NCBI RefSeq assembly: GCF_019052805.1
Contig: NZ_JAHQRJ010000001.1
Span: 1,798,001 to 1,862,000 of the forward strand
Source of the DNA: Noviherbaspirillum sp. L7-7A
GTDB lineage: Bacteria; Pseudomonadota; Gammaproteobacteria; Burkholderiales; Burkholderiaceae_D
Direction: 5' to 3'
DNA: 64,000 nucleotides
This document shows, piece by piece, positions 1 through 64,000 of the stretch (positions within the stretch are counted from its first letter, which is position 1; each line of letters begins with the position of its first letter). The position numbers and the translations under genes were made by a program. The notes under the pieces were generated by a model, which was given only the letters and a program-made list of their open reading frames with translations, ran no database searches and was not told the origin of the DNA.

Positions 1-2031
1 GCGGATGGTGATGTTGATATTGCTGAGCACATCGGGCCCATCAGCCCCGTAACCGAATGACAGTGCGCTGATGTCGATTGCGCCAGTCAACTTGCCAGGA
101 AAATGCGCGCTCGCGACGGCTTCGGGAATGGCCTGAAGTATCGGCCGCGCCCTCTCGTAAAGCGGGATCACGCTAAGGCTGCTGGTCAGGGCGCTGCCCA
201 AGGCCATGGAAGCGCCAAGAAACTGGCCGAAAGCGGCGCTGAAGGCAAGAAATTCGCCCGCACGCATGTCGGGCAACAGAAACGCGACCGCACCGAACAG
301 CAGAATGCTGCATAGGAGACCGAAACCGGCATCGAAAGTGGCATTTGTGTTGCCTATCCGATGGATGCGCATATCCAGCGCCTTTTGTTGTGCAAACAAT
401 CCGGCCCAGATGGAAAAGGCGCGTCGTTCCGCGCCATTGGCTCGCAGCTTCGCGATGCCCGTGAGTATCTGGTATACCTGGCTGGCGATACGCCCGGACA
501 GGGCGGCGCTCTGACGCTCGATGAGTAGCGCCCGATAGTTCATCACCAAGGTCCAGGACAGTTGCACGCCAACCAGCAAGATGGCCATTACCGCAAGTCG
601 CAGGTCCAGAAAAAACAGATAGAACAGGCTGAACAAGCCGAACACCCAGCCAAAGATTGCACTTTCGACGGTATTACCGATGGTTTGGAGTGCAGCATCG
701 ATACCCATGGCCCGCTGCGCCAGGTCACCTGCCTCGTGATCCCGGAAGAAAGCCACAGGCAGCCCCAGCAGCCGTTGGATGACGCCGCATTGCACGCTGT
801 TGCCTAGACGGGTACGGATGCGCATCGTGGCAAGGACACGACAGAAGGTAAATGCAGTCATGCAGATGCCGGTGATGAACAGCAGCGCAATCACTTGTCC
901 AAGCTCGTCGCGTTCCGCGGAGGGCAGTACGGAATCGGTCAGAACCTGCATGATCATCGGAGTAACCATGCCAGCGGCACCACCTGCCAATCCAAAGGTG
1001 AGAAGCCTCAAGCGATCATGACTGCTGCCGGTCAGCCCGAACCAGACCAGGTCCTTGAACCGAAGCGCCGTGCCTGGCAAGGAGGGATACAACTGGATCG
1101 CATGCGTCATCAGGGTACTGGCCGCGCCGGCATCCACATTGCATGTTGTTCCGGCCTCCGGGTCGTTTAATACATAGCCGCTCGCATCCGGGATCAATGC
1201 GACCGGCCTTTGATCCACCTCACGAAAGGCGAGCAGCACGCCGTGATCCTGGCGCCACCAGTGCGGGCCGTTCAACTTGACACGCCGCTGAATTAACTGA
1301 TGTTCACGGCAAAAGTTTTCCATCCAGCGCTCGCTACCCGATGCTGTCAAGGCTACTGATTTCAGATTGGCGGCGGCAATTCCTGAAGCACGCAGCACGA
1401 GCGCGCAGGCTGCCTGCAGCGGATTGCCAGCCACCGCAGGCAGTGCGGTTTCAGAGGTCGACAGTACCTGCGCCACCTTTGACAGCGCATGCTGCATCTG
1501 CTGCAGCTCCGCCAGCGCACCGTGCTGGAGTTGCGCATGTTCGCGGGACTGCAAATGGCTGGCCTGTTTGTCCAGCGCACTCAACAGCGCAAGATGATTT
1601 GCCTTTTCCTGAATTGCTTCCTCAGGCAAACCGGGTACCGCGCGCAAGAGCGTCCGAAACCAGCCCTCCTTCAGTTGTCGCAGGGCCTGTTCTGCATCCT
1701 TGTTGCCTGCCACGCCTTCGCCTGCGTTTTCAAGGCGTATCCATGCGGTGCGCGAGAGGGCGACGGCCAGCAATGCCGAATCAGGCGACCCGGGCCTGTC
1801 AAGGATAAGTTCGCCCGGCTTGATACGACATACATGACGCCGCAACCCAGCCGGTACGCCATCCACAATGGCTACATGAAACAGGTCGACTCCACCCTCC
1901 TCCACCAGCCATACCGTATCGCTGATGCCTAGCACGACCGGTTCCAAAGCGAGCGGAAACTCCTTTTTCCCATAAGGTGCGAGCAACTGCACCGCATTTG
2001 CCGTCACTCCGGCGTTTTCCATGGCCATCAT
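1..2031 (-). CDS. NHLM-type bacteriocin ABC transporter, second subunit (partial, C-terminus outside window)
   Basis: About 677 residues are visible; the frame runs open through base 1. The start is the ATG at 2031, which overlaps the stop of the upstream transporter (ATGA). Residues 1 to about 300 form a soluble N-terminal region like the one that precedes the membrane domain in NHLM ABC2 proteins. Then follow transmembrane helices (around FGLAGGAAGMV, VIALLFITGIC, FGLFSLFYLFF, LLCSILLFGAVAFLL). The ATPase domain begins near FGYGADGPDVLSN just before the edge, so its Walker motifs are not seen. The family normally works with the C39-peptidase transporter encoded immediately upstream, exporting leader-cleaved ribosomal peptides. 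Family assignment is from architecture and neighbours; the substrate is unknown. Confidence 0.85.
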   Translation of the reverse strand, partial: MMAMENAGVTANAVQLLAPYGKKEFPLALEPVVLGISDTVWLVEEGGVDLFHVAIVDGVPAGLRRHVCRIKPGELILDRPGSPDSALLAVALSRTAWIRLENAGEGVAGNKDAEQALRQLKEGWFRTLLRAVPGLPEEAIQEKANHLALLSALDKQASHLQSREHAQLQHGALAELQQMQHALSKVAQVLSTSETALPAVAGNPLQAACALVLRASGIAAANLKSVALTASGSERWMENFCREHQLIQRRVKLNGPHWWRQDHGVLLAFREVDQRPVALIPDASGYVLNDPEAGTTCNVDAGAASTLMTHAIQLYPSLPGTALRFKDLVWFGLTGSSHDRLRLLTFGLAGGAAGMVTPMIMQVLTDSVLPSAERDELGQVIALLFITGICMTAFTFCRVLATMRIRTRLGNSVQCGVIQRLLGLPVAFFRDHEAGDLAQRAMGIDAALQTIGNTVESAIFGWVFGLFSLFYLFFLDLRLAVMAILLVGVQLSWTLVMNYRALLIERQSAALSGRIASQVYQILTGIAKLRANGAERRAFSIWAGLFAQQKALDMRIHRIGNTNATFDAGFGLLCSILLFGAVAFLLPDMRAGEFLAFSAAFGQFLGASMALGSALTSSLSVIPLYERARPILQAIPEAVASAHFPGKLTGAIDISALSFGYGADGPDVLSNINITIR

Positions 2032-4235
2032 GCTGCAATCTCGCCAACCAGTGCTGCGTAGGCGCCTGCACGGCGCAGAAGTGCGTCATGGGTGCCCCGT
2101 TCGACGATACGCCCGTGGTCCAGCACGATGATTTCATCACAGTCGCGGATGGTGGAGAGGCGGTGCGCAACGATCAGGCAAGTACAGCCGCGACGGCGCA
2201 AGTTGTCGTCAATTTCTTTTTCGGTGGCCGTGTCAAGGGCCGCGGTCGCTTCGTCAAGCACGAGAATGCGCGGATTGCCAGTCAGCGCGCGGCCGATCTC
2301 AAGACGCTGCCGCTGGCCGCCGGAAAAATTGCTGGCGCCTTCCGTTACCTGGGTATCGTAGCCGCCAGTGCGGCTGGCGATGGTGTCATGAATTGCCGCA
2401 TCATGCCCGGCACGCACGAGATCCGGCTCTGACATGCTTCCATCCCATAGCGTGAAGTTGTCGCGAACCGTACCCGAGAACAGATAAATATCCTGATCCA
2501 CGCCAGCCAGACTGGCACTGAGCACACGTGGGCTAATGTCGCCTCGACGACGCCCGTCAAACAGGATTTCGCCAGACCACGGCTGATGCAAACCCATCAC
2601 CAGTTTTGCCACCGTGCTCTTGCCGCTTCCTGATGAGCCGACCAGCGCAACGCGCTGGCCAGAGGCAAGGCGGAGGCTGAAGTCCTCCAGCAAGGGCGGC
2701 TCCAGCCGGCTGTAGCCGAAACTGACATGACGCAACTCCAATGCGCCCTGCAGTTTTTCCTCCAGCGCATGCGCCCCCTGTTCCGATGTACCCGTCGGCG
2801 CATCCGACGCTGCGAAACGTGGATCAACCGGATAACGCAGCGTGTCATCCAGGCGCTTGAGGTCAGCGTCGGCTTCCTGCAATCTGCCAGTCAAGCCCAG
2901 TAGATTGTTGACGGGGCTGGAAAAGGACGCCATCAGACTCTGGAATGCAATCAGCATCCCGATGGTGATTTCGCCTGACATGACGCGCAACCCGCCCAGG
3001 CCGAGGATACAGGTGGTAACAGCTAGCGAAACCAGCATGGGCAGGAGGCCCAGGAGCTGGGTGTAGAACATCAGGTCTTGCTCGGTATTGTTGGCGCCTG
3101 CCTTCAGGCCTGACCAGCGGTTAAAGAAATCGGCCTCGCCGCCTCCTGCCTTGATCGTTTCAATGGTCTGAAGGCCACCGACCAGCGTGGCACCCAGCTT
3201 GGCGCGCTGCTGCTGCAGGCGCATGGTGTGGTCGCGTCGCTTGCGTGAAATCACAGCAAGGAAAAGCACATTCACCATGGTTAGTGCAACACCAATCATA
3301 GTAAGCAGCACATCGTAGGAAAGCATGATGGTCAAATAGAACACCAGCGTGACCAGGCTCACGACATTGACCGCAAGCTCCCCGGAAACCAGGCGCGCGA
3401 TGCTGTCGTTGATGCCAACCCGCTGGCCAATGCCGGCGGCGTGCCGCTGACTGAAGAACTCGATTGGCAAACGCAACAGATGCCAGAAGTAGTTAGCCGA
3501 TGTCGTAAGCGAGAGACGGGTTTCAAGCCTGAGCAGATAGGAAAGTTGAAGCCACGTCAGCAAAGCCCTCAGCAAGGCTGTCAGGGCCATACCAAACAGC
3601 AGCGGCTTGACCCAGCCCTGCAGACGGCCTATCAAGTAGCTGTCGACAAACACTTGGGAAAAGACCGGAATCGCAAGGCCGGGAATGACCATACCCAGGC
3701 TGGCTAGCAGCACGTAAGCCGCAGGGCCCTGCACATTGCGCAGACGACGGCCCAGTGCACCGATAATGCCGTTGGGATCAGGCGAGCGCTCAAAATGGGA
3801 TTCTGGTTCAAACAGCAGCACCACGCCGGTATAGGACCGATTGAATTCATCCATGCCGACGGTGCGCGGGCCAGTGGCCGGATCGTTGATCCAGGCCTTC
3901 TTGTCGTTCAGGCCTTCCAGAACCAGGAAGTGGTTGAAGTTCCAGAACAGGATCATCGGGCAGTCATAGTGATGCAGTGCGTCGATCTCAAGCCGCATAC
4001 CCTGGGCCTTGAGGCCATGCGCGCGCGCGGCACGCACCACGCTGCTGGCCTTGCTGCCATCGCGCGATACGCCGCAGGCAATGCGCAATTCCTCCAGCGA
4101 GACATAGCGCCCATAATGCTGCAGCACAATGCTCAGGGCAGCCGCGCCACATTCCACCGCTTCCATCTGTAGAACCGTCGGCGTCTTTACCCTGCAGCCG
4201 TGAAGGCGACGCTGCAATGTTTTCAACATGCCCAT
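2028..4235 (-). CDS. NHLM-type peptidase/ABC transporter (C39 peptidase, membrane and ATPase domains)
   Basis: 735 residues. Residues 15-135 are a peptidase C39 domain with catalytic Cys29 (EAVECGAAAL), His102 (FNFNHFLVLEG in context) and Asp118 (INDPATGP). It would cut a precursor after its leader, typically at a Gly-Gly site. A six-helix ABC membrane domain follows. The ATPase has Walker A GSSGSGKST, signature FSGGQRQRLEIGRAL, Walker B ILVLDEATAALD and H-loop IVAHRLSTI, all intact. The gene starts 2 bases after the HlyD-like gene and overlaps the next transporter by 4 bases, so the four genes are one transcription and translation unit. The complete active sites suggest a working inner-membrane exporter that processes its cargo. 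The cargo gene is not in this window. Confidence 0.93.
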   Translation of the reverse strand: MGMLKTLQRRLHGCRVKTPTVLQMEAVECGAAALSIVLQHYGRYVSLEELRIACGVSRDGSKASSVVRAARAHGLKAQGMRLEIDALHHYDCPMILFWNFNHFLVLEGLNDKKAWINDPATGPRTVGMDEFNRSYTGVVLLFEPESHFERSPDPNGIIGALGRRLRNVQGPAAYVLLASLGMVIPGLAIPVFSQVFVDSYLIGRLQGWVKPLLFGMALTALLRALLTWLQLSYLLRLETRLSLTTSANYFWHLLRLPIEFFSQRHAAGIGQRVGINDSIARLVSGELAVNVVSLVTLVFYLTIMLSYDVLLTMIGVALTMVNVLFLAVISRKRRDHTMRLQQQRAKLGATLVGGLQTIETIKAGGGEADFFNRWSGLKAGANNTEQDLMFYTQLLGLLPMLVSLAVTTCILGLGGLRVMSGEITIGMLIAFQSLMASFSSPVNNLLGLTGRLQEADADLKRLDDTLRYPVDPRFAASDAPTGTSEQGAHALEEKLQGALELRHVSFGYSRLEPPLLEDFSLRLASGQRVALVGSSGSGKSTVAKLVMGLHQPWSGEILFDGRRRGDISPRVLSASLAGVDQDIYLFSGTVRDNFTLWDGSMSEPDLVRAGHDAAIHDTIASRTGGYDTQVTEGASNFSGGQRQRLEIGRALTGNPRILVLDEATAALDTATEKEIDDNLRRRGCTCLIVAHRLSTIRDCDEIIVLDHGRIVERGTHDALLRRAGAYAALVGEIAA

Positions 4236-4237
4236 GT

Positions 4238-5494
4238 TCAGGTCCCGGTCAGTTCACGCAACAAAGGAATAAGCAAGCTGATCGGACGCTTTTTTTCCAC
4301 GACGAAGGTGCCTGTTGCCAGGGTTCCGCTGGACAGTTCGACCTTGGCGCCTGCGGTGGAAGACCAACGATAGCCGCTGCGAGTGGCGGCGTCCTTGGTC
4401 AACTGGACCTGAACCGAAATGGGCGGTCCGTTTCGTGTCAGCTCGCGCACCAGCGCAGAATTGTTAAACAGCGACAGCATGCCCAACTCGGTGGCCGGAT
4501 ACTGCGCCACCGCTGTGACGGTGCCGACCAGATAGCCGAAACGCTCTTTCTTGGCGGTTGCCGGGGAAATCTGGGCTGGCATGCCTGCCTTCAGCAACTT
4601 GGCATTGGAATTTGGCGGGAGATAGACCACCGCTTCCAGCAAGCCTTCGTTGATCTCAACGCTGAGTACAGGTTGCCCGTTCTTTATGACGTCACCCTGC
4701 ATTGCCATGGTTTCGACCACAACGCCGTCGTGCGGACTGACAATGCGCGAGGCAAGATCATGTTGCAAAAGCAGGTCGGCAAGCCGGCTTTGTGCCTGCA
4801 ACAGGCGATTGGCAAGCTCGCGAAGACGGTTCTCGCGCGCGGCCGCCACTTCAATCTGTTCGACGGAAAGCTTCTGCAGCATGGTGCGCGCATTGTCTAT
4901 ATCGCTTTCTGCACCGAGGGCCTGTTGCCGAGTCTGCTCGTAGCGCTGGCGGGTTATCAGGCCGTCGCCCAGCAATTCCCGTTGCCCCTCAAGGATAGTA
5001 CGCAGGGATTGGAGTTGTTCCTCCCGGGTGGCAATGGTATGGATGAGCACCGCCTGCTGAAGCTTCACCGCCTTTTCCTGCACCGGCCGCAAGGCCTCCG
5101 TGCGGCTGATCAGGTCGTTTTGCTCGTCAACCAGTTGCTGGACTGCCTTGCGCTGCGCTGCGACCTGCTGCTCCATTTCAGGCTGGGCGATCCGTCCCAG
5201 TACCTGCCCCCTGTGAACCGGGTCGCCGAGCTTGAGACTGGCAAGGTCTGTCACCACGCCGGTACCAAAGGAGACGACATTGAAGGTGCCGCCCCCACGA
5301 ATAATGATGCCCTGCCCTTCCACACTGGCTGGCAGCGTGCCGAAAATGCTCCAGATCAGGCTGGAGACAAGCACCAATAAAATGGCGCACAGGGCCACCC
5401 AGGCGCGTGGGCGGGTGATCCGCATGGCCTCATCGAGCCGGTCAGGCGTAGCGAGGCTTTCCAGTGCCGACTTGCGAAACATTTCCTGCTTCAT
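4238..5494 (-). CDS. HlyD-family secretion adaptor (NHLM system)
   Basis: 418 residues with one N-terminal membrane helix (about 32-55, AWVALCAILLVLVSSLIW), a split lipoyl-like domain (GTGVVTDLASLKLGDPVHRG before, SPHDGVVVETMAMQGDVI after) and a central alpha-helical hairpin of about 150 residues rich in Gln, Glu and Leu. This is a periplasmic membrane-fusion protein bridging the inner-membrane ABC transporter and the TolC-like channel. Its start overlaps the stop of the TolC-like gene by 4 bases, and the peptidase-ABC gene follows 2 bases after its end. Length and order match the NHLM HlyD subfamily. Confidence 0.92.
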   Translation of the reverse strand: MKQEMFRKSALESLATPDRLDEAMRITRPRAWVALCAILLVLVSSLIWSIFGTLPASVEGQGIIIRGGGTFNVVSFGTGVVTDLASLKLGDPVHRGQVLGRIAQPEMEQQVAAQRKAVQQLVDEQNDLISRTEALRPVQEKAVKLQQAVLIHTIATREEQLQSLRTILEGQRELLGDGLITRQRYEQTRQQALGAESDIDNARTMLQKLSVEQIEVAAARENRLRELANRLLQAQSRLADLLLQHDLASRIVSPHDGVVVETMAMQGDVIKNGQPVLSVEINEGLLEAVVYLPPNSNAKLLKAGMPAQISPATAKKERFGYLVGTVTAVAQYPATELGMLSLFNNSALVRELTRNGPPISVQVQLTKDAATRSGYRWSSTAGAKVELSSGTLATGTFVVEKKRPISLLIPLLRELTGT

Positions 5495-7092
5495 GGCAGC
5501 TCCGGAAGGGTCGTCAATGATTCCATGGTGACGCGCTGTTCCTCGCCTTCCTCCCCCAGCAACGTGGCGGTCTCGAAACGGTAGCTCGCCAGCGCCTGGG
5601 CAAGGCGACGGCGGGCATCGATCACGCCAAGTTCGTCGGCGGTAAGCCGCGCCTCGGCGGTGAGCAAGTCCAGCACTGTGGCCAAGCCAAGCCGGTACTT
5701 CTTGCGCTCGTCGACAAACACTTGTGTCTGCAGCCTTACCTGCTGCCGCGCCTGCTCCAGTTGCAGCGCCGCGCTCGCGACGCCGGCGCGCTGCACGCTG
5801 ACAGTGGCATGTGCCGCCTGGAGCAGGCCATCGAGCTCAAGCCGCGCCTGCTCGGCAAGCGCCGCGCGCTGTCTCACCAGGCCAGCCTGCGCATTGCCTT
5901 GCACCGGCAGCACGTAGGTCAGGCCGACCGAGGCGTTCAGGCCAGCCGCTGGCGCGTTCAGTGCCTGCCAGGCAGCCACCGCAGAACGATTTTCACGCAG
6001 ACCGCTATAGCCAACAGATAAGGTCAGGTCCAGTTGCGAGACCGGGTCACGCCGCGTTGCCTCATACAGAATCTCGGCAGCATCGACGCGGCGCTGCTGC
6101 GCCCTGACATCGAAGCGCGCCGCCAGCGCCGAGTGGGGCCACGGCCTGGACAGAGACTCCATGACGGCAGCAGGCAGTTCGGGAAAGTCATCGCTTGGCG
6201 CCGGCATCGACGCGTCAAGCCGCCCAGCCATTCCCATGGCCAGCATCAGTGTTGTGCGCGCTTCCACCAGCGACTGCTCGGCGGCGATCCGCAGGCCACG
6301 GTCACGCGCTACTTGTGCTTCGTATTGCAGCACATCAGCCTGGGGAATTTCATCACCCTTGGCCAGCCGGCGCGCGTCATCGAGCAACAGCAGAGAGCGG
6401 TTCTCAGAGAGCCGGCGAATTTCAAGCGCCTGCAGTACCGCCAGGTAATCCCAATAGGCATTGACGCTCCGATTGATCCGGGACGCGATGGTGTGCCGCA
6501 AAGTCATGTCCGTCGAGGCCAGCACCTGCTCCGCTGCCCGTTCCGCGGCAGTATTGAAACGGGTGCCGCTGCCCTTTTGGAGGGGAACAGTAAAGTTGAG
6601 CGCCACGGTACTGGTGGCCGGCGCAGTCAGCGACTGGATATTGTCACGCACCCGATTGATTCTGATAGTGGGCGCTACTGTTACACCGGAGCGCAGGCGG
6701 CTTGTTGCTCCCAGCGCATAGGAGGCACTATTCGTGTCAATCTGGCTTGCCGATGGGCTTTGCAACGCCTGCGGCAAGGGAGAGCGCGACTGCGCCAGTT
6801 CCACTCCGGTAGTAAACGCTGTGTCGAATTCACTGCGGGCGGCCCGGAGCTGGCCTTCACTGAGCATTAGCTGACGATTGGCGGCGCCTATTTGCGGCTC
6901 GTGCAATAGGGTCAGCCTGACCGCATCCATCAGCCTGCCAGTGAATTGCTGGCCTGCTGCAGAACCGCACGTGGCGAACATGACCAATGCGCTGAAAAGC
7001 ATGGCGCAGAGGCGAACGCCGCTGAAACGAAGTGCAATGCTCCGCAAGACGCGCAATGGATTATTTTTTATCGTTGAGCCAGCTAATTGCAT
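5491..7092 (-). CDS. TolC-family outer membrane efflux/secretion channel
   Basis: 533 residues. A signal peptide is predicted in the first 47 residues (hydrophobic stretch LCAMLFSALVMFA, cleavage near GSAAGQQ). The rest shows the two-fold repeated long-helix pattern of OEP/TolC proteins with Ala- and Gln-rich helices (RAARSEFDTAF, VLDLLTAEARLTADEL). It should trimerise to span the outer membrane and periplasm and complete the export path with the adaptor and ABC subunits. It is the first gene of the operon. An inverted repeat lies 58 bases upstream of its start. Confidence 0.9.
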   Translation of the reverse strand: MQLAGSTIKNNPLRVLRSIALRFSGVRLCAMLFSALVMFATCGSAAGQQFTGRLMDAVRLTLLHEPQIGAANRQLMLSEGQLRAARSEFDTAFTTGVELAQSRSPLPQALQSPSASQIDTNSASYALGATSRLRSGVTVAPTIRINRVRDNIQSLTAPATSTVALNFTVPLQKGSGTRFNTAAERAAEQVLASTDMTLRHTIASRINRSVNAYWDYLAVLQALEIRRLSENRSLLLLDDARRLAKGDEIPQADVLQYEAQVARDRGLRIAAEQSLVEARTTLMLAMGMAGRLDASMPAPSDDFPELPAAVMESLSRPWPHSALAARFDVRAQQRRVDAAEILYEATRRDPVSQLDLTLSVGYSGLRENRSAVAAWQALNAPAAGLNASVGLTYVLPVQGNAQAGLVRQRAALAEQARLELDGLLQAAHATVSVQRAGVASAALQLEQARQQVRLQTQVFVDERKKYRLGLATVLDLLTAEARLTADELGVIDARRRLAQALASYRFETATLLGEEGEEQRVTMESLTTLPELP

Positions 7093-7149
7093 TCGGGAAG
7101 GACCGGACGTTACGAACCGGACTTTTGAGGAAATTTTTGCTTGAGCAGT

Positions 7150-7163
7150 GCGTTAAGTAACGC
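7150..7163. promoter_or_regulatory. perfect inverted repeat upstream of the export operon
   Basis: GCGTTA-AG-TAACGC, two 6-base arms around a 2-base centre, lies 58 bases upstream of the TolC-like start. Size and position suit an operator for a dimeric repressor or activator. No regulator gene is seen nearby, so the role is inferred. Confidence 0.35.
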
Positions 7164-7164
7164 G

Positions 7165-7207
7165 AAAACAGGCCCTGTTCCCCAATCAAGCCGGCAACAG
7201 GCCTTTT
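7165..7207 (-). terminator. terminator-like hairpin after the YihY gene
   Basis: GGCC(C)TGTT at 7171-7179 pairs with AACAGGCC at 7196-7203, with a one-base bulge. T runs on both sides allow action in either direction. It sits directly downstream of the leftward YihY-family gene. Confidence 0.5.
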
Positions 7208-7223
7208 GTTCGAAAGATGGAAG

Positions 7224-8063
7224 CTAGACGGCGCGGCGCGAGCCGTAGCGGTGGGCGTACACCCAGGTGAATTCGGCGCCCAGCAGGAAAATCTGCGCCG
7301 AGTAATAAACCCAGACCAGGATCACCACCAGCGAGCCGGCAGCGCCAAAGGTGGAACTGACGCCGCTGGTACCGATATACAGGCCGATTGCGTATTTTCC
7401 TGCGGTGAAGAGCAGCGACGTGATAGCTGCCCCGGTCCAGACGTCGCGCCAGGCGATGCGGACCCGCGGCATGATCTTGTAGATCATGGCAAACATGACC
7501 GTTACCATCAGATAACTCAAGCCGATGTTGAGGGCGCTGGCCAGCAGCGCACGGGCGCCGAACAGGGTACCCCACCACTTTTCAAGCACCGCCAGCAAGG
7601 CACTTGCAAGCAACGCGGCAATCAGCAGCAGGCCAATACCTATGATCATGGCAAACGACACCAGGCGGGTGCGCAGCAGCTTCCATAAACCGCCGGATTT
7701 TTGCTGCTCAGGAACGCGCCAGATCCTGTCCAGCGCGCTTTGCAGCTCACCAAACACCGAGCTTGCGCCGACAATGAGCAGTACCAAACCAATCAAAGCG
7801 GCAACAATGCCTTCGGCCGGCTTGCGCGCGCTTGCCAGGAGCCCCTGCAGCGCCACTGCCGCGCCGTCCCCCATCAGGTCTCTGACCTGATAAAACACGG
7901 CGCCGCGCGCCGCATCCTCGCCATAGACCATTCCGGCGATGGAAATAACGATCAGCAGCAGCGGAGCGATCGAAAAGATTGTGTAGTACGACAGCGCAGC
8001 ACCCATGCTCGGCGCATAGTCGCGGCTCCAGGCCGATACCGCATCCCTTATCAGTTCGAGCAT
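7224..8063 (-). CDS. YihY/BrkB-family inner membrane protein
   Basis: 279 residues from the ATG at 8063 (MLELIRDAVSAW). Longer open-frame starts to 8219 were rejected because they overlap the upstream small gene and only add unrelated sequence. Six hydrophobic segments are visible, with the family motif GAALSYYTIFSIAPLLL near residue 20 and FGAAGSLVVILVWVYYSAQI near the end. YihY/BrkB proteins are multipass inner-membrane proteins of uncertain function; the old 'ribonuclease BN' label is a misassignment. The small gene upstream ends 34 bases before the start and may be co-transcribed. Confidence 0.88.
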   Translation of the reverse strand: MLELIRDAVSAWSRDYAPSMGAALSYYTIFSIAPLLLIVISIAGMVYGEDAARGAVFYQVRDLMGDGAAVALQGLLASARKPAEGIVAALIGLVLLIVGASSVFGELQSALDRIWRVPEQQKSGGLWKLLRTRLVSFAMIIGIGLLLIAALLASALLAVLEKWWGTLFGARALLASALNIGLSYLMVTVMFAMIYKIMPRVRIAWRDVWTGAAITSLLFTAGKYAIGLYIGTSGVSSTFGAAGSLVVILVWVYYSAQIFLLGAEFTWVYAHRYGSRRAV

Positions 8064-8097
8064 GGCGCGCAGGCCGGGACGGCCTTGCGCGACGGGT

Positions 8098-8283
8098 TTA
8101 CTCAAGATGCTGGACGATGCGGCCACCACTGGTCTTCTCAAAATCGCTCGCATAGTCGACTGCTGCCTCCATATCGGCGAAAGACGCCAATGGTTCGGCC
8201 AGACCAACCTGGTTGACATGCCATTGCCCGCTTTCAGCCTGCTGCATCTGGATCAGTGGGATGTTTTCAGTAGGGTTTTGCAT
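8098..8283 (-). CDS. small conserved-type soluble protein, 61 aa
   Basis: Starts at the second of two close ATGs (8283): GGAGG at 8290-8294 abuts the first ATG (8289) but is 6 bases from the second. The protein is acidic and soluble, with GQWHVNQVGLAEPLASFADM and an Ala/Glu-rich helix. It resembles short proteins in which Trp-His-Val begins a strand and a 'features in the middle, helix at the end' fold follows, but no family is assigned. It lies directly upstream of the YihY gene on the same strand. Confidence 0.6.
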   Translation of the reverse strand: MQNPTENIPLIQMQQAESGQWHVNQVGLAEPLASFADMEAAVDYASDFEKTSGGRIVQHLE

Positions 8284-8403
8284 TTTCATCCTCCACGACG
8301 TATGGGACGCTGTCTTCCCTTCGGAGAAACCAGCAACCGTTCAACATACTGACCTGCGCTGGCAATGTCTGTTAGCTGCCGCACCGATGCAATGACTTCA
8401 GCC

Positions 8404-8898
8404 TCAGCGCAGCGGATGATTACCCACCGCACCGCGTTCCAGCCTATCCTCCAGTTCACCGATATAGGCAGACAGCGTAGTCGTTTCCTGGCTGAGAGCA
8501 GCCCGCAGGCTCTGCTCGAGCGCGTCGATGCGGGCGTGGGTCGCCAGGCGGTTTTCCTGTGCCTGCTGATCCAGTTTCTGCAGCGTGGCAGTCAGAAGCT
8601 GATGCAGTTCAGTAATGCGTGAGGCCTCGGCCTGGTCAGCCAGCTTGCGTTGCGCCTGCAGTTCCTTGGCCTGCTGTCGCGCTTCCAGCAGGATCGATGT
8701 CTGGTGAAAACCGGCGAACACCATGAATACCCCGGTCAGCAATATCAGCATCCCCAACATGATCAAGCCCAGCGGCGCCTCCACGGTCGTGACCAACAGT
8801 GACAGGGTAGTCGGGGCCAGGATGACTGGCCAGTTCAATGCAACGAACAGGGTAATGGCCAGCAATACCAGTAACAGCATCAGTGTGCGTAGTTTCAT
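8404..8898 (-). CDS. LapA-like (DUF1049-type) membrane protein with C-terminal coiled coil
   Basis: 164 residues from the ATG at 8898, chosen because GGAG lies about 5 bases upstream; the longer frame to 8970 lacks this. Two membrane helices (residues about 4-22 and 42-64, LGLIMLGMLILLTGVFMVF) are separated by a short loop containing ALNWP, the pattern of the LapA domain. Residues 70-155 form a charged, Gln-rich coiled coil that should be cytoplasmic. LapA/LapB act in lipopolysaccharide control in enterobacteria; whether this longer protein does so is not shown here. Confidence 0.65.
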   Translation of the reverse strand: MKLRTLMLLLVLLAITLFVALNWPVILAPTTLSLLVTTVEAPLGLIMLGMLILLTGVFMVFAGFHQTSILLEARQQAKELQAQRKLADQAEASRITELHQLLTATLQKLDQQAQENRLATHARIDALEQSLRAALSQETTTLSAYIGELEDRLERGAVGNHPLR

Positions 8899-9024
8899 GG
8901 GTGCTCCGTCGGAGATCGTTACCGGCCATGCTACGCCAGCCCCCGCATTGTCTGCTTGTGTTGAGTCCAAGGCACGGCATCGAGGCGAGCCTGCCTTGCG
9001 CAGTGCCGGTGCCAGACCGCCCGC

Positions 9025-10152
9025 TCAGCCTCCAGTCGCGCCTGTGTCCCGGTCCGTTCTGCTCCATTCAGCGAGGATCCGGGCGCAGTCATCATCAGAG
9101 CCTTTGGCATAGGCTGGCGTTGCCGCGGGCGTATGGCTGAAGCGCGGCGCCGGCGCCGGCTGCAACACGCCATCCACGGTCACAAAAGTTTGGCGTGCCT
9201 GGTTATGGGAATGCAGCGGCGCTTCGTCCCAGTCCAGTACAGGGGCGAAGCAGGCATCGCTGCCTTCCAGCAGCGCGCACCACTCGGCCCGGGTTTTGGT
9301 CAGGAATAGTTGTGCGAGGCGGCCCTTGAGCTGCGGCCAGTGCTGCATGGTGTTCTGATCGGAAAAAGCGGCATCGGTTATACCCGCCTTTTCCAGCAGC
9401 AGCGCATAGAACTGCGGTTCTATCGCGCCGACCGATACGAACTTCCCGTCGGCGCAGGCATAGGTGCCATAAAAATGGGCGCCACCGTCGAGCATGTTTT
9501 CGCCGCGCCGGTTACTCCAGACACCGGCCGCATGCATGCCGTACATCATGGCTGACAGCAACGCAGCACCGTCCGTCATGGCAGCGTCGACCACCTGGCC
9601 CTGACCGGTCAGCCGGGCATGATGCAGCGCACAGAGGATACCGAAAGCCAGCATCATGGCGCCACCGCCAAAATCGCCAATATAGTTCAGCGGTACAACC
9701 GGCGGCTCACCGGGCCGGCCTATTGCATTGAGCGCGCCGCTCAGGGCAATGTAATTGATGTCATGCCCGGCAGCATGGGACAACGGCCCAGTCTGTCCCC
9801 ACCCCGTCATGCGGCCATAGACCAGAGGGGGTCGGCGCGACAGGCAGGGCTCTGGTCCGAGACCCAGGCGTTCCATTACGCCCGGGCGGAATCCTTCAAT
9901 GAGGATATCTGCCCTTTCAACCAGCGCAAGCACGCTGTCCACAGCGGCGCCATCCTTCAAATTCAGCTTCAGCACGCGGCGGTTGCGCGACAGGACATCG
10001 AATGCCCCGGCCGTGCCGGTGACGCTGGTAGTGTCTGGCCGCTCGATGCGCACCACTTCGGCCCCCATGTCAGCCAGCATCATTGCGCAAAAAGGCGCAG
10101 GGCCGAGGCCGGCCATCTCAATCACTTTCAATCCTGCCAGCGGTCCTGCCAT
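9025..10152 (-). CDS. alpha-methylacyl-CoA racemase (CoA-transferase family III fold)
   Basis: 375 residues, full length for the family. It should invert the 2-methyl centre of acyl-CoAs by proton exchange. The residues matching the catalytic set of mycobacterial MCR are present: His130 in [13 protein letters not shown], Asp160 in IGDFGGG and Glu245 in AIEPQFYA. The nucleotide-binding region starts with [15 protein letters not shown]. The CaiB/BaiF superfamily also contains CoA-transferases, but the GHDINY and EPQFY motifs favour racemase. It is a single gene with no obvious operon partners and likely serves branched-chain fatty acid or sterol side-chain degradation. Confidence 0.85.
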
Positions 10153-10273
10153 CTGCTTGCTCTCCCCTGTTCATGCCGCAGCGCGACGCCGGGCTGCAAT
10201 GCGTGGCACATTTTAGCCGCTGGATGCCAGACCAGTTGCTTCTGCATGCAGAGCCCGCCAGCGCGGCCGCCCA

Positions 10274-10927
10274 TCAATCGGCCAGCTTTTGCAAAAATAT
10301 TTGATAGAGCGGGGCAGAAATAATACGCAGCCGGTTGAAATGGCAGTTGATAATGGCATCGATCGCCATCTTTGGCACTGCTAGCGGATCTCTAATCCCT
10401 GCCGGCGTCTCATGCCATAGGTAGTCGTCCAGGACCATGATGCCGCCTACCCGCAGCAGCCGGAATGCCATGCTGGCGTCAAGCAGCACATCGGCTGCCT
10501 GGTGGGAACCGTCCACGTAAATGAAATCAAACTGCGGCTTGGGCTGATGGCTCAGCAAAGCGCCGAGGCAGCTTTCCGAATTGCCCTTGTGGATATGCAG
10601 TTGTACCGGGAAGGGGCTGTTACTTACCGAGATAGCGGTATTGCGGCGGAAACGCTGCTCTACCTGGTTCATGTCGACGTCAGCAACGCGATGTTCGGCT
10701 CCGCCATTCCAGTGATCAATGCAATGAATTTCGAGTGGCGCCTTCCGGCCCAGTACATCGATCATGTAACACGCACTCGTACCTTCATAGGAACCGATTT
10801 CTAACACGAGCCGCGCATCGAGATGAGGCAACAAGGTATCCCACACCGGGCGGGCGGAAGCGAACCAATTGACAGTGTATTCCGGTGTTTCTGCAGATAA
10901 ATTGTCGAGCGGTATGCCTGGGTTCAT
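10274..10927 (-). CDS. class I SAM-dependent methyltransferase
   Basis: 217 residues. The SAM-binding motif I is VLEIGSYEGTSACYM (residues about 41-55), an acidic motif II follows (EIHCIDHWNGG), and FDFIYVDGSHQAADVLLDA matches the Methyltransf_24 group. LRVGGIMVLDDYLW is the late Rossmann strand. The substrate cannot be read from the sequence. The divergent family 25 glycosyltransferase next door makes a cell-surface sugar role possible, but this is inference. Confidence 0.8.
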   Translation of the reverse strand: MNPGIPLDNLSAETPEYTVNWFASARPVWDTLLPHLDARLVLEIGSYEGTSACYMIDVLGRKAPLEIHCIDHWNGGAEHRVADVDMNQVEQRFRRNTAISVSNSPFPVQLHIHKGNSESCLGALLSHQPKPQFDFIYVDGSHQAADVLLDASMAFRLLRVGGIMVLDDYLWHETPAGIRDPLAVPKMAIDAIINCHFNRLRIISAPLYQIFLQKLAD

Positions 10928-11101
10928 TTACTTTCCCGGAGTAATGCAGTGAATAAGAAGCACAAAAATACTGCAGGTAGGCAATACCATTGACGATGAA
11001 CAACATTCTGCAGCACGTTACGAATTCAGTAACATTGAAGTATGGCAAGTTCTTCCCGGATTACCGAACGTTGGATAACTTCGAATAAAGTGATATTGAC
11101 T

Positions 11102-11917
11102 ATGGAATGCCATTACATCAACCTCGACACTGCCATTGAACGTCGGACTGCGCTGGAAGCTAACTTTGCAAAGTATGGGCGTCCAGGCTGGAACCTAAGG
11201 AGGTTTACAGCGCTTGACGAAGCAACCGTCGAGAAAGATCAAATAGCGGGAAAACGCAGTTGGCGAGAGAAAGCCTGTTTCCTGAGTCACACCAACGTGA
11301 TCGCACAGCAGCCGGATGATGGCCGAACATTTATGGTCATGGAAGACGATGCCCAGATAGGCTCGGCCAGCCTGGAGATCATGGAAGGCATTCTGGCTGA
11401 GGATCACGAGGCGCAGTGGGATCTCCTCTTTGCTGACATCGGCGTTTACCAGATGGAAACGATGATGCTGCCTGCGCTGGGTCGAACGCAATTGATGGAG
11501 AAACGCATGGTGCTTCCCCTCGATCTGGCCAGGATTTCCTTTATAGGGGCCTCCGCCTATATGGTCAATGGAGCGTCCAAGCACAAGCTTCTCACCTATC
11601 TGACAAAAGGCGTCCCGGTGGATACGGAATACGACGTTTATTTGAACAAGGGAATTGCAACAGGCGAATTAAAAGCGGCCGTTCTCTTCCCTTTTGTCAC
11701 GACCTTGTCTAAGCACTCGACAAAAACCCAGATTCAATTAGCCAATACAAGAACCGCCAATATGTCACGCGATATTTTTCGGCGCATGATGTGGCTGGAA
11801 AGCGACGAGGAAAGCTACAGCGCTGACTTGGCCATGATTCAAAAGCGTCTTCAGGGCACGCTGTATCATGATGTTGCCACACTGTGCAGTGCACTGTATT
11901 TTGAGGATGACAAATGA
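11102..11917 (+). CDS. glycosyltransferase family 25 (LPS biosynthesis type)
   Basis: 271 residues from the ATG at 11102 (MECHYINLDTAIERR), which places the family's N-terminal strand at its usual position. An upstream in-frame ATG at 11042 would add 20 unrelated residues and cannot be excluded. Motifs: YINLDTAIERRTALEANF, then EKACFLSHTNV and the metal/nucleotide-binding MEDDAQI. GT25 enzymes transfer galactose or related sugars in lipopolysaccharide or glycan assembly. It overlaps no gene; the molybdopterin-domain gene follows 22 bases later and may share its transcript. Confidence 0.8.
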   Translation: MECHYINLDTAIERRTALEANFAKYGRPGWNLRRFTALDEATVEKDQIAGKRSWREKACFLSHTNVIAQQPDDGRTFMVMEDDAQIGSASLEIMEGILAEDHEAQWDLLFADIGVYQMETMMLPALGRTQLMEKRMVLPLDLARISFIGASAYMVNGASKHKLLTYLTKGVPVDTEYDVYLNKGIATGELKAAVLFPFVTTLSKHSTKTQIQLANTRTANMSRDIFRRMMWLESDEESYSADLAMIQKRLQGTLYHDVATLCSALYFEDDK

Positions 11918-11939
11918 ACCTGCCTCCTATCCTTCCGAA

Positions 11940-12524
11940 ATGAGAAAACGCGCGTTTTTGCATGTAACAGCCGCTGGGGCGGTCACGCTACTTTCCAATT
12001 CTGTGCATGGACAGGGCGGCAGGAGCCAGTCTGACGGCCCTGTGCTCCTAACCGTGACAGGCGCAATTTCCAGGACGAATCGAGGTGCCATCAATCCGGC
12101 ACTTGACCAGTTAATGGTAAAGCAGAAGCTGAACTTCGACCGCGCCTTCACCTTTGACTTCGCAGCGCTCGACAACTTGCCCCGGCAAACTATTTTTCCG
12201 GTCATCGAATACGATGAAAAAGCTCACCGACTCTCGGGCCCAACGCTAGAGGATGTACTGAAGACTGTTGGAGCGGGCGCAAATGCGAGCGTGCTGTTGC
12301 GGGCAATTGATGGCTATGCAGTCAGAGTCGAGGCAGGCGATCTACGCAAGTACCGCTTCATCATCGCCTTGCGGCTTGATGAACGACCAATGGCACTGGG
12401 TGGCTTGGGCCCGCTATGGGCTGTATACGACGCCGACCGTTTTCCGGACATGGCCGCCAAGCCGCTTAATCAGCGATTCGGGCTATGTCCGTGGGGCCTT
12501 TATCACATTCATGTGGCAACATAA
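11940..12524 (+). CDS. periplasmic molybdopterin-dependent oxidoreductase domain protein
   Basis: 194 residues from the ATG at 11940; earlier in-frame starts at 11868 and 11907 overlap the upstream gene. A signal peptide is seen (MRKRAFLHVTAAGAVTLLSN, cleavage near HGQ). The mature part follows the oxidoreductase molybdopterin-binding fold: VLLTVTGAI, FDFAALDNLP, SGPTLEDVLKTVGA, AIDGYAVRVEAGDLRKY, GLGPLWAVYDAD. No Cys is present in the position that ligates Mo in sulfite oxidase or YedY, so the protein may be a cofactor-less relative. Function unknown. Confidence 0.7.
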   Translation: MRKRAFLHVTAAGAVTLLSNSVHGQGGRSQSDGPVLLTVTGAISRTNRGAINPALDQLMVKQKLNFDRAFTFDFAALDNLPRQTIFPVIEYDEKAHRLSGPTLEDVLKTVGAGANASVLLRAIDGYAVRVEAGDLRKYRFIIALRLDERPMALGGLGPLWAVYDADRFPDMAAKPLNQRFGLCPWGLYHIHVAT

Positions 12525-12553
12525 TAAATCGCCCTGCCGACTGGATGCGCCCA

Positions 12554-12931
12554 TCATCGTTCGACGCAACTGAGGTAGAGATAGCTGGTGGTAAGCACAA
12601 GCAGCACAATGCAGGCGAATGCAAAAGCAATACCGGCACCCATGCATAGCAACGTGGCACACAGGTGGTCCGTGCCCTGGGTGGCATTTGTGAGCATGAG
12701 TCCGGACAGGAGCTCGGTCATCTTCATCAGGCACGTAGCGATGCCTGCCCACTTGAGCATGAAGAAAGGAAGAATGTTGCGCATTTCCCGGTTGAATCGG
12801 TAATTTGCAATGCGCTGTTCAATGGTGCCCCGGTTAGCATCCCGGAACTGCCACAACGGGATAGCCAGACGCCACAGGTACTGAAGCCTGTTCCGCACGC
12901 GTTCTTTGAAAGAGGCATTACGACTAGTCAT
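12554..12931 (-). CDS. small membrane protein of unknown function, 125 aa
   Basis: A basic N-terminus (residues 1-50, many Arg and Asn) is followed by two hydrophobic segments (about 55-80, and 92-119 with CMGAGIAFAFACIVLLVLTT). No family is recognised. It is convergent with the molybdopterin-domain gene and ends 29 bases from it. No strong ribosome-binding site precedes the ATG at 12931. Confidence 0.5.
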   Translation of the reverse strand: MTSRNASFKERVRNRLQYLWRLAIPLWQFRDANRGTIEQRIANYRFNREMRNILPFFMLKWAGIATCLMKMTELLSGLMLTNATQGTDHLCATLLCMGAGIAFAFACIVLLVLTTSYLYLSCVER

Positions 12932-13000
12932 GGTGTTCGAAATTTACCCGGGTTTTAAAAAACAGAACCTGACTTTGAACAATTGGCGCTTTAGACAACG

Positions 13001-13026
13001 AAAAAGGCCCGCATCCTGTGCGGGCC
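13001..13026 (-). terminator. rho-independent terminator, leftward
   Basis: On the minus strand GGCCCGC-(7 nt)-GCGGGCC is followed by TTTTT. It lies between the tRNA-type terminator at 13.2 kb and the 12.55-12.93 kb gene, so it closes a leftward transcript. Confidence 0.7.
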
Positions 13027-13189
13027 AAATCCATCCAAGGGGACGGAGGAGGAGACAACTACATAGTAAAGAATAGGAACGGAAGGTTCAGTCAGAAAAA
13101 CACTCCTACGCATGTAGGAAGGCGCTGGCGGGGAGTTTATTCGGAAAGGCTTGGCAGTACCGGACGACGTGCTGAAAGGAAACCGAACG

Positions 13190-13220
13190 CAGAAAAACAA
13201 AAACCCCGCTTCGCGGGGCT
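13190..13220 (-). terminator. strong leftward terminator, probably the original tRNA-Ser terminator
   Basis: On the minus strand CCCCGC-GAA-GCGGGG is followed by TTTTTGTTTTT. An outer pair ACCGAAC (13182-13188) and GTTCGGT (13222-13228) encloses it. It lies 27 bases past the tRNA 3' fragment at 13246-13262, the distance expected for the terminator of an intact tRNA-Ser gene before the island inserted. Confidence 0.75.
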
Positions 13221-13243
13221 TGTTCGGTACGACCTTCTTGATC

Positions 13244-13262
13244 CTTGGCGGAAAGGGTGGGA
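13244..13262. repeat. attL core (copy of tRNA-Ser 3' end)
   Basis: CTTGGCGGAAAGGGTGGGA, identical to 27289-27307. On the minus strand it holds the 3' 17 bases of tRNA-Ser including CCA. Bases outside the 19-mer differ on both sides, which fixes its limits. Confidence 0.88.
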
Positions 13263-13335
13263 CTTTGCACGAAGGAAAGATTTCGACCATATTCCACTAG
13301 CCTCCCTCTAGAAATTGAGCTTTTCAAAAGATAGC

Positions 13336-13359
13336 GTGTGTGGTAAATGTGTGTGGTTA
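13336..13359 (+). repeat. 24-bp arm-type repeat, left copy
   Basis: A 24-bp sequence made of two GTGTGTGGT units separated by AAAT and followed by TA. It is identical to 27216-27239. It lies between the attL core and the integrase start, where integrase arm sites are expected. Confidence 0.75.
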
Positions 13360-13380
13360 CTCCCTTTCCCCGATTGCCAC

Positions 13381-14658
13381 ATGACACTCCCTAAGTACCT
13401 TCAGAAACGTCGCCAAGGATTCTATGCAGTCCTTGAGATCCCCAAAGCACTACGCCAAATCTTTGATAACAAGGCACGGTTCATCCAGTCTCTGGAGACC
13501 AGAGAACAGCGAGTTGCTGAGAAGCGCCTTCCTATTGTCATTGCACGTTGGAAAGATCAGTTAGAGCAAGCCAAGGGGACCTATGATCCAGCCAAGGGGA
13601 TTCTCTGGGAGGTTATGGAGTGGCGTAAAGCAATCGAAACTGCACCGGACGATACCAGCAAGGAAATGGCTGAGAGTCTTGCCTATGACTGGGTAGAGAA
13701 GCTAGCGGACAAAGAAGGCGTCCCAGCAGCTCAGGAGGCTGTCGGAGTTATTTTTCATAACGTGCAGCCTCTCACAGCTAACTTCGATGACTGGACAGAA
13801 ACAATCAAGCACCTGAATCCCAAGACCCAGGCTTTGCAGAAGAACGCAGTGAAAGATCTCTGTGAGAACTTCAAGACTACTGCGGACATCGACAAGAACA
13901 GCGTAAAGAATTACCTCTCTATGCTGAGAACGGAGAAGGATCTCTCAGACAAGACTATTTCCCTGCGTCTAACATTCATCCGTAGCTTTATCAGCTATAT
14001 GGATGACAAGTACGGTACTACCCTGCTGCCTCTGTTCACAGTCAAGAATCTCGCTAGGACATCCACGGCTAAGACTGTCAAACAGAGAGCTTGGATTCCC
14101 TTTGCTGCTGAGGAAGTATCGAGGCTGCATCAGGCGGCACTCGACAAGAAAGACCAGCCTCTCGCTGATCTCATTGCCTGTGCTGCCTATACTGGCTGTC
14201 GGATTGAGGAACTGGGACAGGTTAAGACTGAGCATGTCTCAGAGCAAGGCCTCAGGATCGTTGATAGCAAGACTGCTGCCGGTATCCGGGAGGTTCCTCT
14301 CCACCCTGCCCTAAAGCCTCTCATGGACCGTCTGAGGGCCTCTAGCAAGGATGGATTCATTATCCCCGGCACAGATGAGGGTTCGTTTGGGAAACGCAGT
14401 GCTGCCCTGGGAAAACGCTTTGGGCATCTAAAGACCAAGATGGGCTTCGGAGAGCAGCATGTCTTCCACTCCATCAGGAAGACCGTAGTCAGCCAGCTAG
14501 AGCAAGCAGGAGTCAACGAGAACACCACGGCAGACATCGTAGGCCACGACAAACCACGAATTACCTACGGGCTTTATTCTTCAGGAGCCAGCCTCAAGCA
14601 AAAAGCTGAGGCCCTCTCTCAGGTAACCTATGGGGGATCTCTGGGGAATCCCGCTTAG
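13381..14658 (+). CDS. int: tyrosine recombinase / phage integrase
   Basis: 425 residues from the ATG at 13381. A TTG start at 13315 is open but would run through the arm repeat. N-terminal residues 1-45 (LPKYLQKRRQGFYAVLEIP) resemble the DUF6538 DNA-binding region; a core-binding SAM-like domain spans about 130-225. The catalytic set is complete: Arg274 (TGCRIEELGQ), His363 and Arg366 (FHSIRKTV), His389 (IVGHDK) and nucleophile Tyr399 (YGLYSSG). It should carry out integration into and excision from the tRNA-Ser 3' end. A terminator follows at 14.72 kb. All catalytic residues are intact, so the element may still be mobile. Confidence 0.95.
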   Translation: MTLPKYLQKRRQGFYAVLEIPKALRQIFDNKARFIQSLETREQRVAEKRLPIVIARWKDQLEQAKGTYDPAKGILWEVMEWRKAIETAPDDTSKEMAESLAYDWVEKLADKEGVPAAQEAVGVIFHNVQPLTANFDDWTETIKHLNPKTQALQKNAVKDLCENFKTTADIDKNSVKNYLSMLRTEKDLSDKTISLRLTFIRSFISYMDDKYGTTLLPLFTVKNLARTSTAKTVKQRAWIPFAAEEVSRLHQAALDKKDQPLADLIACAAYTGCRIEELGQVKTEHVSEQGLRIVDSKTAAGIREVPLHPALKPLMDRLRASSKDGFIIPGTDEGSFGKRSAALGKRFGHLKTKMGFGEQHVFHSIRKTVVSQLEQAGVNENTTADIVGHDKPRITYGLYSSGASLKQKAEALSQVTYGGSLGNPA

Positions 14659-14714
14659 CATCTGAACTTTCTCGGCGCGCCTCCGTCCAACAAGCGCAAC
14701 TCCCAAGAAGTATT

Positions 14715-14753
14715 AGCCCGCTCCCCCCTCCGAGGGTCTGCGGGCTTTCTTTT
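14715..14753 (+). terminator. integrase terminator
   Basis: AGCCCGC (14715-14721) pairs with GCGGGCT (14740-14746) and is followed by TTCTTTT. It lies 57 bases after the integrase stop. Confidence 0.75.
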
Positions 14754-14758
14754 GGTCT

Positions 14759-15076
14759 CTAGATCAAGCCTCGCCGGAAGGCTTCCGACATCAGCATCCA
14801 TCCCCCATTTACCTGAACTTCGTTGTAGCCCGTGTGATTCTCTACGCTGGTATTCGACCGCATAGGGAAGCCCTTGGCGAGGATCTGCTGGGTGGAATTT
14901 GGGCCAGGCATGGAGCCAATGAGATCCGCTGGGCCTACGAAGATGAACTTGTTCCCGATCATCCGTATAGCGCCAGCTATGACAAATTGCTTGATGGTGT
15001 TTCGTACTCCGTTGATGACCACAATGGTATCAATGCTTGCTGCTACTACTTCGGTATTTGGTGCGACGGTTGCCAT
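14759..15076 (-). CDS. island protein with shared two-part module, 105 aa
   Basis: No known family. Two parts recur in the two upstream genes: an N-terminal segment TIKQFVIAGAIRMIGNKFIF and a C-terminal segment TQQILAKGFPM ... GGWMLMSEAFRRGLI. It is the last gene of the leftward operon and starts 16 bases after its neighbour. No signal peptide or membrane helix is seen. Presence next to a gp14-like gene suggests a virion-associated or phage-related role, which is inference. Confidence 0.65.
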   Translation of the reverse strand: MATVAPNTEVVAASIDTIVVINGVRNTIKQFVIAGAIRMIGNKFIFVGPADLIGSMPGPNSTQQILAKGFPMRSNTSVENHTGYNEVQVNGGWMLMSEAFRRGLI

Positions 15077-15092
15077 GATTTTTCCTTGATTG

Positions 15093-15995
15093 TTAGACGT
15101 AGCCAGCCTTAGCTGCTGCCTTGAGGGTCATCCACATTCCATGGATACGGACCTGATCTACCTTGTCTACGGTCTTGGTTTCAAAGCCATTAGCCTGGAG
15201 GGTCTGGAGACTCGGTGCGGTGCTGTTCATAAACTTACTTACCAGTGGCTTCCAGCCTGACAGGTTGTTTTGGCGGATCTGCTGCTCCAGAGCTGCTCTC
15301 ATGTCACTCTTGCGATTCCGGCTGTACTCATAGAAATCGCTGAGATCCTCTTTGCCGATACCCAGCTTTGCTAGGTAGCTGTCGGCCTGAGCTTGATAGG
15401 CTCCCAAGATAAACTGAGCACGCTGCTGAACATCGCTGGGGTCTTTACCGGAACCCATAGCCAGCTTTCGGACTACTGCACCGAAGTCAACATCGCCAGT
15501 GAGGTGGGAAATACCTAGGGAGACTCCAGCTTCTAGGGTCTTGTCGTCAAAGACTTCCATAGCTGCATCCATGCCCGTCACAATTTCCTGGGGCATGCCC
15601 GGAGTGTCTGAGAGATCCTCTTGGACCTGAGGTGCATCCTCGATAGCATCAGCCAGTTCATAGCCGTTAGCCGTCTCCTTGAGCAGACCAGCGATCACAA
15701 AGCTCTTTACTTGGCCCTCAGCGCCAGCCAGGGAAACTATGGTGTCCTCGGTGATGGTCTGAGCGGGGAATCCATTAGGCTTCTTAGCGCCTGCCCTCCA
15801 GTCGCCTTCGACGTAGGGACTCAGATCGGTGCTGTTGATGCTATGGACCTTCTGGGAATCTTCATAGCGCATCGCGCCATCCCGGAAGGAGACAGAGGAG
15901 GTGGAGCCGGTATCACGGATCAGAGGGCCGGTTTGGGAGGTCTCCTGGGACTCTTCAGGAGCCACATAGGTGGAATAGCTGTGGTAATTGGACAT
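15093..15995 (-). CDS. island protein with shared two-part module and long middle domain, 300 aa
   Basis: A Ser/Thr-rich N-terminus (about 1-60) precedes GQVKSFVIAGLLKETANGYEL (about 95-115). An acidic, helical middle of about 150 residues follows, then the C-terminal SLQTLQANGFE ... GMWMTLKAAAKAGYV. The first and last segments align with those in the genes on both sides. Function unknown. The leftward operon continues 16 bases later. The composition (soluble, acidic, no cysteine) fits a structural or scaffold-like protein, but this is speculative. Confidence 0.65.
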   Translation of the reverse strand: MSNYHSYSTYVAPEESQETSQTGPLIRDTGSTSSVSFRDGAMRYEDSQKVHSINSTDLSPYVEGDWRAGAKKPNGFPAQTITEDTIVSLAGAEGQVKSFVIAGLLKETANGYELADAIEDAPQVQEDLSDTPGMPQEIVTGMDAAMEVFDDKTLEAGVSLGISHLTGDVDFGAVVRKLAMGSGKDPSDVQQRAQFILGAYQAQADSYLAKLGIGKEDLSDFYEYSRNRKSDMRAALEQQIRQNNLSGWKPLVSKFMNSTAPSLQTLQANGFETKTVDKVDQVRIHGMWMTLKAAAKAGYV

Positions 15996-16006
15996 TGTTG
16001 TTCTTT

Positions 16007-16321
16007 CTACTTGGTGAGCAATCCATGGTGGATCGCATTGGAAATTGAGCAGTAAGCGCCAGGAGCGACCATCACGAGGTCTTGGGCTGCTGTCCTGCCG
16101 GGAAGTACTTTGTAGCCTCGCCTCTCCAGTTCTCTCAAAGAGAAGGGATTAGGCTTGATGGGGACAGGATCATTGATGAGGGTCGGCCTGGTGGAGACTT
16201 GGAAGAACCGGGAGCCTACTTGCTGCACCATCCCATACCGACAAAAGCCTTGGACACTCATGGTTACCTGTCCGATGGTCAGCACAGACTCCAAGGTCGT
16301 GGAGTCAGGTAGCGGGAGCAT
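16007..16321 (-). CDS. island protein with shared two-part module, 104 aa
   Basis: VQGFCRYGMVQQVGSRFFQV (about 24-43) and SLRELERRGYK ... CSISNAIHHGLL (about 61-102) align with the two modules in the next two genes. No known family. Its start lies inside the end of the 58-residue gene upstream (17-base overlap), so translation is probably coupled. Confidence 0.6.
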   Translation of the reverse strand: MLPLPDSTTLESVLTIGQVTMSVQGFCRYGMVQQVGSRFFQVSTRPTLINDPVPIKPNPFSLRELERRGYKVLPGRTAAQDLVMVAPGAYCSISNAIHHGLLTK

Positions 16322-16481
16322 CTGGGGATTGCCTGGAGAGGTTCTTTAGACGAGCCTGTAGCTCAAGCTCCACCATCTGTTCGACAAGATCCCTGAGCGC
16401 ATAAGGATTGGTTGGGTTACCCATCCATCGGCGGAATGCTGCGGTCAGTTCCTTCTCACCTCTGGAGAGCTTGGGTCTCAT
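16305..16481 (-). CDS. small island protein, 58 aa
   Basis: Reads MRPKLSRGEKELTAAFRRWM and continues with a helical, Leu/Glu-rich segment to the TGA at 16305-16307. Its ATG overlaps the stop of the gp14-like gene (ATGA) and its end overlaps the next gene by 17 bases. Such tight packing on one strand supports a real gene. Charged and soluble; function unknown. Confidence 0.6.
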   Translation of the reverse strand: MRPKLSRGEKELTAAFRRWMGNPTNPYALRDLVEQMVELELQARLKNLSRQSPDAPAT

Positions 16482-16987
16482 TGCTTGGCCTTCTGGTAGG
16501 TGCTGTAGGCCCCGCCGATCTTCAGAGCAGCTCCAAGGTAGTCAGGAGCCTGAGGAGTCTTAAGCTGGCTCACCTGATTCACTGCGGAGGTCTGGACGTT
16601 CTCTCGCTGCATATTGAGCGCATTGACGTTATCAGTCAGGTTCGCTCCCACAGAGGTGTTGTAGCGCATCTGGGAGGCTTCAATCTCGCCTAGCAGGGAG
16701 TCCACAGACAACCCTGAGACACCATTCTCACCAGCCGATACCTTGGCTGTGGAGAGTGCCTTCTGTGCCGCTAGATCGTTCTGAAAGGTCTTCTCTCCTG
16801 CCTGCTGGGATACCTGCTGCTTCTGTACTTCAATCTGGCTAAGGTTCTGATTCCTCGCAATGATCGAGTTCTCACGCTGTTTGGCGTTGTACTTGTTCTG
16901 AGCTGAGGCTTGAGCACTCTGCTGGGCGACTCCTGCCGCTGCACTCGCTGCGGTGATCGCTAAGGTAATACTCGCTGGTTCACACAT
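16478..16987 (-). CDS. T7 gp14-like internal virion (ejection) protein
   Basis: 169 residues. It starts MCEPASITLAITAASAAAG, the hydrophobic start typical of podovirus internal core proteins, followed by a Gln/Ala-rich helical region (QSAQASAQNKYNAKQRENS). It carries the motif AGENGVSGLSVDSLLGEIE, which I recognise from the T7 gp14 / internal virion protein family. In T7 such proteins leave the capsid and help form the DNA-ejection channel. No other head, tail or packaging gene is seen in the element. Recognition is by motif pattern, not by a database search. Confidence 0.65.
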   Translation of the reverse strand: MCEPASITLAITAASAAAGVAQQSAQASAQNKYNAKQRENSIIARNQNLSQIEVQKQQVSQQAGEKTFQNDLAAQKALSTAKVSAGENGVSGLSVDSLLGEIEASQMRYNTSVGANLTDNVNALNMQRENVQTSAVNQVSQLKTPQAPDYLGAALKIGGAYSTYQKAKQ

Positions 16988-16990
16988 TAT

Positions 16991-17170
16991 TCATTCATCC
17001 ATTATTTCAGTACATGGCTCCCCAGGGAGAGGAGGAAGGGACCGCATCAAGTACTCATGGCGGTCTATGCGGCTGTCCACGCGACCTGCGAAGACATCTC
17101 TGAAGGAGTAAGGCAGGGTGTGATATTCCCTTGCCATGTCCCTCAACGTGGCTATCTCTTTGTTATTCAT
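16991..17170 (-). CDS. small island protein, 59 aa
   Basis: Reads MNNKEIATLRDMAREYHTLP then YSFRDVFAGRVDSRIDRHEY and ends at the TGA at 16991-16993, 3 bases before the gp14-like gene starts. Rich in Arg and Asp and predicted soluble. Spacing in the operon supports it. Function unknown. Confidence 0.55.
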   Translation of the reverse strand: MNNKEIATLRDMAREYHTLPYSFRDVFAGRVDSRIDRHEYLMRSLPPLPGEPCTEIMDE

Positions 17171-17236
17171 GGTTACAATACTTGAGTATCTAAGTCGGTA
17201 ATTCTTGTGCTCAAAAGCGTTAGAAATAGCGAGGAG

Positions 17237-17581
17237 CTACGCTGGCATGGACTGCATGCTGATCGCAGTTCCTGTGCAATTCCACGCAGGGGCGTAATGA
17301 CTTTCTGTGGATTCCTGAAGCATGCCTCCACGCTTTGCCTCCAGCATCATCCCCAGGAAAGCAAAGAGAGGGACTCGCGGATTGGCTTCCTGGTACTCAC
17401 TGAGGCTCCTGAATCCCAGATACTCACAGGCTTGAGCTGCTGTGATGTCTACCTTGTGGAGGTACTTGCGCATGTCTCTCGGAGTGCATGGGAGGGAGTG
17501 AGCGGGAGACCGTATGCCAGCATCCCGGAACAGGTCCGACCACAGGCTAGAGTCCAGCCAGGAGAGCTTGAGGGCCTCCAT
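17237..17581 (-). CDS. putative small DNA-binding-type island protein, 114 aa
   Basis: Starts at ATG 17581, 2 bases after the previous stop; a TTG at 17587 overlapping that stop is the alternative. The middle (VDITAAQACEYLGFRSLSEY followed by NPRVPLFAFLGMMLEAKRG) looks like a helix-turn-helix of the kind in small phage regulators, where an Ala-Cys-x-x-Leu-Gly turn precedes a recognition helix. The assignment is tentative. It sits third in the leftward operon. Confidence 0.55.
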   Translation of the reverse strand: MEALKLSWLDSSLWSDLFRDAGIRSPAHSLPCTPRDMRKYLHKVDITAAQACEYLGFRSLSEYQEANPRVPLFAFLGMMLEAKRGGMLQESTESHYAPAWNCTGTAISMQSMPA

Positions 17582-17583
17582 TC

Positions 17584-17781
17584 TCAATACTCACTGTCGA
17601 TACGTCCGCAGGGATAGACCACCATGCGGAGAGCAGTCGGATCTAGCTTGAATTTCACGTTCTTTGCTTCCTCCGACAAGAAGATGACTTGGGGAGCATC
17701 CTCAGTACGGATTGTGGGAGGGACCTGCACTTGGCCCAGCGGAGGAATCAGCAGGGATGCAAAGGGAGTTTCATCGTTCAT
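17584..17781 (-). CDS. small island protein, 65 aa
   Basis: Contains a Pro-rich start (LLIPPLGQVQVPPT) and a basic middle (SEEAKNVKFKLDPTALRMVV). No family recognised. It lies between the ribbon-helix-helix-like gene (46 bases upstream) and the HTH-like gene (2 bases downstream) on the same strand. Confidence 0.55.
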   Translation of the reverse strand: MNDETPFASLLIPPLGQVQVPPTIRTEDAPQVIFLSEEAKNVKFKLDPTALRMVVYPCGRIDSEY

Positions 17782-17827
17782 GTTGGTATGTGGTGAATGT
17801 TGGATAAAAAAAGAGAACCTCTAGGGT

Positions 17828-18106
17828 TCACTCTCGGTGCTTCATGAGGTGCTGTACCTCTTCCTTGACTTGCTCATCACTGAGCCTAGAGACCTGCCTC
17901 AGGTACAGATCCAAGGCCCTGCGGACGACTATGGACTGACTGGGATTCGTCGCTGTGACCATGCAGAGGCGCTGCTTGGTGGATTCGTACTGACGGAGGA
18001 TGCTTTCCGATACCTTGACTTGAAAGGTTTGGCCTCGACGACGACGAATGACAGTCCGGGGGACGAGCTGGGGAAATTCTTCCGCAGCTACTATGAGTCG
18101 GCTCAT
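17828..18106 (-). CDS. ribbon-helix-helix-like DNA-binding protein, 92 aa
   Basis: First gene of the leftward operon. AGGA precedes the ATG at 18106 by a suitable distance. A basic segment (RTVIRRRRGQTFQVKVSES) is followed by a strand and two helices (TFQVKVSESILRQYE, NPSQSIVVRRALDLYLRQV), the order of a ribbon-helix-helix fold. Such proteins often repress their own operon or act in plasmid and phage partition or relaxation. The large inverted-repeat block upstream (18.3-18.6 kb) could hold its targets. Role inferred. Confidence 0.6.
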   Translation of the reverse strand: MSRLIVAAEEFPQLVPRTVIRRRRGQTFQVKVSESILRQYESTKQRLCMVTATNPSQSIVVRRALDLYLRQVSRLSDEQVKEEVQHLMKHRE

Positions 18107-18820
18107 GGGGATTCCTGGGGATTGTGGTTAATGAAAGTAAAACGACAGAGCATCAAAGGCTCATAGACAAACTTTGTCGCATCCCTGAGGACATCTCTAG
18201 GTAGGCTCGATATTGAAGATACGGAAGACCTAAACCCCCTCAGACTCTCCCTAGCTGCTAGCGATATGGGCCAAGTGATTGGCTTCTTCGTATGCGGGGA
18301 AGTGAGGGCTATCTATAGATGACTCAGGGACCGACAATGAGATGGGAGACACTCACCCAGGTAGATAGGAATGAGTGTCTCTCAAGAGAGAACCTTAGGA
18401 TTGTTGTAGACAACACTAGGGGGATTAGTGGGAGGTCTACAAGATGTCTTAAGGTTTATCTCTGAGTATTACTCTCATTGGTTATTATTCAATGATTACT
18501 AACACTCAGAGTAAGTCCAAGGATTCCTCTAGAAATCTGTAGAAATCTTTGAGTAAAACCCTCCAGTCATTGGAGCTTTGTCGGCATCAATGAGTGGTCC
18601 GGGACTAACTGACTGTGACCCTCAAACACAGTCCCCGGTTGAACCTGCATTCATCTCCCGGCCAGTGATCTGGCAAGTCGGGGGATGGTGCGTCTTGAAT
18701 CTTGGAGAGAAGCTTGGCATTGAATCCATTAGCGGTATTCAAGCAAGGCATCTCTCAGAGCCTAGCCTTCAGATCCGCTAGGAGCATCCACAGTGGGATG
18801 TCGGGGATCGTCCGGGTTCG
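18107..18820. other. non-coding block with four strong inverted repeats
   Basis: About 700 bases with no convincing gene. Inverted repeats: GAGACACTCA / TGAGTGTCTC at 18346-18381 (10 bp, 16-nt loop); TGTTGT-AG-ACAACA at 18402-18415; a nested AT-rich pair at 18460-18511; GACTGTG / CACAGTC at 18611-18633 (9-nt loop). Such density beside a repeat array suits an origin, packaging or transfer site, or a structured RNA. It is also where the promoter of the leftward operon must lie. Confidence 0.6.
18460..18511. repeat. nested AT-rich palindrome
   Basis: Outer arms CTCTGAGT (18460-18467) and ACTCAGAG (18504-18511); inner arms TCATTG (18475-18480) and CAATGA (18490-18495) around GTTATTATT. All arms are perfect. 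The symmetry allows a cruciform or a long two-stage hairpin. Confidence 0.65.
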
Positions 18821-18828
18821 GCTCTTGT

Positions 18829-19454
18829 CTTCTATAGTGCAGGAACATGGTCCACATCAGCCAGTGGCGGTCTGTGTCGGCTCATGTCCTTCTATAATAC
18901 GTAGGTCAAAAATTGGCCTTCTTCTATAGTACGTCTTCTGATCTTGCAGACTGCCAGAAGCGGTCAGTCGGCGGTGTTCTTTTATAGTATGGGAACATGG
19001 TGTGGCTGCTGTTCTCCTATAGTGCGTCTACATGCCATCGACGCTGTTCTTCTATAGTGGGTGGAATAAACTTTGGCTGTCTTCTTCTATAGTGCAACAA
19101 CATGTCTTGGCTGCTGTTCTTCTATAGTGTCTGGTTCAAATTTCGGCCATCTCTTCTATAGTGGCATGATGGGAAAGCGGCAGTTTTTTCTATAGTGCAT
19201 GGGTCAAGCTCGGGCCTTTGCTTATCTCATCTATAGTGCGTAGGTCAAAACTCGGTGCCTTCTTCTATAGTGCAGGGATAAAACCACAACTGCCAGTAGC
19301 GGTCAGTTGCGGCTCTTTCTTCTATAGTGCGACTTTCAAACTGTTGGCTGCTATCTTCTATAGTGCAGGAGTCAATCGCTGCTCTTTCTATAGTACGTCT
19401 ATAGAAACCAGCGGCTGCCATGAGCAATCAGTCGGCTGTGTTCTTCTATAGTGC
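18829..19454 (-). repeat. array of 16 degenerate direct repeats, SP6-promoter-like on the minus strand
   Basis: Plus-strand core TTCTTCTATAGTGC. The ten-base cores (TCTATAGTGC or variants) start at 18831, 18891, 18923, 18981, 19016, 19051, 19086, 19121, 19155, 19189, 19230, 19264, 19321, 19357, 19387 and 19445. Nine intervals are 34-36, four are 57-60; the others are 30, 32 and 41. A weaker conserved part precedes each core (TYGGCTGYTG). The long intervals carry an extra segment like CTGCCAGAAGCGGTCAG (18951-18967, 19290-19306, 19415-19431). Read leftward the core is GCACTATAGAAGAA. No open frame uses the array. Confidence 0.88.
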
Positions 19455-19466
19455 GTGGATAGAACC

Positions 19467-19658
19467 TCAGGCCCAGTCCACCACTGCCTGTCGGTTCAGA
19501 AACCAGACATCCCAAGAGCTTCTCTTGGGGTCTCGCTGAACCACGGGCTTCCAGTCGAAGAGGTGTGACTGGGTTAGGTGGATATGGAATTTTCCCAGCT
19601 TCAGGAAGGTGCCGTGGGAGGTATCGAATTCAAAGGTCTTGCCAAACTTGATGTTCAC
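19467..19658 (-). CDS. small island protein with GTG start, 63 aa
   Basis: The GTG at 19658 is chosen because AGGAG (19667-19671) lies 8 bases upstream; a longer frame to 19742 has no such site. The protein alternates short beta-type segments (VNIKFGKTFEFDTSHGTF, KLGKFHIHLTQ) and ends WDVWFLNRQAVVDWA. It ends 12 bases from the repeat array and is transcribed toward it. Family unknown. Confidence 0.55.
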   Translation of the reverse strand: MNIKFGKTFEFDTSHGTFLKLGKFHIHLTQSHLFDWKPVVQRDPKRSSWDVWFLNRQAVVDWA

Positions 19659-19836
19659 GCTAACTGCTCCTGGAAAGTTTATTGTTGTTGTCGTTGAAGA
19701 CAGGAAACAAGTTAACAGAAGCTTTACTTGCTGAAAAGGCATGACTGTTTCATGTTTTCAACTGTTCCAGTAGAGAAAACTTTAACTATTTGATTTCCAT
19801 GAGGAACTTTCGATTCCCGTATGGAAAAATATATTT

Positions 19837-20457
19837 TCACTTGCTGTTGTTCTTGAGTCTTAGAGCCAGCCTTGACAGAGTTGAGCGGCTGCATCCAGTC
19901 GCAGAGACAATATGGCTCCAGCTATCTCCGTTAGAGAGCATCCTCATGATTGCTTCATTACGCTCAACGTCCTCTTTCCGCCCCTTGTAGCCTCCTTCAG
20001 CCTTGAGCTTCTCAATACCCTGCTGTTGCCTCCTGCGACGGTCGGTGTAGTCCTTACGGGCTATTGCTGCAAGCATGTCCAGCATCATCCCGTTGAGAGC
20101 CTCCAGCATCCTCGCTGTGGTCTCATCGCTGTTAGTAGCCAGCATCCATGAGGTAGGGAGATCCAGAGCCACCACGCGGACTCTACGGGCCTGGAGTTCA
20201 GTCTTGAGCTTGAGCCAGTCCTCAGCATTTAAACGGGATAGGCGGTCTACCTGCTCTATTAGGAGGATGTCCCCAGGTTGGCTATCTGAGAGCAGACGGA
20301 ACAGCTCTGGACGCTTTAGGGAGGCTCCAGATTCATTCTCAGGGTAGAAGCCTGCAATCCTCAATCCACGGTCACCAGCGAATGCTTGGAGATCCTCCTT
20401 GGCTCTGCTTGCGTCTTGTTCCTTGGTTGATGCTCTGAGGTATGCACGGACTAACAT
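19837..20457 (-). CDS. serine recombinase, resolvase/invertase type
   Basis: 206 residues. The N-terminal catalytic domain has Ser10 (YLRASTKEQ), the conserved Arg region GDILLIEQVDRLSRL and a long E-helix (MLEALNGMMLDMLAAIARKDY). A short C-terminal helix-turn-helix follows (SWSHIVSATGCSRSTLSRL). This is the small resolvase/invertase group rather than a large phage integrase. It may resolve multimers of an excised or replicating form or invert a segment. Direct and inverted repeats lie just upstream of its start and may be its sites. Confidence 0.9.
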   Translation of the reverse strand: MLVRAYLRASTKEQDASRAKEDLQAFAGDRGLRIAGFYPENESGASLKRPELFRLLSDSQPGDILLIEQVDRLSRLNAEDWLKLKTELQARRVRVVALDLPTSWMLATNSDETTARMLEALNGMMLDMLAAIARKDYTDRRRRQQQGIEKLKAEGGYKGRKEDVERNEAIMRMLSNGDSWSHIVSATGCSRSTLSRLALRLKNNSK

Positions 20458-20467
20458 TGGGAACTTC

Positions 20468-20560
20468 CAGTTCGTTTTGGATAGTTCGCAATGTATCAGT
20501 TCGTTTTGGGTCGTGTAAAGAACTATATAGAACCAGTTCTATTGATGAGTTCACTAGTTC
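20468..20560. repeat. direct and inverted repeats upstream of the resolvase (possible res site)
   Basis: CAGTTCGTTTTGG occurs at 20468-20480 and 20497-20509. An inverted pair GAACT ... AGTTC follows within the next 50 bases, around TATATAGAACC. Resolvases commonly act at such clustered sites next to their gene. Role inferred from position. Confidence 0.4.
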
Positions 20561-20679
20561 CCTTGAGGTATACCCAAAAAGCATTGAAGAAATTGATTTA
20601 GACTGCCTTGATAAGGGTGGGAACGATTCTCATTTAGTGTCTTCCAAACGGCAGGGAGCCACCTCTTATCGGAGGAGTT

Positions 20680-20907
20680 ATGGCTAAACGAACAATTCAA
20701 GAAGATATGCTTGATGGGATTGAATCAAACATTGAGGTAACAGCAAGGCACATCCGTTGGCTAAAGAAAGAGCTTGCTTCGCTAAGGATAAACGATGGGC
20801 CTGTAGAACAGCGCAGAGTAATACGTCAGCAACTCACTACTTTGGAAGACACCTTGCACCTTCTGGAGGTTCGCCGGGTGTATGCGTTAGAGGTGACGGT
20901 ACATTAG
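20680..20907 (+). CDS. small coiled-coil protein, 75 aa
   Basis: GGAGGA lies just before the ATG at 20680. The protein is almost wholly helical: HIRWLKKELASL, then RRVIRQQLTTLEDTLHLLEV. The second helix pattern (LED-x-L-x-LL-x-x-R) recurs in the 73-residue protein at 21.8 kb. No known family. Soluble; may form a dimeric coiled coil. Confidence 0.6.
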   Translation: MAKRTIQEDMLDGIESNIEVTARHIRWLKKELASLRINDGPVEQRRVIRQQLTTLEDTLHLLEVRRVYALEVTVH

Positions 20908-21046
20908 AGGTCCTCCGAATCGTCCCCAGGTAGGCCAGAGGACCCTACCGGGGGGAATGCCAAGCCCCTTACCTCGGGGTGAGGTCTCAGATTTTGGAGA
21001 AAAATCATTTCCCACTTATTGATGTTCTTGAGTTTCGCTAGCGTTG
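20908..21046. other. intergenic hairpins between convergent genes
   Basis: CCCCAGGTAGG (20924-20934) pairs with CCTACCGGGGG (20944-20954) around a 9-base loop. A second, weaker stem follows around CCTTACCTCGG / GGTGAGG. They separate the rightward coiled-coil gene from the leftward 117-residue gene and could end both transcripts, although no long T run follows. Confidence 0.4.
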
Positions 21047-21400
21047 CTAGGCCATTACCGAAAATTGCTTGAAGTGCCCTTTGACATTGAAGAACCGTGC
21101 AAACTTGGGATCTTTTGCAGCATCGGTTTTGAGAAGTGATTCACTTCTCTGTAGAACTCCATCAAATACTCTGCAAATCATGCCCTTTTCGTCGTAAGCA
21201 GATCGCTCTTGTAAGAACTTGTACCAAGATATCTGCACAACATTTCGATTTTTGCCGTTATAGCTAATGACCGCACAGGTGTCGCCCGCCAGAAGGTCTG
21301 TCGCCAATTTCGCTTGGTGTCCGTGGCTATCTAAATCGTAGAAGGCATCTGGACCGTAAAGTTTTTTATGGTCTCTATTGTGGCTATTAAGAAAATACAT
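21047..21400 (-). CDS. island protein of unknown function, 117 aa
   Basis: Starts at ATG 21400, with GAGG 7 bases upstream; a TTG at 21412 is a weaker alternative. The sequence opens MYFLNSHNRDHKKLYGPDAF and continues with SHGHQAKLATDLLAGDTCAV, a strand-rich region and MICRVFDGVLQRSESL. The layout (short strands, a Gly-Asp turn, W-Y near the centre) resembles small beta-barrel PUA/EVE-type folds, but this is a guess. No family is assigned. Confidence 0.55.
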   Translation of the reverse strand: MYFLNSHNRDHKKLYGPDAFYDLDSHGHQAKLATDLLAGDTCAVISYNGKNRNVVQISWYKFLQERSAYDEKGMICRVFDGVLQRSESLLKTDAAKDPKFARFFNVKGHFKQFSVMA

Positions 21401-21792
21401 ATAGATCCTCAAAGGACCAAAAGTTTCGAAGTTGAAACATTAGCACAAGTGTGTCACCAAGGAAACTTAAAGAAAGTTGTTGCTGGTGTTGCATACATGA
21501 TGCTGACCATCAAACTTAAAAGTATTTTCTTTTTATCATCTAAAAGCGCGGAGACCGGAGCTAATCCCGGTCTTATTACGGTTGGCGGCAGAGGTGCGTC
21601 GTACCGTGATCCCAACCCTTTCAGTGCCTTAGCAAGCACACCGCAGCGGGATTGTAGACGAAATACTGTACGAAAAACCAGTATTCGATGATCTATTGGC
21701 CCTTCAGCGGTGCTCTTGTCGATCCGTAGCTGCGCAGCCGGAACCATACCAGCACGTTGCATTCCCAATACCTAGGTTATGCGGAGAGGGAT
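21401..21792. other. intergenic region with two inverted repeats
   Basis: About 390 bases without a convincing gene between divergent genes. AGACCGG (21552-21558) pairs with CCGGTCT (21567-21573). AATACTG (21662-21668) pairs with CAGTATT (21679-21685) and looks like an operator for the rightward gene. Confidence 0.45.
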
Positions 21793-22014
21793 ATGGCTGG
21801 GACATTGGTTTATCAACTAAACGTCTATAGGCTTGCACGCGACATAGCTATCTTGGAAGAACGTATCCGGGTCATGTCAGAAATACTAGCGAGTATTCCC
21901 ATAGATACCGCTAGGACTAGACATGGGCTATTCCGTGTACAAATAGAGATGCTAGAGGACAGCTTGAAGCTCCTGCGACTACGTTATGCAATGGAAGCCA
22001 GCCGAATACGCTGA
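21793..22014 (+). CDS. small coiled-coil protein, 73 aa
   Basis: The start at 21793 is set by GGAGAGGG immediately upstream; an upstream TTG at 21757 is rejected. Helical throughout: VYRLARDIAILEERIRVMSE then RHGLFRVQIEMLEDSLKLLR. The second helix matches the 75-residue protein at 20.7 kb (LED-x-L-x-LL-x-x-R), and the lengths agree, so the two are probably paralogues. Function unknown. Confidence 0.6.
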   Translation: MAGTLVYQLNVYRLARDIAILEERIRVMSEILASIPIDTARTRHGLFRVQIEMLEDSLKLLRLRYAMEASRIR

Positions 22015-22259
22015 GTATGCTCCCAGATCTTTTCGAAGTAGCCTGGCGGCCCATAGAGAAGTCCCACGCCCTATACACGAGGTGCCCTCTGGGATGTTTC
22101 CGAAAAATCTTTTTAATGTTTCTTTGCCTATCAAATGCTCGTCTTCCCCTAGACCTTGCCGCTGTGGTCGCAAGGTAAATGCCCTCACCAAACTAGATAA
22201 AAACTACGGTTTGCGTCTCTGGGCGGTAAAATCTCGGAAGACAATCTTTAGCGTTCTTC

Positions 22260-23897
22260 ATGACACAAAATCGCGCGACATCAGTAGTCCACAAGAGCGG
22301 CTCCAAACATTCCCGAAAATATCGAATCAGCAACAACACCTTTGGCTATTTGATAATTCTTACAGCATTCGCGCTTTCGGTATTTATTCGCCTACCTGAC
22401 TTCAAACATACGACTGGGTTGCAAAACCTTGAAGCTACCTACCACGCATTATTGACGGTTCATGCACTTAGTACACAACCGCTTAGCGATAGCAAGCTTC
22501 TTCCTATCGTCACACAGGCAAATAAGTACGATAAATTTATTCCATGGGGTGCCGCACTCCCCATGTCGAATGGAAACTTTGTCTACACTTCATTTCCACC
22601 CTTAGGCTTTATTGCTCCGTTTGTCTTTTTTAAGATTTTGCATTTGGAGCCAACAATTAAGGGGCTAATTGCATTTAACTGCTTATTAGGACTGGCAAGC
22701 GCTTTTTTACTTTACCACTTGATCGTTAGATTGTTGTTGATAAACGGGGCTAAGCAGGCTCAAGCAATCTTCTGTTCTGCTATAGGAGTTGGATGTTTAA
22801 TTTTTTCTCGAGAGGGACTTGCCTCCTTTGGCATCGTTTATTGGAGCCACTCTCTACAGCAGTTATTTCTGATTGCCCAACTTATTGCATTACTTAATGT
22901 TTTAGGAAAGTCAATAGACAAGACGCCCCTAGGTGTACGCATAGGATTTTTATCTTTTATTTCTTTTCTAACTGCGTACACAGAGTGGAGTGGCTTAATT
23001 GGAAACGCAATTATTTGCCTACTTATAGCTTCAAGATGGTTATCTTTGCCATCCAGAGCACGCCGAATCTTAATCATTGCAATTGCAGGTTCGACTGCGG
23101 CTGCAATAATATTGATTATGACTCACCTTTTTTTGGCTTTGGGCATCAATGAAGCGTTCACTTCTCTTCTTGCAAGGTTTGGTGACCGAAACGTCAGAAC
23201 GGCGGGAGCAAGCTTTAGTTATTTGATACAAGGCTACAATGTTTCCTATGGGGCCCTCATTCCAGTTGTTCTCGCAATGCTTGTATGGAGCTCATACTTT
23301 TACCCTATTCAGCAAAAAGTAGACGAACAACATCGTACTACGAGTTCTTTTATCATCCTCGCGGCGTGTGCCCCACTCCTAGAAAACATCTTATTGCTGC
23401 AACATTCAATAGAGTTCTCATTTGATCGTCTCAAGTTCGCCGTTCCACTTGCAATTGTTGTTTCTTCGCTTCTTGCTCGTATGACTATGCAAGGCAATAG
23501 GCTGCTAGCAACAATATTTGTCGGACTGATAATCATCGCTTTCAGTCAAAATTTTAAAACTTATTATGCACATAATTTGTTTTATGCCGACTGGCGTGAA
23601 CATGATAATGTGAATCGGATCTTAAAAGATAAAGTTGCTGCTACTGTTGATTTGTCTTGCAGCATTCTTGCCACTAACTTTGATGTGCGAGGTTACTCTA
23701 ATTTGCTATTTGGTAGAGGCATTTACGAATATTCCTCCCCAGAAAAGCTAAGAACCAAAATGATTGAACTTAATGCTTGTGCAGGAATATGGTTAGAGCA
23801 GAGACGTCTTTATCCAAATATCCCTTCATTTTTACAGGCAACAATCTATCGCCCCGACCAACCACTTGTCGTGATTCAAGGCAATTCCCGGCCATAG
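22260..23897 (+). CDS. multi-pass membrane protein, glycosyltransferase-like (545 aa)
   Basis: About ten or more hydrophobic segments, starting FGYLIILTAFALSVFIRLPD near residue 30. The first periplasmic loop carries an acidic/aromatic pattern (NLEATYHALLTVHAL, FPPLGFIAPFVFF) like the GT39/GT-C fold. A soluble C-terminal part of about 100 residues follows the last helix. The gene is much richer in AT than the host genes. GT-C proteins on phages and islands often modify O-antigen using lipid-linked sugar. No partner gtrA/gtrB flippase or transferase is seen here. No clear ribosome-binding site precedes the start. Confidence 0.65.
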   Translation: MTQNRATSVVHKSGSKHSRKYRISNNTFGYLIILTAFALSVFIRLPDFKHTTGLQNLEATYHALLTVHALSTQPLSDSKLLPIVTQANKYDKFIPWGAALPMSNGNFVYTSFPPLGFIAPFVFFKILHLEPTIKGLIAFNCLLGLASAFLLYHLIVRLLLINGAKQAQAIFCSAIGVGCLIFSREGLASFGIVYWSHSLQQLFLIAQLIALLNVLGKSIDKTPLGVRIGFLSFISFLTAYTEWSGLIGNAIICLLIASRWLSLPSRARRILIIAIAGSTAAAIILIMTHLFLALGINEAFTSLLARFGDRNVRTAGASFSYLIQGYNVSYGALIPVVLAMLVWSSYFYPIQQKVDEQHRTTSSFIILAACAPLLENILLLQHSIEFSFDRLKFAVPLAIVVSSLLARMTMQGNRLLATIFVGLIIIAFSQNFKTYYAHNLFYADWREHDNVNRILKDKVAATVDLSCSILATNFDVRGYSNLLFGRGIYEYSSPEKLRTKMIELNACAGIWLEQRRLYPNIPSFLQATIYRPDQPLVVIQGNSRP

Positions 23898-23995
23898 CTA
23901 GCTGAGTATCATAAAATAAATATCGTTACGGCCCACTAGTTCTGAGATCTACTGCTGCTATTGCCATTACTGCTTTTTAATTAAGTACCACATTT

Positions 23996-25360
23996 ATGTT
24001 TAAGACATCAACATTGCGATTTCCGTATAACAACGATACTCAAAAATATTTTACAGCGATTGCAGTTGGGATTTTCATCCTGGGCTTCACAGCTTCAATA
24101 TATGCATTTTACCCTGGGTGGATGAGCGTTGACTCTGCTGTCCAGTACTACGAGGCTAGACATAATCACTATAGTGATTGGCAGCCTGTTCTGATGGCAT
24201 GGTGGTGGTCTTTATTAAACAAGATATATGAGGGACCAGCGTTATTTTTGATCCAAAATGTCGCGACATACTGGACGTCCCTATTAATTCTATATTTCGC
24301 GACTAGGCGGATAATAGGCCGCACTGCCGTTCTTTTTTTACTTGCAGGATTTATTCCAGGACTTCTTTTCCCTTTAGGGCAAATCTGGAAAGATGTTGTA
24401 TTTGCAGTGCTGTTAGTACTTTGCTTTTCCAATGCACTTCGCATTGATAGTTTGAAAAAAACACCATCTTGGCTTGAGCGCGCATTCTTTTTTCTCGCAT
24501 TAACCTTAGCTTATGGCGTCAAGACCAACGGCATCACAGCCATTCCTTTTGTTATCCTTTATTGGATACATGCAGAACAGCCTATTTGGAGCAAATTAAA
24601 AAAGCTCGGAGTTACGTTATGCGTGACAATTGGAGTAGTAAGTCTTGCAAGTGTAGCAGTGCCCCAAAAGAATATTACACGCGCTTATGGTATGCAATAC
24701 ACGCAAAGCTATGATTTACTAGCCATTTCGGTTGCGACTAAGACCAACCTTCTGCCAGACTATATCAACAATAAAATTAAGCCACTCAACAAACCGCTAG
24801 CTGATTACTATTATATAGGATCGAATAATCTACTTTTCTACAATACAGCGGCGGGAGATTTGCGAACGACTAATGCGCAGGACGCTGATGACCTTAAAGA
24901 AAAATGGATAGCCGCAATTAAAGCACACCCTCTTACCTATATTAAGCATAGGACAAAGGTATTTGCGTCACTTCTTAGAATTGGAGAAAAAACCCCTGCT
25001 TGGGTCGCACAAGCTAAGATTGTAGATACGAGCATTCCATTCGTTTTCAAGGCTAACGCTTTTTCTGATGCATTAAAATTCACGGAAAGTAGCCTTCCCC
25101 AATTTTACTACCCTTGGATCTATTGCCTGACCTTATTGCTCACTCTAATTTTCTGGAGATTTCTATTGCCTTCGCTCAAAGCATTTTATTTGACGTTACA
25201 AATAAGCGCTTGGGCTTTCGTTATCCCGCATTTCATTATTACACCAGCTTCTGACTACAGGTACTTGTATTACATGTACTTCTGCGCTGTAGTTGCTGTA
25301 ATAATTTCTATTGGGAGCGTGTCAATGCGCTTACAAAAAAAACTATATAGCCAAACTTAA
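23996..25360 (+). CDS. multi-pass membrane protein, glycosyltransferase-like (454 aa)
   Basis: About nine to eleven membrane segments. The first loop reads FYPGWMSVDSAVQYYEARHN then HYSDWQPVLMAWWWSLL, matching GT-C-type proteins in which an Asp-Ser and Asp-x-Gln-Pro motif follows the first helix (DUF6020-like group). A large soluble loop (about residues 225-330) precedes the last helices. It lies 98 bases after the previous gene on the same strand, with the same AT-rich composition. Likely surface-sugar modification; substrate unknown. Confidence 0.65.
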   Translation: MFKTSTLRFPYNNDTQKYFTAIAVGIFILGFTASIYAFYPGWMSVDSAVQYYEARHNHYSDWQPVLMAWWWSLLNKIYEGPALFLIQNVATYWTSLLILYFATRRIIGRTAVLFLLAGFIPGLLFPLGQIWKDVVFAVLLVLCFSNALRIDSLKKTPSWLERAFFFLALTLAYGVKTNGITAIPFVILYWIHAEQPIWSKLKKLGVTLCVTIGVVSLASVAVPQKNITRAYGMQYTQSYDLLAISVATKTNLLPDYINNKIKPLNKPLADYYYIGSNNLLFYNTAAGDLRTTNAQDADDLKEKWIAAIKAHPLTYIKHRTKVFASLLRIGEKTPAWVAQAKIVDTSIPFVFKANAFSDALKFTESSLPQFYYPWIYCLTLLLTLIFWRFLLPSLKAFYLTLQISAWAFVIPHFIITPASDYRYLYYMYFCAVVAVIISIGSVSMRLQKKLYSQT

Positions 25361-25447
25361 AGTGGCATAGGCAAACAGCACAACTAAGGGAATAAGAACG
25401 ACCAAGCAAAATATAGCCACTGCCGACCAAAGCATTTGTTTTTTCAT
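25343..25447 (-). CDS. possible 34-aa membrane peptide
   Basis: MKKQMLWSAVAIFCLVVLIP followed by more hydrophobic residues, one predicted helix with a basic start. It overlaps the end of the rightward membrane-protein gene by 18 bases, and no good ribosome-binding site is seen. Could be chance. Confidence 0.2.
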   Translation of the reverse strand: MKKQMLWSAVAIFCLVVLIPLVVLFAYATLSLAI

Positions 25448-25562
25448 TACAATTAGAGAAAGTTAAATGATTTTAAAATTGACTTTTAACTGTATTTTAA
25501 CATAGTCAAATCACAGCTTTGCATCTGGACTCTAACAAACACAACAGGGCCGGTAGTCCCCT

Positions 25563-26021
25563 TTAGGTGAGGTAGCCAAAATTATTGGTCCATGCTCCGA
25601 AAGTTAGTGACTCCTTACGAAAGGCTTCTGCCCACTGTTCTTCAAAAAACACAGGTACTGCAACCGTCAGATATGTGAGCGCAGGTAAGTCACCTACAGC
25701 ACGCAGATCAAGACGATCCCTGACCGAAAGGCCGTACGCTAACAACGCATTAGTTACTTCTTTTTCATCAGCACTGTTCAGCCCCACTAGGATCACTCTG
25801 GCCTCATAGCTCGGCCTTGGGTCGGCGGGAGTGCATATCGCTTCTACCGGCAAAGAGCCGCATTCGTAGATTCCAGAAGGACGCTCGTAACGGACACCCT
25901 TGACTATCAAAGTCGTGCTGTCATAGAGGGATAGCGGATCATTTTGAGAACTACCCCCACAGCCCGCTAAAAGCAATGCAAGTCCTACCAAAGCATAGAA
26001 CCGAAGTATAAACCGTACCAT
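25563..26021 (-). CDS. lipoprotein of unknown function, 152 aa
   Basis: Signal peptide with lipobox LLAGC (Cys about 21). The mature part has three further Cys (YECGSL, EAICTP among them), which could form a disulfide. No family recognised. Small lipoproteins are common extra genes on prophages, where some block superinfection; this role is inferred from location only. Confidence 0.7.
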   Translation of the reverse strand: MVRFILRFYALVGLALLLAGCGGSSQNDPLSLYDSTTLIVKGVRYERPSGIYECGSLPVEAICTPADPRPSYEARVILVGLNSADEKEVTNALLAYGLSVRDRLDLRAVGDLPALTYLTVAVPVFFEEQWAEAFRKESLTFGAWTNNFGYLT

Positions 26022-26239
26022 TGCTCGTCTTTCTATAAAGAATTATTGCTAATGTTACAGGAAAGACGGTAGGGCCTGGAGTGGATCTTGGGAGGTACTG
26101 CGGGTGGCACGGGGAAAAGCCTGCGCCTTATATGCGAGGTGGGCTTTCACATTTTTGCAATGAAATTATTTGTAATAACCGCAATTCGTTGTTATGAAGA
26201 GACAAAATAACCAACAAATACAGAAAAATGACTTGTGTT

Positions 26240-26259
26240 TACTGTATGGAAACACAGTT
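26240..26259 (+). promoter_or_regulatory. LexA (SOS) box-like operator
   Basis: TACTGTATGGAAACACAGTT contains CTGT-N8-ACAG with the exact spacing of the proteobacterial SOS box, and its left half TACTGTAT equals the E. coli consensus. It lies 27 bases upstream of the start at 26286. A TATAAT lies at 26276-26281. Confidence 0.6.
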
Positions 26260-26285
26260 TGATGCGATGAGGAAATATAATGTGA

Positions 26286-27206
26286 ATGTCACAACTCACT
26301 TATCACTTAATGAATACATCCTTCTCGAAAGACATTACCCCCATCGCGTTTAAATCGGCTGAACAGTTTCAGACGCGTCCCAATTACCAAGCTGCGCTGC
26401 GCTGTAATACGGAAGAGTTAGATCGGATCGTTGGTAAGTACGAATTATCAGAGAAGGAAAAACTACAGTGTGGACTGAACGGTTGTAATAACTGGCACTG
26501 GCACGGCTTCGTCATCAGAACCAAGGACGGTCAAGAGACAAACTGCGGGAAAGACTGCGGAAGCCGTGACTTCAAAGTCTCTTTTAAAGAGATAATCGCG
26601 GTGTATCGACGCGCTGAGGATGCCGCCTCGAAGAAAGACCGCCTCACTCAGATATTGGCAGACCGAGAGAGTCTCTTAGCCGAAGCGGAAAGAGTAACTG
26701 CAGATGTAAGAATTGCTAGCTCAAAGATTGAGCGCATTCGTGCAGAGATCAAGAAGGACGCAGTACTAGACCGTGCGTTCCAATCATGCATGAAGGTGGA
26801 TGGTCGGATTCAGGTCGAGGATGATGCAAGTAAGCGACTCAGGGAAGAGCTGGGATTGCCTGCCGGCAAAGCCGACTTGAGAACGATTGCAGTAATTCGG
26901 GGCGGAAATGCTCTTAGACAGTCTTCAATAATTCATTATCGGCTGTCGCGCTTCCTGGTCGAACCGCTAGCTGGAATGACAGCACAAAACCTTGATGCAC
27001 TAACCACTAAACAACTCGCTGCAGAATCTATGCGGTTCGGCAATCTGAAACAGCATCTAAGTGATGGGAGACAGTTTCTAACTGATGCTGCAGAGTTTAA
27101 TTCTGCCGCGAACATAGAGACTCTTTTGCTGCTCCAGGAGCTTATTCCGAAGAATGCAAGAACATCCAGGCTCTCAAGGATTTTTGAAAGACTGCCTCAG
27201 ATGTGA
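26286..27206 (+). CDS. Cys/His-cluster, coiled-coil island protein (306 aa)
   Basis: Residues about 60-95 hold a metal-site-like cluster: LQCGLNGCNNWHWHGF then TNCGKDCGSRDF (four Cys and two His). A coiled coil follows (about 105-165, TQILADRESLLAEAERVTAD) and a helical C-terminus. No family recognised. A start at 26310 is also possible, because the TATAAT at 26276 would place the transcript start near 26286. The upstream LexA-like box suggests induction by DNA damage. It ends 9 bases before the right arm repeat. Confidence 0.65.
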   Translation: MSQLTYHLMNTSFSKDITPIAFKSAEQFQTRPNYQAALRCNTEELDRIVGKYELSEKEKLQCGLNGCNNWHWHGFVIRTKDGQETNCGKDCGSRDFKVSFKEIIAVYRRAEDAASKKDRLTQILADRESLLAEAERVTADVRIASSKIERIRAEIKKDAVLDRAFQSCMKVDGRIQVEDDASKRLREELGLPAGKADLRTIAVIRGGNALRQSSIIHYRLSRFLVEPLAGMTAQNLDALTTKQLAAESMRFGNLKQHLSDGRQFLTDAAEFNSAANIETLLLLQELIPKNARTSRLSRIFERLPQM

Positions 27207-27215
27207 GGGTGGAAT

Positions 27216-27239
27216 GTGTGTGGTAAATGTGTGTGGTTA
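27216..27239 (+). repeat. 24-bp arm-type repeat, right copy
   Basis: Identical to 13336-13359 and in the same orientation, 49 bases inside the right attachment core. An inverted pair GTTAAGAA (27236-27243) / TTCTTAAC (27270-27277) overlaps it and is absent at the left end. Confidence 0.75.
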
Positions 27240-27288
27240 AGAACCATTTCCTATTGGCTAGGTCATTGATTCTTAACGACATTTGTAT

Positions 27289-27307
27289 CTTGGCGGAAAG
27301 GGTGGGA
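27289..27307. repeat. attR core within tRNA-Ser
   Basis: The 19-bp direct repeat shared with 13244-13262. It covers the tRNA 3' end, so the tRNA gene stays complete on this side. Confidence 0.88.
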
Positions 27308-27381
27308 TTCGAACCCACGGTACAGCATAACTGTACACTGGATTTCGAGTCCAGCGCATTCGACCACTCTGCCACCTTTCC
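27291..27381 (-). tRNA. tRNA-Ser (anticodon CGA)
   Basis: 91 bases with encoded CCA. Acceptor stem GGAAAGG pairs with CCTTTCC; anticodon arm CTGGA-CTCGAAA-TCCAG gives CGA; a long variable arm (GTACAGTTATGCTGTAC) is typical of tRNA-Ser; the T arm holds GGTTCGAATCC. It reads UCG codons. It serves as the attachment site of the element on its 3' side. Confidence 0.97.
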
Positions 27382-27483
27382 TGGTCTGATTCCTTGCGGC
27401 ACCGCAGTCCCGCAAGGCGCTGAATTATAGCAGAGGGTTTTCGAGAATTGGAATAGGGAAAATGCGCTTTATTTCAAAACGGT

Positions 27484-30235
<2,752 letters not shown>

Positions 30236-30263
30236 GGCGCGCTGCCTGAGATGCCGGAACGGT

Positions 30264-30896
30264 TCACTGCTCGAACACGTCCGCGCCTTTTGGCGGCGTG
30301 AAGCGGAACTGGCTGTCCGGCAGCGACGGATTCTTCTCGAACCGGGTGAAGCTCAGCAGCGACACCTGGCCGAAGGAGTCGCGCAGTTCCATCGCTACCG
30401 GCACGCCGTCACGCAGGCCGATGCCGATCTGGTCGAAGGTGGTGTCCTTGGCCTTGGGGATGGCCTGCAGCCATTCCATGCCGTCGCGTTCGCCGGCATC
30501 CTTGAGCGTGAAGTTCTTTTCCAGGTCATTGCTGCCAAACAGGATGGCCGCCGGCGACGAGCCGAGCGCATTGCCGAGCTTGCGCACGGTGACCTGGTTC
30601 AGGTCCTTGTCGTAGATGAAGAGCTTTTCGCCGTCGGCCTGCAACTGCTGCTCGTACGGCTTCTTGTAGATCCAGATGAATTTGCCCGGACGGGAAAACT
30701 CGAAGGTGCCGGTGGAGGTGTTGGACACCTTGGTGGCGCCGCCATCGTTCTTCACCAGGCGCTGGGTGAATTCACCGCGCGCTGTCCTGGTGCTGCTCAC
30801 AAAGGACCTGAACTGGTCCAGCGCGGCGGCCTGCGCCAGCGCCGGCAGAGCCAGCGCCAGGGCGAGCAAGGGTTTGATTCGGGCTTTGAAGGTCAA
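30264..30896 (-). CDS. lolA: outer membrane lipoprotein carrier protein
   Basis: 210 residues with a Sec signal peptide ([15 protein letters not shown]). The mature protein shows the LolA pattern: [38 protein letters not shown] and [11 protein letters not shown]. It carries lipoproteins across the periplasm from LolCDE to LolB. It lies 8 bases after ftsK. Confidence 0.95.
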
Positions 30897-30904
30897 GTGC
30901 TGTC

Positions 30905-33232
30905 CTATTCTGCAGTATTGCCGGCCGGGACCAGGATGTCGCGGTTGCCGTTGGATTGCATGCTGGATACGACGCCGCTCTGTTCCATTTGTTCCAGCAG
31001 GCGGGCAGCGCGATTGTAACCAATTCGTAAGTGCCGTTGCACAAGCGAGATCGATGCCCGGCGGTTCTTCAGAACCACCTGAACTGCCTGGTCGTAGAGC
31101 GCATCGCTTTCGCCGCCGCCCTCGCCCGCCACCGCGCCGGCTTCGCCGCCTTCGTCGGCAACGCCGCCTTCCAGGATGCCTTCGATGTAGTTCGGCTCGC
31201 CCTGCTCCTTCAGGTGGTCGACCACCCGATGCACTTCCTCATCGGAGACGAAGGCGCCGTGCACACGCACTGGCAGGCCGGTGCCGGGCGGCATGTAGAG
31301 CATGTCGCCCATGCCCAGCAAGGCCTCCGCGCCCATCTGGTCAAGGATGGTGCGGGAGTCGATCTTGCTGCTGACCTGGAACGCGATGCGGGTCGGGATA
31401 TTGGCCTTGATCAGGCCGGTGATCACGTCCACCGATGGCCGCTGGGTTGCCAGGATCAGGTGGATGCCGGCGGCGCGCGCCTTCTGCGCAATGCGGGCGA
31501 TCAGTTCCTCGATCTTCTTGCCAACCACCATCATCAGGTCGGCCAGTTCGTCGATGATGATGACGATGGTGGGCAGCTTCTCCAGCGGCTCCGGCGCATC
31601 CGGCGTCAGGGAGAACGGATTCGGTATCTTCTGCTCGCTCTTTTCGGCATCGGCGATCTTCTGGTTGTAGCCGGCCAGGTTGCGCACGCCCAGCTTGGAC
31701 ATCAGCTTGTAGCGGCGCTCCATTTCATTGACGGCCCAATTCAGCGCATGGCCGGCCTGCTTCATGTCGGTCACCACCGGCGCCAGCAGATGCGGAATGC
31801 CTTCATAGATCGACAGTTCCAGCATCTTGGGATCGATCAGGATCAGCCGCACCTGCTTGGGGTCGGCCTTGTAGAGCAGCGACAGGATGGTTGCATTGAT
31901 GCCAACCGACTTGCCCGAGCCGGTGGTGCCGGCCACCAGCAGGTGCGGCATCTTGGCCAGGTCGGCGACGACCGGATGGCCGGCGATATCCTTGCCCAGC
32001 GCCACCGTCAGGCTGGAGACGCCGTCGTTATAGACCTTGGAGCCCAGGATCTCGGTCAGGCGCACGATCTGCCGTTTCGGATTCGGCAGCTCCAGGCCCA
32101 TGTAGTTCTTGCCGGGTATGGTTTCCACCACGCGGATCGAGGTCAGCGACAGCGCCCGCGCCAGGTCGCGCGCCAGGTTGACGATCTGGCTGCCCTTGAC
32201 GCCGGTGGCGGGTTCGATCTCGTAGCGGGTAATCACCGGACCCGGATAGGCCGCCACCACCTTCACATCGACGCCGAAGTCCGACAGCTTCTTCTCGATC
32301 AGGCGGCTGGTGAATTCCAGGGTTTCGACGCTCACCGTTTCCTGCGCCGGCGGCGCATCGTCCAGCAGCGACAGCGGCGGCAGGTTGGTGTCGCGATTGT
32401 CGACGCCGAACAGGCTGGCCTGACGTTCCTTGTGGACCACGCGTTCCGCCTTGGGCACGGTAACGATCTGCGGCTCGATGCGCACCGGCGGCGCCTCCAC
32501 GATCTTGGCGCGTTCCTGCACCACCGCCACGTCGCGCTTGACGGCGGCGACCTGGCCCAGCTTGCGGTCGACATGGGCCGCATACAGTTTCTGCACCGAC
32601 ATCACCGAATTTTCCAGCAAGCCGCCGATACGCTCGGCCAGCGTCAGCCAGGACACCTGGAAGAACAGCGAAAAGCCCAGGCCGAACAGCAGCACCAGCA
32701 GCAGCGTGGCGCCGGTGAAGCCGAGCGCATTCTGGGCGCTGCCGCCGATCAGGGCGCCCAGCACGCCGCCCGGCGCCCGCGGCAACGCGACTTTCAGGCT
32801 GTACATGCGCACATTTTCAAGGCCGACGCTGCCGGCCAGCATCATCACGAAACCGATCGCGCGGATGATCTTTTCCTGCCGATAGATGGCTTCCGGCTCC
32901 TCGATGCCGCCGTCGGCCAGACGGCGGTAGCCGATCCAGACTGCCTTGAACAGCAGCACGCAGAACCACCAGGCCGACAGGCCGAAAATGAACAGCGCCA
33001 GGTCGGCGATATAGGCGCCGATGCGACCGCCCCAGTTATGCAGCCGGGGCACCATGCTGGCATGCGACCAGCCCGGATCGGCCTTGGCATAGGTCAGCAG
33101 GATCAGCACCAGGTAAGTGGTCAGCACCGTCAGCACCAGCCACTTCGCTTCCGACAGCAGGCGCACCAGACGGCTGGGCAACTGCGGCTGCGGACTGGTG
33201 TCGCGGGTATAGGTTTGGCTCGTTCTTGTCAT
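30905..33232 (-). CDS. ftsK: DNA translocase FtsK
   Basis: 775 residues from the ATG at 33232; a longer frame to 33448 runs through the divergent promoter region and is rejected. Four N-terminal membrane helices lie before residue 200. After a linker (about 210-300) comes the motor, with Walker A GTTGSGKS at 435-442 and Walker [14 protein letters not shown]. The C-terminal gamma winged helix is present ([20 protein letters not shown]). It pumps DNA toward dif at the septum and activates XerCD. It is divergent from trxB. Confidence 0.96.
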
Positions 33233-33370
33233 AAATCGGAGGCGTGCAACAAGCGGCGTGGCGTTGCTTCTTGGAATGTTCCTGGGGATCAAGCCGGACT
33301 GGAGGAAGGCTTGGTCTATAATCTTAACCATTTTCAGGCTGCAACACTGTACGAAATCCGCACTGGTTGA

Positions 33371-34435
<1,065 letters not shown>

Positions 34436-34463
34436 TCATCGTCATTGATCGGATGAAGCAGTC

Positions 34464-35105
34464 ATGGCGGGCATCAAGGACTTTGCGGCGCTGCAGTCGC
34501 TGCGCGACCGGCTGAAGCAGCAGGAGGAAGCGCGTGCGCTGGCCGAGGCCAGGCGGCGGGAGGAAGAGGCGCTGGCGCAGCGCGAGGCCAACCTGTTCCG
34601 TCACAGCATCGGCCAGGTGGCGCCGCTGCGCGCCAGCGAGAAGGCGCCGCACGCCCCGCCGCTGCCCGAGCCGGTGGCGCGCCACCATCTGGCCGACGAG
34701 CAGGCAGCGCTGGCGCAGTCGCTGTCGGATGAATTCAGTGTCGAATCGCTGCTGGAAACCGACGAGGGACTCAGCTATGCCCGTACCGGCATCGGCCAGG
34801 AAGTGGTGCGCAAGCTGCGGCGCGGCCACTGGGTCACGCAAAGCCAGCTCGACCTGCATGGCATGCGCACCGACGAAGCGCGTGAGGCGCTGGCGGAGTT
34901 TCTGCGGCTTGCCACCCGCCGCGGACTGCGCTGCGTGCGGGTGATCCATGGCAAGGGCTTGGGTTCAGTCAACCGCGAACCGGTGCTGAAGAAGAAGGTG
35001 CGGAACTGGCTGGTGCAAAAGGAGGAGGTGCTGGCTTTTTGCCAGGCGCGTGCCGCCGACGGCGGCGCTGGCGCGGTGATGGTGCTGCTGAAGGCCCAGA
35101 GCTAG
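34464..35105 (+). CDS. Smr-domain protein
   Basis: 213 residues. An Arg/Glu-rich coiled N-terminus (about 5-50) is followed by a C-terminal Smr domain with LDLHGMRTDEAREALAEFL and VIHGKGLGSVNREPVLKKKV. The LDxH and HGxG signatures are intact, so nicking or nuclease activity is possible. It lies 28 bases after trxB and may be co-transcribed. It resembles the stand-alone SmrA/SmrB type, not MutS2. Confidence 0.88.
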   Translation: MAGIKDFAALQSLRDRLKQQEEARALAEARRREEEALAQREANLFRHSIGQVAPLRASEKAPHAPPLPEPVARHHLADEQAALAQSLSDEFSVESLLETDEGLSYARTGIGQEVVRKLRRGHWVTQSQLDLHGMRTDEAREALAEFLRLATRRGLRCVRVIHGKGLGSVNREPVLKKKVRNWLVQKEEVLAFCQARAADGGAGAVMVLLKAQS

Positions 35106-35171
35106 CCGGTCTTCAGCAGAACCTGCGCAGGCGGCGGGCGCCGCCTGCGACAGTTACCATGACATTTACCG

Positions 35172-35603
<432 letters not shown>

Positions 35604-35685
35604 TCATTGCGATAACCGGCCGGGAGTATAGCCGACGCCCTGCAATTTTCTCCGATAAATAAGTCCTGCGGCGCAACTGACGCGC

Positions 35686-37740
35686 TTATTGTTCGGGAAT
35701 ATTTTTCAAATCCGCCATCCACACCGAGGCTTCGGAGTCGCTCGGCGCACGCCAGTCGCCGCGCGGCGACAGCGATCCGCCCGAGCCAACCTTGGGTCCG
35801 TTCGGGATGCAGGACCGCTTGAACTGGCTGGTCTTGAAGAAGCGATACAGGAAAATACCGAGGTTTTTCTTGATTTCAGCCAGGGTGTACTGGTTGCGCG
35901 CCACATGCGGCCCTTCCGGCCAGCTTCCCGCATCACGGTCGCCCCAGGCCGACAGCGCCAGGAAGGCAACCTTGGTAGGAGTGAGGCCGAAGCGCAGGGT
36001 GTAGTAGAGATTGAAATCCTGCAGCTCATAGGGGCCGATCACGTTTTCGGTTTTCTGGTCGGGCACGTCGGCTGACTTGCCGGGCACGAGTTCCGGGCTG
36101 ATGTCGGTTTCCAGCACCTTGATCAGCACATCGGAACCGGAGGCGCCGATCTGGTGGGTTTCCGCTACCCAGCGCACCAGATGGACGATCAGCGTCTTGG
36201 GCACGCTGGCATTGACGTTGTAGTGCGACATGTGGTCGCCGACGCCATAGGTGCACCAGCCGAGCGCCAGTTCGCTCAGGTCGCCGGTACCCAGCACGAT
36301 GCCGTTGTGGAAATTGGCCAGGCGGAACAGGTGGCTGGTGCGCTCGCCCGCCTGCACATTCTCGAAGGTGACGTCATAGTCTTCCTGGCCTTCTGCATAC
36401 GGATGGCCGATATCCTTCAGCATCTGCAGGCAGCTTGGCCGGATGTCGATCTCGCTGGCCGAACAGCCGACCACTTCCATCAGCTTTCTGGCCTGTTCCA
36501 GGGTGCGGCCGCTGGTGGCGAAGCCCGGCATGGTCACGCCCAGGATATTGGTGCGAGGCAAGCCCAGCCTGTCCATCGCCTTGGCGCAGACCAGGAGCGC
36601 ATGGGTGGAATCAAGGCCGCCCGAGACGCCGATCACCACCTTCCTGATGCCGGAAGCCGACAGCCGCTGCACCAGCGCCTGTACCTGGATGTTGTAGACC
36701 TCCATGCAGCGTTCGTCGCGCAAGCGGTGGTCCGAGGGCACGTAGGGGAAGCGCTCGACATGCCGCTCCAGTTTCAGCGTCCCGGACACGGGCACATTGA
36801 CTTCGAAGGAAATCGTGCGGAATTCGGCTATCTGTTCGCGATGGCGACGGGCGCTGTCGCCAAAGGTTGTCACGTGCATGCGCTCGCGCGATAGCCGCTC
36901 CAGGTCGACATCAGCGCAAATCAGGTGCGACGCATCGGAAAACCGCTCCGATTGCGCCAGCAGTTCACCGTTCTCGTAGATCAGCGCCTGGCCATCCCAG
37001 CCCATGTCGGTCGAGGATTCGCCGCGTCCGGCCGACGAATACAGATAGGCCGACAGGCAGCGCGCCGATTGCTGGCCAACCAGCTGATGGCGGTAGCGCG
37101 ACTTGCCGACCACGATATTGGATGCCGACAGGTTCACCAGCACGGTGGCGCCGGCCAGTGCGGCATAGGACGACGGCGGAATCGGCGTCCACAGGTCTTC
37201 GCAGATCTCCACGTGGAAGCGCAGGAGCGGCATGTTGGCCACTTCGAACAGCAGGGTCGCGCCGAACGGCACGTTCTGGCCGAGCAGCTCGATCTGGTCG
37301 CTGATGGCGGCATCGGCCTCGCTGAACTGCCGGGCTTCGTAAAACTCGCCGTAGTTGGGCAGATAGGTCTTGGGCACTACACCCTGTATCCGGCCGCCGG
37401 CCACCACTGCGGCGCAATTGAACAGCATATGGTCGACCTGCAGCGGCAGGCCGACCACCAGCGCCGCCGGCAACGTCCTGGACGCCTCGACGATGCCTGC
37501 CAGCGCCGTCTTGCAGGCATCCAGCAACGCGCGCTGATGGAACAGGTCGTCACAGGTATAGGCCGACAAGCCCAGTTCCGGAAAGGCGATCAGTACCGCG
37601 CCGCGATTGGCCGCTTCGGTTGCCAGCGCAATGGTTTCCTTCGCATTGAATGCCGGATCGGCGACGCGGCAATAGGGGATGGCGACCGATACGCGGGCAA
37701 AATCGTGGGAGTAAAGGTTGAAGAATTCCTTGTTATTCAT
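35686..37740 (-). CDS. nadE: glutamine-dependent NAD+ synthetase
   Basis: 684 residues. The N-terminal nitrilase-type glutaminase domain has the triad Glu55 ([11 protein letters not shown]), Lys124 ([12 protein letters not shown]) and Cys180 ([10 protein letters not shown]). The C-terminal synthetase has the P-loop [12 protein letters not shown]. It makes NAD+ from deamido-NAD+, ATP and glutamine. Size matches the long two-domain form. It precedes glnB on the same strand by about 175 bases. Confidence 0.95.
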
Positions 37741-38035
37741 GTGCTCTGCCTTGGAATGCCCATTGGGCGGTTAATGACATGCTCGGTTCTGAGGTACTTG
37801 CAAGCAGCTCCTGCCAGAAACGGATTGGACCGGGAAGCGCGCCATGCATTCCCGCCGCTGCCGCCCTATGCCTGGCCGCGCAAACGCAGCGGCGGTTTTT
37901 GCGTAGAATGGGCTGCTCGCACCGGGCCTGTGCCTTGCCCTCTGGCGGCTTCCCGGCAACGCACGCTTTCTGGCGAAGCCGGGATACGAACGCACTGGTC
38001 GGCGCCCTGGCGGTTCTTCCAACAACGATGCTTGA

Positions 38036-39199
38036 ATGAGGCTGACCCTGAATTATCGCACGCGCATTATTGCTTCCATGGCCGAGGTCGGCCAGGTGCA
38101 ATGGACTTCCCTGCTGTCGCTTCAGGCAGACGCCAACCCGTTCCTGTCCTATGACTTTCTCGATGCGCTGCATGCATCAGGCAGCGCATCGAGAAAGTCC
38201 GGCTGGCAGCCCCAATTCCTTACGCTGTGGCAGGACGACACGCTCGCGGCGGCCATGCCGCTCTATGTGAAAAGCCATTCCTACGGCGAATATGTATTCG
38301 ACTGGGCCTGGGCAGACGCCTACCGGCGCAATGGCCTGGAGTACTACCCCAAGCTGCTGTCGGCGATTCCATTCACGCCGGTCACCGGCGGCCGGCTGCT
38401 GGCGCGGGACGGGACGGCGAGGTCGGCGCTGGTCAAGGCGTTGCTGGGCCTGCAGCAGCAGGCTGACGTGTCGTCCACCCATGTGCTGTATCCGCCGCCG
38501 CAGCAGGCCGAAGCGCTGGAGCGGGCTGGTTTTCTGCTGCGCAATGGCGTGCAGTTTCACTGGCTGAATGATGGCTACCGGGATTTCGAACAGTTCCTGT
38601 CCACGCTGGAACAGAAAAAACGCAAGAATATCCGCGCCGAGCGGCGCAAGGTGCGGGACGCCGGCATTACCTTCCGGCGCCTGGAAGGCGCCCGGATTGG
38701 CGAAGCCGACTGGCGCTTCTTCAAGCGCTGCTACGACCATACCTATGCGGCGCATTATTCGTCGCCCTACCTGAATCTCGACTTCTTCCTGCGCATTGGC
38801 GCATCGATGCCGGACAACCTTCTGCTGGTAATTGCCGAGCGCGACGGCAAGCCGATTGCCTCATCGCTGGTGGTGCATGACAGCCAGACCCTGTACGGCC
38901 GCTACTGGGGCGCGCTGGAGCAGCATGCCTGCCTGCATTTCGAAACCGCTTATTACCAGCCGCTGGAATTCTGCATCGAGCGCGGCCTGGCCGCTTTCGA
39001 AGGCGGCGCCCAGGGAGAGCACAAGATGGCGCGCGGCTTCCTGCCGCAGAAGACCTGGTCGGCGCACTGGCTGGCGCATCCGGCGTTCAGCGACGCGGTG
39101 GAGCGTTTCCTGGAGCAGGAAAGCGGCGGGATTGCGGCTTATATGGATGAGCTCGACGAGCGTAATCCGTTCAGGAAGGCGCGGGGGGCGCACGGCTAG
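38036..39199 (+). CDS. GNAT/FemAB-like protein (DUF482, peptidogalycan biosynthesis type)
   Basis: 387 residues. Motifs of the DUF482 group: NPFLSYDFLDALHASG near the N-terminus, YVFDWAWADAYRRNG, LEQKKRKNIRAERRKV and YWGALEQHACLHFETAYYQ. The fold is a GNAT/FemAB-type acyltransferase; the physiological substrate is unknown. Monocistronic, divergent from nadE, with 295 bases between in which no gene is seen. Confidence 0.88.
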   Translation: MRLTLNYRTRIIASMAEVGQVQWTSLLSLQADANPFLSYDFLDALHASGSASRKSGWQPQFLTLWQDDTLAAAMPLYVKSHSYGEYVFDWAWADAYRRNGLEYYPKLLSAIPFTPVTGGRLLARDGTARSALVKALLGLQQQADVSSTHVLYPPPQQAEALERAGFLLRNGVQFHWLNDGYRDFEQFLSTLEQKKRKNIRAERRKVRDAGITFRRLEGARIGEADWRFFKRCYDHTYAAHYSSPYLNLDFFLRIGASMPDNLLLVIAERDGKPIASSLVVHDSQTLYGRYWGALEQHACLHFETAYYQPLEFCIERGLAAFEGGAQGEHKMARGFLPQKTWSAHWLAHPAFSDAVERFLEQESGGIAAYMDELDERNPFRKARGAHG

Positions 39200-39287
39200 C
39201 GAGCGGCAGGCGTCGGGCGCTTTTGCAATCGATCAGGGGATTCAGGCTTGCATCGCAAGATTGGAAATCCTTGTTTAACGACCATCG

Positions 39288-39316
39288 GTGCAATGCCCTT
39301 CGGGGTATTACACCCT
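39288..39316. repeat. palindromic repeat flanking the IS, left copy
   Basis: GTGCAATGCCC-TTC-GGGG and a pairing second arm ending ATTACACCCT. It is the reverse complement of 40593-40620 with a few mismatches. Looks like a REP-type extragenic palindrome used as an insertion target. Confidence 0.6.
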
Positions 39317-39356
39317 TGTATTATTCCGTCAGTTCGGTTGTGTAGTAATTCCGCTG

Positions 39357-39510
39357 GTCTTGCATGGCAAGACCCGGGATCGTTGTAGCAGTTCTTCAGG
39401 GGCACCTGAAGAACGGGCGGCTGGATGCCGATTGCACCCTTAGGACGCGATCCAGTGTCGTAGATTCTTGCAGCAGCCGCCCACCCTCGCAAAAAAGATC
39501 GGACAGTATC
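39357..39510 (+). ncRNA. candidate bridge RNA of the IS110 element
   Basis: Stems in the leader: GTCTTGC-ATG-GCAAGAC (39357-39373); GTTCTTCAGG-GGCA-CCTGAAGAAC (39391-39414, perfect 10 bp); GGGCGGCTG (39415-39423) with CAGCCGCCC (39474-39482) enclosing a large internal loop; AAAGAT / ATCTTT after 39490. The enclosed loop carries ATTGCACCCT (39431-39440), nearly the same as the flanking target ATTACACCCT (39307-39316). IS110 elements encode such RNAs in this position to choose donor and target. Confidence 0.5.
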
Positions 39511-39549
39511 TTTGGCCCGGCTTGCCGGCAGCCCGCATTGACAAGGTAG

Positions 39550-40533
<984 letters not shown>

Positions 40534-40592
40534 CGGGCATAACAGTATCTACGAAATCCAGCCCCGGACACTCGGAAAATCGGCTACCTCGT

Positions 40593-40620
40593 AGGGTGCA
40601 ATACCCGAAGGGCATTGCAC
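40593..40620. repeat. palindromic repeat flanking the IS, right copy
   Basis: AGGGTGCAATACCCGAAGGG followed by CATTGCAC. Inverted relative to 39288-39316, as in paired extragenic palindromes. Confidence 0.6.
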
Positions 40621-40695
40621 TATCGCCGCAAACCGGAATGGTAATGGCGGCGATGTTCCTTGATCGACGCAAGTTCGACCACAACGCCATCCAAT

Positions 40696-40734
40696 AAAGA
40701 ACGGGCGCGCCGTCCTCTCCGGATCGGCGCGCCC
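40696..40734 (-). terminator. ppa terminator
   Basis: On the minus strand GGGCGCGCCG-(12 nt)-CGGCGCGCCC is followed by GTTCTTTATT. It lies just after the ppa stop. Confidence 0.75.
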
Positions 40735-40759
40735 GCTCATCAGGCGATCAGGACCGGAA

Positions 40760-41308
40760 TCAGGCCTGGCCCTGGGCTTCCAGTTTCTTGTACGCCTCGA
40801 TGCCGCCCAGGATTTCCTGCTTGGCTTCCTCGGGACCGACCCAGCCTTCGACCTTGACCCACTTGCCTTTTTCCAGGTCCTTGTAGTGTTCGAAGAAATG
40901 CTGGATCTGCTGCAGGCGCAGCTCGTTCAGGTCTTCCGGCTTCTGCCAGTGGCTGTAGATCGACAGCACCTTGTCCACCGGCACGGCCAGCACCTTGGCG
41001 TCGCCGCCGGCCTCGTCGCTCATCTTCAGCATGCCCAGCGGACGGCAGCGCACCACGACGCCCGGAATCAGCGGGAACGGCGTGATCACCAGCACGTCGA
41101 CCGGGTCGCCGTCGTCGGAAATCGTCTTCGGCACATAGCCGTAGTTGCACGGATAGTGCATGGCGGTGCCCATGAAGCGGTCCACGAAAATCGCGCCGGA
41201 ATCCTTGTCCACTTCATACTTGATCGGATCGGCATTCATCGGAATTTCAATAATGACATTGAAATCATTGGGCACGTCGCGGCCCGAATTGACGTCGTTA
41301 AGACTCAT
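40760..41308 (-). CDS. ppa: inorganic pyrophosphatase (family I)
   Basis: 182 residues. Signature [10 protein letters not shown] with the metal-binding aspartates; [16 protein letters not shown] and YPCNYGYVP are also conserved. It hydrolyses PPi to two phosphates in the cytoplasm. Length fits the bacterial hexameric type. Monocistronic, with its own strong terminator. Confidence 0.96.
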
Positions 41309-41398
41309 GGTGTGCTTTCCAGAAGTGGTAAGAATTTTAAGTCGGCAGATTATAACGGCTTTGCCGTTGAGCGCACGAGATGCGGATCAAGCCGGCCA

Positions 41399-42595
41399 TC
41401 AGATCAGGCTGGTCAGCGCGCACTGCCGATAATGGGCAGCCGCCTGCTCCGGATGGTTCAGCGCTTCATGCAATTGCGCCAGTTTCAGGTGGATTTCGCG
41501 CACGGTGCCAGACTCGATCGCATCCGATAGCGCCTGCTCCAGATAGCGCTGCGCCTTTCCCCACAATTTCTGCTTCAGGCAAAGCGTGCCCAATGTCAGG
41601 CCAAGTTCTGCATCGCCAGGATGGCTGCCTGCCCATTGCTCGCAACGCTCGATCTGCGCCAGCAGCGCCGGTGATCCCTGCGGCGCTGCGGCGCGCCGAT
41701 AGGCGCAGACCAGCCTGTCGTCCCACGCCTCGGCCAGCGCCTTCTCGACCACGCCGGCCGCTTCCTCGTGCAGGCCGTGGGTGTTGAAGGCATCGGCGGC
41801 GCGCACCGCAATCGCCGGCTTGACACGGTCAGATGCCGGCACATCCGCCCAGACCCGGCGCACCGACTCGGCATCGTGGCTGCGGGCGGACAGCAGGTCG
41901 TCGTAGGCGAGTTCACGCAGGCGCTGGGAGAGCGCCGGATGCAGTGCATTGTTCTTGTCCAGCGAGCGGGTCAGCCGCAGCACTTCCGGCCAGTTCTTCG
42001 CGCGCTGGTTGGCTTTCAGCGCCAGCCGCAGCGCATGGATATGGCGGGTGCCGGTGGCGTTGAGTTCGCGCACATGGTCCAGCGCGGCTTCCGGCTTTTC
42101 CTCATCAACCAGCAGCTCGATGGCCGTCATCAGCCGGGCAGCCTTCAATGTAGGTTCAGCTTCGGCCTTGGCCAGCCAGGCGTCGCGCCGCGCCGTCTGG
42201 CGCATACGGTGCGCCGCGCGCGCGCCGATCAGCGCCGCCAGGCCGCGGTTTTCTTCCAGGTCCTCTGCCCGCGCCGCCGCCTTTTCCGAATGGCCGAAAC
42301 GCCCCTCGAACAGGGCTTTCAGCGCTTCGCGGAAGGCGCGATTGCCTTCCCGCTCACGCCGGCCCTGGCGATATTGCGCTACCCGCGCCGGCATTTTCTG
42401 TGCCGTGCGGATGGCATTGAGCACGCCATAGCTCAGCAGGAACAGCAGCACCAGCAGCAAGAGGAAGAAGTTCAGCGACAGATCGACCCGGTACGGCGGA
42501 TAGAACAGCACCACGTTGCCGGCATTGAAGCGGGCCATTACCGCGAGTCCGATCGCGGTGGCCAGCAGGGCGACGAGCCAGAGAAAGATGCGCAT
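41399..42595 (-). CDS. hemY: HemY, TPR membrane protein of the heme operon
   Basis: 398 residues. Two membrane helices at the N-terminus (about 3-20 and 40-60, NFFLLLLVLLFLLSYGVL), then TPR-like helices (FREALKALFEGRFGHSEKAA, LGLTLGTLCLKQKLWGKAQR). This is proteobacterial HemY, not protoporphyrinogen oxidase of Gram-positives. Its exact step in heme synthesis is unsettled. Last gene of hemCDXY, 5 bases after hemX. Confidence 0.93.
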   Translation of the reverse strand: MRIFLWLVALLATAIGLAVMARFNAGNVVLFYPPYRVDLSLNFFLLLLVLLFLLSYGVLNAIRTAQKMPARVAQYRQGRREREGNRAFREALKALFEGRFGHSEKAAARAEDLEENRGLAALIGARAAHRMRQTARRDAWLAKAEAEPTLKAARLMTAIELLVDEEKPEAALDHVRELNATGTRHIHALRLALKANQRAKNWPEVLRLTRSLDKNNALHPALSQRLRELAYDDLLSARSHDAESVRRVWADVPASDRVKPAIAVRAADAFNTHGLHEEAAGVVEKALAEAWDDRLVCAYRRAAAPQGSPALLAQIERCEQWAGSHPGDAELGLTLGTLCLKQKLWGKAQRYLEQALSDAIESGTVREIHLKLAQLHEALNHPEQAAAHYRQCALTSLI

Positions 42596-42600
42596 GGGGT

Positions 42601-43707
42601 TCAGGGCTTGGACTTGTAGTTGCGCACGGCGCCGAGGCTTTCGTTCAGGGTCGGCATCTCGATCGTCAGGTCGCTTGCCTGCACCTGCTTCAACAGGGTC
42701 TGCGCCGACTGGGTCTGGCGCGCGCGGGTGTCGAAATAGCGGTTGATGGTGTCCTGCGCGGCCATCAGGTCGCTGCGGAAAGCGTTCTCATTACGGGACA
42801 GCAAGGCCAGGCGGGCGCTGAGCAGGCGCAGCTTCAGGTTTTCGCGCACATAGTAGGCCTGGCTGGGCGAGATCATCAGCGCATCCGGCGTGTCCACCGT
42901 GCGCACCCGCAGCAACTGGCGGATCTCGGTCCACATCTCGCTGGAAAAGCTCTGCCACTTGTCATTGATGGCGCCAAGCCAGGCCGGCCCCGGCGCCGGC
43001 GCGCCTTCCGCCGTCGCGGCATTGTTCTTTGCCGGCGTGGCCGGCAGCGACGGTTTTTCATCGGCCAGCAGCGGCAGCCGGTCGACCTGGCTGATCAGGC
43101 TGTCAAGCCGCAATGCGATGCCGGTCACATCGACCGAAGGCAGCGCCTTGAGCTTTTCCATGTCGCGCGCCAGGGCGCGCCGTATCGTGATGAACTGCGG
43201 CTTGTCGGAGCGCGACAGCCGGGCGTCGGCGTTTTGCAGCGCGATCAGCGCGCCCTGCACATTGCCGGCCAGTTGCAGCTGCTGGCTGGCGGTCGACAGC
43301 ACCTGCTCGATCTCCGCCAGCGCCCAGTCGTCGCTGTTGCGCGACAGCTCCTGGTACAGCTGTTCCAGCGCCAGTTGCTGGCTCTGGCCTTCCACCTGCT
43401 TGTTTTCCAGTACCGAGACCTTTGCCTGCAATTCCTTGACGTCGTCCTGGACCGTTTTGGCAATCGCCCGGCTCTCGGTGGCCATGGTGTCGCCGGTCTG
43501 GAGCCGCTGCGCCATCTCGCGGCGCAGCTGGCGCAGCTCGGAGCGACTGCTCCACCATTGCAATGCCAGCAGCAGGGCCAGCACAGCCAGCAGCACATAA
43601 CCGATACGTCCGTTGCGATTGCGTAGATAAGGCGCCATGGGGTCCGCTGTTCCCGCTGCGAAGTGCGGCGGCTGGGGAAGGTCAGGGTTGTAAGGCGGTT
43701 CGTTCAT
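42601..43707 (-). CDS. hemX: HemX, uroporphyrin-III C-methyltransferase-like membrane protein
   Basis: 368 residues. One membrane helix (about 35-52, GYVLLAVLALLLALQWW) followed by a long coiled coil (about 55-125) and a helical domain (QLLRVRTVDTPDALMISPSQ, YYVRENLKLRLLSARLALLS). No methyltransferase motifs are seen, as usual for HemX. ATGA overlap with hemD. Confidence 0.93.
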   Translation of the reverse strand: MNEPPYNPDLPQPPHFAAGTADPMAPYLRNRNGRIGYVLLAVLALLLALQWWSSRSELRQLRREMAQRLQTGDTMATESRAIAKTVQDDVKELQAKVSVLENKQVEGQSQQLALEQLYQELSRNSDDWALAEIEQVLSTASQQLQLAGNVQGALIALQNADARLSRSDKPQFITIRRALARDMEKLKALPSVDVTGIALRLDSLISQVDRLPLLADEKPSLPATPAKNNAATAEGAPAPGPAWLGAINDKWQSFSSEMWTEIRQLLRVRTVDTPDALMISPSQAYYVRENLKLRLLSARLALLSRNENAFRSDLMAAQDTINRYFDTRARQTQSAQTLLKQVQASDLTIEMPTLNESLGAVRNYKSKP

Positions 43708-44474
43708 CCGCGGAATTGTAACGCGGCAAGCAGCGCTTCGTCGCCTGATCCGGTCAGCGTCACAGAGGAGAAACCCAGTTCCCGCGCGGTTTCTTCGATA
43801 CGCTCGTGCGGAACCAGCAATCGCTTTTGTTGCAATTTTACAACGCCATCCTTGCCGCCAGCCTGCTCCGTCATACCGATCAGGCCACGCAGGGCTTCCG
43901 AACTGGTGATGATCCAGATGCTGTCGCTGTCGAGCAGCCGCAGCAACTCTCGCCGGCGCTCCTCGTTCAGCGCCGGAATGCTGCGCCGGTAAGCGGCTAG
44001 CTGCTGCACATCCATCCCCGCGCTCCGCAATGCATCGCCCAGCAGTTCGCGTCCGGTTTCGCCGCGCAGGATCAGCGCCCGGCCGCTGCGCAGACTGTCG
44101 AGATCCAGGTTTTCAAGCAGGGTCTGGGAATCAGTGCGCCGGGTGTTGGCCGGGCTGACGATGGTGGCATTGGCGTCCGTGATGCCATGCCGGGCGAGCG
44201 CGGCACGGCTGCCCTCGCCCACCACTGCCAGCGTTACTTCGCGCGGCCATTCCTTGCGGATGGCGCAGGCGGCGTCGATGGCGTTCGGACTGACGAAGGC
44301 CACCAGCGCATAGGAAGAGACATCGGCCAGGGTTGCCCGCAGGGCCGACTGGTCAGGCAAGGGGTCGATCGCCAGCAGCGGAAAGACGACTGCCTCATGG
44401 CCCGCTGCGGCGACCCGCTGCGCCAGCGCCGTGCCCTGCGCCGCAGGCCGGGTGATGACGACAGGATCAGGCAT
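43704..44474 (-). CDS. hemD: uroporphyrinogen-III synthase
   Basis: 256 residues from the ATG at 44474 ([20 protein letters not shown]), overlapping hemC by 8 bases; a longer frame to 44738 is antisense-like extension inside hemC. The family is poorly conserved, but [30 protein letters not shown] and [12 protein letters not shown] are typical. It closes the tetrapyrrole ring with inversion of ring D. Confidence 0.93.
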
Positions 44475-45462
44475 CCGCCTTGCACGCCGCGAGGATGGCG
44501 GCCGCACCCTGGGTGTCGAGCGCCGCCGCGACCTTTTCTCCCAATGCCTCCGGCGCGTTGGCCGGGCCGCTGGCTTCGGCCCTGGCGATGCGTTGCCCGT
44601 CCGGCGTGCCGACCATGGCGCGCATGTGCAGCTGGTCGCCGCTGACGGTGGCGTAAGCCGCGAGCGGCACCTGGCAGCTGCCGCCGAATGCCCGCGACAA
44701 GGTGCGCTCGGCGCGCACCGCGGCCGCCGTATCGGCATGGTTGAGCGGCGCCAGCAGGGCGCGCAAGTCTTCGCGGCCGGCGGGAATTTCGATCGCCATG
44801 GCGCCCTGCCCTGGCGCCGGCAGGCTTTGCTCGGGCTCCAGCAGGCTGCGGATGCGCTGCGGCAGGCCCAGACGCTTCAGGCCGGCTGCGGCCAGGATGA
44901 TGGCGGCATAGTCGCCGCGGTCCAGCTTGGCAAGACGGGTGTCGAGATTGCCGCGCAGCGGCTGGATCAGCAGGTGCGGAAAGCGGGCTGCGATCAGCGC
45001 CTGGCGGCGCAGGCTGCTGGTGCCGACCACGGCGCCGGCCGGCAGTGCGGCCAGGCTGTCGTAGTCGTTCGAGACGAAGGCGTCGCGCGCATCCTCGCGC
45101 TCCAGCACCGCGGCCAGTTCGAATTCCGGCGGCAGTTCCATCGGCACGTCCTTCAGCGAATGGACCGCCAGATGAGCATGGCCTTCCAGCATCGCGATCT
45201 CCAGTTCCTTCACGAACAGGCCCTTGCCGCCGACCTTGGACAGGGTGCGGTCCAGGATCTGGTCGCCGCGGGTGGTCATTCCGAGAATTTCAACCGAACT
45301 GTGCGGATATAATTCGCGCAACTGTGCGCGTACCGTTTCGGCCTGCCACATCGCCAGCCGGCTTTCGCGTGAGGCAATGACAAGTTTTCCGGTAAAAGGA
45401 TTCAAGGCAGCAGGATTCAAGACAGACTCGTTTTCAGGGCGGAAGGCGGCCGATTTTAGCAT
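44467..45462 (-). CDS. hemC: porphobilinogen deaminase (hydroxymethylbilane synthase)
   Basis: 331 residues from the ATG at 45462; longer open frame beyond runs into ppc and is rejected. The dipyrromethane cofactor Cys lies in [36 protein letters not shown] and [11 protein letters not shown] are conserved. Joins four porphobilinogens. Divergent from ppc with 54 bases between starts, so the promoters overlap. Confidence 0.95.
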
Positions 45463-45516
45463 GCCGACTTGCGCCCGCTGACCCCATCCCCCCTCTATGG
45501 AGCGCGTAATCCCATC

Positions 45517-48378
45517 ATGGCAAAGCAGGTAAAGACATCCACCCGGCCCGCATCTTCCACCATCGCCAAGGACGAACCGCTGAAGGAGGACATCCGCCTC
45601 CTCGGCCGCCTGCTGGGCGAAGTGCTGCGGGCACAGGAAGGCGACGCCGTCTACGACGTGGTGGAAACCGTGCGCCAGACCGCGGTGCGCTTCCGGCGCG
45701 AGGCCGATTCGGCGGCCGGGGCCGAACTGAACCGCATGCTCAAGAAGCTCACCCGCGAGCAGACCATCTCGGTGGTGCGCGCCTTTTCCTACTTTTCCCA
45801 TCTGGCCAATATCGCCGAAGACCAGCATCACAACCGGCGCCGCCGCGCCCATCTGCTGGCCGGTTCGGCCGCCCAGCCGGGCAGCATTCCGTATGCGCTA
45901 TCGAAGCTGGACGACGCCGGCGTGTCCGGCGCGGCGATCCGGGAATTCTTCGATGGCGCCCTGGTGTCGCCGGTGCTGACGGCGCACCCGACCGAAGTGC
46001 AGCGCAAGAGCATCCTGGACGCCGAACATGAGATCGCCCGCCTGCTGGCCGAACGCGACCTGCCGCTGACGCCGCGCGAGCGCACCCGCAACGGCGAACT
46101 GCTGCATGCCCAGGTCGCCACGCTGTGGCAGACCCGGATGCTGCGCTACACCAGGCTGACCGTGGCTGACGAGATCGAGAACGCGCTCTCCTATTACCGC
46201 ATCACCTTCCTGCGCGAACTGCCGGCGCTGTACGAGGACATGGAAGTCGAGTTCGCCGCCCAGTTCCCGCAATTGCGCAACAAGAGCGCCAGCCCCAAGC
46301 TGCCGCCCTTCGTGCAGATGGGCAGCTGGATTGGCGGCGACCGCGACGGCAATCCGAACGTGAACGCCGCCACGATGCAGCATGCGCTGGTGCGCCAGTC
46401 CACCACCATCCTCGACTTCTATCTGCAGGAAGTGCATGCGCTGGGCGCGGAACTGTCGATTTCCACCCTGCTGGTGGGCGTCAGCCCGGCGCTGCAGGCG
46501 CTGGCCGATGCCTCGCCCGACCTGTCGGACCATCGCAACGACGAGCCCTACCGGCGCGCGCTGATCTACATCTACGCCAGGCTGGCCGCCAGCGCGCGCG
46601 CGCTGGGCGCGACCAACATCCTGCGCAAGGAAGTCGGCCATGCCGAGCCGTATGGCAGCGCGATCGAATTCACGCTGGACCTGCAGGTCATCGTCGACTC
46701 GCTGACCAGCCATTTCGGCGCCGCCATGGTGCGGCCGCGGCTGGCCTCGCTGCTGCGGGCCTCCGAGATCTTCGGCTTTCACCTCGCCACGCTGGACATG
46801 CGCCAGAGTTCGGACGTGCATGAGCGGGTGCTGTCGGAGCTGTTCGCCTGCGCCCGGGTCGAGTCCGACTATGCCGCGCTGGACGAACAAGCCAAGGTCA
46901 GGCTGCTGCTGGCCGAACTGGCGCGGCCGGGCCTGCTGTACTCGCCCTACATCAGCTACAGCGACGAGACCAAGTCGGAACTGGCGGTGCTGGGCACGGC
47001 GCGCGAGATCCGGGCACGCTATGGCGTCAAGGCGATCCGCAACTACATCATTTCCCACACCGAGGAAGTGTCGGACCTGCTGGAAGTCTTCCTGCTGCAG
47101 AAGGAAACCGGCCTGTTGCGCAGCCGCTGGCACGAGGCCGGCGCGGACGGGCCGGAAAGCGACCTGGAACTGATGGTGATCCCGCTGTTCGAGACCATTC
47201 CCGACCTGCGCCGCGCGGCCGAGATCATGGAAAACCTGATGGCCATTCCGGTGGTGCGGCGGCTCATCGCCAAGCAGGGCGAACTGCAGGAAGTGATGCT
47301 GGGCTATTCCGACTCCAACAAGGACGGCGGCTTCCTGACATCGAACTGGGAGCTGTACAAGGCCGAGACCCGGCTGGTGGATGTGTTCAAGCGCGCCGGT
47401 GTCACGCTGCGCCTGTTCCATGGCCGTGGCGGCACCGTCGGCCGTGGCGGCGGCCCCAGCTACGATGCGATCCTGGCTCAGCCCAGCGGCACCGTGAACG
47501 GCCAGATCAGGCTGACCGAACAGGGCGAGATCATTGCCTCGAAATTCTCCAACCCCGAAATCGGCCGGCGCAACCTGGAGCTGCTGGTGTCGGCCACGCT
47601 GGAAGCGAGCCTGATGCCGGCCTCCGACAACAGCCGCGAAGCCGGCCGCCTGGCCGAGTTCGAGCGGGTGATGGATGAACTGTCCGAGCTGGCCTATCAC
47701 GCCTATCGCGACCTGGTATATGGCACGCCGGGCTTCACCGACTACTTCTTCGCGGCCACGCCGATTGCCGAGATCGCCGAACTCAACATCGGCTCGCGCC
47801 CGGCCTCGCGCAAGGCCAGCCGCCGCATCGAAGACCTGCGCGCGATACCGTGGGGCTTTTCCTGGGGCCAGTGCCGGCTGCTGCTGCCGGGCTGGTATGG
47901 CTTCGGCAGCGCGATCTCGGCCTGGCTGGAAACGGGGAGCAAGCGCGAGCGCAGCGGTCGCCTGGCGCTGCTCAAGTCGATGTTCCGCGACTGGCCCTTC
48001 TTCGCCACCCTGCTGTCGAACATGGACATGGTGCTGTCCAAGACCGACATGGCGGTCGCCTCGCGCTATGCCGAGCTGGTGCCGGACAAGCGCCTGCGCA
48101 ACGCGATCTTCAAGCGCATCAGCGCCGAGCATGAGCAGACCGTAGCCTGCCTGGCGCAGATCACGGGAACGAAGGAAAGGCTGGCGGCCAACCCGCTGCT
48201 GGCGCGCTCGATCAAGAACCGCTTCGCCTATCTCGATCCGCTGAACCATCTGCAGGTCGAACTGATCAAGCGCAACCGCGCCAATGCCGCGGAGGACAAG
48301 GCGCGGGATGGCCGGGTCAGCCGCGGCATTCATCTGTCGATCAACGGCATCGCGGCCGGCTTGCGCAACACAGGCTGA
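45517..48378 (+). CDS. ppc: phosphoenolpyruvate carboxylase
   Basis: 953 residues from the ATG at 45517. Catalytic His in [15 protein letters not shown]; other motifs are [20 protein letters not shown] (PEP site), [17 protein letters not shown] and the C-terminal allosteric end [10 protein letters not shown]. It carboxylates PEP to oxaloacetate. A long open frame on the other strand is a high-GC shadow. Confidence 0.97.
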
Positions 48379-48423
48379 AACACCGTAACACTTCGCTTCA
48401 TTCACCCCACTGGGAGACGCATC

Positions 48424-48714
48424 ATGACCAAAGCAGTCTGGAATCAGGCCGTCATTGCCGAGGCAGCGCAGGAAGACATCGTGGTCGTCGAAGGGAACCG
48501 CTACTTTCCCGCGGCAGCAGTCAACGGCGCGATGCTGCGTCCGAGCGCGACGCATACCACCTGCCCGTGGAAAGGCGTGGCCAGCTATTACGACGTGGTG
48601 GTCGGAGGCCAGGTCAACAAGGATGCGGCCTGGTACTACCCCGAACCCAAGGATGCGGCGAAGGACATCGCCGGCCGCGTGGCGTTCTGGCGCGGGGTGA
48701 CCGTGGCGGACTAG
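48424..48714 (+). CDS. DUF427 protein
   Basis: 96 residues, one domain: VVVEGNRYFPAAAV, THTTCPWKGVASYYDVVV, AWYYPEPKDAAKDIAGRVAF. Conserved Cys-Pro-Trp-Lys-Gly core. Function unknown. 45 bases after ppc, with GGGAG before the start. Confidence 0.9.
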   Translation: MTKAVWNQAVIAEAAQEDIVVVEGNRYFPAAAVNGAMLRPSATHTTCPWKGVASYYDVVVGGQVNKDAAWYYPEPKDAAKDIAGRVAFWRGVTVAD

Positions 48715-49305
48715 CGCCGGCCCTCCGGGCACGGATACCGCTTCGTGCGTTAAGCTCCGGCCGGAATCAGGAAAATCAGGCGGCGTCTTCAAAGTAGACG
48801 GCCATTCTGCATGGTCATGCAGACGCCGCAAGCCTGTTTCCTCCACCGGGACCGACCATGAATGAAACCACCCTGGGCTGCCAGCCCATTGCCGGACACG
48901 TCCGCTTCCGCAACACTCCGACGAAGATACGGCAGGCACGGTGGCCCGCTCCGGCCAACTAGTCCTGCACGCGCTTGCCTGTCGGCGTGACAAAAACACC
49001 CTGCTCGACAACGCCGAGATACCAGCCACGCAACCCTGGCTGCTTCCCGACCTGGTTCCGAAAACGTCGTCGGCGCGCCTCGCTTGGCGCCACGAGAAGC
49101 TGAACCGGAACCTGGAAGCCCGTCGGGCACTGGCGGGCGGAATTCTACTCCGAGGCCATCATCGCAGCGAACGAAGCCCGCGATCCCTCGCAACGAGGGC
49201 AGGACAACATGGGCGCAGCGTCTTGCTTCGCGCCCCGGGATGCTGCTGAACCGGAGCCCGAAAGCCCGCCACGCTGGCTGGCCAGGCTATCCTCCGGTTT
49301 GCGAG
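48715..49305. other. gap with nested palindrome and no convincing gene
   Basis: TCTGCATG-GT-CATGCAGA (48806-48823) is perfect and is enclosed by GGCGTCT / AGACGCC arms from about 48782 to 48828. GC-rich open frames here lack family features and ribosome-binding sites. Similar short sequences (GCTGAACCGGA) occur at about 49.10 and 49.24 kb, suggesting local duplication and decay. Confidence 0.5.
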
Positions 49306-49809
49306 ATGAAGAAAAGGCGAGGCGCTGCTGGCGGCCTGGATGAGGGGCTGATCCAGACCATGCGTGCAAGCAGGCTGGTGGATGTGAATGCAAAAGACGA
49401 GGACGGCGGCACAGGGCTGCATCTTGCCGTGCGGGAAGGTAAGCCCGACATCGTCAGGCTGCTCCTGGGCAGCGCCCGGATCGACATCAACGCCCGAAAT
49501 GCCCATGGCCGTACGCCAGTACATCTGGCGGTCATCGATTACGCTTATGAAAGCGTATTCGACCTTATCGGCTGCAACCGCATGGATATCAATGCCGAGG
49601 ACAAGGAAGGCTGGACGGCATTGCGCTGGGCAGCCAGGCATGGTCGGGAAATCTTGGTGAAGGAAGTGCTGACAGCGCTAGCCATTGCAGTCAATGCCGC
49701 TGACGCCCAGGGTTGGGCAGCGCTGCGCCATGGTGCGGAAGGCCGGCATAGCAAGGTAGGACGGATGCTGCTATCTGACCCCTGTATTCGGATCCGCGCA
49801 GGCCGCTAA
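49306..49809 (+). CDS. ankyrin-repeat protein
   Basis: 167 residues from the ATG at 49306. Four ankyrin-like repeats: GGTGLHLAVREGKPDIVRLL, HGRTPVHLAVIDYAYESVFD, EGWTALRWAARHGREILVKE and QGWAALRHGAEGRHSKVGRM. Later repeats lose the TPLHxA consensus. The start is uncertain and no ribosome-binding site stands out; an open frame extends back to 49084. Possibly the end of a once longer protein. Converges with pqiC, overlapping it by 4 bases. Confidence 0.6.
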   Translation: MKKRRGAAGGLDEGLIQTMRASRLVDVNAKDEDGGTGLHLAVREGKPDIVRLLLGSARIDINARNAHGRTPVHLAVIDYAYESVFDLIGCNRMDINAEDKEGWTALRWAARHGREILVKEVLTALAIAVNAADAQGWAALRHGAEGRHSKVGRMLLSDPCIRIRAGR

Positions 49810-50423
49810 CGCGCAGCCACCGGCGCAGTCCGCAATGCCTGCGCCACCTCGGCACTCATTGCCGACAGCGCCCTGACATACGCGGCAGCAATGGCGTCAT
49901 GGCCGCCTGGCCCGGTCGGCTCGCTGGCGGCGAAGCGGCCGCTGCCGACTTCCTTGCCACCCTCCTGCCGTATGGTCCACAACGCCTGCACGGCCACGCT
50001 TTCATTGAGCGTCGCATCGAAACGCTCGATATCCACCGCCACCCGGTAAGCCGCATTGCGACCGGCCTGACCGTCATGCACGCTGACCTGGGCCTCGGCC
50101 AGTTGCGCGCCAACGCCGGCGGCAAGCGCCCGCGCAATCTCGCTCCTGAGCGAACCTGCCCAGCGGTGCTGGTCAAGGATCTCAACCCGGTTCGGGCCTT
50201 CCCTGACCACCATCTGCGTGCGGTCCAGCGCTTCCGGCACCCGCACCGGCCCGATCGCCACGCCGTAGCGCGCCGGCGCGGACGCCATGGCCGTGGCTGC
50301 CGCCGGCGCCATTGCATTGGCCGGCGCCAGCGTATAGAACCTGTCCTTGGGCGCACTGCCGCAAGCTGCCAGCAGGAGGCTCATCGCAAGGCAGCCAATA
50401 GTGGCGCGGGCTTTTCTTGTCAT
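49806..50423 (-). CDS. pqiC: PqiC-family lipoprotein
   Basis: 205 residues with lipobox LLLAAC (Cys about 21). Domain DUF330/ABC-transport-auxiliary: DRFYTLAPANAM, RYGVAIGPVRVPEALDRTQM, NRVEILDQHRWAGSL. It links the PqiB needle to the outer membrane. Starts 1 base after the pqiB stop. Confidence 0.92.
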   Translation of the reverse strand: MTRKARATIGCLAMSLLLAACGSAPKDRFYTLAPANAMAPAAATAMASAPARYGVAIGPVRVPEALDRTQMVVREGPNRVEILDQHRWAGSLRSEIARALAAGVGAQLAEAQVSVHDGQAGRNAAYRVAVDIERFDATLNESVAVQALWTIRQEGGKEVGSGRFAASEPTGPGGHDAIAAAYVRALSAMSAEVAQALRTAPVAAR

Positions 50424-50424
50424 G

Positions 50425-52080
50425 TCAATCGCCTTTCTTGCCGCGTATCAGCGACTCCGGATGCCGGCTCAGGTAGTCGGCCAGGTCCTGCAGGGTGCGC
50501 GCGGCGCGGCTGACTTCGGTCAGCGTGTCGCGCAGGTCGGACTGCACCGGCGCATCCGATGCCAGGGTGCGTTCGGCATTGCCCAGCGCCTTGCGCGCCG
50601 ATTCCAGCGTGCCGCGCAGTTCCGGCACCACGCTGCTGTCGACCTGCTTCAGGGTGCTGTTGGCGCTCTTCAACGTCGTGTCCAGGGTCTTCAGCGCACG
50701 GCTCAGGTCATTGCCTATCGTGTCGAAAGGCACCTTCTCCAGCTTGCCGGCGATATTGCCCAGGGTTTGCTGTATGTCTTCCAGCGCGCCCGGAGCGGTC
50801 GGCAATTCCACCGGCTTCTTGTTCCAGTCGATCCTGGCCTTCGGCGCCTTGGGGAAGAAGTCCAGCGCCACGTACAGCTGGCCGGTCAGCAGGTTCGCGC
50901 TCTTCAACTGGGCGCGGAAGCCGCGCGCCACCATGCGGTCCAGCAGCTGCTGCGGATTGCGCTCCATCGCCGACATTTCCGGCGCGCCTGGACGATAGCG
51001 GGCGCGCATGCGCTCCGGATAGATATCGATCTCCACCGGGAAGCGCACCACCTTGTCTTCCCGGTCGTACTCGATGCTGACCGACTTCACCTCGCCCAGC
51101 GGTATGCCGCGGAAATCCACCTGCGCGCCAGGCGACAGGCCGCGCAGCGACTCGTCGAAGTACAGCACATAGCTGTGGACTTCACGGCTGATGAGCTTCA
51201 GTGCCGACGCCTTGTTGTCATAGAGCGGGAACATGGTGTCTGCCAGGGCCGCATCGCCGGCTGCCGCTTCGTCCGGCGCCTGGAAGGAAATGCCGCCGAC
51301 GATGATGGAAGTGAGCGACTCGGTGTTGAGCTTGACGCCCGAGGATTCGATCGACACATCGATGCCGCTGGCATGCCAGAAGCGGGCATTGGTGGTGACC
51401 AGGCGGTCGTGCGGCGCATTGACGAAGACTTCCAGCGTGATGCCCTTGCCGTTCTCATCGAGCTTGTAGGCGGTGATGCTGCCCACTTCCACCCGCCGGT
51501 AGTACACCGGCGCGCCGACATACAGCGAGCCGATGTCGTCGGCATGCAGCTTGAAGCGCCGGCCCGGCAGGTCCGACGGAATTGGCGGCGGCGTCTCCAG
51601 GCCCTTGAAGTCCCACTTCCCCTCTTCCGACTTGCCGGCATCCAGGCCGATATAGGCGCCGGACAGCAGCGTGCCCAGGCCGCTGATGCTGTTTAAGGTC
51701 ACGCGCGGACGCACCACCCAGAACTTGGTGTCGGCCACCAGCAGGTCCTCGGCCTGCTTGGCCATTTTCGCGGTGACGATCACATGGCTGCGGTCCTTGG
51801 CGATGGCGATCGCCGACACGGTGCCGATGTCGACCTCCTTGTAGCGCAGCTTGGTCTTGCCGGCCTCCAGGCCGTCGGCATTGGCGAATTCAATGGTCAC
51901 GGTCGGGCCGCGCTGCATCAGGTAATGAATGGCGACCCAGCCGCCCACCAGCGCCGCCACCAGCGGAATCAGCCAGACGATGTTGACTGCCCAGCGCCGC
52001 TTGGGCACCGGCAGCGCGTGGGGGATCGGGGATGCGCCTGGCGGCAGATTGTCTTCACTCACGGGCGTCTCCAGCGGCAT
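50425..52080 (-). CDS. pqiB: PqiB, MCE-domain envelope transport protein
   Basis: 551 residues. One N-terminal membrane helix (about 32-50) then three MCE domains (starting near GPTVTIEFANADGLEAGKTK, PGRRFKLHADDIGSLYVGAP and SLRGLSPGAQVDFRGIPLGE) and a C-terminal coiled coil. Three MCE domains match PqiB rather than MlaD (one) or LetB (seven). It forms a periplasmic tunnel for lipid movement. Overlaps the upstream pqiA by 26 bases. Confidence 0.93.
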   Translation of the reverse strand: MPLETPVSEDNLPPGASPIPHALPVPKRRWAVNIVWLIPLVAALVGGWVAIHYLMQRGPTVTIEFANADGLEAGKTKLRYKEVDIGTVSAIAIAKDRSHVIVTAKMAKQAEDLLVADTKFWVVRPRVTLNSISGLGTLLSGAYIGLDAGKSEEGKWDFKGLETPPPIPSDLPGRRFKLHADDIGSLYVGAPVYYRRVEVGSITAYKLDENGKGITLEVFVNAPHDRLVTTNARFWHASGIDVSIESSGVKLNTESLTSIIVGGISFQAPDEAAAGDAALADTMFPLYDNKASALKLISREVHSYVLYFDESLRGLSPGAQVDFRGIPLGEVKSVSIEYDREDKVVRFPVEIDIYPERMRARYRPGAPEMSAMERNPQQLLDRMVARGFRAQLKSANLLTGQLYVALDFFPKAPKARIDWNKKPVELPTAPGALEDIQQTLGNIAGKLEKVPFDTIGNDLSRALKTLDTTLKSANSTLKQVDSSVVPELRGTLESARKALGNAERTLASDAPVQSDLRDTLTEVSRAARTLQDLADYLSRHPESLIRGKKGD

Positions 52081-52672
52081 CCCAGATCAGGCGCGGGTCG
52101 AAGGTGTGGGCCGCGACCATGGTCACCACCACCACCGCGCCGAAGGCCAGCGCGCCGGGGCCGACCTGGATCGACGCCAGCGTGCCGACCTGCACCAGCG
52201 TCACCGTCAGCGCCACCACGTAGATATCCAGCATCGACCAGCGGCCGACGAACTCCACCAGCCGGAACAGCTGGGTGCGCTGCAGCGCGCGGCGCCGGCT
52301 CTTCAGTTGCACCGACACCAGCAGCCAGGTCATCGCCAGCAGCTTGGTCAGCGGGACCACGATGCTGGCGATGAACACCAGGCCGGCGATCATCCAGGAG
52401 CCGCTTTCCCAGAACATCAGGATGCCGCTCATGATGGTGTCGCTCTCGGCGGTGAGCAGCGCCCGGCTTTCGAGGATGGGCAGCAGGTTGGCCGGGATGT
52501 ACAGGATATAAGCCAGGATCACCAGCGCCCAGGTGCGGGAAATGCTGTCGGGCTTGCGCGCATGGAGCCGCGCATGGCAGCGCGGACAATGGCCGCGCGC
52601 ATGCACAGGCAGGCGCGCCAGCATGCCGCAGCTGTGGCAGGAGACCAGGCCCTGCTGGAGGGCGGAAGGCAT
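52055..52672 (-). CDS. pqiA: PqiA-family membrane protein, second half
   Basis: 205 residues. N-terminal zinc-ribbon-like Cys pairs (CHSCGML, HCPRCHARL) and four membrane helices (TWALVILAYILYIPANLLPI, SGSWMIAGLVFIASIVVPLT and others). E. coli PqiA is one protein with two such halves; here they are separate genes. GGGAG precedes the start. Confidence 0.9.
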   Translation of the reverse strand: MPSALQQGLVSCHSCGMLARLPVHARGHCPRCHARLHARKPDSISRTWALVILAYILYIPANLLPILESRALLTAESDTIMSGILMFWESGSWMIAGLVFIASIVVPLTKLLAMTWLLVSVQLKSRRRALQRTQLFRLVEFVGRWSMLDIYVVALTVTLVQVGTLASIQVGPGALAFGAVVVVTMVAAHTFDPRLIWDAAGDARE

Positions 52673-52709
52673 CAGGCGCTCCCATCGCGGACCGGCTTGG
52701 CCGATGTTT

Positions 52710-53402
52710 TCATTGCAGGCTTTCCTTCATTTCAAGCGCCGTGTCGCGCTCTTCCACCCAGGCCCAGAAATCGCGCACGCTGAAGGCCGATGCCGCCATG
52801 GTGAAGAACACGATCAATGCGCAGAACGACCACAGGGACACGCCGGGAATGATGTTGGCGAAATCGGTCAGCTTGACCAGCGTGACCAGCACGCCCAGCA
52901 GCATGATTTCCATCATGCTCCACGGATGGATGGCCAGCACCAGGCGGAACACCGCCGGCGTATCGGGCGCGATCCGGCCCAGCGCCAGCGGCACCAGCAG
53001 GTACAGCATGCAGGCGATCTCGATTGCCGGCAGCACGATGGTGGTCAGCAGCACCAGCGTGGCCACCAGTTCGCGCCCCTGGTTGTAGACGGTAATCACG
53101 GTATTGATCAGGGTCGCCTCGACATGCGCGCCCTGCACCTCCAGCACCGCGATCGGGAACAGGTTGGATACCGCCAACAGCACCGCGCAGCTCGCCATCA
53201 GCGCCAGCATCCGCGCCAGGCTGGCGCGTGTGCCGCGGTAGAGAACGCTGTTGCAGCGGCTGCAATGGGCATCGGCATGCCCCTCCAGCACCACCTCATA
53301 TTGCAGCAGATCGCACTCCCGGCAGGCGATCAGCCGCGCCCCGCTGGCCAGTCGGGGCGCAGGCAAGGTCGGGGTCGGGTCGTTTCCAGGGTCGGGGTTC
53401 AC
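52710..53402 (-). CDS. pqiA: PqiA-family membrane protein, first half
   Basis: 230 residues from a GTG at 53402. Cys pairs CRECDLL and HCSRCNSVLY form a zinc ribbon; four membrane helices follow (LALMASCAVLLAVSNLFPIA, LVATLVLLTTIVLPAIEIAC). It corresponds to the N-terminal half of E. coli PqiA. First gene of the pqi operon, 37 bases before the second half. Confidence 0.9.
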   Translation of the reverse strand: MNPDPGNDPTPTLPAPRLASGARLIACRECDLLQYEVVLEGHADAHCSRCNSVLYRGTRASLARMLALMASCAVLLAVSNLFPIAVLEVQGAHVEATLINTVITVYNQGRELVATLVLLTTIVLPAIEIACMLYLLVPLALGRIAPDTPAVFRLVLAIHPWSMMEIMLLGVLVTLVKLTDFANIIPGVSLWSFCALIVFFTMAASAFSVRDFWAWVEERDTALEMKESLQ

Positions 53403-53545
53403 GCGTCAGGCTGAAGGGAGAAAGTGGCTAATGGCAATACAGTCAACAGAGTATCCTGTGCCGCACAACCGAACAATAGGCGGCGCACCTCATGCGCACG
53501 AGCATTATTTCAACGCAATCAAAACGATGACGCTCATGGCGGGCC

Positions 53546-54313
53546 TTAGCGCACCAGCGCTTTGACCACCGGCCATTGCCTGCGGGAAATGGGAAGCCGT
53601 TCCGCGACATCCCGCAGGATCACCTGCCATGCTTCCTGCCCGCGCTCGCCCTCGCCGTCGGCACCCACCACGCCGCGCTCGACACCCATGATGGCCTTGC
53701 GTGCCACCAGGGTGTTGCGATGGACGCGGACGAACACATCGTCCAGTTCCTCCTCGATGGAAGACAGCGAGTCCTCGATCAGGTAGTCGCGGGTGCGGGT
53801 ACGCAGCGTCACGTATTTGAGTTCCGCCTTCAGATAGAGCACATCGCTGACCGGCACCAGCAGCAGGCGATCGCGCTCGTGGACGGTGAAATGCGCCCGT
53901 CGCGGCGTGGCTTCTGCGGCGCCGCCGCTGCTGCGGCCGCGCAGGGTGGCAACCCTCTTCAGCGCCTGTGCCAGCCGCGCCGCCCGCACCGGCTTGACCA
54001 GGTAATCCAGCGCATGCACGTCGAAGGCATTGAGCGCGTAGTCCTCATGGGCGCTGACGAACACCACCGCCGGCATTTCCTCGCCTTCCAGCGCCAGCCG
54101 CGCCGCCAGGTCCAGGCCATTCATGCCAGGCATCTGGATATCCAGCAGCACGATGTCCGGGCGGGTATCGACAATGCCCTGCAATGCGCCGGCGGCGTCG
54201 CTGGCCTGGCCCACCAGTTCATTCGGACATTCTTCCGCGATATCCGACAACAGAATGGCCAGCCGCGACCGGGCATGTTCCTCATCGTCCACAATGAATA
54301 TGCGTTGACTCAT
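53546..54313 (-). CDS. algR: LytTR response regulator (AlgR-like)
   Basis: 255 residues from the ATG at 54313, which shares one base with the kinase stop. Receiver with DD near residue 8 and phospho-acceptor Asp in VLLDIQMPGMNGLDLA; switch Lys in LDYLVKPVRAARL. The C-terminal LytTR DNA-binding domain has LYLKAELKYVTLRTRTRDYL and VRVHRNTLVARKAI. It should regulate envelope or motility genes on phosphorylation by the adjacent kinase. The algR name rests on domain order and neighbours (argH, hemC). Confidence 0.88.
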   Translation of the reverse strand: MSQRIFIVDDEEHARSRLAILLSDIAEECPNELVGQASDAAGALQGIVDTRPDIVLLDIQMPGMNGLDLAARLALEGEEMPAVVFVSAHEDYALNAFDVHALDYLVKPVRAARLAQALKRVATLRGRSSGGAAEATPRRAHFTVHERDRLLLVPVSDVLYLKAELKYVTLRTRTRDYLIEDSLSSIEEELDDVFVRVHRNTLVARKAIMGVERGVVGADGEGERGQEAWQVILRDVAERLPISRRQWPVVKALVR

Positions 54314-55347
54314 CAACTCTCCTTGACATAGGGAAAGCGCAGGCGCACTTCGAAAAAGCCGCGCGCAATCGTCGTCACCAGCTGGGCCTCGACGTCGTAC
54401 AGCAGCGCCAGGCGTTCCCGGATATTGTCCAGCGCCATATGGTTGCCGGGCGAACTGCGGTCAGGATGATGCGGATTGATCACCGCAATGTCCAGTCTGT
54501 CGCCCCATCGGCTCAGGTGGATCTGCACCAGCATCGGCTCCCGCGCCGGTTCGACGCCATGATGCACCGCGTTTTCCAGCAGCGGCTGCAGCAGCAGCGA
54601 CGGAATCTGCGCGCTGTGCAGCACTTCGTCGCTCATATTGGTCAGCTCCCACTCCACCTGCAGCCGCTCGCCCAAGCGAATTTTCTCGATGGAAAGATAT
54701 TGTTCGCACAGCCGCAATTCCTGCTCGAGCGTGGTCAGGTCACGGGCGTCGCGCAGCAGCGCGCGGAAGAGTTCGGCCAAGTCTTCCAGCGTTGCCTCGG
54801 CCTGGCGCGGCGCAGTGCGTATCAGGGACAGCACCGCATTGAGGCTGTTGAACAGAAAATGCGGCCGGATCCGCGCCTGCAGCGCCTGCAGTCGCGCCTC
54901 GGCCAGCGCCGGCGAGAAGGCGCGGGTGCGCAGCTCGAAATAATGCTGCAGCACCGTGCCCAGCAGCGCCGCGGTCACCACGCCCTGGACCATCGCCAGC
55001 CCGGCCGGGTCGACCACATACAGGTTGAGCGTGGCCAGAAAACGGATGATGATGGCCGTGACCGAGGCCGGCACCACCATGCAGGCCGGGCGCTGCAGCC
55101 AGGGGGGAAAATGGGCCAGCGGCTTCCTGGCCGCGCACAGGATCAGCAGCGAGGCCAGGCTGGCGAGTTCGACCAGCACCGAGGCCTCGATGAAGGACAG
55201 GATGGCTGCGCCCAGCGTCTGCGCCTGCGCCAGGATGGCCGCCATCACGGCGCCGTTCACCGCCACCAGGGTGCGCAGGATCACGCCGAGGTTGCAGCAG
55301 TCGGGCAGGACGGATACGGGCGCGGCGGCCGGAACGGTTGCGGACAT
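54313..55347 (-). CDS. algZ: LytS/AlgZ-type sensor histidine kinase
   Basis: 344 residues. Four to five membrane helices (about 25-145) then a His_kinase domain with the phospho-acceptor in [18 protein letters not shown] and the N-box [16 protein letters not shown]. The ATP-binding G box is reduced to [16 protein letters not shown], as is usual in this family. It pairs with the overlapping response regulator. Divergent from argH with about 100 bases between. Confidence 0.88.
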
Positions 55348-55416
55348 GGATAAGATCGAGAACGAGATGGTCCGGGCTCAAGCGGTCCCTGCCAGTCGGA
55401 AGGCCTACCCGCTTGC

Positions 55417-55422
55417 TCTATA
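55417..55422 (+). promoter_or_regulatory. -10 element upstream of argH
   Basis: TATAAT, 27 bases before the argH start. No good -35 is seen at the usual distance, so activity is inferred from the perfect hexamer and position only. Confidence 0.4.
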
Positions 55423-55448
55423 ATCCCGTAATTCTCCGGGACACAATT

Positions 55449-56843
55449 ATGACAGCACAACTCTCCAAAAAAAGTGAAGCGTGGTCGGCGCGCTTTTCCG
55501 AACCCGTTTCCGACCTGGTCAAGCGTTACACCGCATCGGTGTTTTTCGACAAGCGCCTGGCCGAGTTCGATATCCAGGGCTCGCTTGCCCATGCCGACAT
55601 GCTGGCCGAACAGGGCATCATCAGCCGCCAGGACCTCCAGGATATCCAGCGCGGCATGGCACAGATCCAGTCCGAAATCGCCGCCGGCCAGTTCGAATGG
55701 CTGCTCGACCTGGAAGACGTCCACCTGAATATCGAAAAGCGCCTGACCGAGCTGGTCGGCGACGCCGGCAAGCGGCTCCACACCGGCCGTTCGCGAAATG
55801 ACCAGGTCGCCACCGACATCCGGCTGTACCTGCGCGATGCGATCGATGACATCAGCGGCCTGCTGCGCGAGCTGCGCCTGGCGCTGACCGACCTGGCCGA
55901 ACAGCATGCCGACACCATTCTGCCCGGCTTCACCCATATGCAGGTGGCGCAGCCGGTTACCTTCGGCCATCACATGCTGGCTTATGTGGAAATGTTTGGC
56001 CGTGACGCCGAACGCATGGCGGATTGCCGCAAGCGGGTCAACCGCCTGCCGCTGGGCGCGGCCGCATTGGCCGGCACCACCTTCCCGATCGACCGCGAAC
56101 GGGTCGCCGCCACGCTGGGATTCGACGATGTCTGCCGCAATTCCCTGGACGCCGTATCCGACCGTGATTTCGCCATCGAGTTCTGCGCCGCTGCCGCCCT
56201 GGTAATGACCCATGTGTCGCGCATGTCGGAGGAACTGGTGATCTGGATGAGCCCGCGCGTGGGCTTCATCGACATTGCCGACCGCTTCTGCACCGGCTCG
56301 TCCATCATGCCGCAGAAGAAGAACCCGGACGTGCCCGAGCTGGCGCGCGGCAAGACCGGCCGCGTCAACGGCCACCTGATCGCCCTTCTTACCCTGATGA
56401 AGGGCCAGCCGCTGGCCTACAACAAGGACAACCAGGAAGACAAGGAGCCGCTGTTCGACACGGTCGACACCGTTACCGACACCCTGCGCATCTTTGCCGA
56501 CATGGCGCGCGGCATCACGGTGCGCCCGGAAGCGATGCGCGCCGCCGCTTTCCAGGGCTATGCCACCGCGACCGACCTGGCCGATTACCTGGTCAAGAAA
56601 GGCCTGCCGTTCCGCGATGCCCATGAAGCGGTTGCCCATGCGGTGCGCGCCTGCGTCGACCGCGGCTGCGATCTGGCCGACCTGTCGCTGGATGACCTGC
56701 GCCAGTTCAGCAATCTGGTCGCAGAGGATGTCTTTCATGTGCTGACGCTCGAAGGCTCGGTCGCGGCGCGTGACCATGTGGGCGGCACTGCGCCGAATCA
56801 GGTACGGGCGGCCATTGCCAGGGTACGGGCGGAGTTGGGCTGA
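55449..56843 (+). CDS. argH: argininosuccinate lyase
   Basis: 464 residues from the ATG at 55449; upstream in-frame extension is rejected since the family starts here ([14 protein letters not shown]). Fumarate-lyase signature [12 protein letters not shown]; other motifs [20 protein letters not shown] and [17 protein letters not shown]. It cleaves argininosuccinate to arginine and fumarate. Confidence 0.97.
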
Positions 56844-57269
56844 CGGTTGCTTGCCAGGCAGGCGGCTGCAAAAGAATCAGCCTGCCTGCGCAAATGATGA
56901 TGTTTTTTTACGACTTCATTACTCGTCTTCCGCACGGTTTTCCGCTTATCAATTCGATTTTGGCAAACTAGCAAAACTTTTCTCCGGCTGCGCGGATTTG
57001 TTTTCCAAGCTCAGGCATTTTTTCCTATACTCCGTCGACGCTGAGCCGAGGAAGCCGGGTCATCGTGCGTTAAAACACCCGCATGTCCACAGAAAGCCCC
57101 TGCAATTGCGCCTTAGCGGCGTTGCAGGTTTTTACGCCAAAATGCTTGTTCCTTACTAGAAATGTCATATACTCCCACCCGCTCACGCAGGAACAAGCCC
57201 GTACCAGACGTGCCGCCACGCCATTCGAGGGCAACCCCCCATATCTGAACATCAAGACGGAGACAAACC
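56844..57269. other. argH-dctQ intergenic region with hairpin
   Basis: CAGGCAGGC (56855-56863) pairs with GCCTGCCTG (56880-56888); a T run follows at 56902-56908, making it a likely argH terminator. No gene is seen in the rest, which must hold the TRAP operon promoter. Confidence 0.55.
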
Positions 57270-57854
57270 ATGTCTTTACTGCTTTCGCTTGCGCGTCTGA
57301 TCGACGCGATCAATGAAAAGATTGGCCTCGCGGTCAGTTGGGCCCTGCTGCTGGCAGTGCTGATCTGCGCCGGCAATGCCATCATCCGCTACAGCCTGAA
57401 CATGAGTTCGAATGCCTGGCTTGAAATCCAGTGGTACCTGTTTGCCGCGATGTTCATGCTGGCCAGCGCCTATACCTTGAAGCGCAACGAACACGTGCGC
57501 ATCGACGTCATCGTGGGCCGTTTCTCGCGCCGCACCCAGGCCATCATCGACATCCTCGGCTTCCTGTTCTTCCTGCTGCCGGTGTCCCTGCTGATCCTCT
57601 ATTTTGCGGTTCCCTATGCAATGGAATCGATGCGCAACCAGGAAGTGTCGAGCAATGCCGGCGGCCTGATCCTGTGGCCAGCCAAGCTGCTGATCCCGGT
57701 CGGCTTCGTGCTGATGATCCTGCAGGGCTTTTCCGAGCTGATCAAACGCTTCGGCTTCCTCGCAGGCCTGGTGGATGCAAGCGAGTTTGAAAAGCATGCT
57801 GCCAATCCGGAAGAAGAAATCGCCGCCATCAAGGCCGCCAACAAGCTCGACTAG
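57270..57854 (+). CDS. dctQ: TRAP transporter small membrane subunit
   Basis: 194 residues with four membrane helices (LAVSWALLLAVLICAGNAII, LFAAMFMLASAYTLKRNEHV in order). The motif AYTLKRNEHVRIDVI is typical of DctQ. GGAGAC lies before the ATG. It pairs with DctM 11 bases downstream to form the membrane part of a Na+-coupled TRAP carrier. Confidence 0.93.
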   Translation: MSLLLSLARLIDAINEKIGLAVSWALLLAVLICAGNAIIRYSLNMSSNAWLEIQWYLFAAMFMLASAYTLKRNEHVRIDVIVGRFSRRTQAIIDILGFLFFLLPVSLLILYFAVPYAMESMRNQEVSSNAGGLILWPAKLLIPVGFVLMILQGFSELIKRFGFLAGLVDASEFEKHAANPEEEIAAIKAANKLD

Positions 57855-57865
57855 GACAGAAAATC

Positions 57866-59557
57866 ATGAGCGCATTCCTGATTGCAAATATGGCGCCGAT
57901 CATGTTCGGCGCACTGGTGTTGTTCCTGCTATCGGGCTTCCCGGTGGCATTCGCGCTGGCGGCCAACGGGCTGCTGTTCGGCCTGCTCGGCATCGAACTG
58001 GGGCTGTTGAAGCCCGAATTGCTGCAAGCCCTGCCGAACCGGCTGTTCGGCATCATGGCCAATGACACCCTGCTGGCGATCCCCTTCTTTACCTTCATGG
58101 GCCTGATCCTGGAACGCTCCGGCATGGCGGAAGACCTGCTCGACACCATCGGTCAGCTGTTCGGCCCGATACGCGGCGGCGTAGCCTATGCGGTGATTTT
58201 CGTCGGCGCGCTGCTGGCGGCAACAACCGGCGTGGTGGCGGCATCGGTGATCTCGATGGGCCTGATCTCGCTGCCGGTCATGCTGCGCTACGGTTACGAC
58301 AAGCGGCTGGCCAGCGGCGTGATCGCTGCCTCCGGCACGCTGGCGCAGATCATCCCGCCGTCGCTGGTGCTGATCGTGATGGCTGACCAGCTCGGCCGCT
58401 CGGTCGGCGACATGTACAAGGCCGCTTTCTTCCCGGGCCTGATGCTCACCGCAATGTATGCTGGCTATGTGATGGCGATATCGATCTTCCGCCCGGGCGC
58501 GGCACCAGCGCTGCCGCTGGAAGCGCGCAACCTGCGCCAGCCGGATGGATCGAGCGGCGTCAAGTCGCTGGTGGTGCTGCTGGCCATCGCAGTCGGCATC
58601 ACCTACCTGTTCGACGGCTGGTTCGGCGCACGTCATCCAAACAAGCCTGCCGACGAAGTGATGATCTACGGCGCCTCCCTGGCAACCGCAGTCTGCTTCC
58701 TGTTCGCCTTTGTCAATCGCAAGCTGGGCCTGAACATGCTCTCGCGCATGGCCGAGCGTGTGGTATTTGTGCTGATCCCGCCGCTGGCGCTGATCTTCCT
58801 GGTGCTCGGCACGATTTTCGTGGGCATCGCCACGCCGACCGAGGGCGGCGGCATGGGTGCGCTGGGCGCACTGATCCTGGCCATGATGAACCGGCGCCTG
58901 AACTGGAGCCTGTTGAAGCAGGCCATGGATTCCACCACCCGCCTGTCCTGCTTCGTGATCTTCATCCTGATCGGCTCCAGCGTATTTTCCCTGGTGTTCC
59001 GCGGCGTGAATGGCGACCTCTGGGTCGAGCATCTGCTGACATCCCTCCCGGGCGGCAAGGCCGGCTTCCTGATCGTGGTGAACATCCTGTTCTTCGGGCT
59101 TGCCTTCTTCCTGGACTTCTTCGAGCTGGCATTCATCCTGGTGCCGCTGGTTGGGCCGGTTGCCGAGAAGATGGGCATCGACCTGATCTGGTTCGGCGTC
59201 CTGCTGGGCGTGAACATGCAGACCTCCTTCATGCATCCGCCATTCGGTTTCGCGCTGTTCTATCTGCGTTCGGTGGCGCCCAAGGAAGTCAAGACCTCGG
59301 ATATCTACTGGGGCTCGGTGCCCTTCGTGCTGATCCAGGTGGTCATGGTGTCGCTGATCATCGCCTTCCCGCAGCTGGTATCCGTCGAGAAGCATGCCGA
59401 CATGAAGGAACAGCTTGAACTGCGCATCGATACGCCGTCCGAGAATAGCCAGCCCGAAGGCCAGCCCAACCTGGACTTCTCGACCAGCGAGGAACAGAAG
59501 CCAGCCGACGGCGGCGAGCCGCAGCTGAACTTCTCCACCGAGGGCGAGAAGAAGTAG
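57866..59557 (+). CDS. dctM: TRAP transporter large permease subunit
   Basis: 563 residues with 12 or more membrane helices (ALVLFLLSGFPVAFALAANG at the start). Longer than common DctM (about 430) because of an extra middle segment (about 205-290) and a charged C-terminal tail (about 515-563, with repeated NLDFS/QLNFS). This extended form goes with the TakP/FcbT-type (2-oxoacid, chloroaromatic) TRAP group. Confidence 0.93.
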   Translation: MSAFLIANMAPIMFGALVLFLLSGFPVAFALAANGLLFGLLGIELGLLKPELLQALPNRLFGIMANDTLLAIPFFTFMGLILERSGMAEDLLDTIGQLFGPIRGGVAYAVIFVGALLAATTGVVAASVISMGLISLPVMLRYGYDKRLASGVIAASGTLAQIIPPSLVLIVMADQLGRSVGDMYKAAFFPGLMLTAMYAGYVMAISIFRPGAAPALPLEARNLRQPDGSSGVKSLVVLLAIAVGITYLFDGWFGARHPNKPADEVMIYGASLATAVCFLFAFVNRKLGLNMLSRMAERVVFVLIPPLALIFLVLGTIFVGIATPTEGGGMGALGALILAMMNRRLNWSLLKQAMDSTTRLSCFVIFILIGSSVFSLVFRGVNGDLWVEHLLTSLPGGKAGFLIVVNILFFGLAFFLDFFELAFILVPLVGPVAEKMGIDLIWFGVLLGVNMQTSFMHPPFGFALFYLRSVAPKEVKTSDIYWGSVPFVLIQVVMVSLIIAFPQLVSVEKHADMKEQLELRIDTPSENSQPEGQPNLDFSTSEEQKPADGGEPQLNFSTEGEKK

Positions 59558-59605
59558 CATCCGCCAGTCTGGCGATCCAGGACCGATCGCCATGGTCGCA
59601 AGTAG

Positions 59606-59633
59606 AAAGGCCCCGCTTCATCACGGGGCCTTT
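59606..59633 (+). terminator. dctM terminator
   Basis: AGGCCCCG-(8 nt)-CGGGGCCT followed by TTT, 49 bases after the dctM stop. Flanking A and T runs allow use in both directions. Confidence 0.75.
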
Positions 59634-59749
59634 GCCATGGATTGCCGTTTTTGCAGTGCCGGTGGCTGTTTGCGCATCAGGTGCAAGGCCGCCGGTGGAA
59701 TAACACCGCATCGCGGCGTATCAAAGGCGGGATCAGCGCCCTGCGGGAA

Positions 59750-60838
59750 TCAACGTGCGCTGTTCATATAGTTTTGCAAGGTTGCCTCGGCCACCGAAAA
59801 CCATTGGTTTTCATCCTGGCGGAAGCGCTTCCAGGGTTCATAAACCTTCTTGAACTTGGCGTTCCTTGACGCTTCCTCTTCCATCACCTCCTGGGCAGCC
59901 TTGTAACAGGCGTCCATGATGTTGCGAGAGAAGCTGCGCAGCTTGACGCCGCTCTTGAGCAGGCGCGCCAGCGCGCTCGGATTGCGCGCATCGTACTGTG
60001 CCTGCATCACCACATGGGCCTCGTATGAAGCCGCTTCAAAAGCCGCCTGATAGACCTTGGGCAGCTTCTCCCATTCCTTTGCATTCACATAGAAGGAAAT
60101 CTGCGGACCGCTCTCCCACCAGCCGGGCGCATAGTAAAACGGCGCGACCTTGTTGAAGCCCAGCTTTTCATCGTCGTACGGTCCGATCCACTCGGCTGCA
60201 TCGATGGTGCCCTTTTCCAGCGCCGGATAAATGTCGCCACCCGCAAGCTGCTGCGGCACCAGGCCGAGGCGCTGCATTACCCGCCCGGCAAAGCCGCCGA
60301 TGCGCATCTTCAGCCCGTTAAGCTCTTCAACTGATTTGATCTCCCTGCGAAACCAGCCGCCCATCTGAGTGCCGGTATTGCCGCCCATGAAGTTGACGAT
60401 GTCGTATTCACGCAGGAAATCGCGCATCAGCTCACGGCCGCCGCCCTGATCGAACCAGGACGACTGCTGCCGGGAATTAAGGCCAAAAGGCACGGCGCAG
60501 TCGAATGCGAACGTGGGATCCTTGCCAAAATAATAGTAGGAGCAGGTATGGCCGACTTCGACCGTGTTGGCCTGGACGGCATCGGCCACTTGCAGCGCGG
60601 GTACGATTTCGCCGCCGGGAAAGGCGCGGATATTGAATTTGCCGTCAGTAAGCGCGGCTACACGCCTGGCAAGGGTTTCGGCGCCACCGTAGATGGTGTC
60701 CAGGGATTTTGGGAAACTGGAGGCGAGGCGCCAGTTGATTGAGGGGTGGGTTTGGGCCACGGACGGCGTGGCAATCGAGGCGAGGGTTCCGGCGAGGGCG
60801 CCGGCACCAGCGGTACGGATGAACGAACGACGTTCCAT
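59750..60838 (-). CDS. dctP: TRAP transporter solute-binding protein, TakP-type (paralogue 1)
   Basis: 362 residues from the ATG at 60838 with AGGAG upstream. Tat-like signal (MERRSFIRTAGAGALAGTLA, cleavage near SVAQ). Motifs of the TakP group: NWRLASSFPKSLDTIYGGAE, GGNTGTQMGGWFRREI and EWIGPYDDEKLGF. Binds 2-oxoacids or similar in the periplasm for the QM permease. A near relative lies directly upstream. Converges with dctQM. Confidence 0.93.
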   Translation of the reverse strand: MERRSFIRTAGAGALAGTLASIATPSVAQTHPSINWRLASSFPKSLDTIYGGAETLARRVAALTDGKFNIRAFPGGEIVPALQVADAVQANTVEVGHTCSYYYFGKDPTFAFDCAVPFGLNSRQQSSWFDQGGGRELMRDFLREYDIVNFMGGNTGTQMGGWFRREIKSVEELNGLKMRIGGFAGRVMQRLGLVPQQLAGGDIYPALEKGTIDAAEWIGPYDDEKLGFNKVAPFYYAPGWWESGPQISFYVNAKEWEKLPKVYQAAFEAASYEAHVVMQAQYDARNPSALARLLKSGVKLRSFSRNIMDACYKAAQEVMEEEASRNAKFKKVYEPWKRFRQDENQWFSVAEATLQNYMNSAR

Positions 60839-60901
60839 ATTTTCTCCTGAGTGAATGATGCTGACTTGGCTTACTGCTCCTTTGCTGCGGCTACGACACT
60901 G

Positions 60902-60934
60902 AAAAAAAGCCCGTAGGACTTGCGTGCTACGGGC
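60902..60934 (-). terminator. terminator after TakP-type paralogue 2
   Basis: On the minus strand GCCCGTAG-(10 nt)-CTACGGGC is followed by TTTTTTT. It separates the two binding-protein genes, so each has its own transcript. Confidence 0.85.
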
Positions 60935-60987
60935 GCTTTGAAACAACTGCCGGCCGGCGGATCCGCCGGCCTGTGATGTGCTTCGAC

Positions 60988-62067
60988 TTACTTGCGGCTG
61001 ACCATGAAGTTGGCGATCGGCGCTTCGGACACCGAGTACCACTGGTTCTGGTTCTGGCGGAACTGCTTCCACGGCTCGTAGATCTTCTTGAACTTCGCGT
61101 TCTTCGCGGCTTCCTCTTCCATCACCTCGGTCGACGCCTTGTAGGCGGCTTCCATGATGTCGCGAGAGAAGGTGCGCAGCTTGACGCCTGCCTTCAGCAG
61201 GCGGGCCAGCGCGGCCGGATTGCGGTTGTCGAAGTCGGCCTGCATGAACAGGTGCGCTTCATGGCTGGCCACTTCGAAGGCATGCTGATATTCCTTCGGC
61301 AGCTTTTCCCATTCCTTGATGCCGACCATGAAGTTGAGCTGCGCGCTCGCTTCCCACCAGCCCGGCGCGTAGTAGAACGGCGCCACGCGGTTGAAGCCCA
61401 GCTTTTCGTCGTCGTACGGACCCACCCATTCCGCCGCGTCGATCGTGCCCTTTTCCAGCGCCGGGTAGATGTCGCCGCCGCCGATCTGCTGCGGCACCAC
61501 GCCCAGGCGCTGCACCACGCGGCCGGCCAGGCCGCTGATGCGCATCTTCAGGCCGTCCATGTCCTTCAGGGTCTTGATCTCCTTGCGGTACCAGCCGCCC
61601 ATCTGGGTGCCGGTGTTGCCGCCCATGAAGTTCAGGATGCCGTAGTCCTTGTAGAACTCGCGCATCAGCTCCTTGCCGCCGCCGAATTCGAACCAGGACG
61701 TCTGCTGGCGCGAAGTCAGGCCGAAAGGCACTGCGGTGTCGAAGCAGAATGCCGGGTCCTTGCCGAAATAGTAATAGCCTGCGCTATGGCCCATTTCGAC
61801 TGTGCCAGCCTGCACTGCATCCACCACCTGGAGCGCCGGAACGATTTCACCCGCTGCGAACACGCGGATGTTGAATTTGCCGCCGGTCAGTTCGGCTACC
61901 CGCTTGGACATGCGTTCCGCAGCGCCGTAGATGACGTCCAGCGATTTCGGGAAGCTTGACGCCAGGCGCCAGTTGACGGTGGGCTGCGACTGCGCCAGCG
62001 CTGGCGCTGCAATCGCGCCTACCGATGCGCCAACTGCGGCTTTTTTCAGGAAGGAACGTCGTTCCAT
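60988..62067 (-). CDS. dctP: TRAP transporter solute-binding protein, TakP-type (paralogue 2)
   Basis: 359 residues from the ATG at 62067 with GGAG upstream. Signal MERRSFLKKAAVGASVGAIA, cleavage near ALAQ. It aligns end to end with paralogue 1 (shared NWRLASSFPKSLD, GGNTGTQMGGW, GPYDDEKLGFN, FYYAPGWWE). Differences cluster in the first lobe (YYYFGKDPAFCFDTAV against SYYYFGKDPTFAFDCAV) and around the ligand pocket, so the two may bind different ligands. Confidence 0.93.
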   Translation of the reverse strand: MERRSFLKKAAVGASVGAIAAPALAQSQPTVNWRLASSFPKSLDVIYGAAERMSKRVAELTGGKFNIRVFAAGEIVPALQVVDAVQAGTVEMGHSAGYYYFGKDPAFCFDTAVPFGLTSRQQTSWFEFGGGKELMREFYKDYGILNFMGGNTGTQMGGWYRKEIKTLKDMDGLKMRISGLAGRVVQRLGVVPQQIGGGDIYPALEKGTIDAAEWVGPYDDEKLGFNRVAPFYYAPGWWEASAQLNFMVGIKEWEKLPKEYQHAFEVASHEAHLFMQADFDNRNPAALARLLKAGVKLRTFSRDIMEAAYKASTEVMEEEAAKNAKFKKIYEPWKQFRQNQNQWYSVSEAPIANFMVSRK

Positions 62068-62267
62068 GATGTTGTTATCTCCAGAGACTTGTGATGTATA
62101 GGAATGGCTGCAGCCCGGCAATTGAAAAGTTGCCGGGCAAACGGCGTTGCAGATTGTAGGGGCGGCAAGGAAACGCCGCAATACAAATAGCTGCGGCGAT
62201 GCACAAGTTCTTTTCAGGGTGTGCTGGCGTTAGGGGCCTTGCCGTGCAATCCGCGCCGGCGCTGCGT

Positions 62268-63632
62268 TCAATTGCCGGCGACGGTCATGCTTTCGATCAG
62301 GATGGAGCCGGTTTCACGGGTGCCGCGTATGAGCGTATCGGTGCCGATGCCAACAATCTGCTCGAACATCAATTTCATGTTGCCGGCAATGGTGATTTCC
62401 TCGACCGGATACTGGATCACGCCATTCTCCACCCAGTAACCCGACGCGCCGCGCGAATAGTCGCCGGTGACGTAATTGACGCCCTGCCCCATCAGCTCGG
62501 TCACCAGAAGGCCGGTGCCCATTTTCCTGAGCATGCCGGCGAAGTCATCGTCGGCGCCGGTACGGCTGGACGTGATCCTGAGGTTATGCGCGCCGCCCGC
62601 ATTGCCGGTCGTCTTCAGGCCAAGCTTGCGGGCCGAATAGGTGGACAGGAAATAGCCCTGCACCACGCCGTCGCGCACCACGTCGCGCCGGGCGGTTTTC
62701 ACGCCCTCCTCGTCGAACGGCGCCGAGCCGACCGCGCCGGGCAGATGCGGGTCCTCGATGATCTGGATGTGGTCGGCGAACACCCGGCTGCCGACCGAGT
62801 CGTGCAGGAAGGTGGACTTGCGGTACAGCGCGCCGCCCGACACCGCCTGCACGAAAGCGCCCAGCAGGCCGGCGGCCAGCGGCGCCTCGAACAGCACCGG
62901 GCACTTGCGGGTGTCCAGTTTGCGCGCATTCAGGCGTGCAAGCGCGCGTTCGGCGGCGTAGCGGCCAATCGCCTCGGGCGCGGCCAGCCTGGCGGGGTCG
63001 CGCGTGGAGGAATACCAGCTGTCGCGCTGCATGTTGCCGCCTCGGCCGGCGATCGGGACGACCGACATCGTGTGGCGGGAATAGGGATAGCCGCCGATGA
63101 AGCCGCGGGTATTGGCGCTGACGAAATGCGACTGCTGCGCATGCACGCTGGCGCCTTCGCTGTTTTCCACCCGCGGATCGACCGCGAAGGCCGCCGCCTC
63201 GGCACGGGCGGCCAGCGCAATCGCCTCCTCGGCGTTGATGGTCCAGGGATAGCAGAGCTGCAGGTCACGCGGCTCGAATTCCAGCGTGTCCTCGTCCGGC
63301 AGGCCGGCGCAGTCGTCCTCGGCGGTGAAGCGCGCGATATTGCAGGCCGCGTCCACGGTGTCCTTCAGCGACTGCTGCGCGAAGTCGGAGGTGCTGGCGC
63401 TGCCGCGCCGCACGGCGCCCTGCCTGCCCATGTAGATCGTGACCGAGATGCCCTTGTCCTTGTTCTGCTCGATGGTTTCCACATCCCCCCGCCGCACCGT
63501 GACCGACAGGCCGCTGCCCTCGCTGATCTGCACCGCGGCATCGGACGCGCCGGCCTCTCTGGCGTAACGCAGCACATCCTCGGCAAGCGCGCGCAACTGG
63601 TCCTGGCTGTGGATAAACAAGGTATCGTTCAT
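62268..63632 (-). CDS. pmbA: metalloprotease PmbA/TldE
   Basis: 454 residues from the ATG at 63632. Family motifs: SEGSGLSVTVRRGDVETIEQ, YSARKLGLKTTGNAGGAHNL, LLVTELMGQGVNYVTGDYSR and WVENGVIQYPVEEITIAGN. PmbA pairs with TldD to process peptides such as microcin B17 and to degrade CcdA. Given the RiPP-type exporter at the other end of the window this is noteworthy, but PmbA is widespread. Divergent from yjgA/darP. Confidence 0.95.
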   Translation of the reverse strand: MNDTLFIHSQDQLRALAEDVLRYAREAGASDAAVQISEGSGLSVTVRRGDVETIEQNKDKGISVTIYMGRQGAVRRGSASTSDFAQQSLKDTVDAACNIARFTAEDDCAGLPDEDTLEFEPRDLQLCYPWTINAEEAIALAARAEAAAFAVDPRVENSEGASVHAQQSHFVSANTRGFIGGYPYSRHTMSVVPIAGRGGNMQRDSWYSSTRDPARLAAPEAIGRYAAERALARLNARKLDTRKCPVLFEAPLAAGLLGAFVQAVSGGALYRKSTFLHDSVGSRVFADHIQIIEDPHLPGAVGSAPFDEEGVKTARRDVVRDGVVQGYFLSTYSARKLGLKTTGNAGGAHNLRITSSRTGADDDFAGMLRKMGTGLLVTELMGQGVNYVTGDYSRGASGYWVENGVIQYPVEEITIAGNMKLMFEQIVGIGTDTLIRGTRETGSILIESMTVAGN

Positions 63633-63707
63633 GGCGGATTTTAGGGGGCCGTGTAAAAGAGTTATCATAGCAGCCGTTTACCGAATGGCTCATGCCGCAT
63701 CCCTATC

Positions 63708-64000
63708 ATGCCTAACTCCAACCGGGGCTCCACCGGATTCCAGTCGAATGAATTTGAACAGGAATACGACCGCCCATCCAAATCCCAGCTCAAGCGTGAA
63801 ATGACCGCCCTGCAGAAGCTGGGCGCAGAACTGATTGCCGAACCACGCGAACGCGTCAAGCGCGTGCCGATGCCGGAAGACGTGCGCGACGCCATCCTCG
63901 AATGCCAGACCATCAAGGACCATGAGGGCCGCCGCCGCCAGCTGCAATATGTCGGCAAGAAAATGCGCACCCTCGAAGAAGAGGAAGTCGCGCTGATCCG
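63708..64000 (+). CDS. darP: ribosome-associated protein YjgA/DarP (partial)
   Basis: The first 97 residues are visible; the gene continues past the window. DUF615 pattern: SNEFEQEYDRPSKSQLKREM, LGAELIAEPRERVKRVPMPE and DAILECQTIKDHEGRRRQLQ. DarP helps late assembly of the 50S subunit. Divergent from pmbA with 75 bases between. Confidence 0.93.
   Translation, partial: MPNSNRGSTGFQSNEFEQEYDRPSKSQLKREMTALQKLGAELIAEPRERVKRVPMPEDVRDAILECQTIKDHEGRRRQLQYVGKKMRTLEEEEVALI

Follow-up and report, generated by a model that had tools for sequence, protein, structure and literature searches.

We describe a 14.1-kb integrative element, at 13244–27307 of the window (the whole 64,000-nucleotide stretch of Noviherbaspirillum sp. 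L7-7A DNA analysed here), in which a lone gp14-family ejection protein gene lies in an operon whose other products have no function-naming match, and 16 T7-class promoter-like sites point into that operon. With a probability of about one half, we read it as an integrative satellite of T7-class podophages that would be induced by the helper's RNA polymerase and would supply its own gp14. The doubt is mostly about how the element works, not about its anatomy.

An att-bounded element without recognisable virion genes other than gp14

A phage satellite is expected to be an att-bounded integrated element with its own integrase and to lack capsid, tail and packaging genes. The element is integrated at a tRNA-Ser gene between 19-bp att repeats and encodes a tyrosine integrase (Table 1). 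When we searched it by phmmer with 21 podovirus proteins, no virion gene besides gp14 was recognised, gp14 of Bordetella phage vB_BbrP_BB8 (BB8) being the sole query to match, and the genome has no T7-type portal. Thirteen queries were BB8 proteins named from its record; the other eight, which we named by eye, came from two further gp14-family loci (L035 and L038). The partners of gp14 were likewise absent from the element in phmmer searches with BB8 gp15 and gp16, for which we took the BB8 internal proteins C and D; an element gp14 would therefore have to fit the helper's core. No replication, capsid or packaging genes are recognisable in the element, so that the lone gp14 gene in an integrative element without capsid genes, as originally predicted, is borne out, and some protein without an assigned function could still have a capsid, tail or packaging role. 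Seven cargo proteins gave no Pfam match at E 0.01 and no PADLOC match. The large cargo proteins at 22260–25360 are possibly involved in surface-sugar modification, which is a guess.

Table 1 Features of the element, in window coordinates
Feature	Position	Strand	Remarks
attL, 19-bp direct repeat CTTGGCGGAAAGGGTGGGA	13244–13262		exact copy at 27289–27307
Tyrosine integrase, start codon uncertain	13315–14658	+	PF00589 1e-10; PHROG 1 1.8e-36
24-bp direct repeat inside left end, possible integrase arm site	13336–13359		putative role; exact copy at 27216–27239
105-aa protein	14759–15076	-	dN/dS 0.19; short module shared with 300-aa and 104-aa proteins
300-aa protein, marker used to find related elements	15093–15995	-	dN/dS 0.19
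104-aa protein	16007–16321	-	dN/dS 0.15
58-aa protein	16305–16481	-	4-nt overlap with gp14
gp14-family internal virion (ejection) protein, 169 aa	16478–16987	-	PF24072 E 3.3e-34; PHROG 805; dN/dS 0.16
59-aa protein	16991–17170	-	no function-naming match
116-aa protein, predicted helical	17237–17587	-	40% identical counterpart in Duganella element
65-aa protein	17584–17781	-	no function-naming match
Intrinsic-terminator-like hairpin between 92-aa and 65-aa genes	17815–17829	-	consensus scan
92-aa protein, weakly RHH/CopG-like	17828–18106	-	PF01402 0.063, below cut-off; 88/92 identical in second element
16 co-oriented T7-class promoter-like sites, consensus CACTATAGAAGAA	18830–19453	-	pointing into operon
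Serine resolvase/invertase	19837–20457	-	PF00239 1.8e-23
Cargo region	20680–27206		includes two large proteins, 22260–23897 and 23996–25360, hydrophobic by eye
attR	27289–27307		at 3' end of tRNA-Ser(cga) 27291–27381 (-)

A gp14-family protein by sequence

The gp14 ORF fills its span completely on the minus strand, a strand that the original prediction had not given; frame 1 of the plus strand there has internal stops. Its 169-aa product begins MCEPASITLAITAASAAAG and holds AGENGVSGLSVDSLL, the start and motif quoted at the outset. Family membership, proposed from the letters, was confirmed by profile search: residues 1–164 align to positions 1–165 of the 187 in Pfam model PF24072 (T7_gp14; E 3.3e-34, 118.9 bits against a cut-off of 27), and PHROG 805, 'internal virion protein', matched at 6.4e-29. 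The best phage match was 'internal protein B' of BB8 (41.7% identity over 80% of gp14, 2e-17). At E 1e-5 the relatives comprised seven phage records from five phages, six of them of Rhizobium/Mesorhizobium phages and one of BB8; the records of BB8, RHEph21 and RHEph01 are classified as Autographiviridae. In an alignment with the BB8 and RHEph01 proteins the window gp14 is full length, and the homologue in a second element of the same chromosome (the sister element, below) has an extra N-terminal stretch that is absent from these three proteins. The 19-residue hydropathy peak was 1.24 for the window protein, 1.35 for the sister, 2.01 for BB8, 1.65 for RHEph01 and 1.26 for SP6. Judged by its sequence, and not by its gene context, the window protein is a PF24072 member.

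Gene context is what sets the two Noviherbaspirillum loci apart from others of the family. PF24072 occurred in 9 of 245 sampled family genomes, this one included, 7 of them over the cut-off. All eight other gp14-family loci (six over the Pfam cut-off) carry other podovirus structural genes, each matching 3 to 8 of the 21 query proteins, a count that includes self-matches of L035 and L038, which had supplied some of the queries; the two own loci matched gp14 only. Another genome of the same family holds a T7-like prophage (G109:C1:2477763-2510000; L034, L086), whose genes include those for RNA polymerase, portal, capsid and tail.

Operon proteins besides gp14

As had been proposed, the operon otherwise consists of small proteins without known function: none of the eight other ORFs had a function-naming match in Pfam or PHROG, and none of the nine operon proteins matched PADLOC at E 0.01. 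The sole match of the 116-aa protein was PHROG 21723 (5.3e-4), annotated as of unknown function, and the 59-aa protein matched PHROG 2436 (0.058), which carries the same annotation. Only sub-cut-off Pfam models were found for the 92-aa protein (Transglut_N 0.0078, RHH_1 0.063), and only sub-cut-off or unannotated models, at E 0.13 and above, for the 300-aa protein.

An AlphaFold2 model of the 300-aa protein (mean pLDDT 67) has a helical middle at ~80–90 and strand-helix parts on both sides; neither Foldseek nor VIA-align found a significant fold match for it. The idea, formed by eye, that this protein is a T7 gp9-type scaffold was rejected, with a profile comparison probability of 4–7%, nothing in Foldseek at E <= 0.001 and a best VIA-align Z of 5.3 over 79 residues (rmsd 3.6). 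A terminase-like or HTH fold was also considered for the 116-aa protein, which had no Foldseek match at E <= 0.001 and a best Z of 3.3 among mixed matches that included Aca1. The 105-, 104- and 300-aa proteins (14759–16321) share a short strand-helix module that may serve all three for docking. In shuffle tests (2000 shuffles, 17 pairs, raw p values), 105 against 300 gave p ~0.001 and 105 against 104 p ~0.0005; the signal was weaker for 104 against 300 (p 0.027), and 105 showed none with the more distant relative of the 300-aa protein in stretch L032 (p 0.70).

The evidence for the terminator is weak, since nine such hairpins were seen in the region against 5.1 expected. The hairpin falls in a 54-nt stretch (from 17800; L003 14337) that is identical in the sister element. 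We claim no host sigma-70 promoters between 14600 and 20700, where four were seen against 4.2 expected.

A promoter-like array with a T7-class core

The phage-promoter-like array that had been noted was recovered, upstream of the operon, as 16 co-oriented sites, counted with a looser pattern read within the array region. The exact 10-mer TTCTATAGTG occurs 10 times against 0.02 expected, and sites with at most one mismatch to it number 14 against 1.08 expected, all 14 inside the array. Eleven of the 15 spacings are 30–41 nt (7 of these 34–35) and four are 57–60 nt. Conservation is strongest over TATAG and continues to AAGAA, and the array also holds longer repeats. In the sister element, one such site is present at the equivalent position.

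The 12-mer CACTATAGAAGA occurs nine times in the window, always on the minus strand, and also lies at two promoter-like sites of phage SP6, which we take to be SP6 promoters (the SP6 record, L052, lists no promoter features). The array thus has the asymmetric core, matching the T7/SP6 promoter core, by which a T7-class promoter would be recognised, with the presumed promoter status of the SP6 sites as part of that comparison. Scored with a weight matrix from 11 SP6 sites, the two best matches in the window fell in the array (15.0 and 13.1), as did 7 of the top 20; scores reached 12.4 in three mononucleotide shuffles and 14.2 with the reversed matrix, and the site of the sister element did not stand out. 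On the upstream side of the core the array appears to match SP6 poorly, so the cognate polymerase, if any, probably belongs to the T7 class but differs in specificity. The term 'T7-like' in the original prediction is therefore too broad: the array has a promoter core that also occurs in SP6, but an upstream region that matches SP6 poorly.

The array pattern occurred in one of 288 family genomes, its own (the sample included four of the genus, this one among them), and had no match in viral contigs. The core CACTATAG was absent from the BB8 genome, from 33 kb of RHEph01 and from 20 kb of G109.

Related elements and selection

A second, 7.6-kb element lies ~128 kb away on the same chromosome (L003 9654-17299; G000:C1:1939654-1947299), in tRNA-Ser(gga) and with 21-bp repeats. 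It preserves the order of the window element (integrase, 105, 300, 104, 58, gp14, 59, 116, 65, 92) and has a different resolvase. Between the two elements, dN/dS by a simple counting method was below 1 in all nine operon genes (0.15–0.43), which is not the pattern of dead genes. For gp14 it was 0.16, with dS 1.49 and 121 of 169 aligned residues identical; seven other operon genes gave 0.15–0.19 and the 116-aa gene 0.43, the genes 59, 116, 65 and 92 having few changes. A TGA inside the PF24072 match to the sister gp14 is the gene's own stop, the match having overrun the gene end by three codons. Synonymous divergence is uneven: dS is 0.09–0.16 in the block 59-116-65-92, 0.59–1.49 from gp14 to 105 and 1.07 in the integrase. 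With one block near-identical and the other diverged, the two elements have probably exchanged segments.

In related genomes, where the original prediction had called for a search for islands with the same operon, one element has much of the operon and no gp14. This element, 7.0 kb long, is in Duganella margarita FT109W (G276, L009 1818-8797), at a tRNA-Thr gene and with 20-bp repeats. It has counterparts of 92, 116, 59, 58, 104 and 300, an integrase, a resolvase and a ParB-like gene whose product has a weak PADLOC match (PD-Lambda-5_A, 0.0026). Raw shuffle p values (2000 shuffles) were ~0.0005 each for 116, 104, 58 and 92, and 0.02 for 59, a weak match. Neither a gp14 match nor the CACTATAG core is present, so neither defines the wider element family. 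The counterparts of the 59-aa (weak match) and 58-aa genes adjoin each other with no gp14 between them, from which gp14 seems either to have entered an operon already in place or to have dropped out of it; by this comparison of sequences, the gene seems to be an optional module at that junction. The Duganella element also holds an exact 15-nt repeat, CCCCCACACTAGGAT, at L009:4216-4230 and 5014-5028, co-oriented with its operon, which may be a T7-class promoter that differs in specificity; we regard it as a lead only.

Relatives of the 300-aa protein are rare. They occurred in 4 of 294 genomes of a family sample (its own, G276 at near full length, and G050 and G172 in part), in 3 of 399 of an order sample (its own, G320, and G467 over 60 residues) and in 1 of 369 of a class sample (its own), the three samples overlapping; a scan of genome contigs gave a single locus, that of D. 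margarita FT109W. The 116-aa protein was found in 2 of 284 sampled genomes, its own and G276. Next to or in a comM-like gene, L032 (6000-12910) encodes a large serine recombinase, a resolvase and a protein related to the 300-aa one at 26% identity. This element lies near a set of genes that is TnsABC-like by eye, and has two sites of the GTAAA-CCC-CAC type, a T7-like promoter lead only, and AT-rich repeats ~34 nt apart at 6453–6557 with a fourth copy at 6609. A distant relative of the 300-aa protein (L010:9607-10611, in G050) lies near a contig end among host-like ORFs, with no gp14 match in the stretch.

Search for a helper

Searches of the Noviherbaspirillum genome for the T7-type RNA polymerase (PF00940) and portal (PF12236) found neither; BB8 and G109, added as controls, were positive, and 14 control genomes gave no match. 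Among stored stretches of viral contigs, a first promoter pattern matched 31, once each and with no promoter set, and a looser core gave a single site in 29 of these 31 and two sites in the other two (L081 and L082). With a second pattern, among the 80 of 102 stretches listed, none had more than one full core, and four had three same-strand copies of the shorter CACTATAG. The 300-aa protein had no relatives in phages, plasmids or viral contigs, and the 116-aa protein none in phages or viral contigs, both scans of viral-contig proteins having used short peptide patterns; there is hence no sign of packaging in these collections.

A proposed satellite of T7-class phages and its alternatives

In T7, gp14 belongs to the internal core, is ejected first and makes the outer-membrane pore (PMC8954989). 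P22 virions function with Sf6 gp7, which is 83% identical, and can thus incorporate a small ejection protein of foreign origin; with Sf6 gp16 alone P22 particles assemble yet fail (PMC10883804). By analogy with these accounts, a gp14 from a satellite could either work in helper particles or ruin them. We propose that infection by a T7-class helper whose promoters have an SP6-type core would bring in a single-subunit RNA polymerase that recognises the array. Host transcripts would stop at the hairpin after the 92-aa gene, and helper polymerase starting from the array would read through it into 65-116-59-gp14-58-104-300-105. Satellite gp14 would then be assembled with, or instead of, helper gp14 in the internal core, and particles packaging satellite DNA would have a pore protein chosen by the satellite. 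With its 16 sites, the array may in addition divert helper polymerase from the helper's genes or serve as an origin that depends on the helper. A broader version is tentative and, taken as a whole, rather doubtful: the elements would form a new satellite family specialised on T7-class podophages, for which the helper RNA polymerase is both trigger and drained resource, and whose optional gp14 module brings its own outer-membrane pore, tuning or poisoning genome delivery and not capsid size. By arithmetic only, elements of 14.1, 7.6 and 7.0 kb could be packaged as 3x, 5x and 6x concatemers of a helper genome of ~40 kb.

The same array and gp14 would also suit a phage-triggered defence island, in which helper RNA polymerase switches the operon on, gp14 or other proteins poison particles or open membranes, and the array soaks up polymerase, to the benefit of the host or the exclusion of the phage instead of transfer. 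That T7 gp14 forms pores (PMC8954989) and that a mismatched ejection protein, Sf6 gp16 in P22, can assemble yet kill particles (PMC10883804) agree with such a role. Compact att-bounded integrase elements at three tRNA genes, however, look built for mobility, and PADLOC recognised none of the nine operon proteins at E 0.01. We consider defence somewhat unlikely as the whole explanation, and it is not mutually exclusive with a satellite. A different account of the array, in which it serves as operator or iteron repeats for the element's own 92-aa RHH-like protein or for a replication protein and gp14 is cargo unrelated to any T7-class helper, draws on the 6-bp palindrome CTATAG in the core, on the longer repeats and on the near-identity of the 92-aa protein in two elements that both have the motif (88 of 92 residues). 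It is improbable given that conservation is asymmetric and extends to AAGAA, where transcription would begin, that the exact 12-mer CACTATAGAAGA recurs at the SP6 promoter-like sites, and that all 16 sites point into an operon that holds a T7-class virion gene.

Least probable, and in our judgement very unlikely, is a remnant of a T7-like prophage with gp14 as the last virion gene left. In its favour, BB8, a T7-like phage of a Bordetella host, has an integrase, and the G109 prophage comes from the same family with its RNA polymerase, portal, capsid and tail genes. Against this, the two own gp14 genes are dS ~1.5 apart and both intact at dN/dS 0.16, the 59-aa and 58-aa counterparts are adjacent in Duganella without gp14 (the 59-aa match being weak, p 0.02), and neither fragments of other virion genes nor decayed ORFs were found. 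The original prediction had itself named a decayed deletion remnant as the outcome that would overturn it; the second intact element, the low dN/dS and the precise att repeats all speak against one.

If the satellite reading is true, phages with an RNA polymerase of their own can fall prey to satellites, and the step that a satellite targets can be genome delivery instead of capsid size; with a cultured host this reading is directly testable.

Comparison with known systems

Over nearly its full length the window protein is homologous to T7 gp14 and BB8 internal protein B; in phages the gene has gp15 and gp16 as neighbours within a complete virion cluster, whereas the window gene stands alone. 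The presumed SP6 promoters share the core CACTATAGAAGA with the array, yet the array appears to fit them poorly upstream and packs 16 copies into 0.6 kb, where those of the phage are spread over its genome. In titles and the opening parts of abstracts from the open-licence literature, we found no satellite of T7-class phages, none with T7-class promoters and none with its own ejection protein. The E. coli PICI EcCIMP1 is similar in being induced by vB_EcoP_Kapi1, a podovirus by name, and differs in having a temperate helper; the available part of its description mentions neither T7-class promoters nor an ejection gene (PMC11773190).

The PICMI satellites of Vibrio are 6.1 kb long, have a virulent phage as helper, and have their DNA packaged as a concatemer of helper genome size (PMC10803314). 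Like the window element, they are small and integrated, with few genes and no capsid-remodelling genes (PMC10803314). They lie beside fis and have genes for three core proteins that serve excision and replication, whereas the window element sits at tRNA-Ser and not next to fis, and has gp14, a T7-class promoter-like array and an operon without function-naming matches; the PICMI main text uses none of the terms T7-like, podovir and Autographivi (PMC10803314). Among known satellites, minimalist ones such as PICMIs are thus the closest in design, and PICMIs differ from the window element in integration site and promoter logic.
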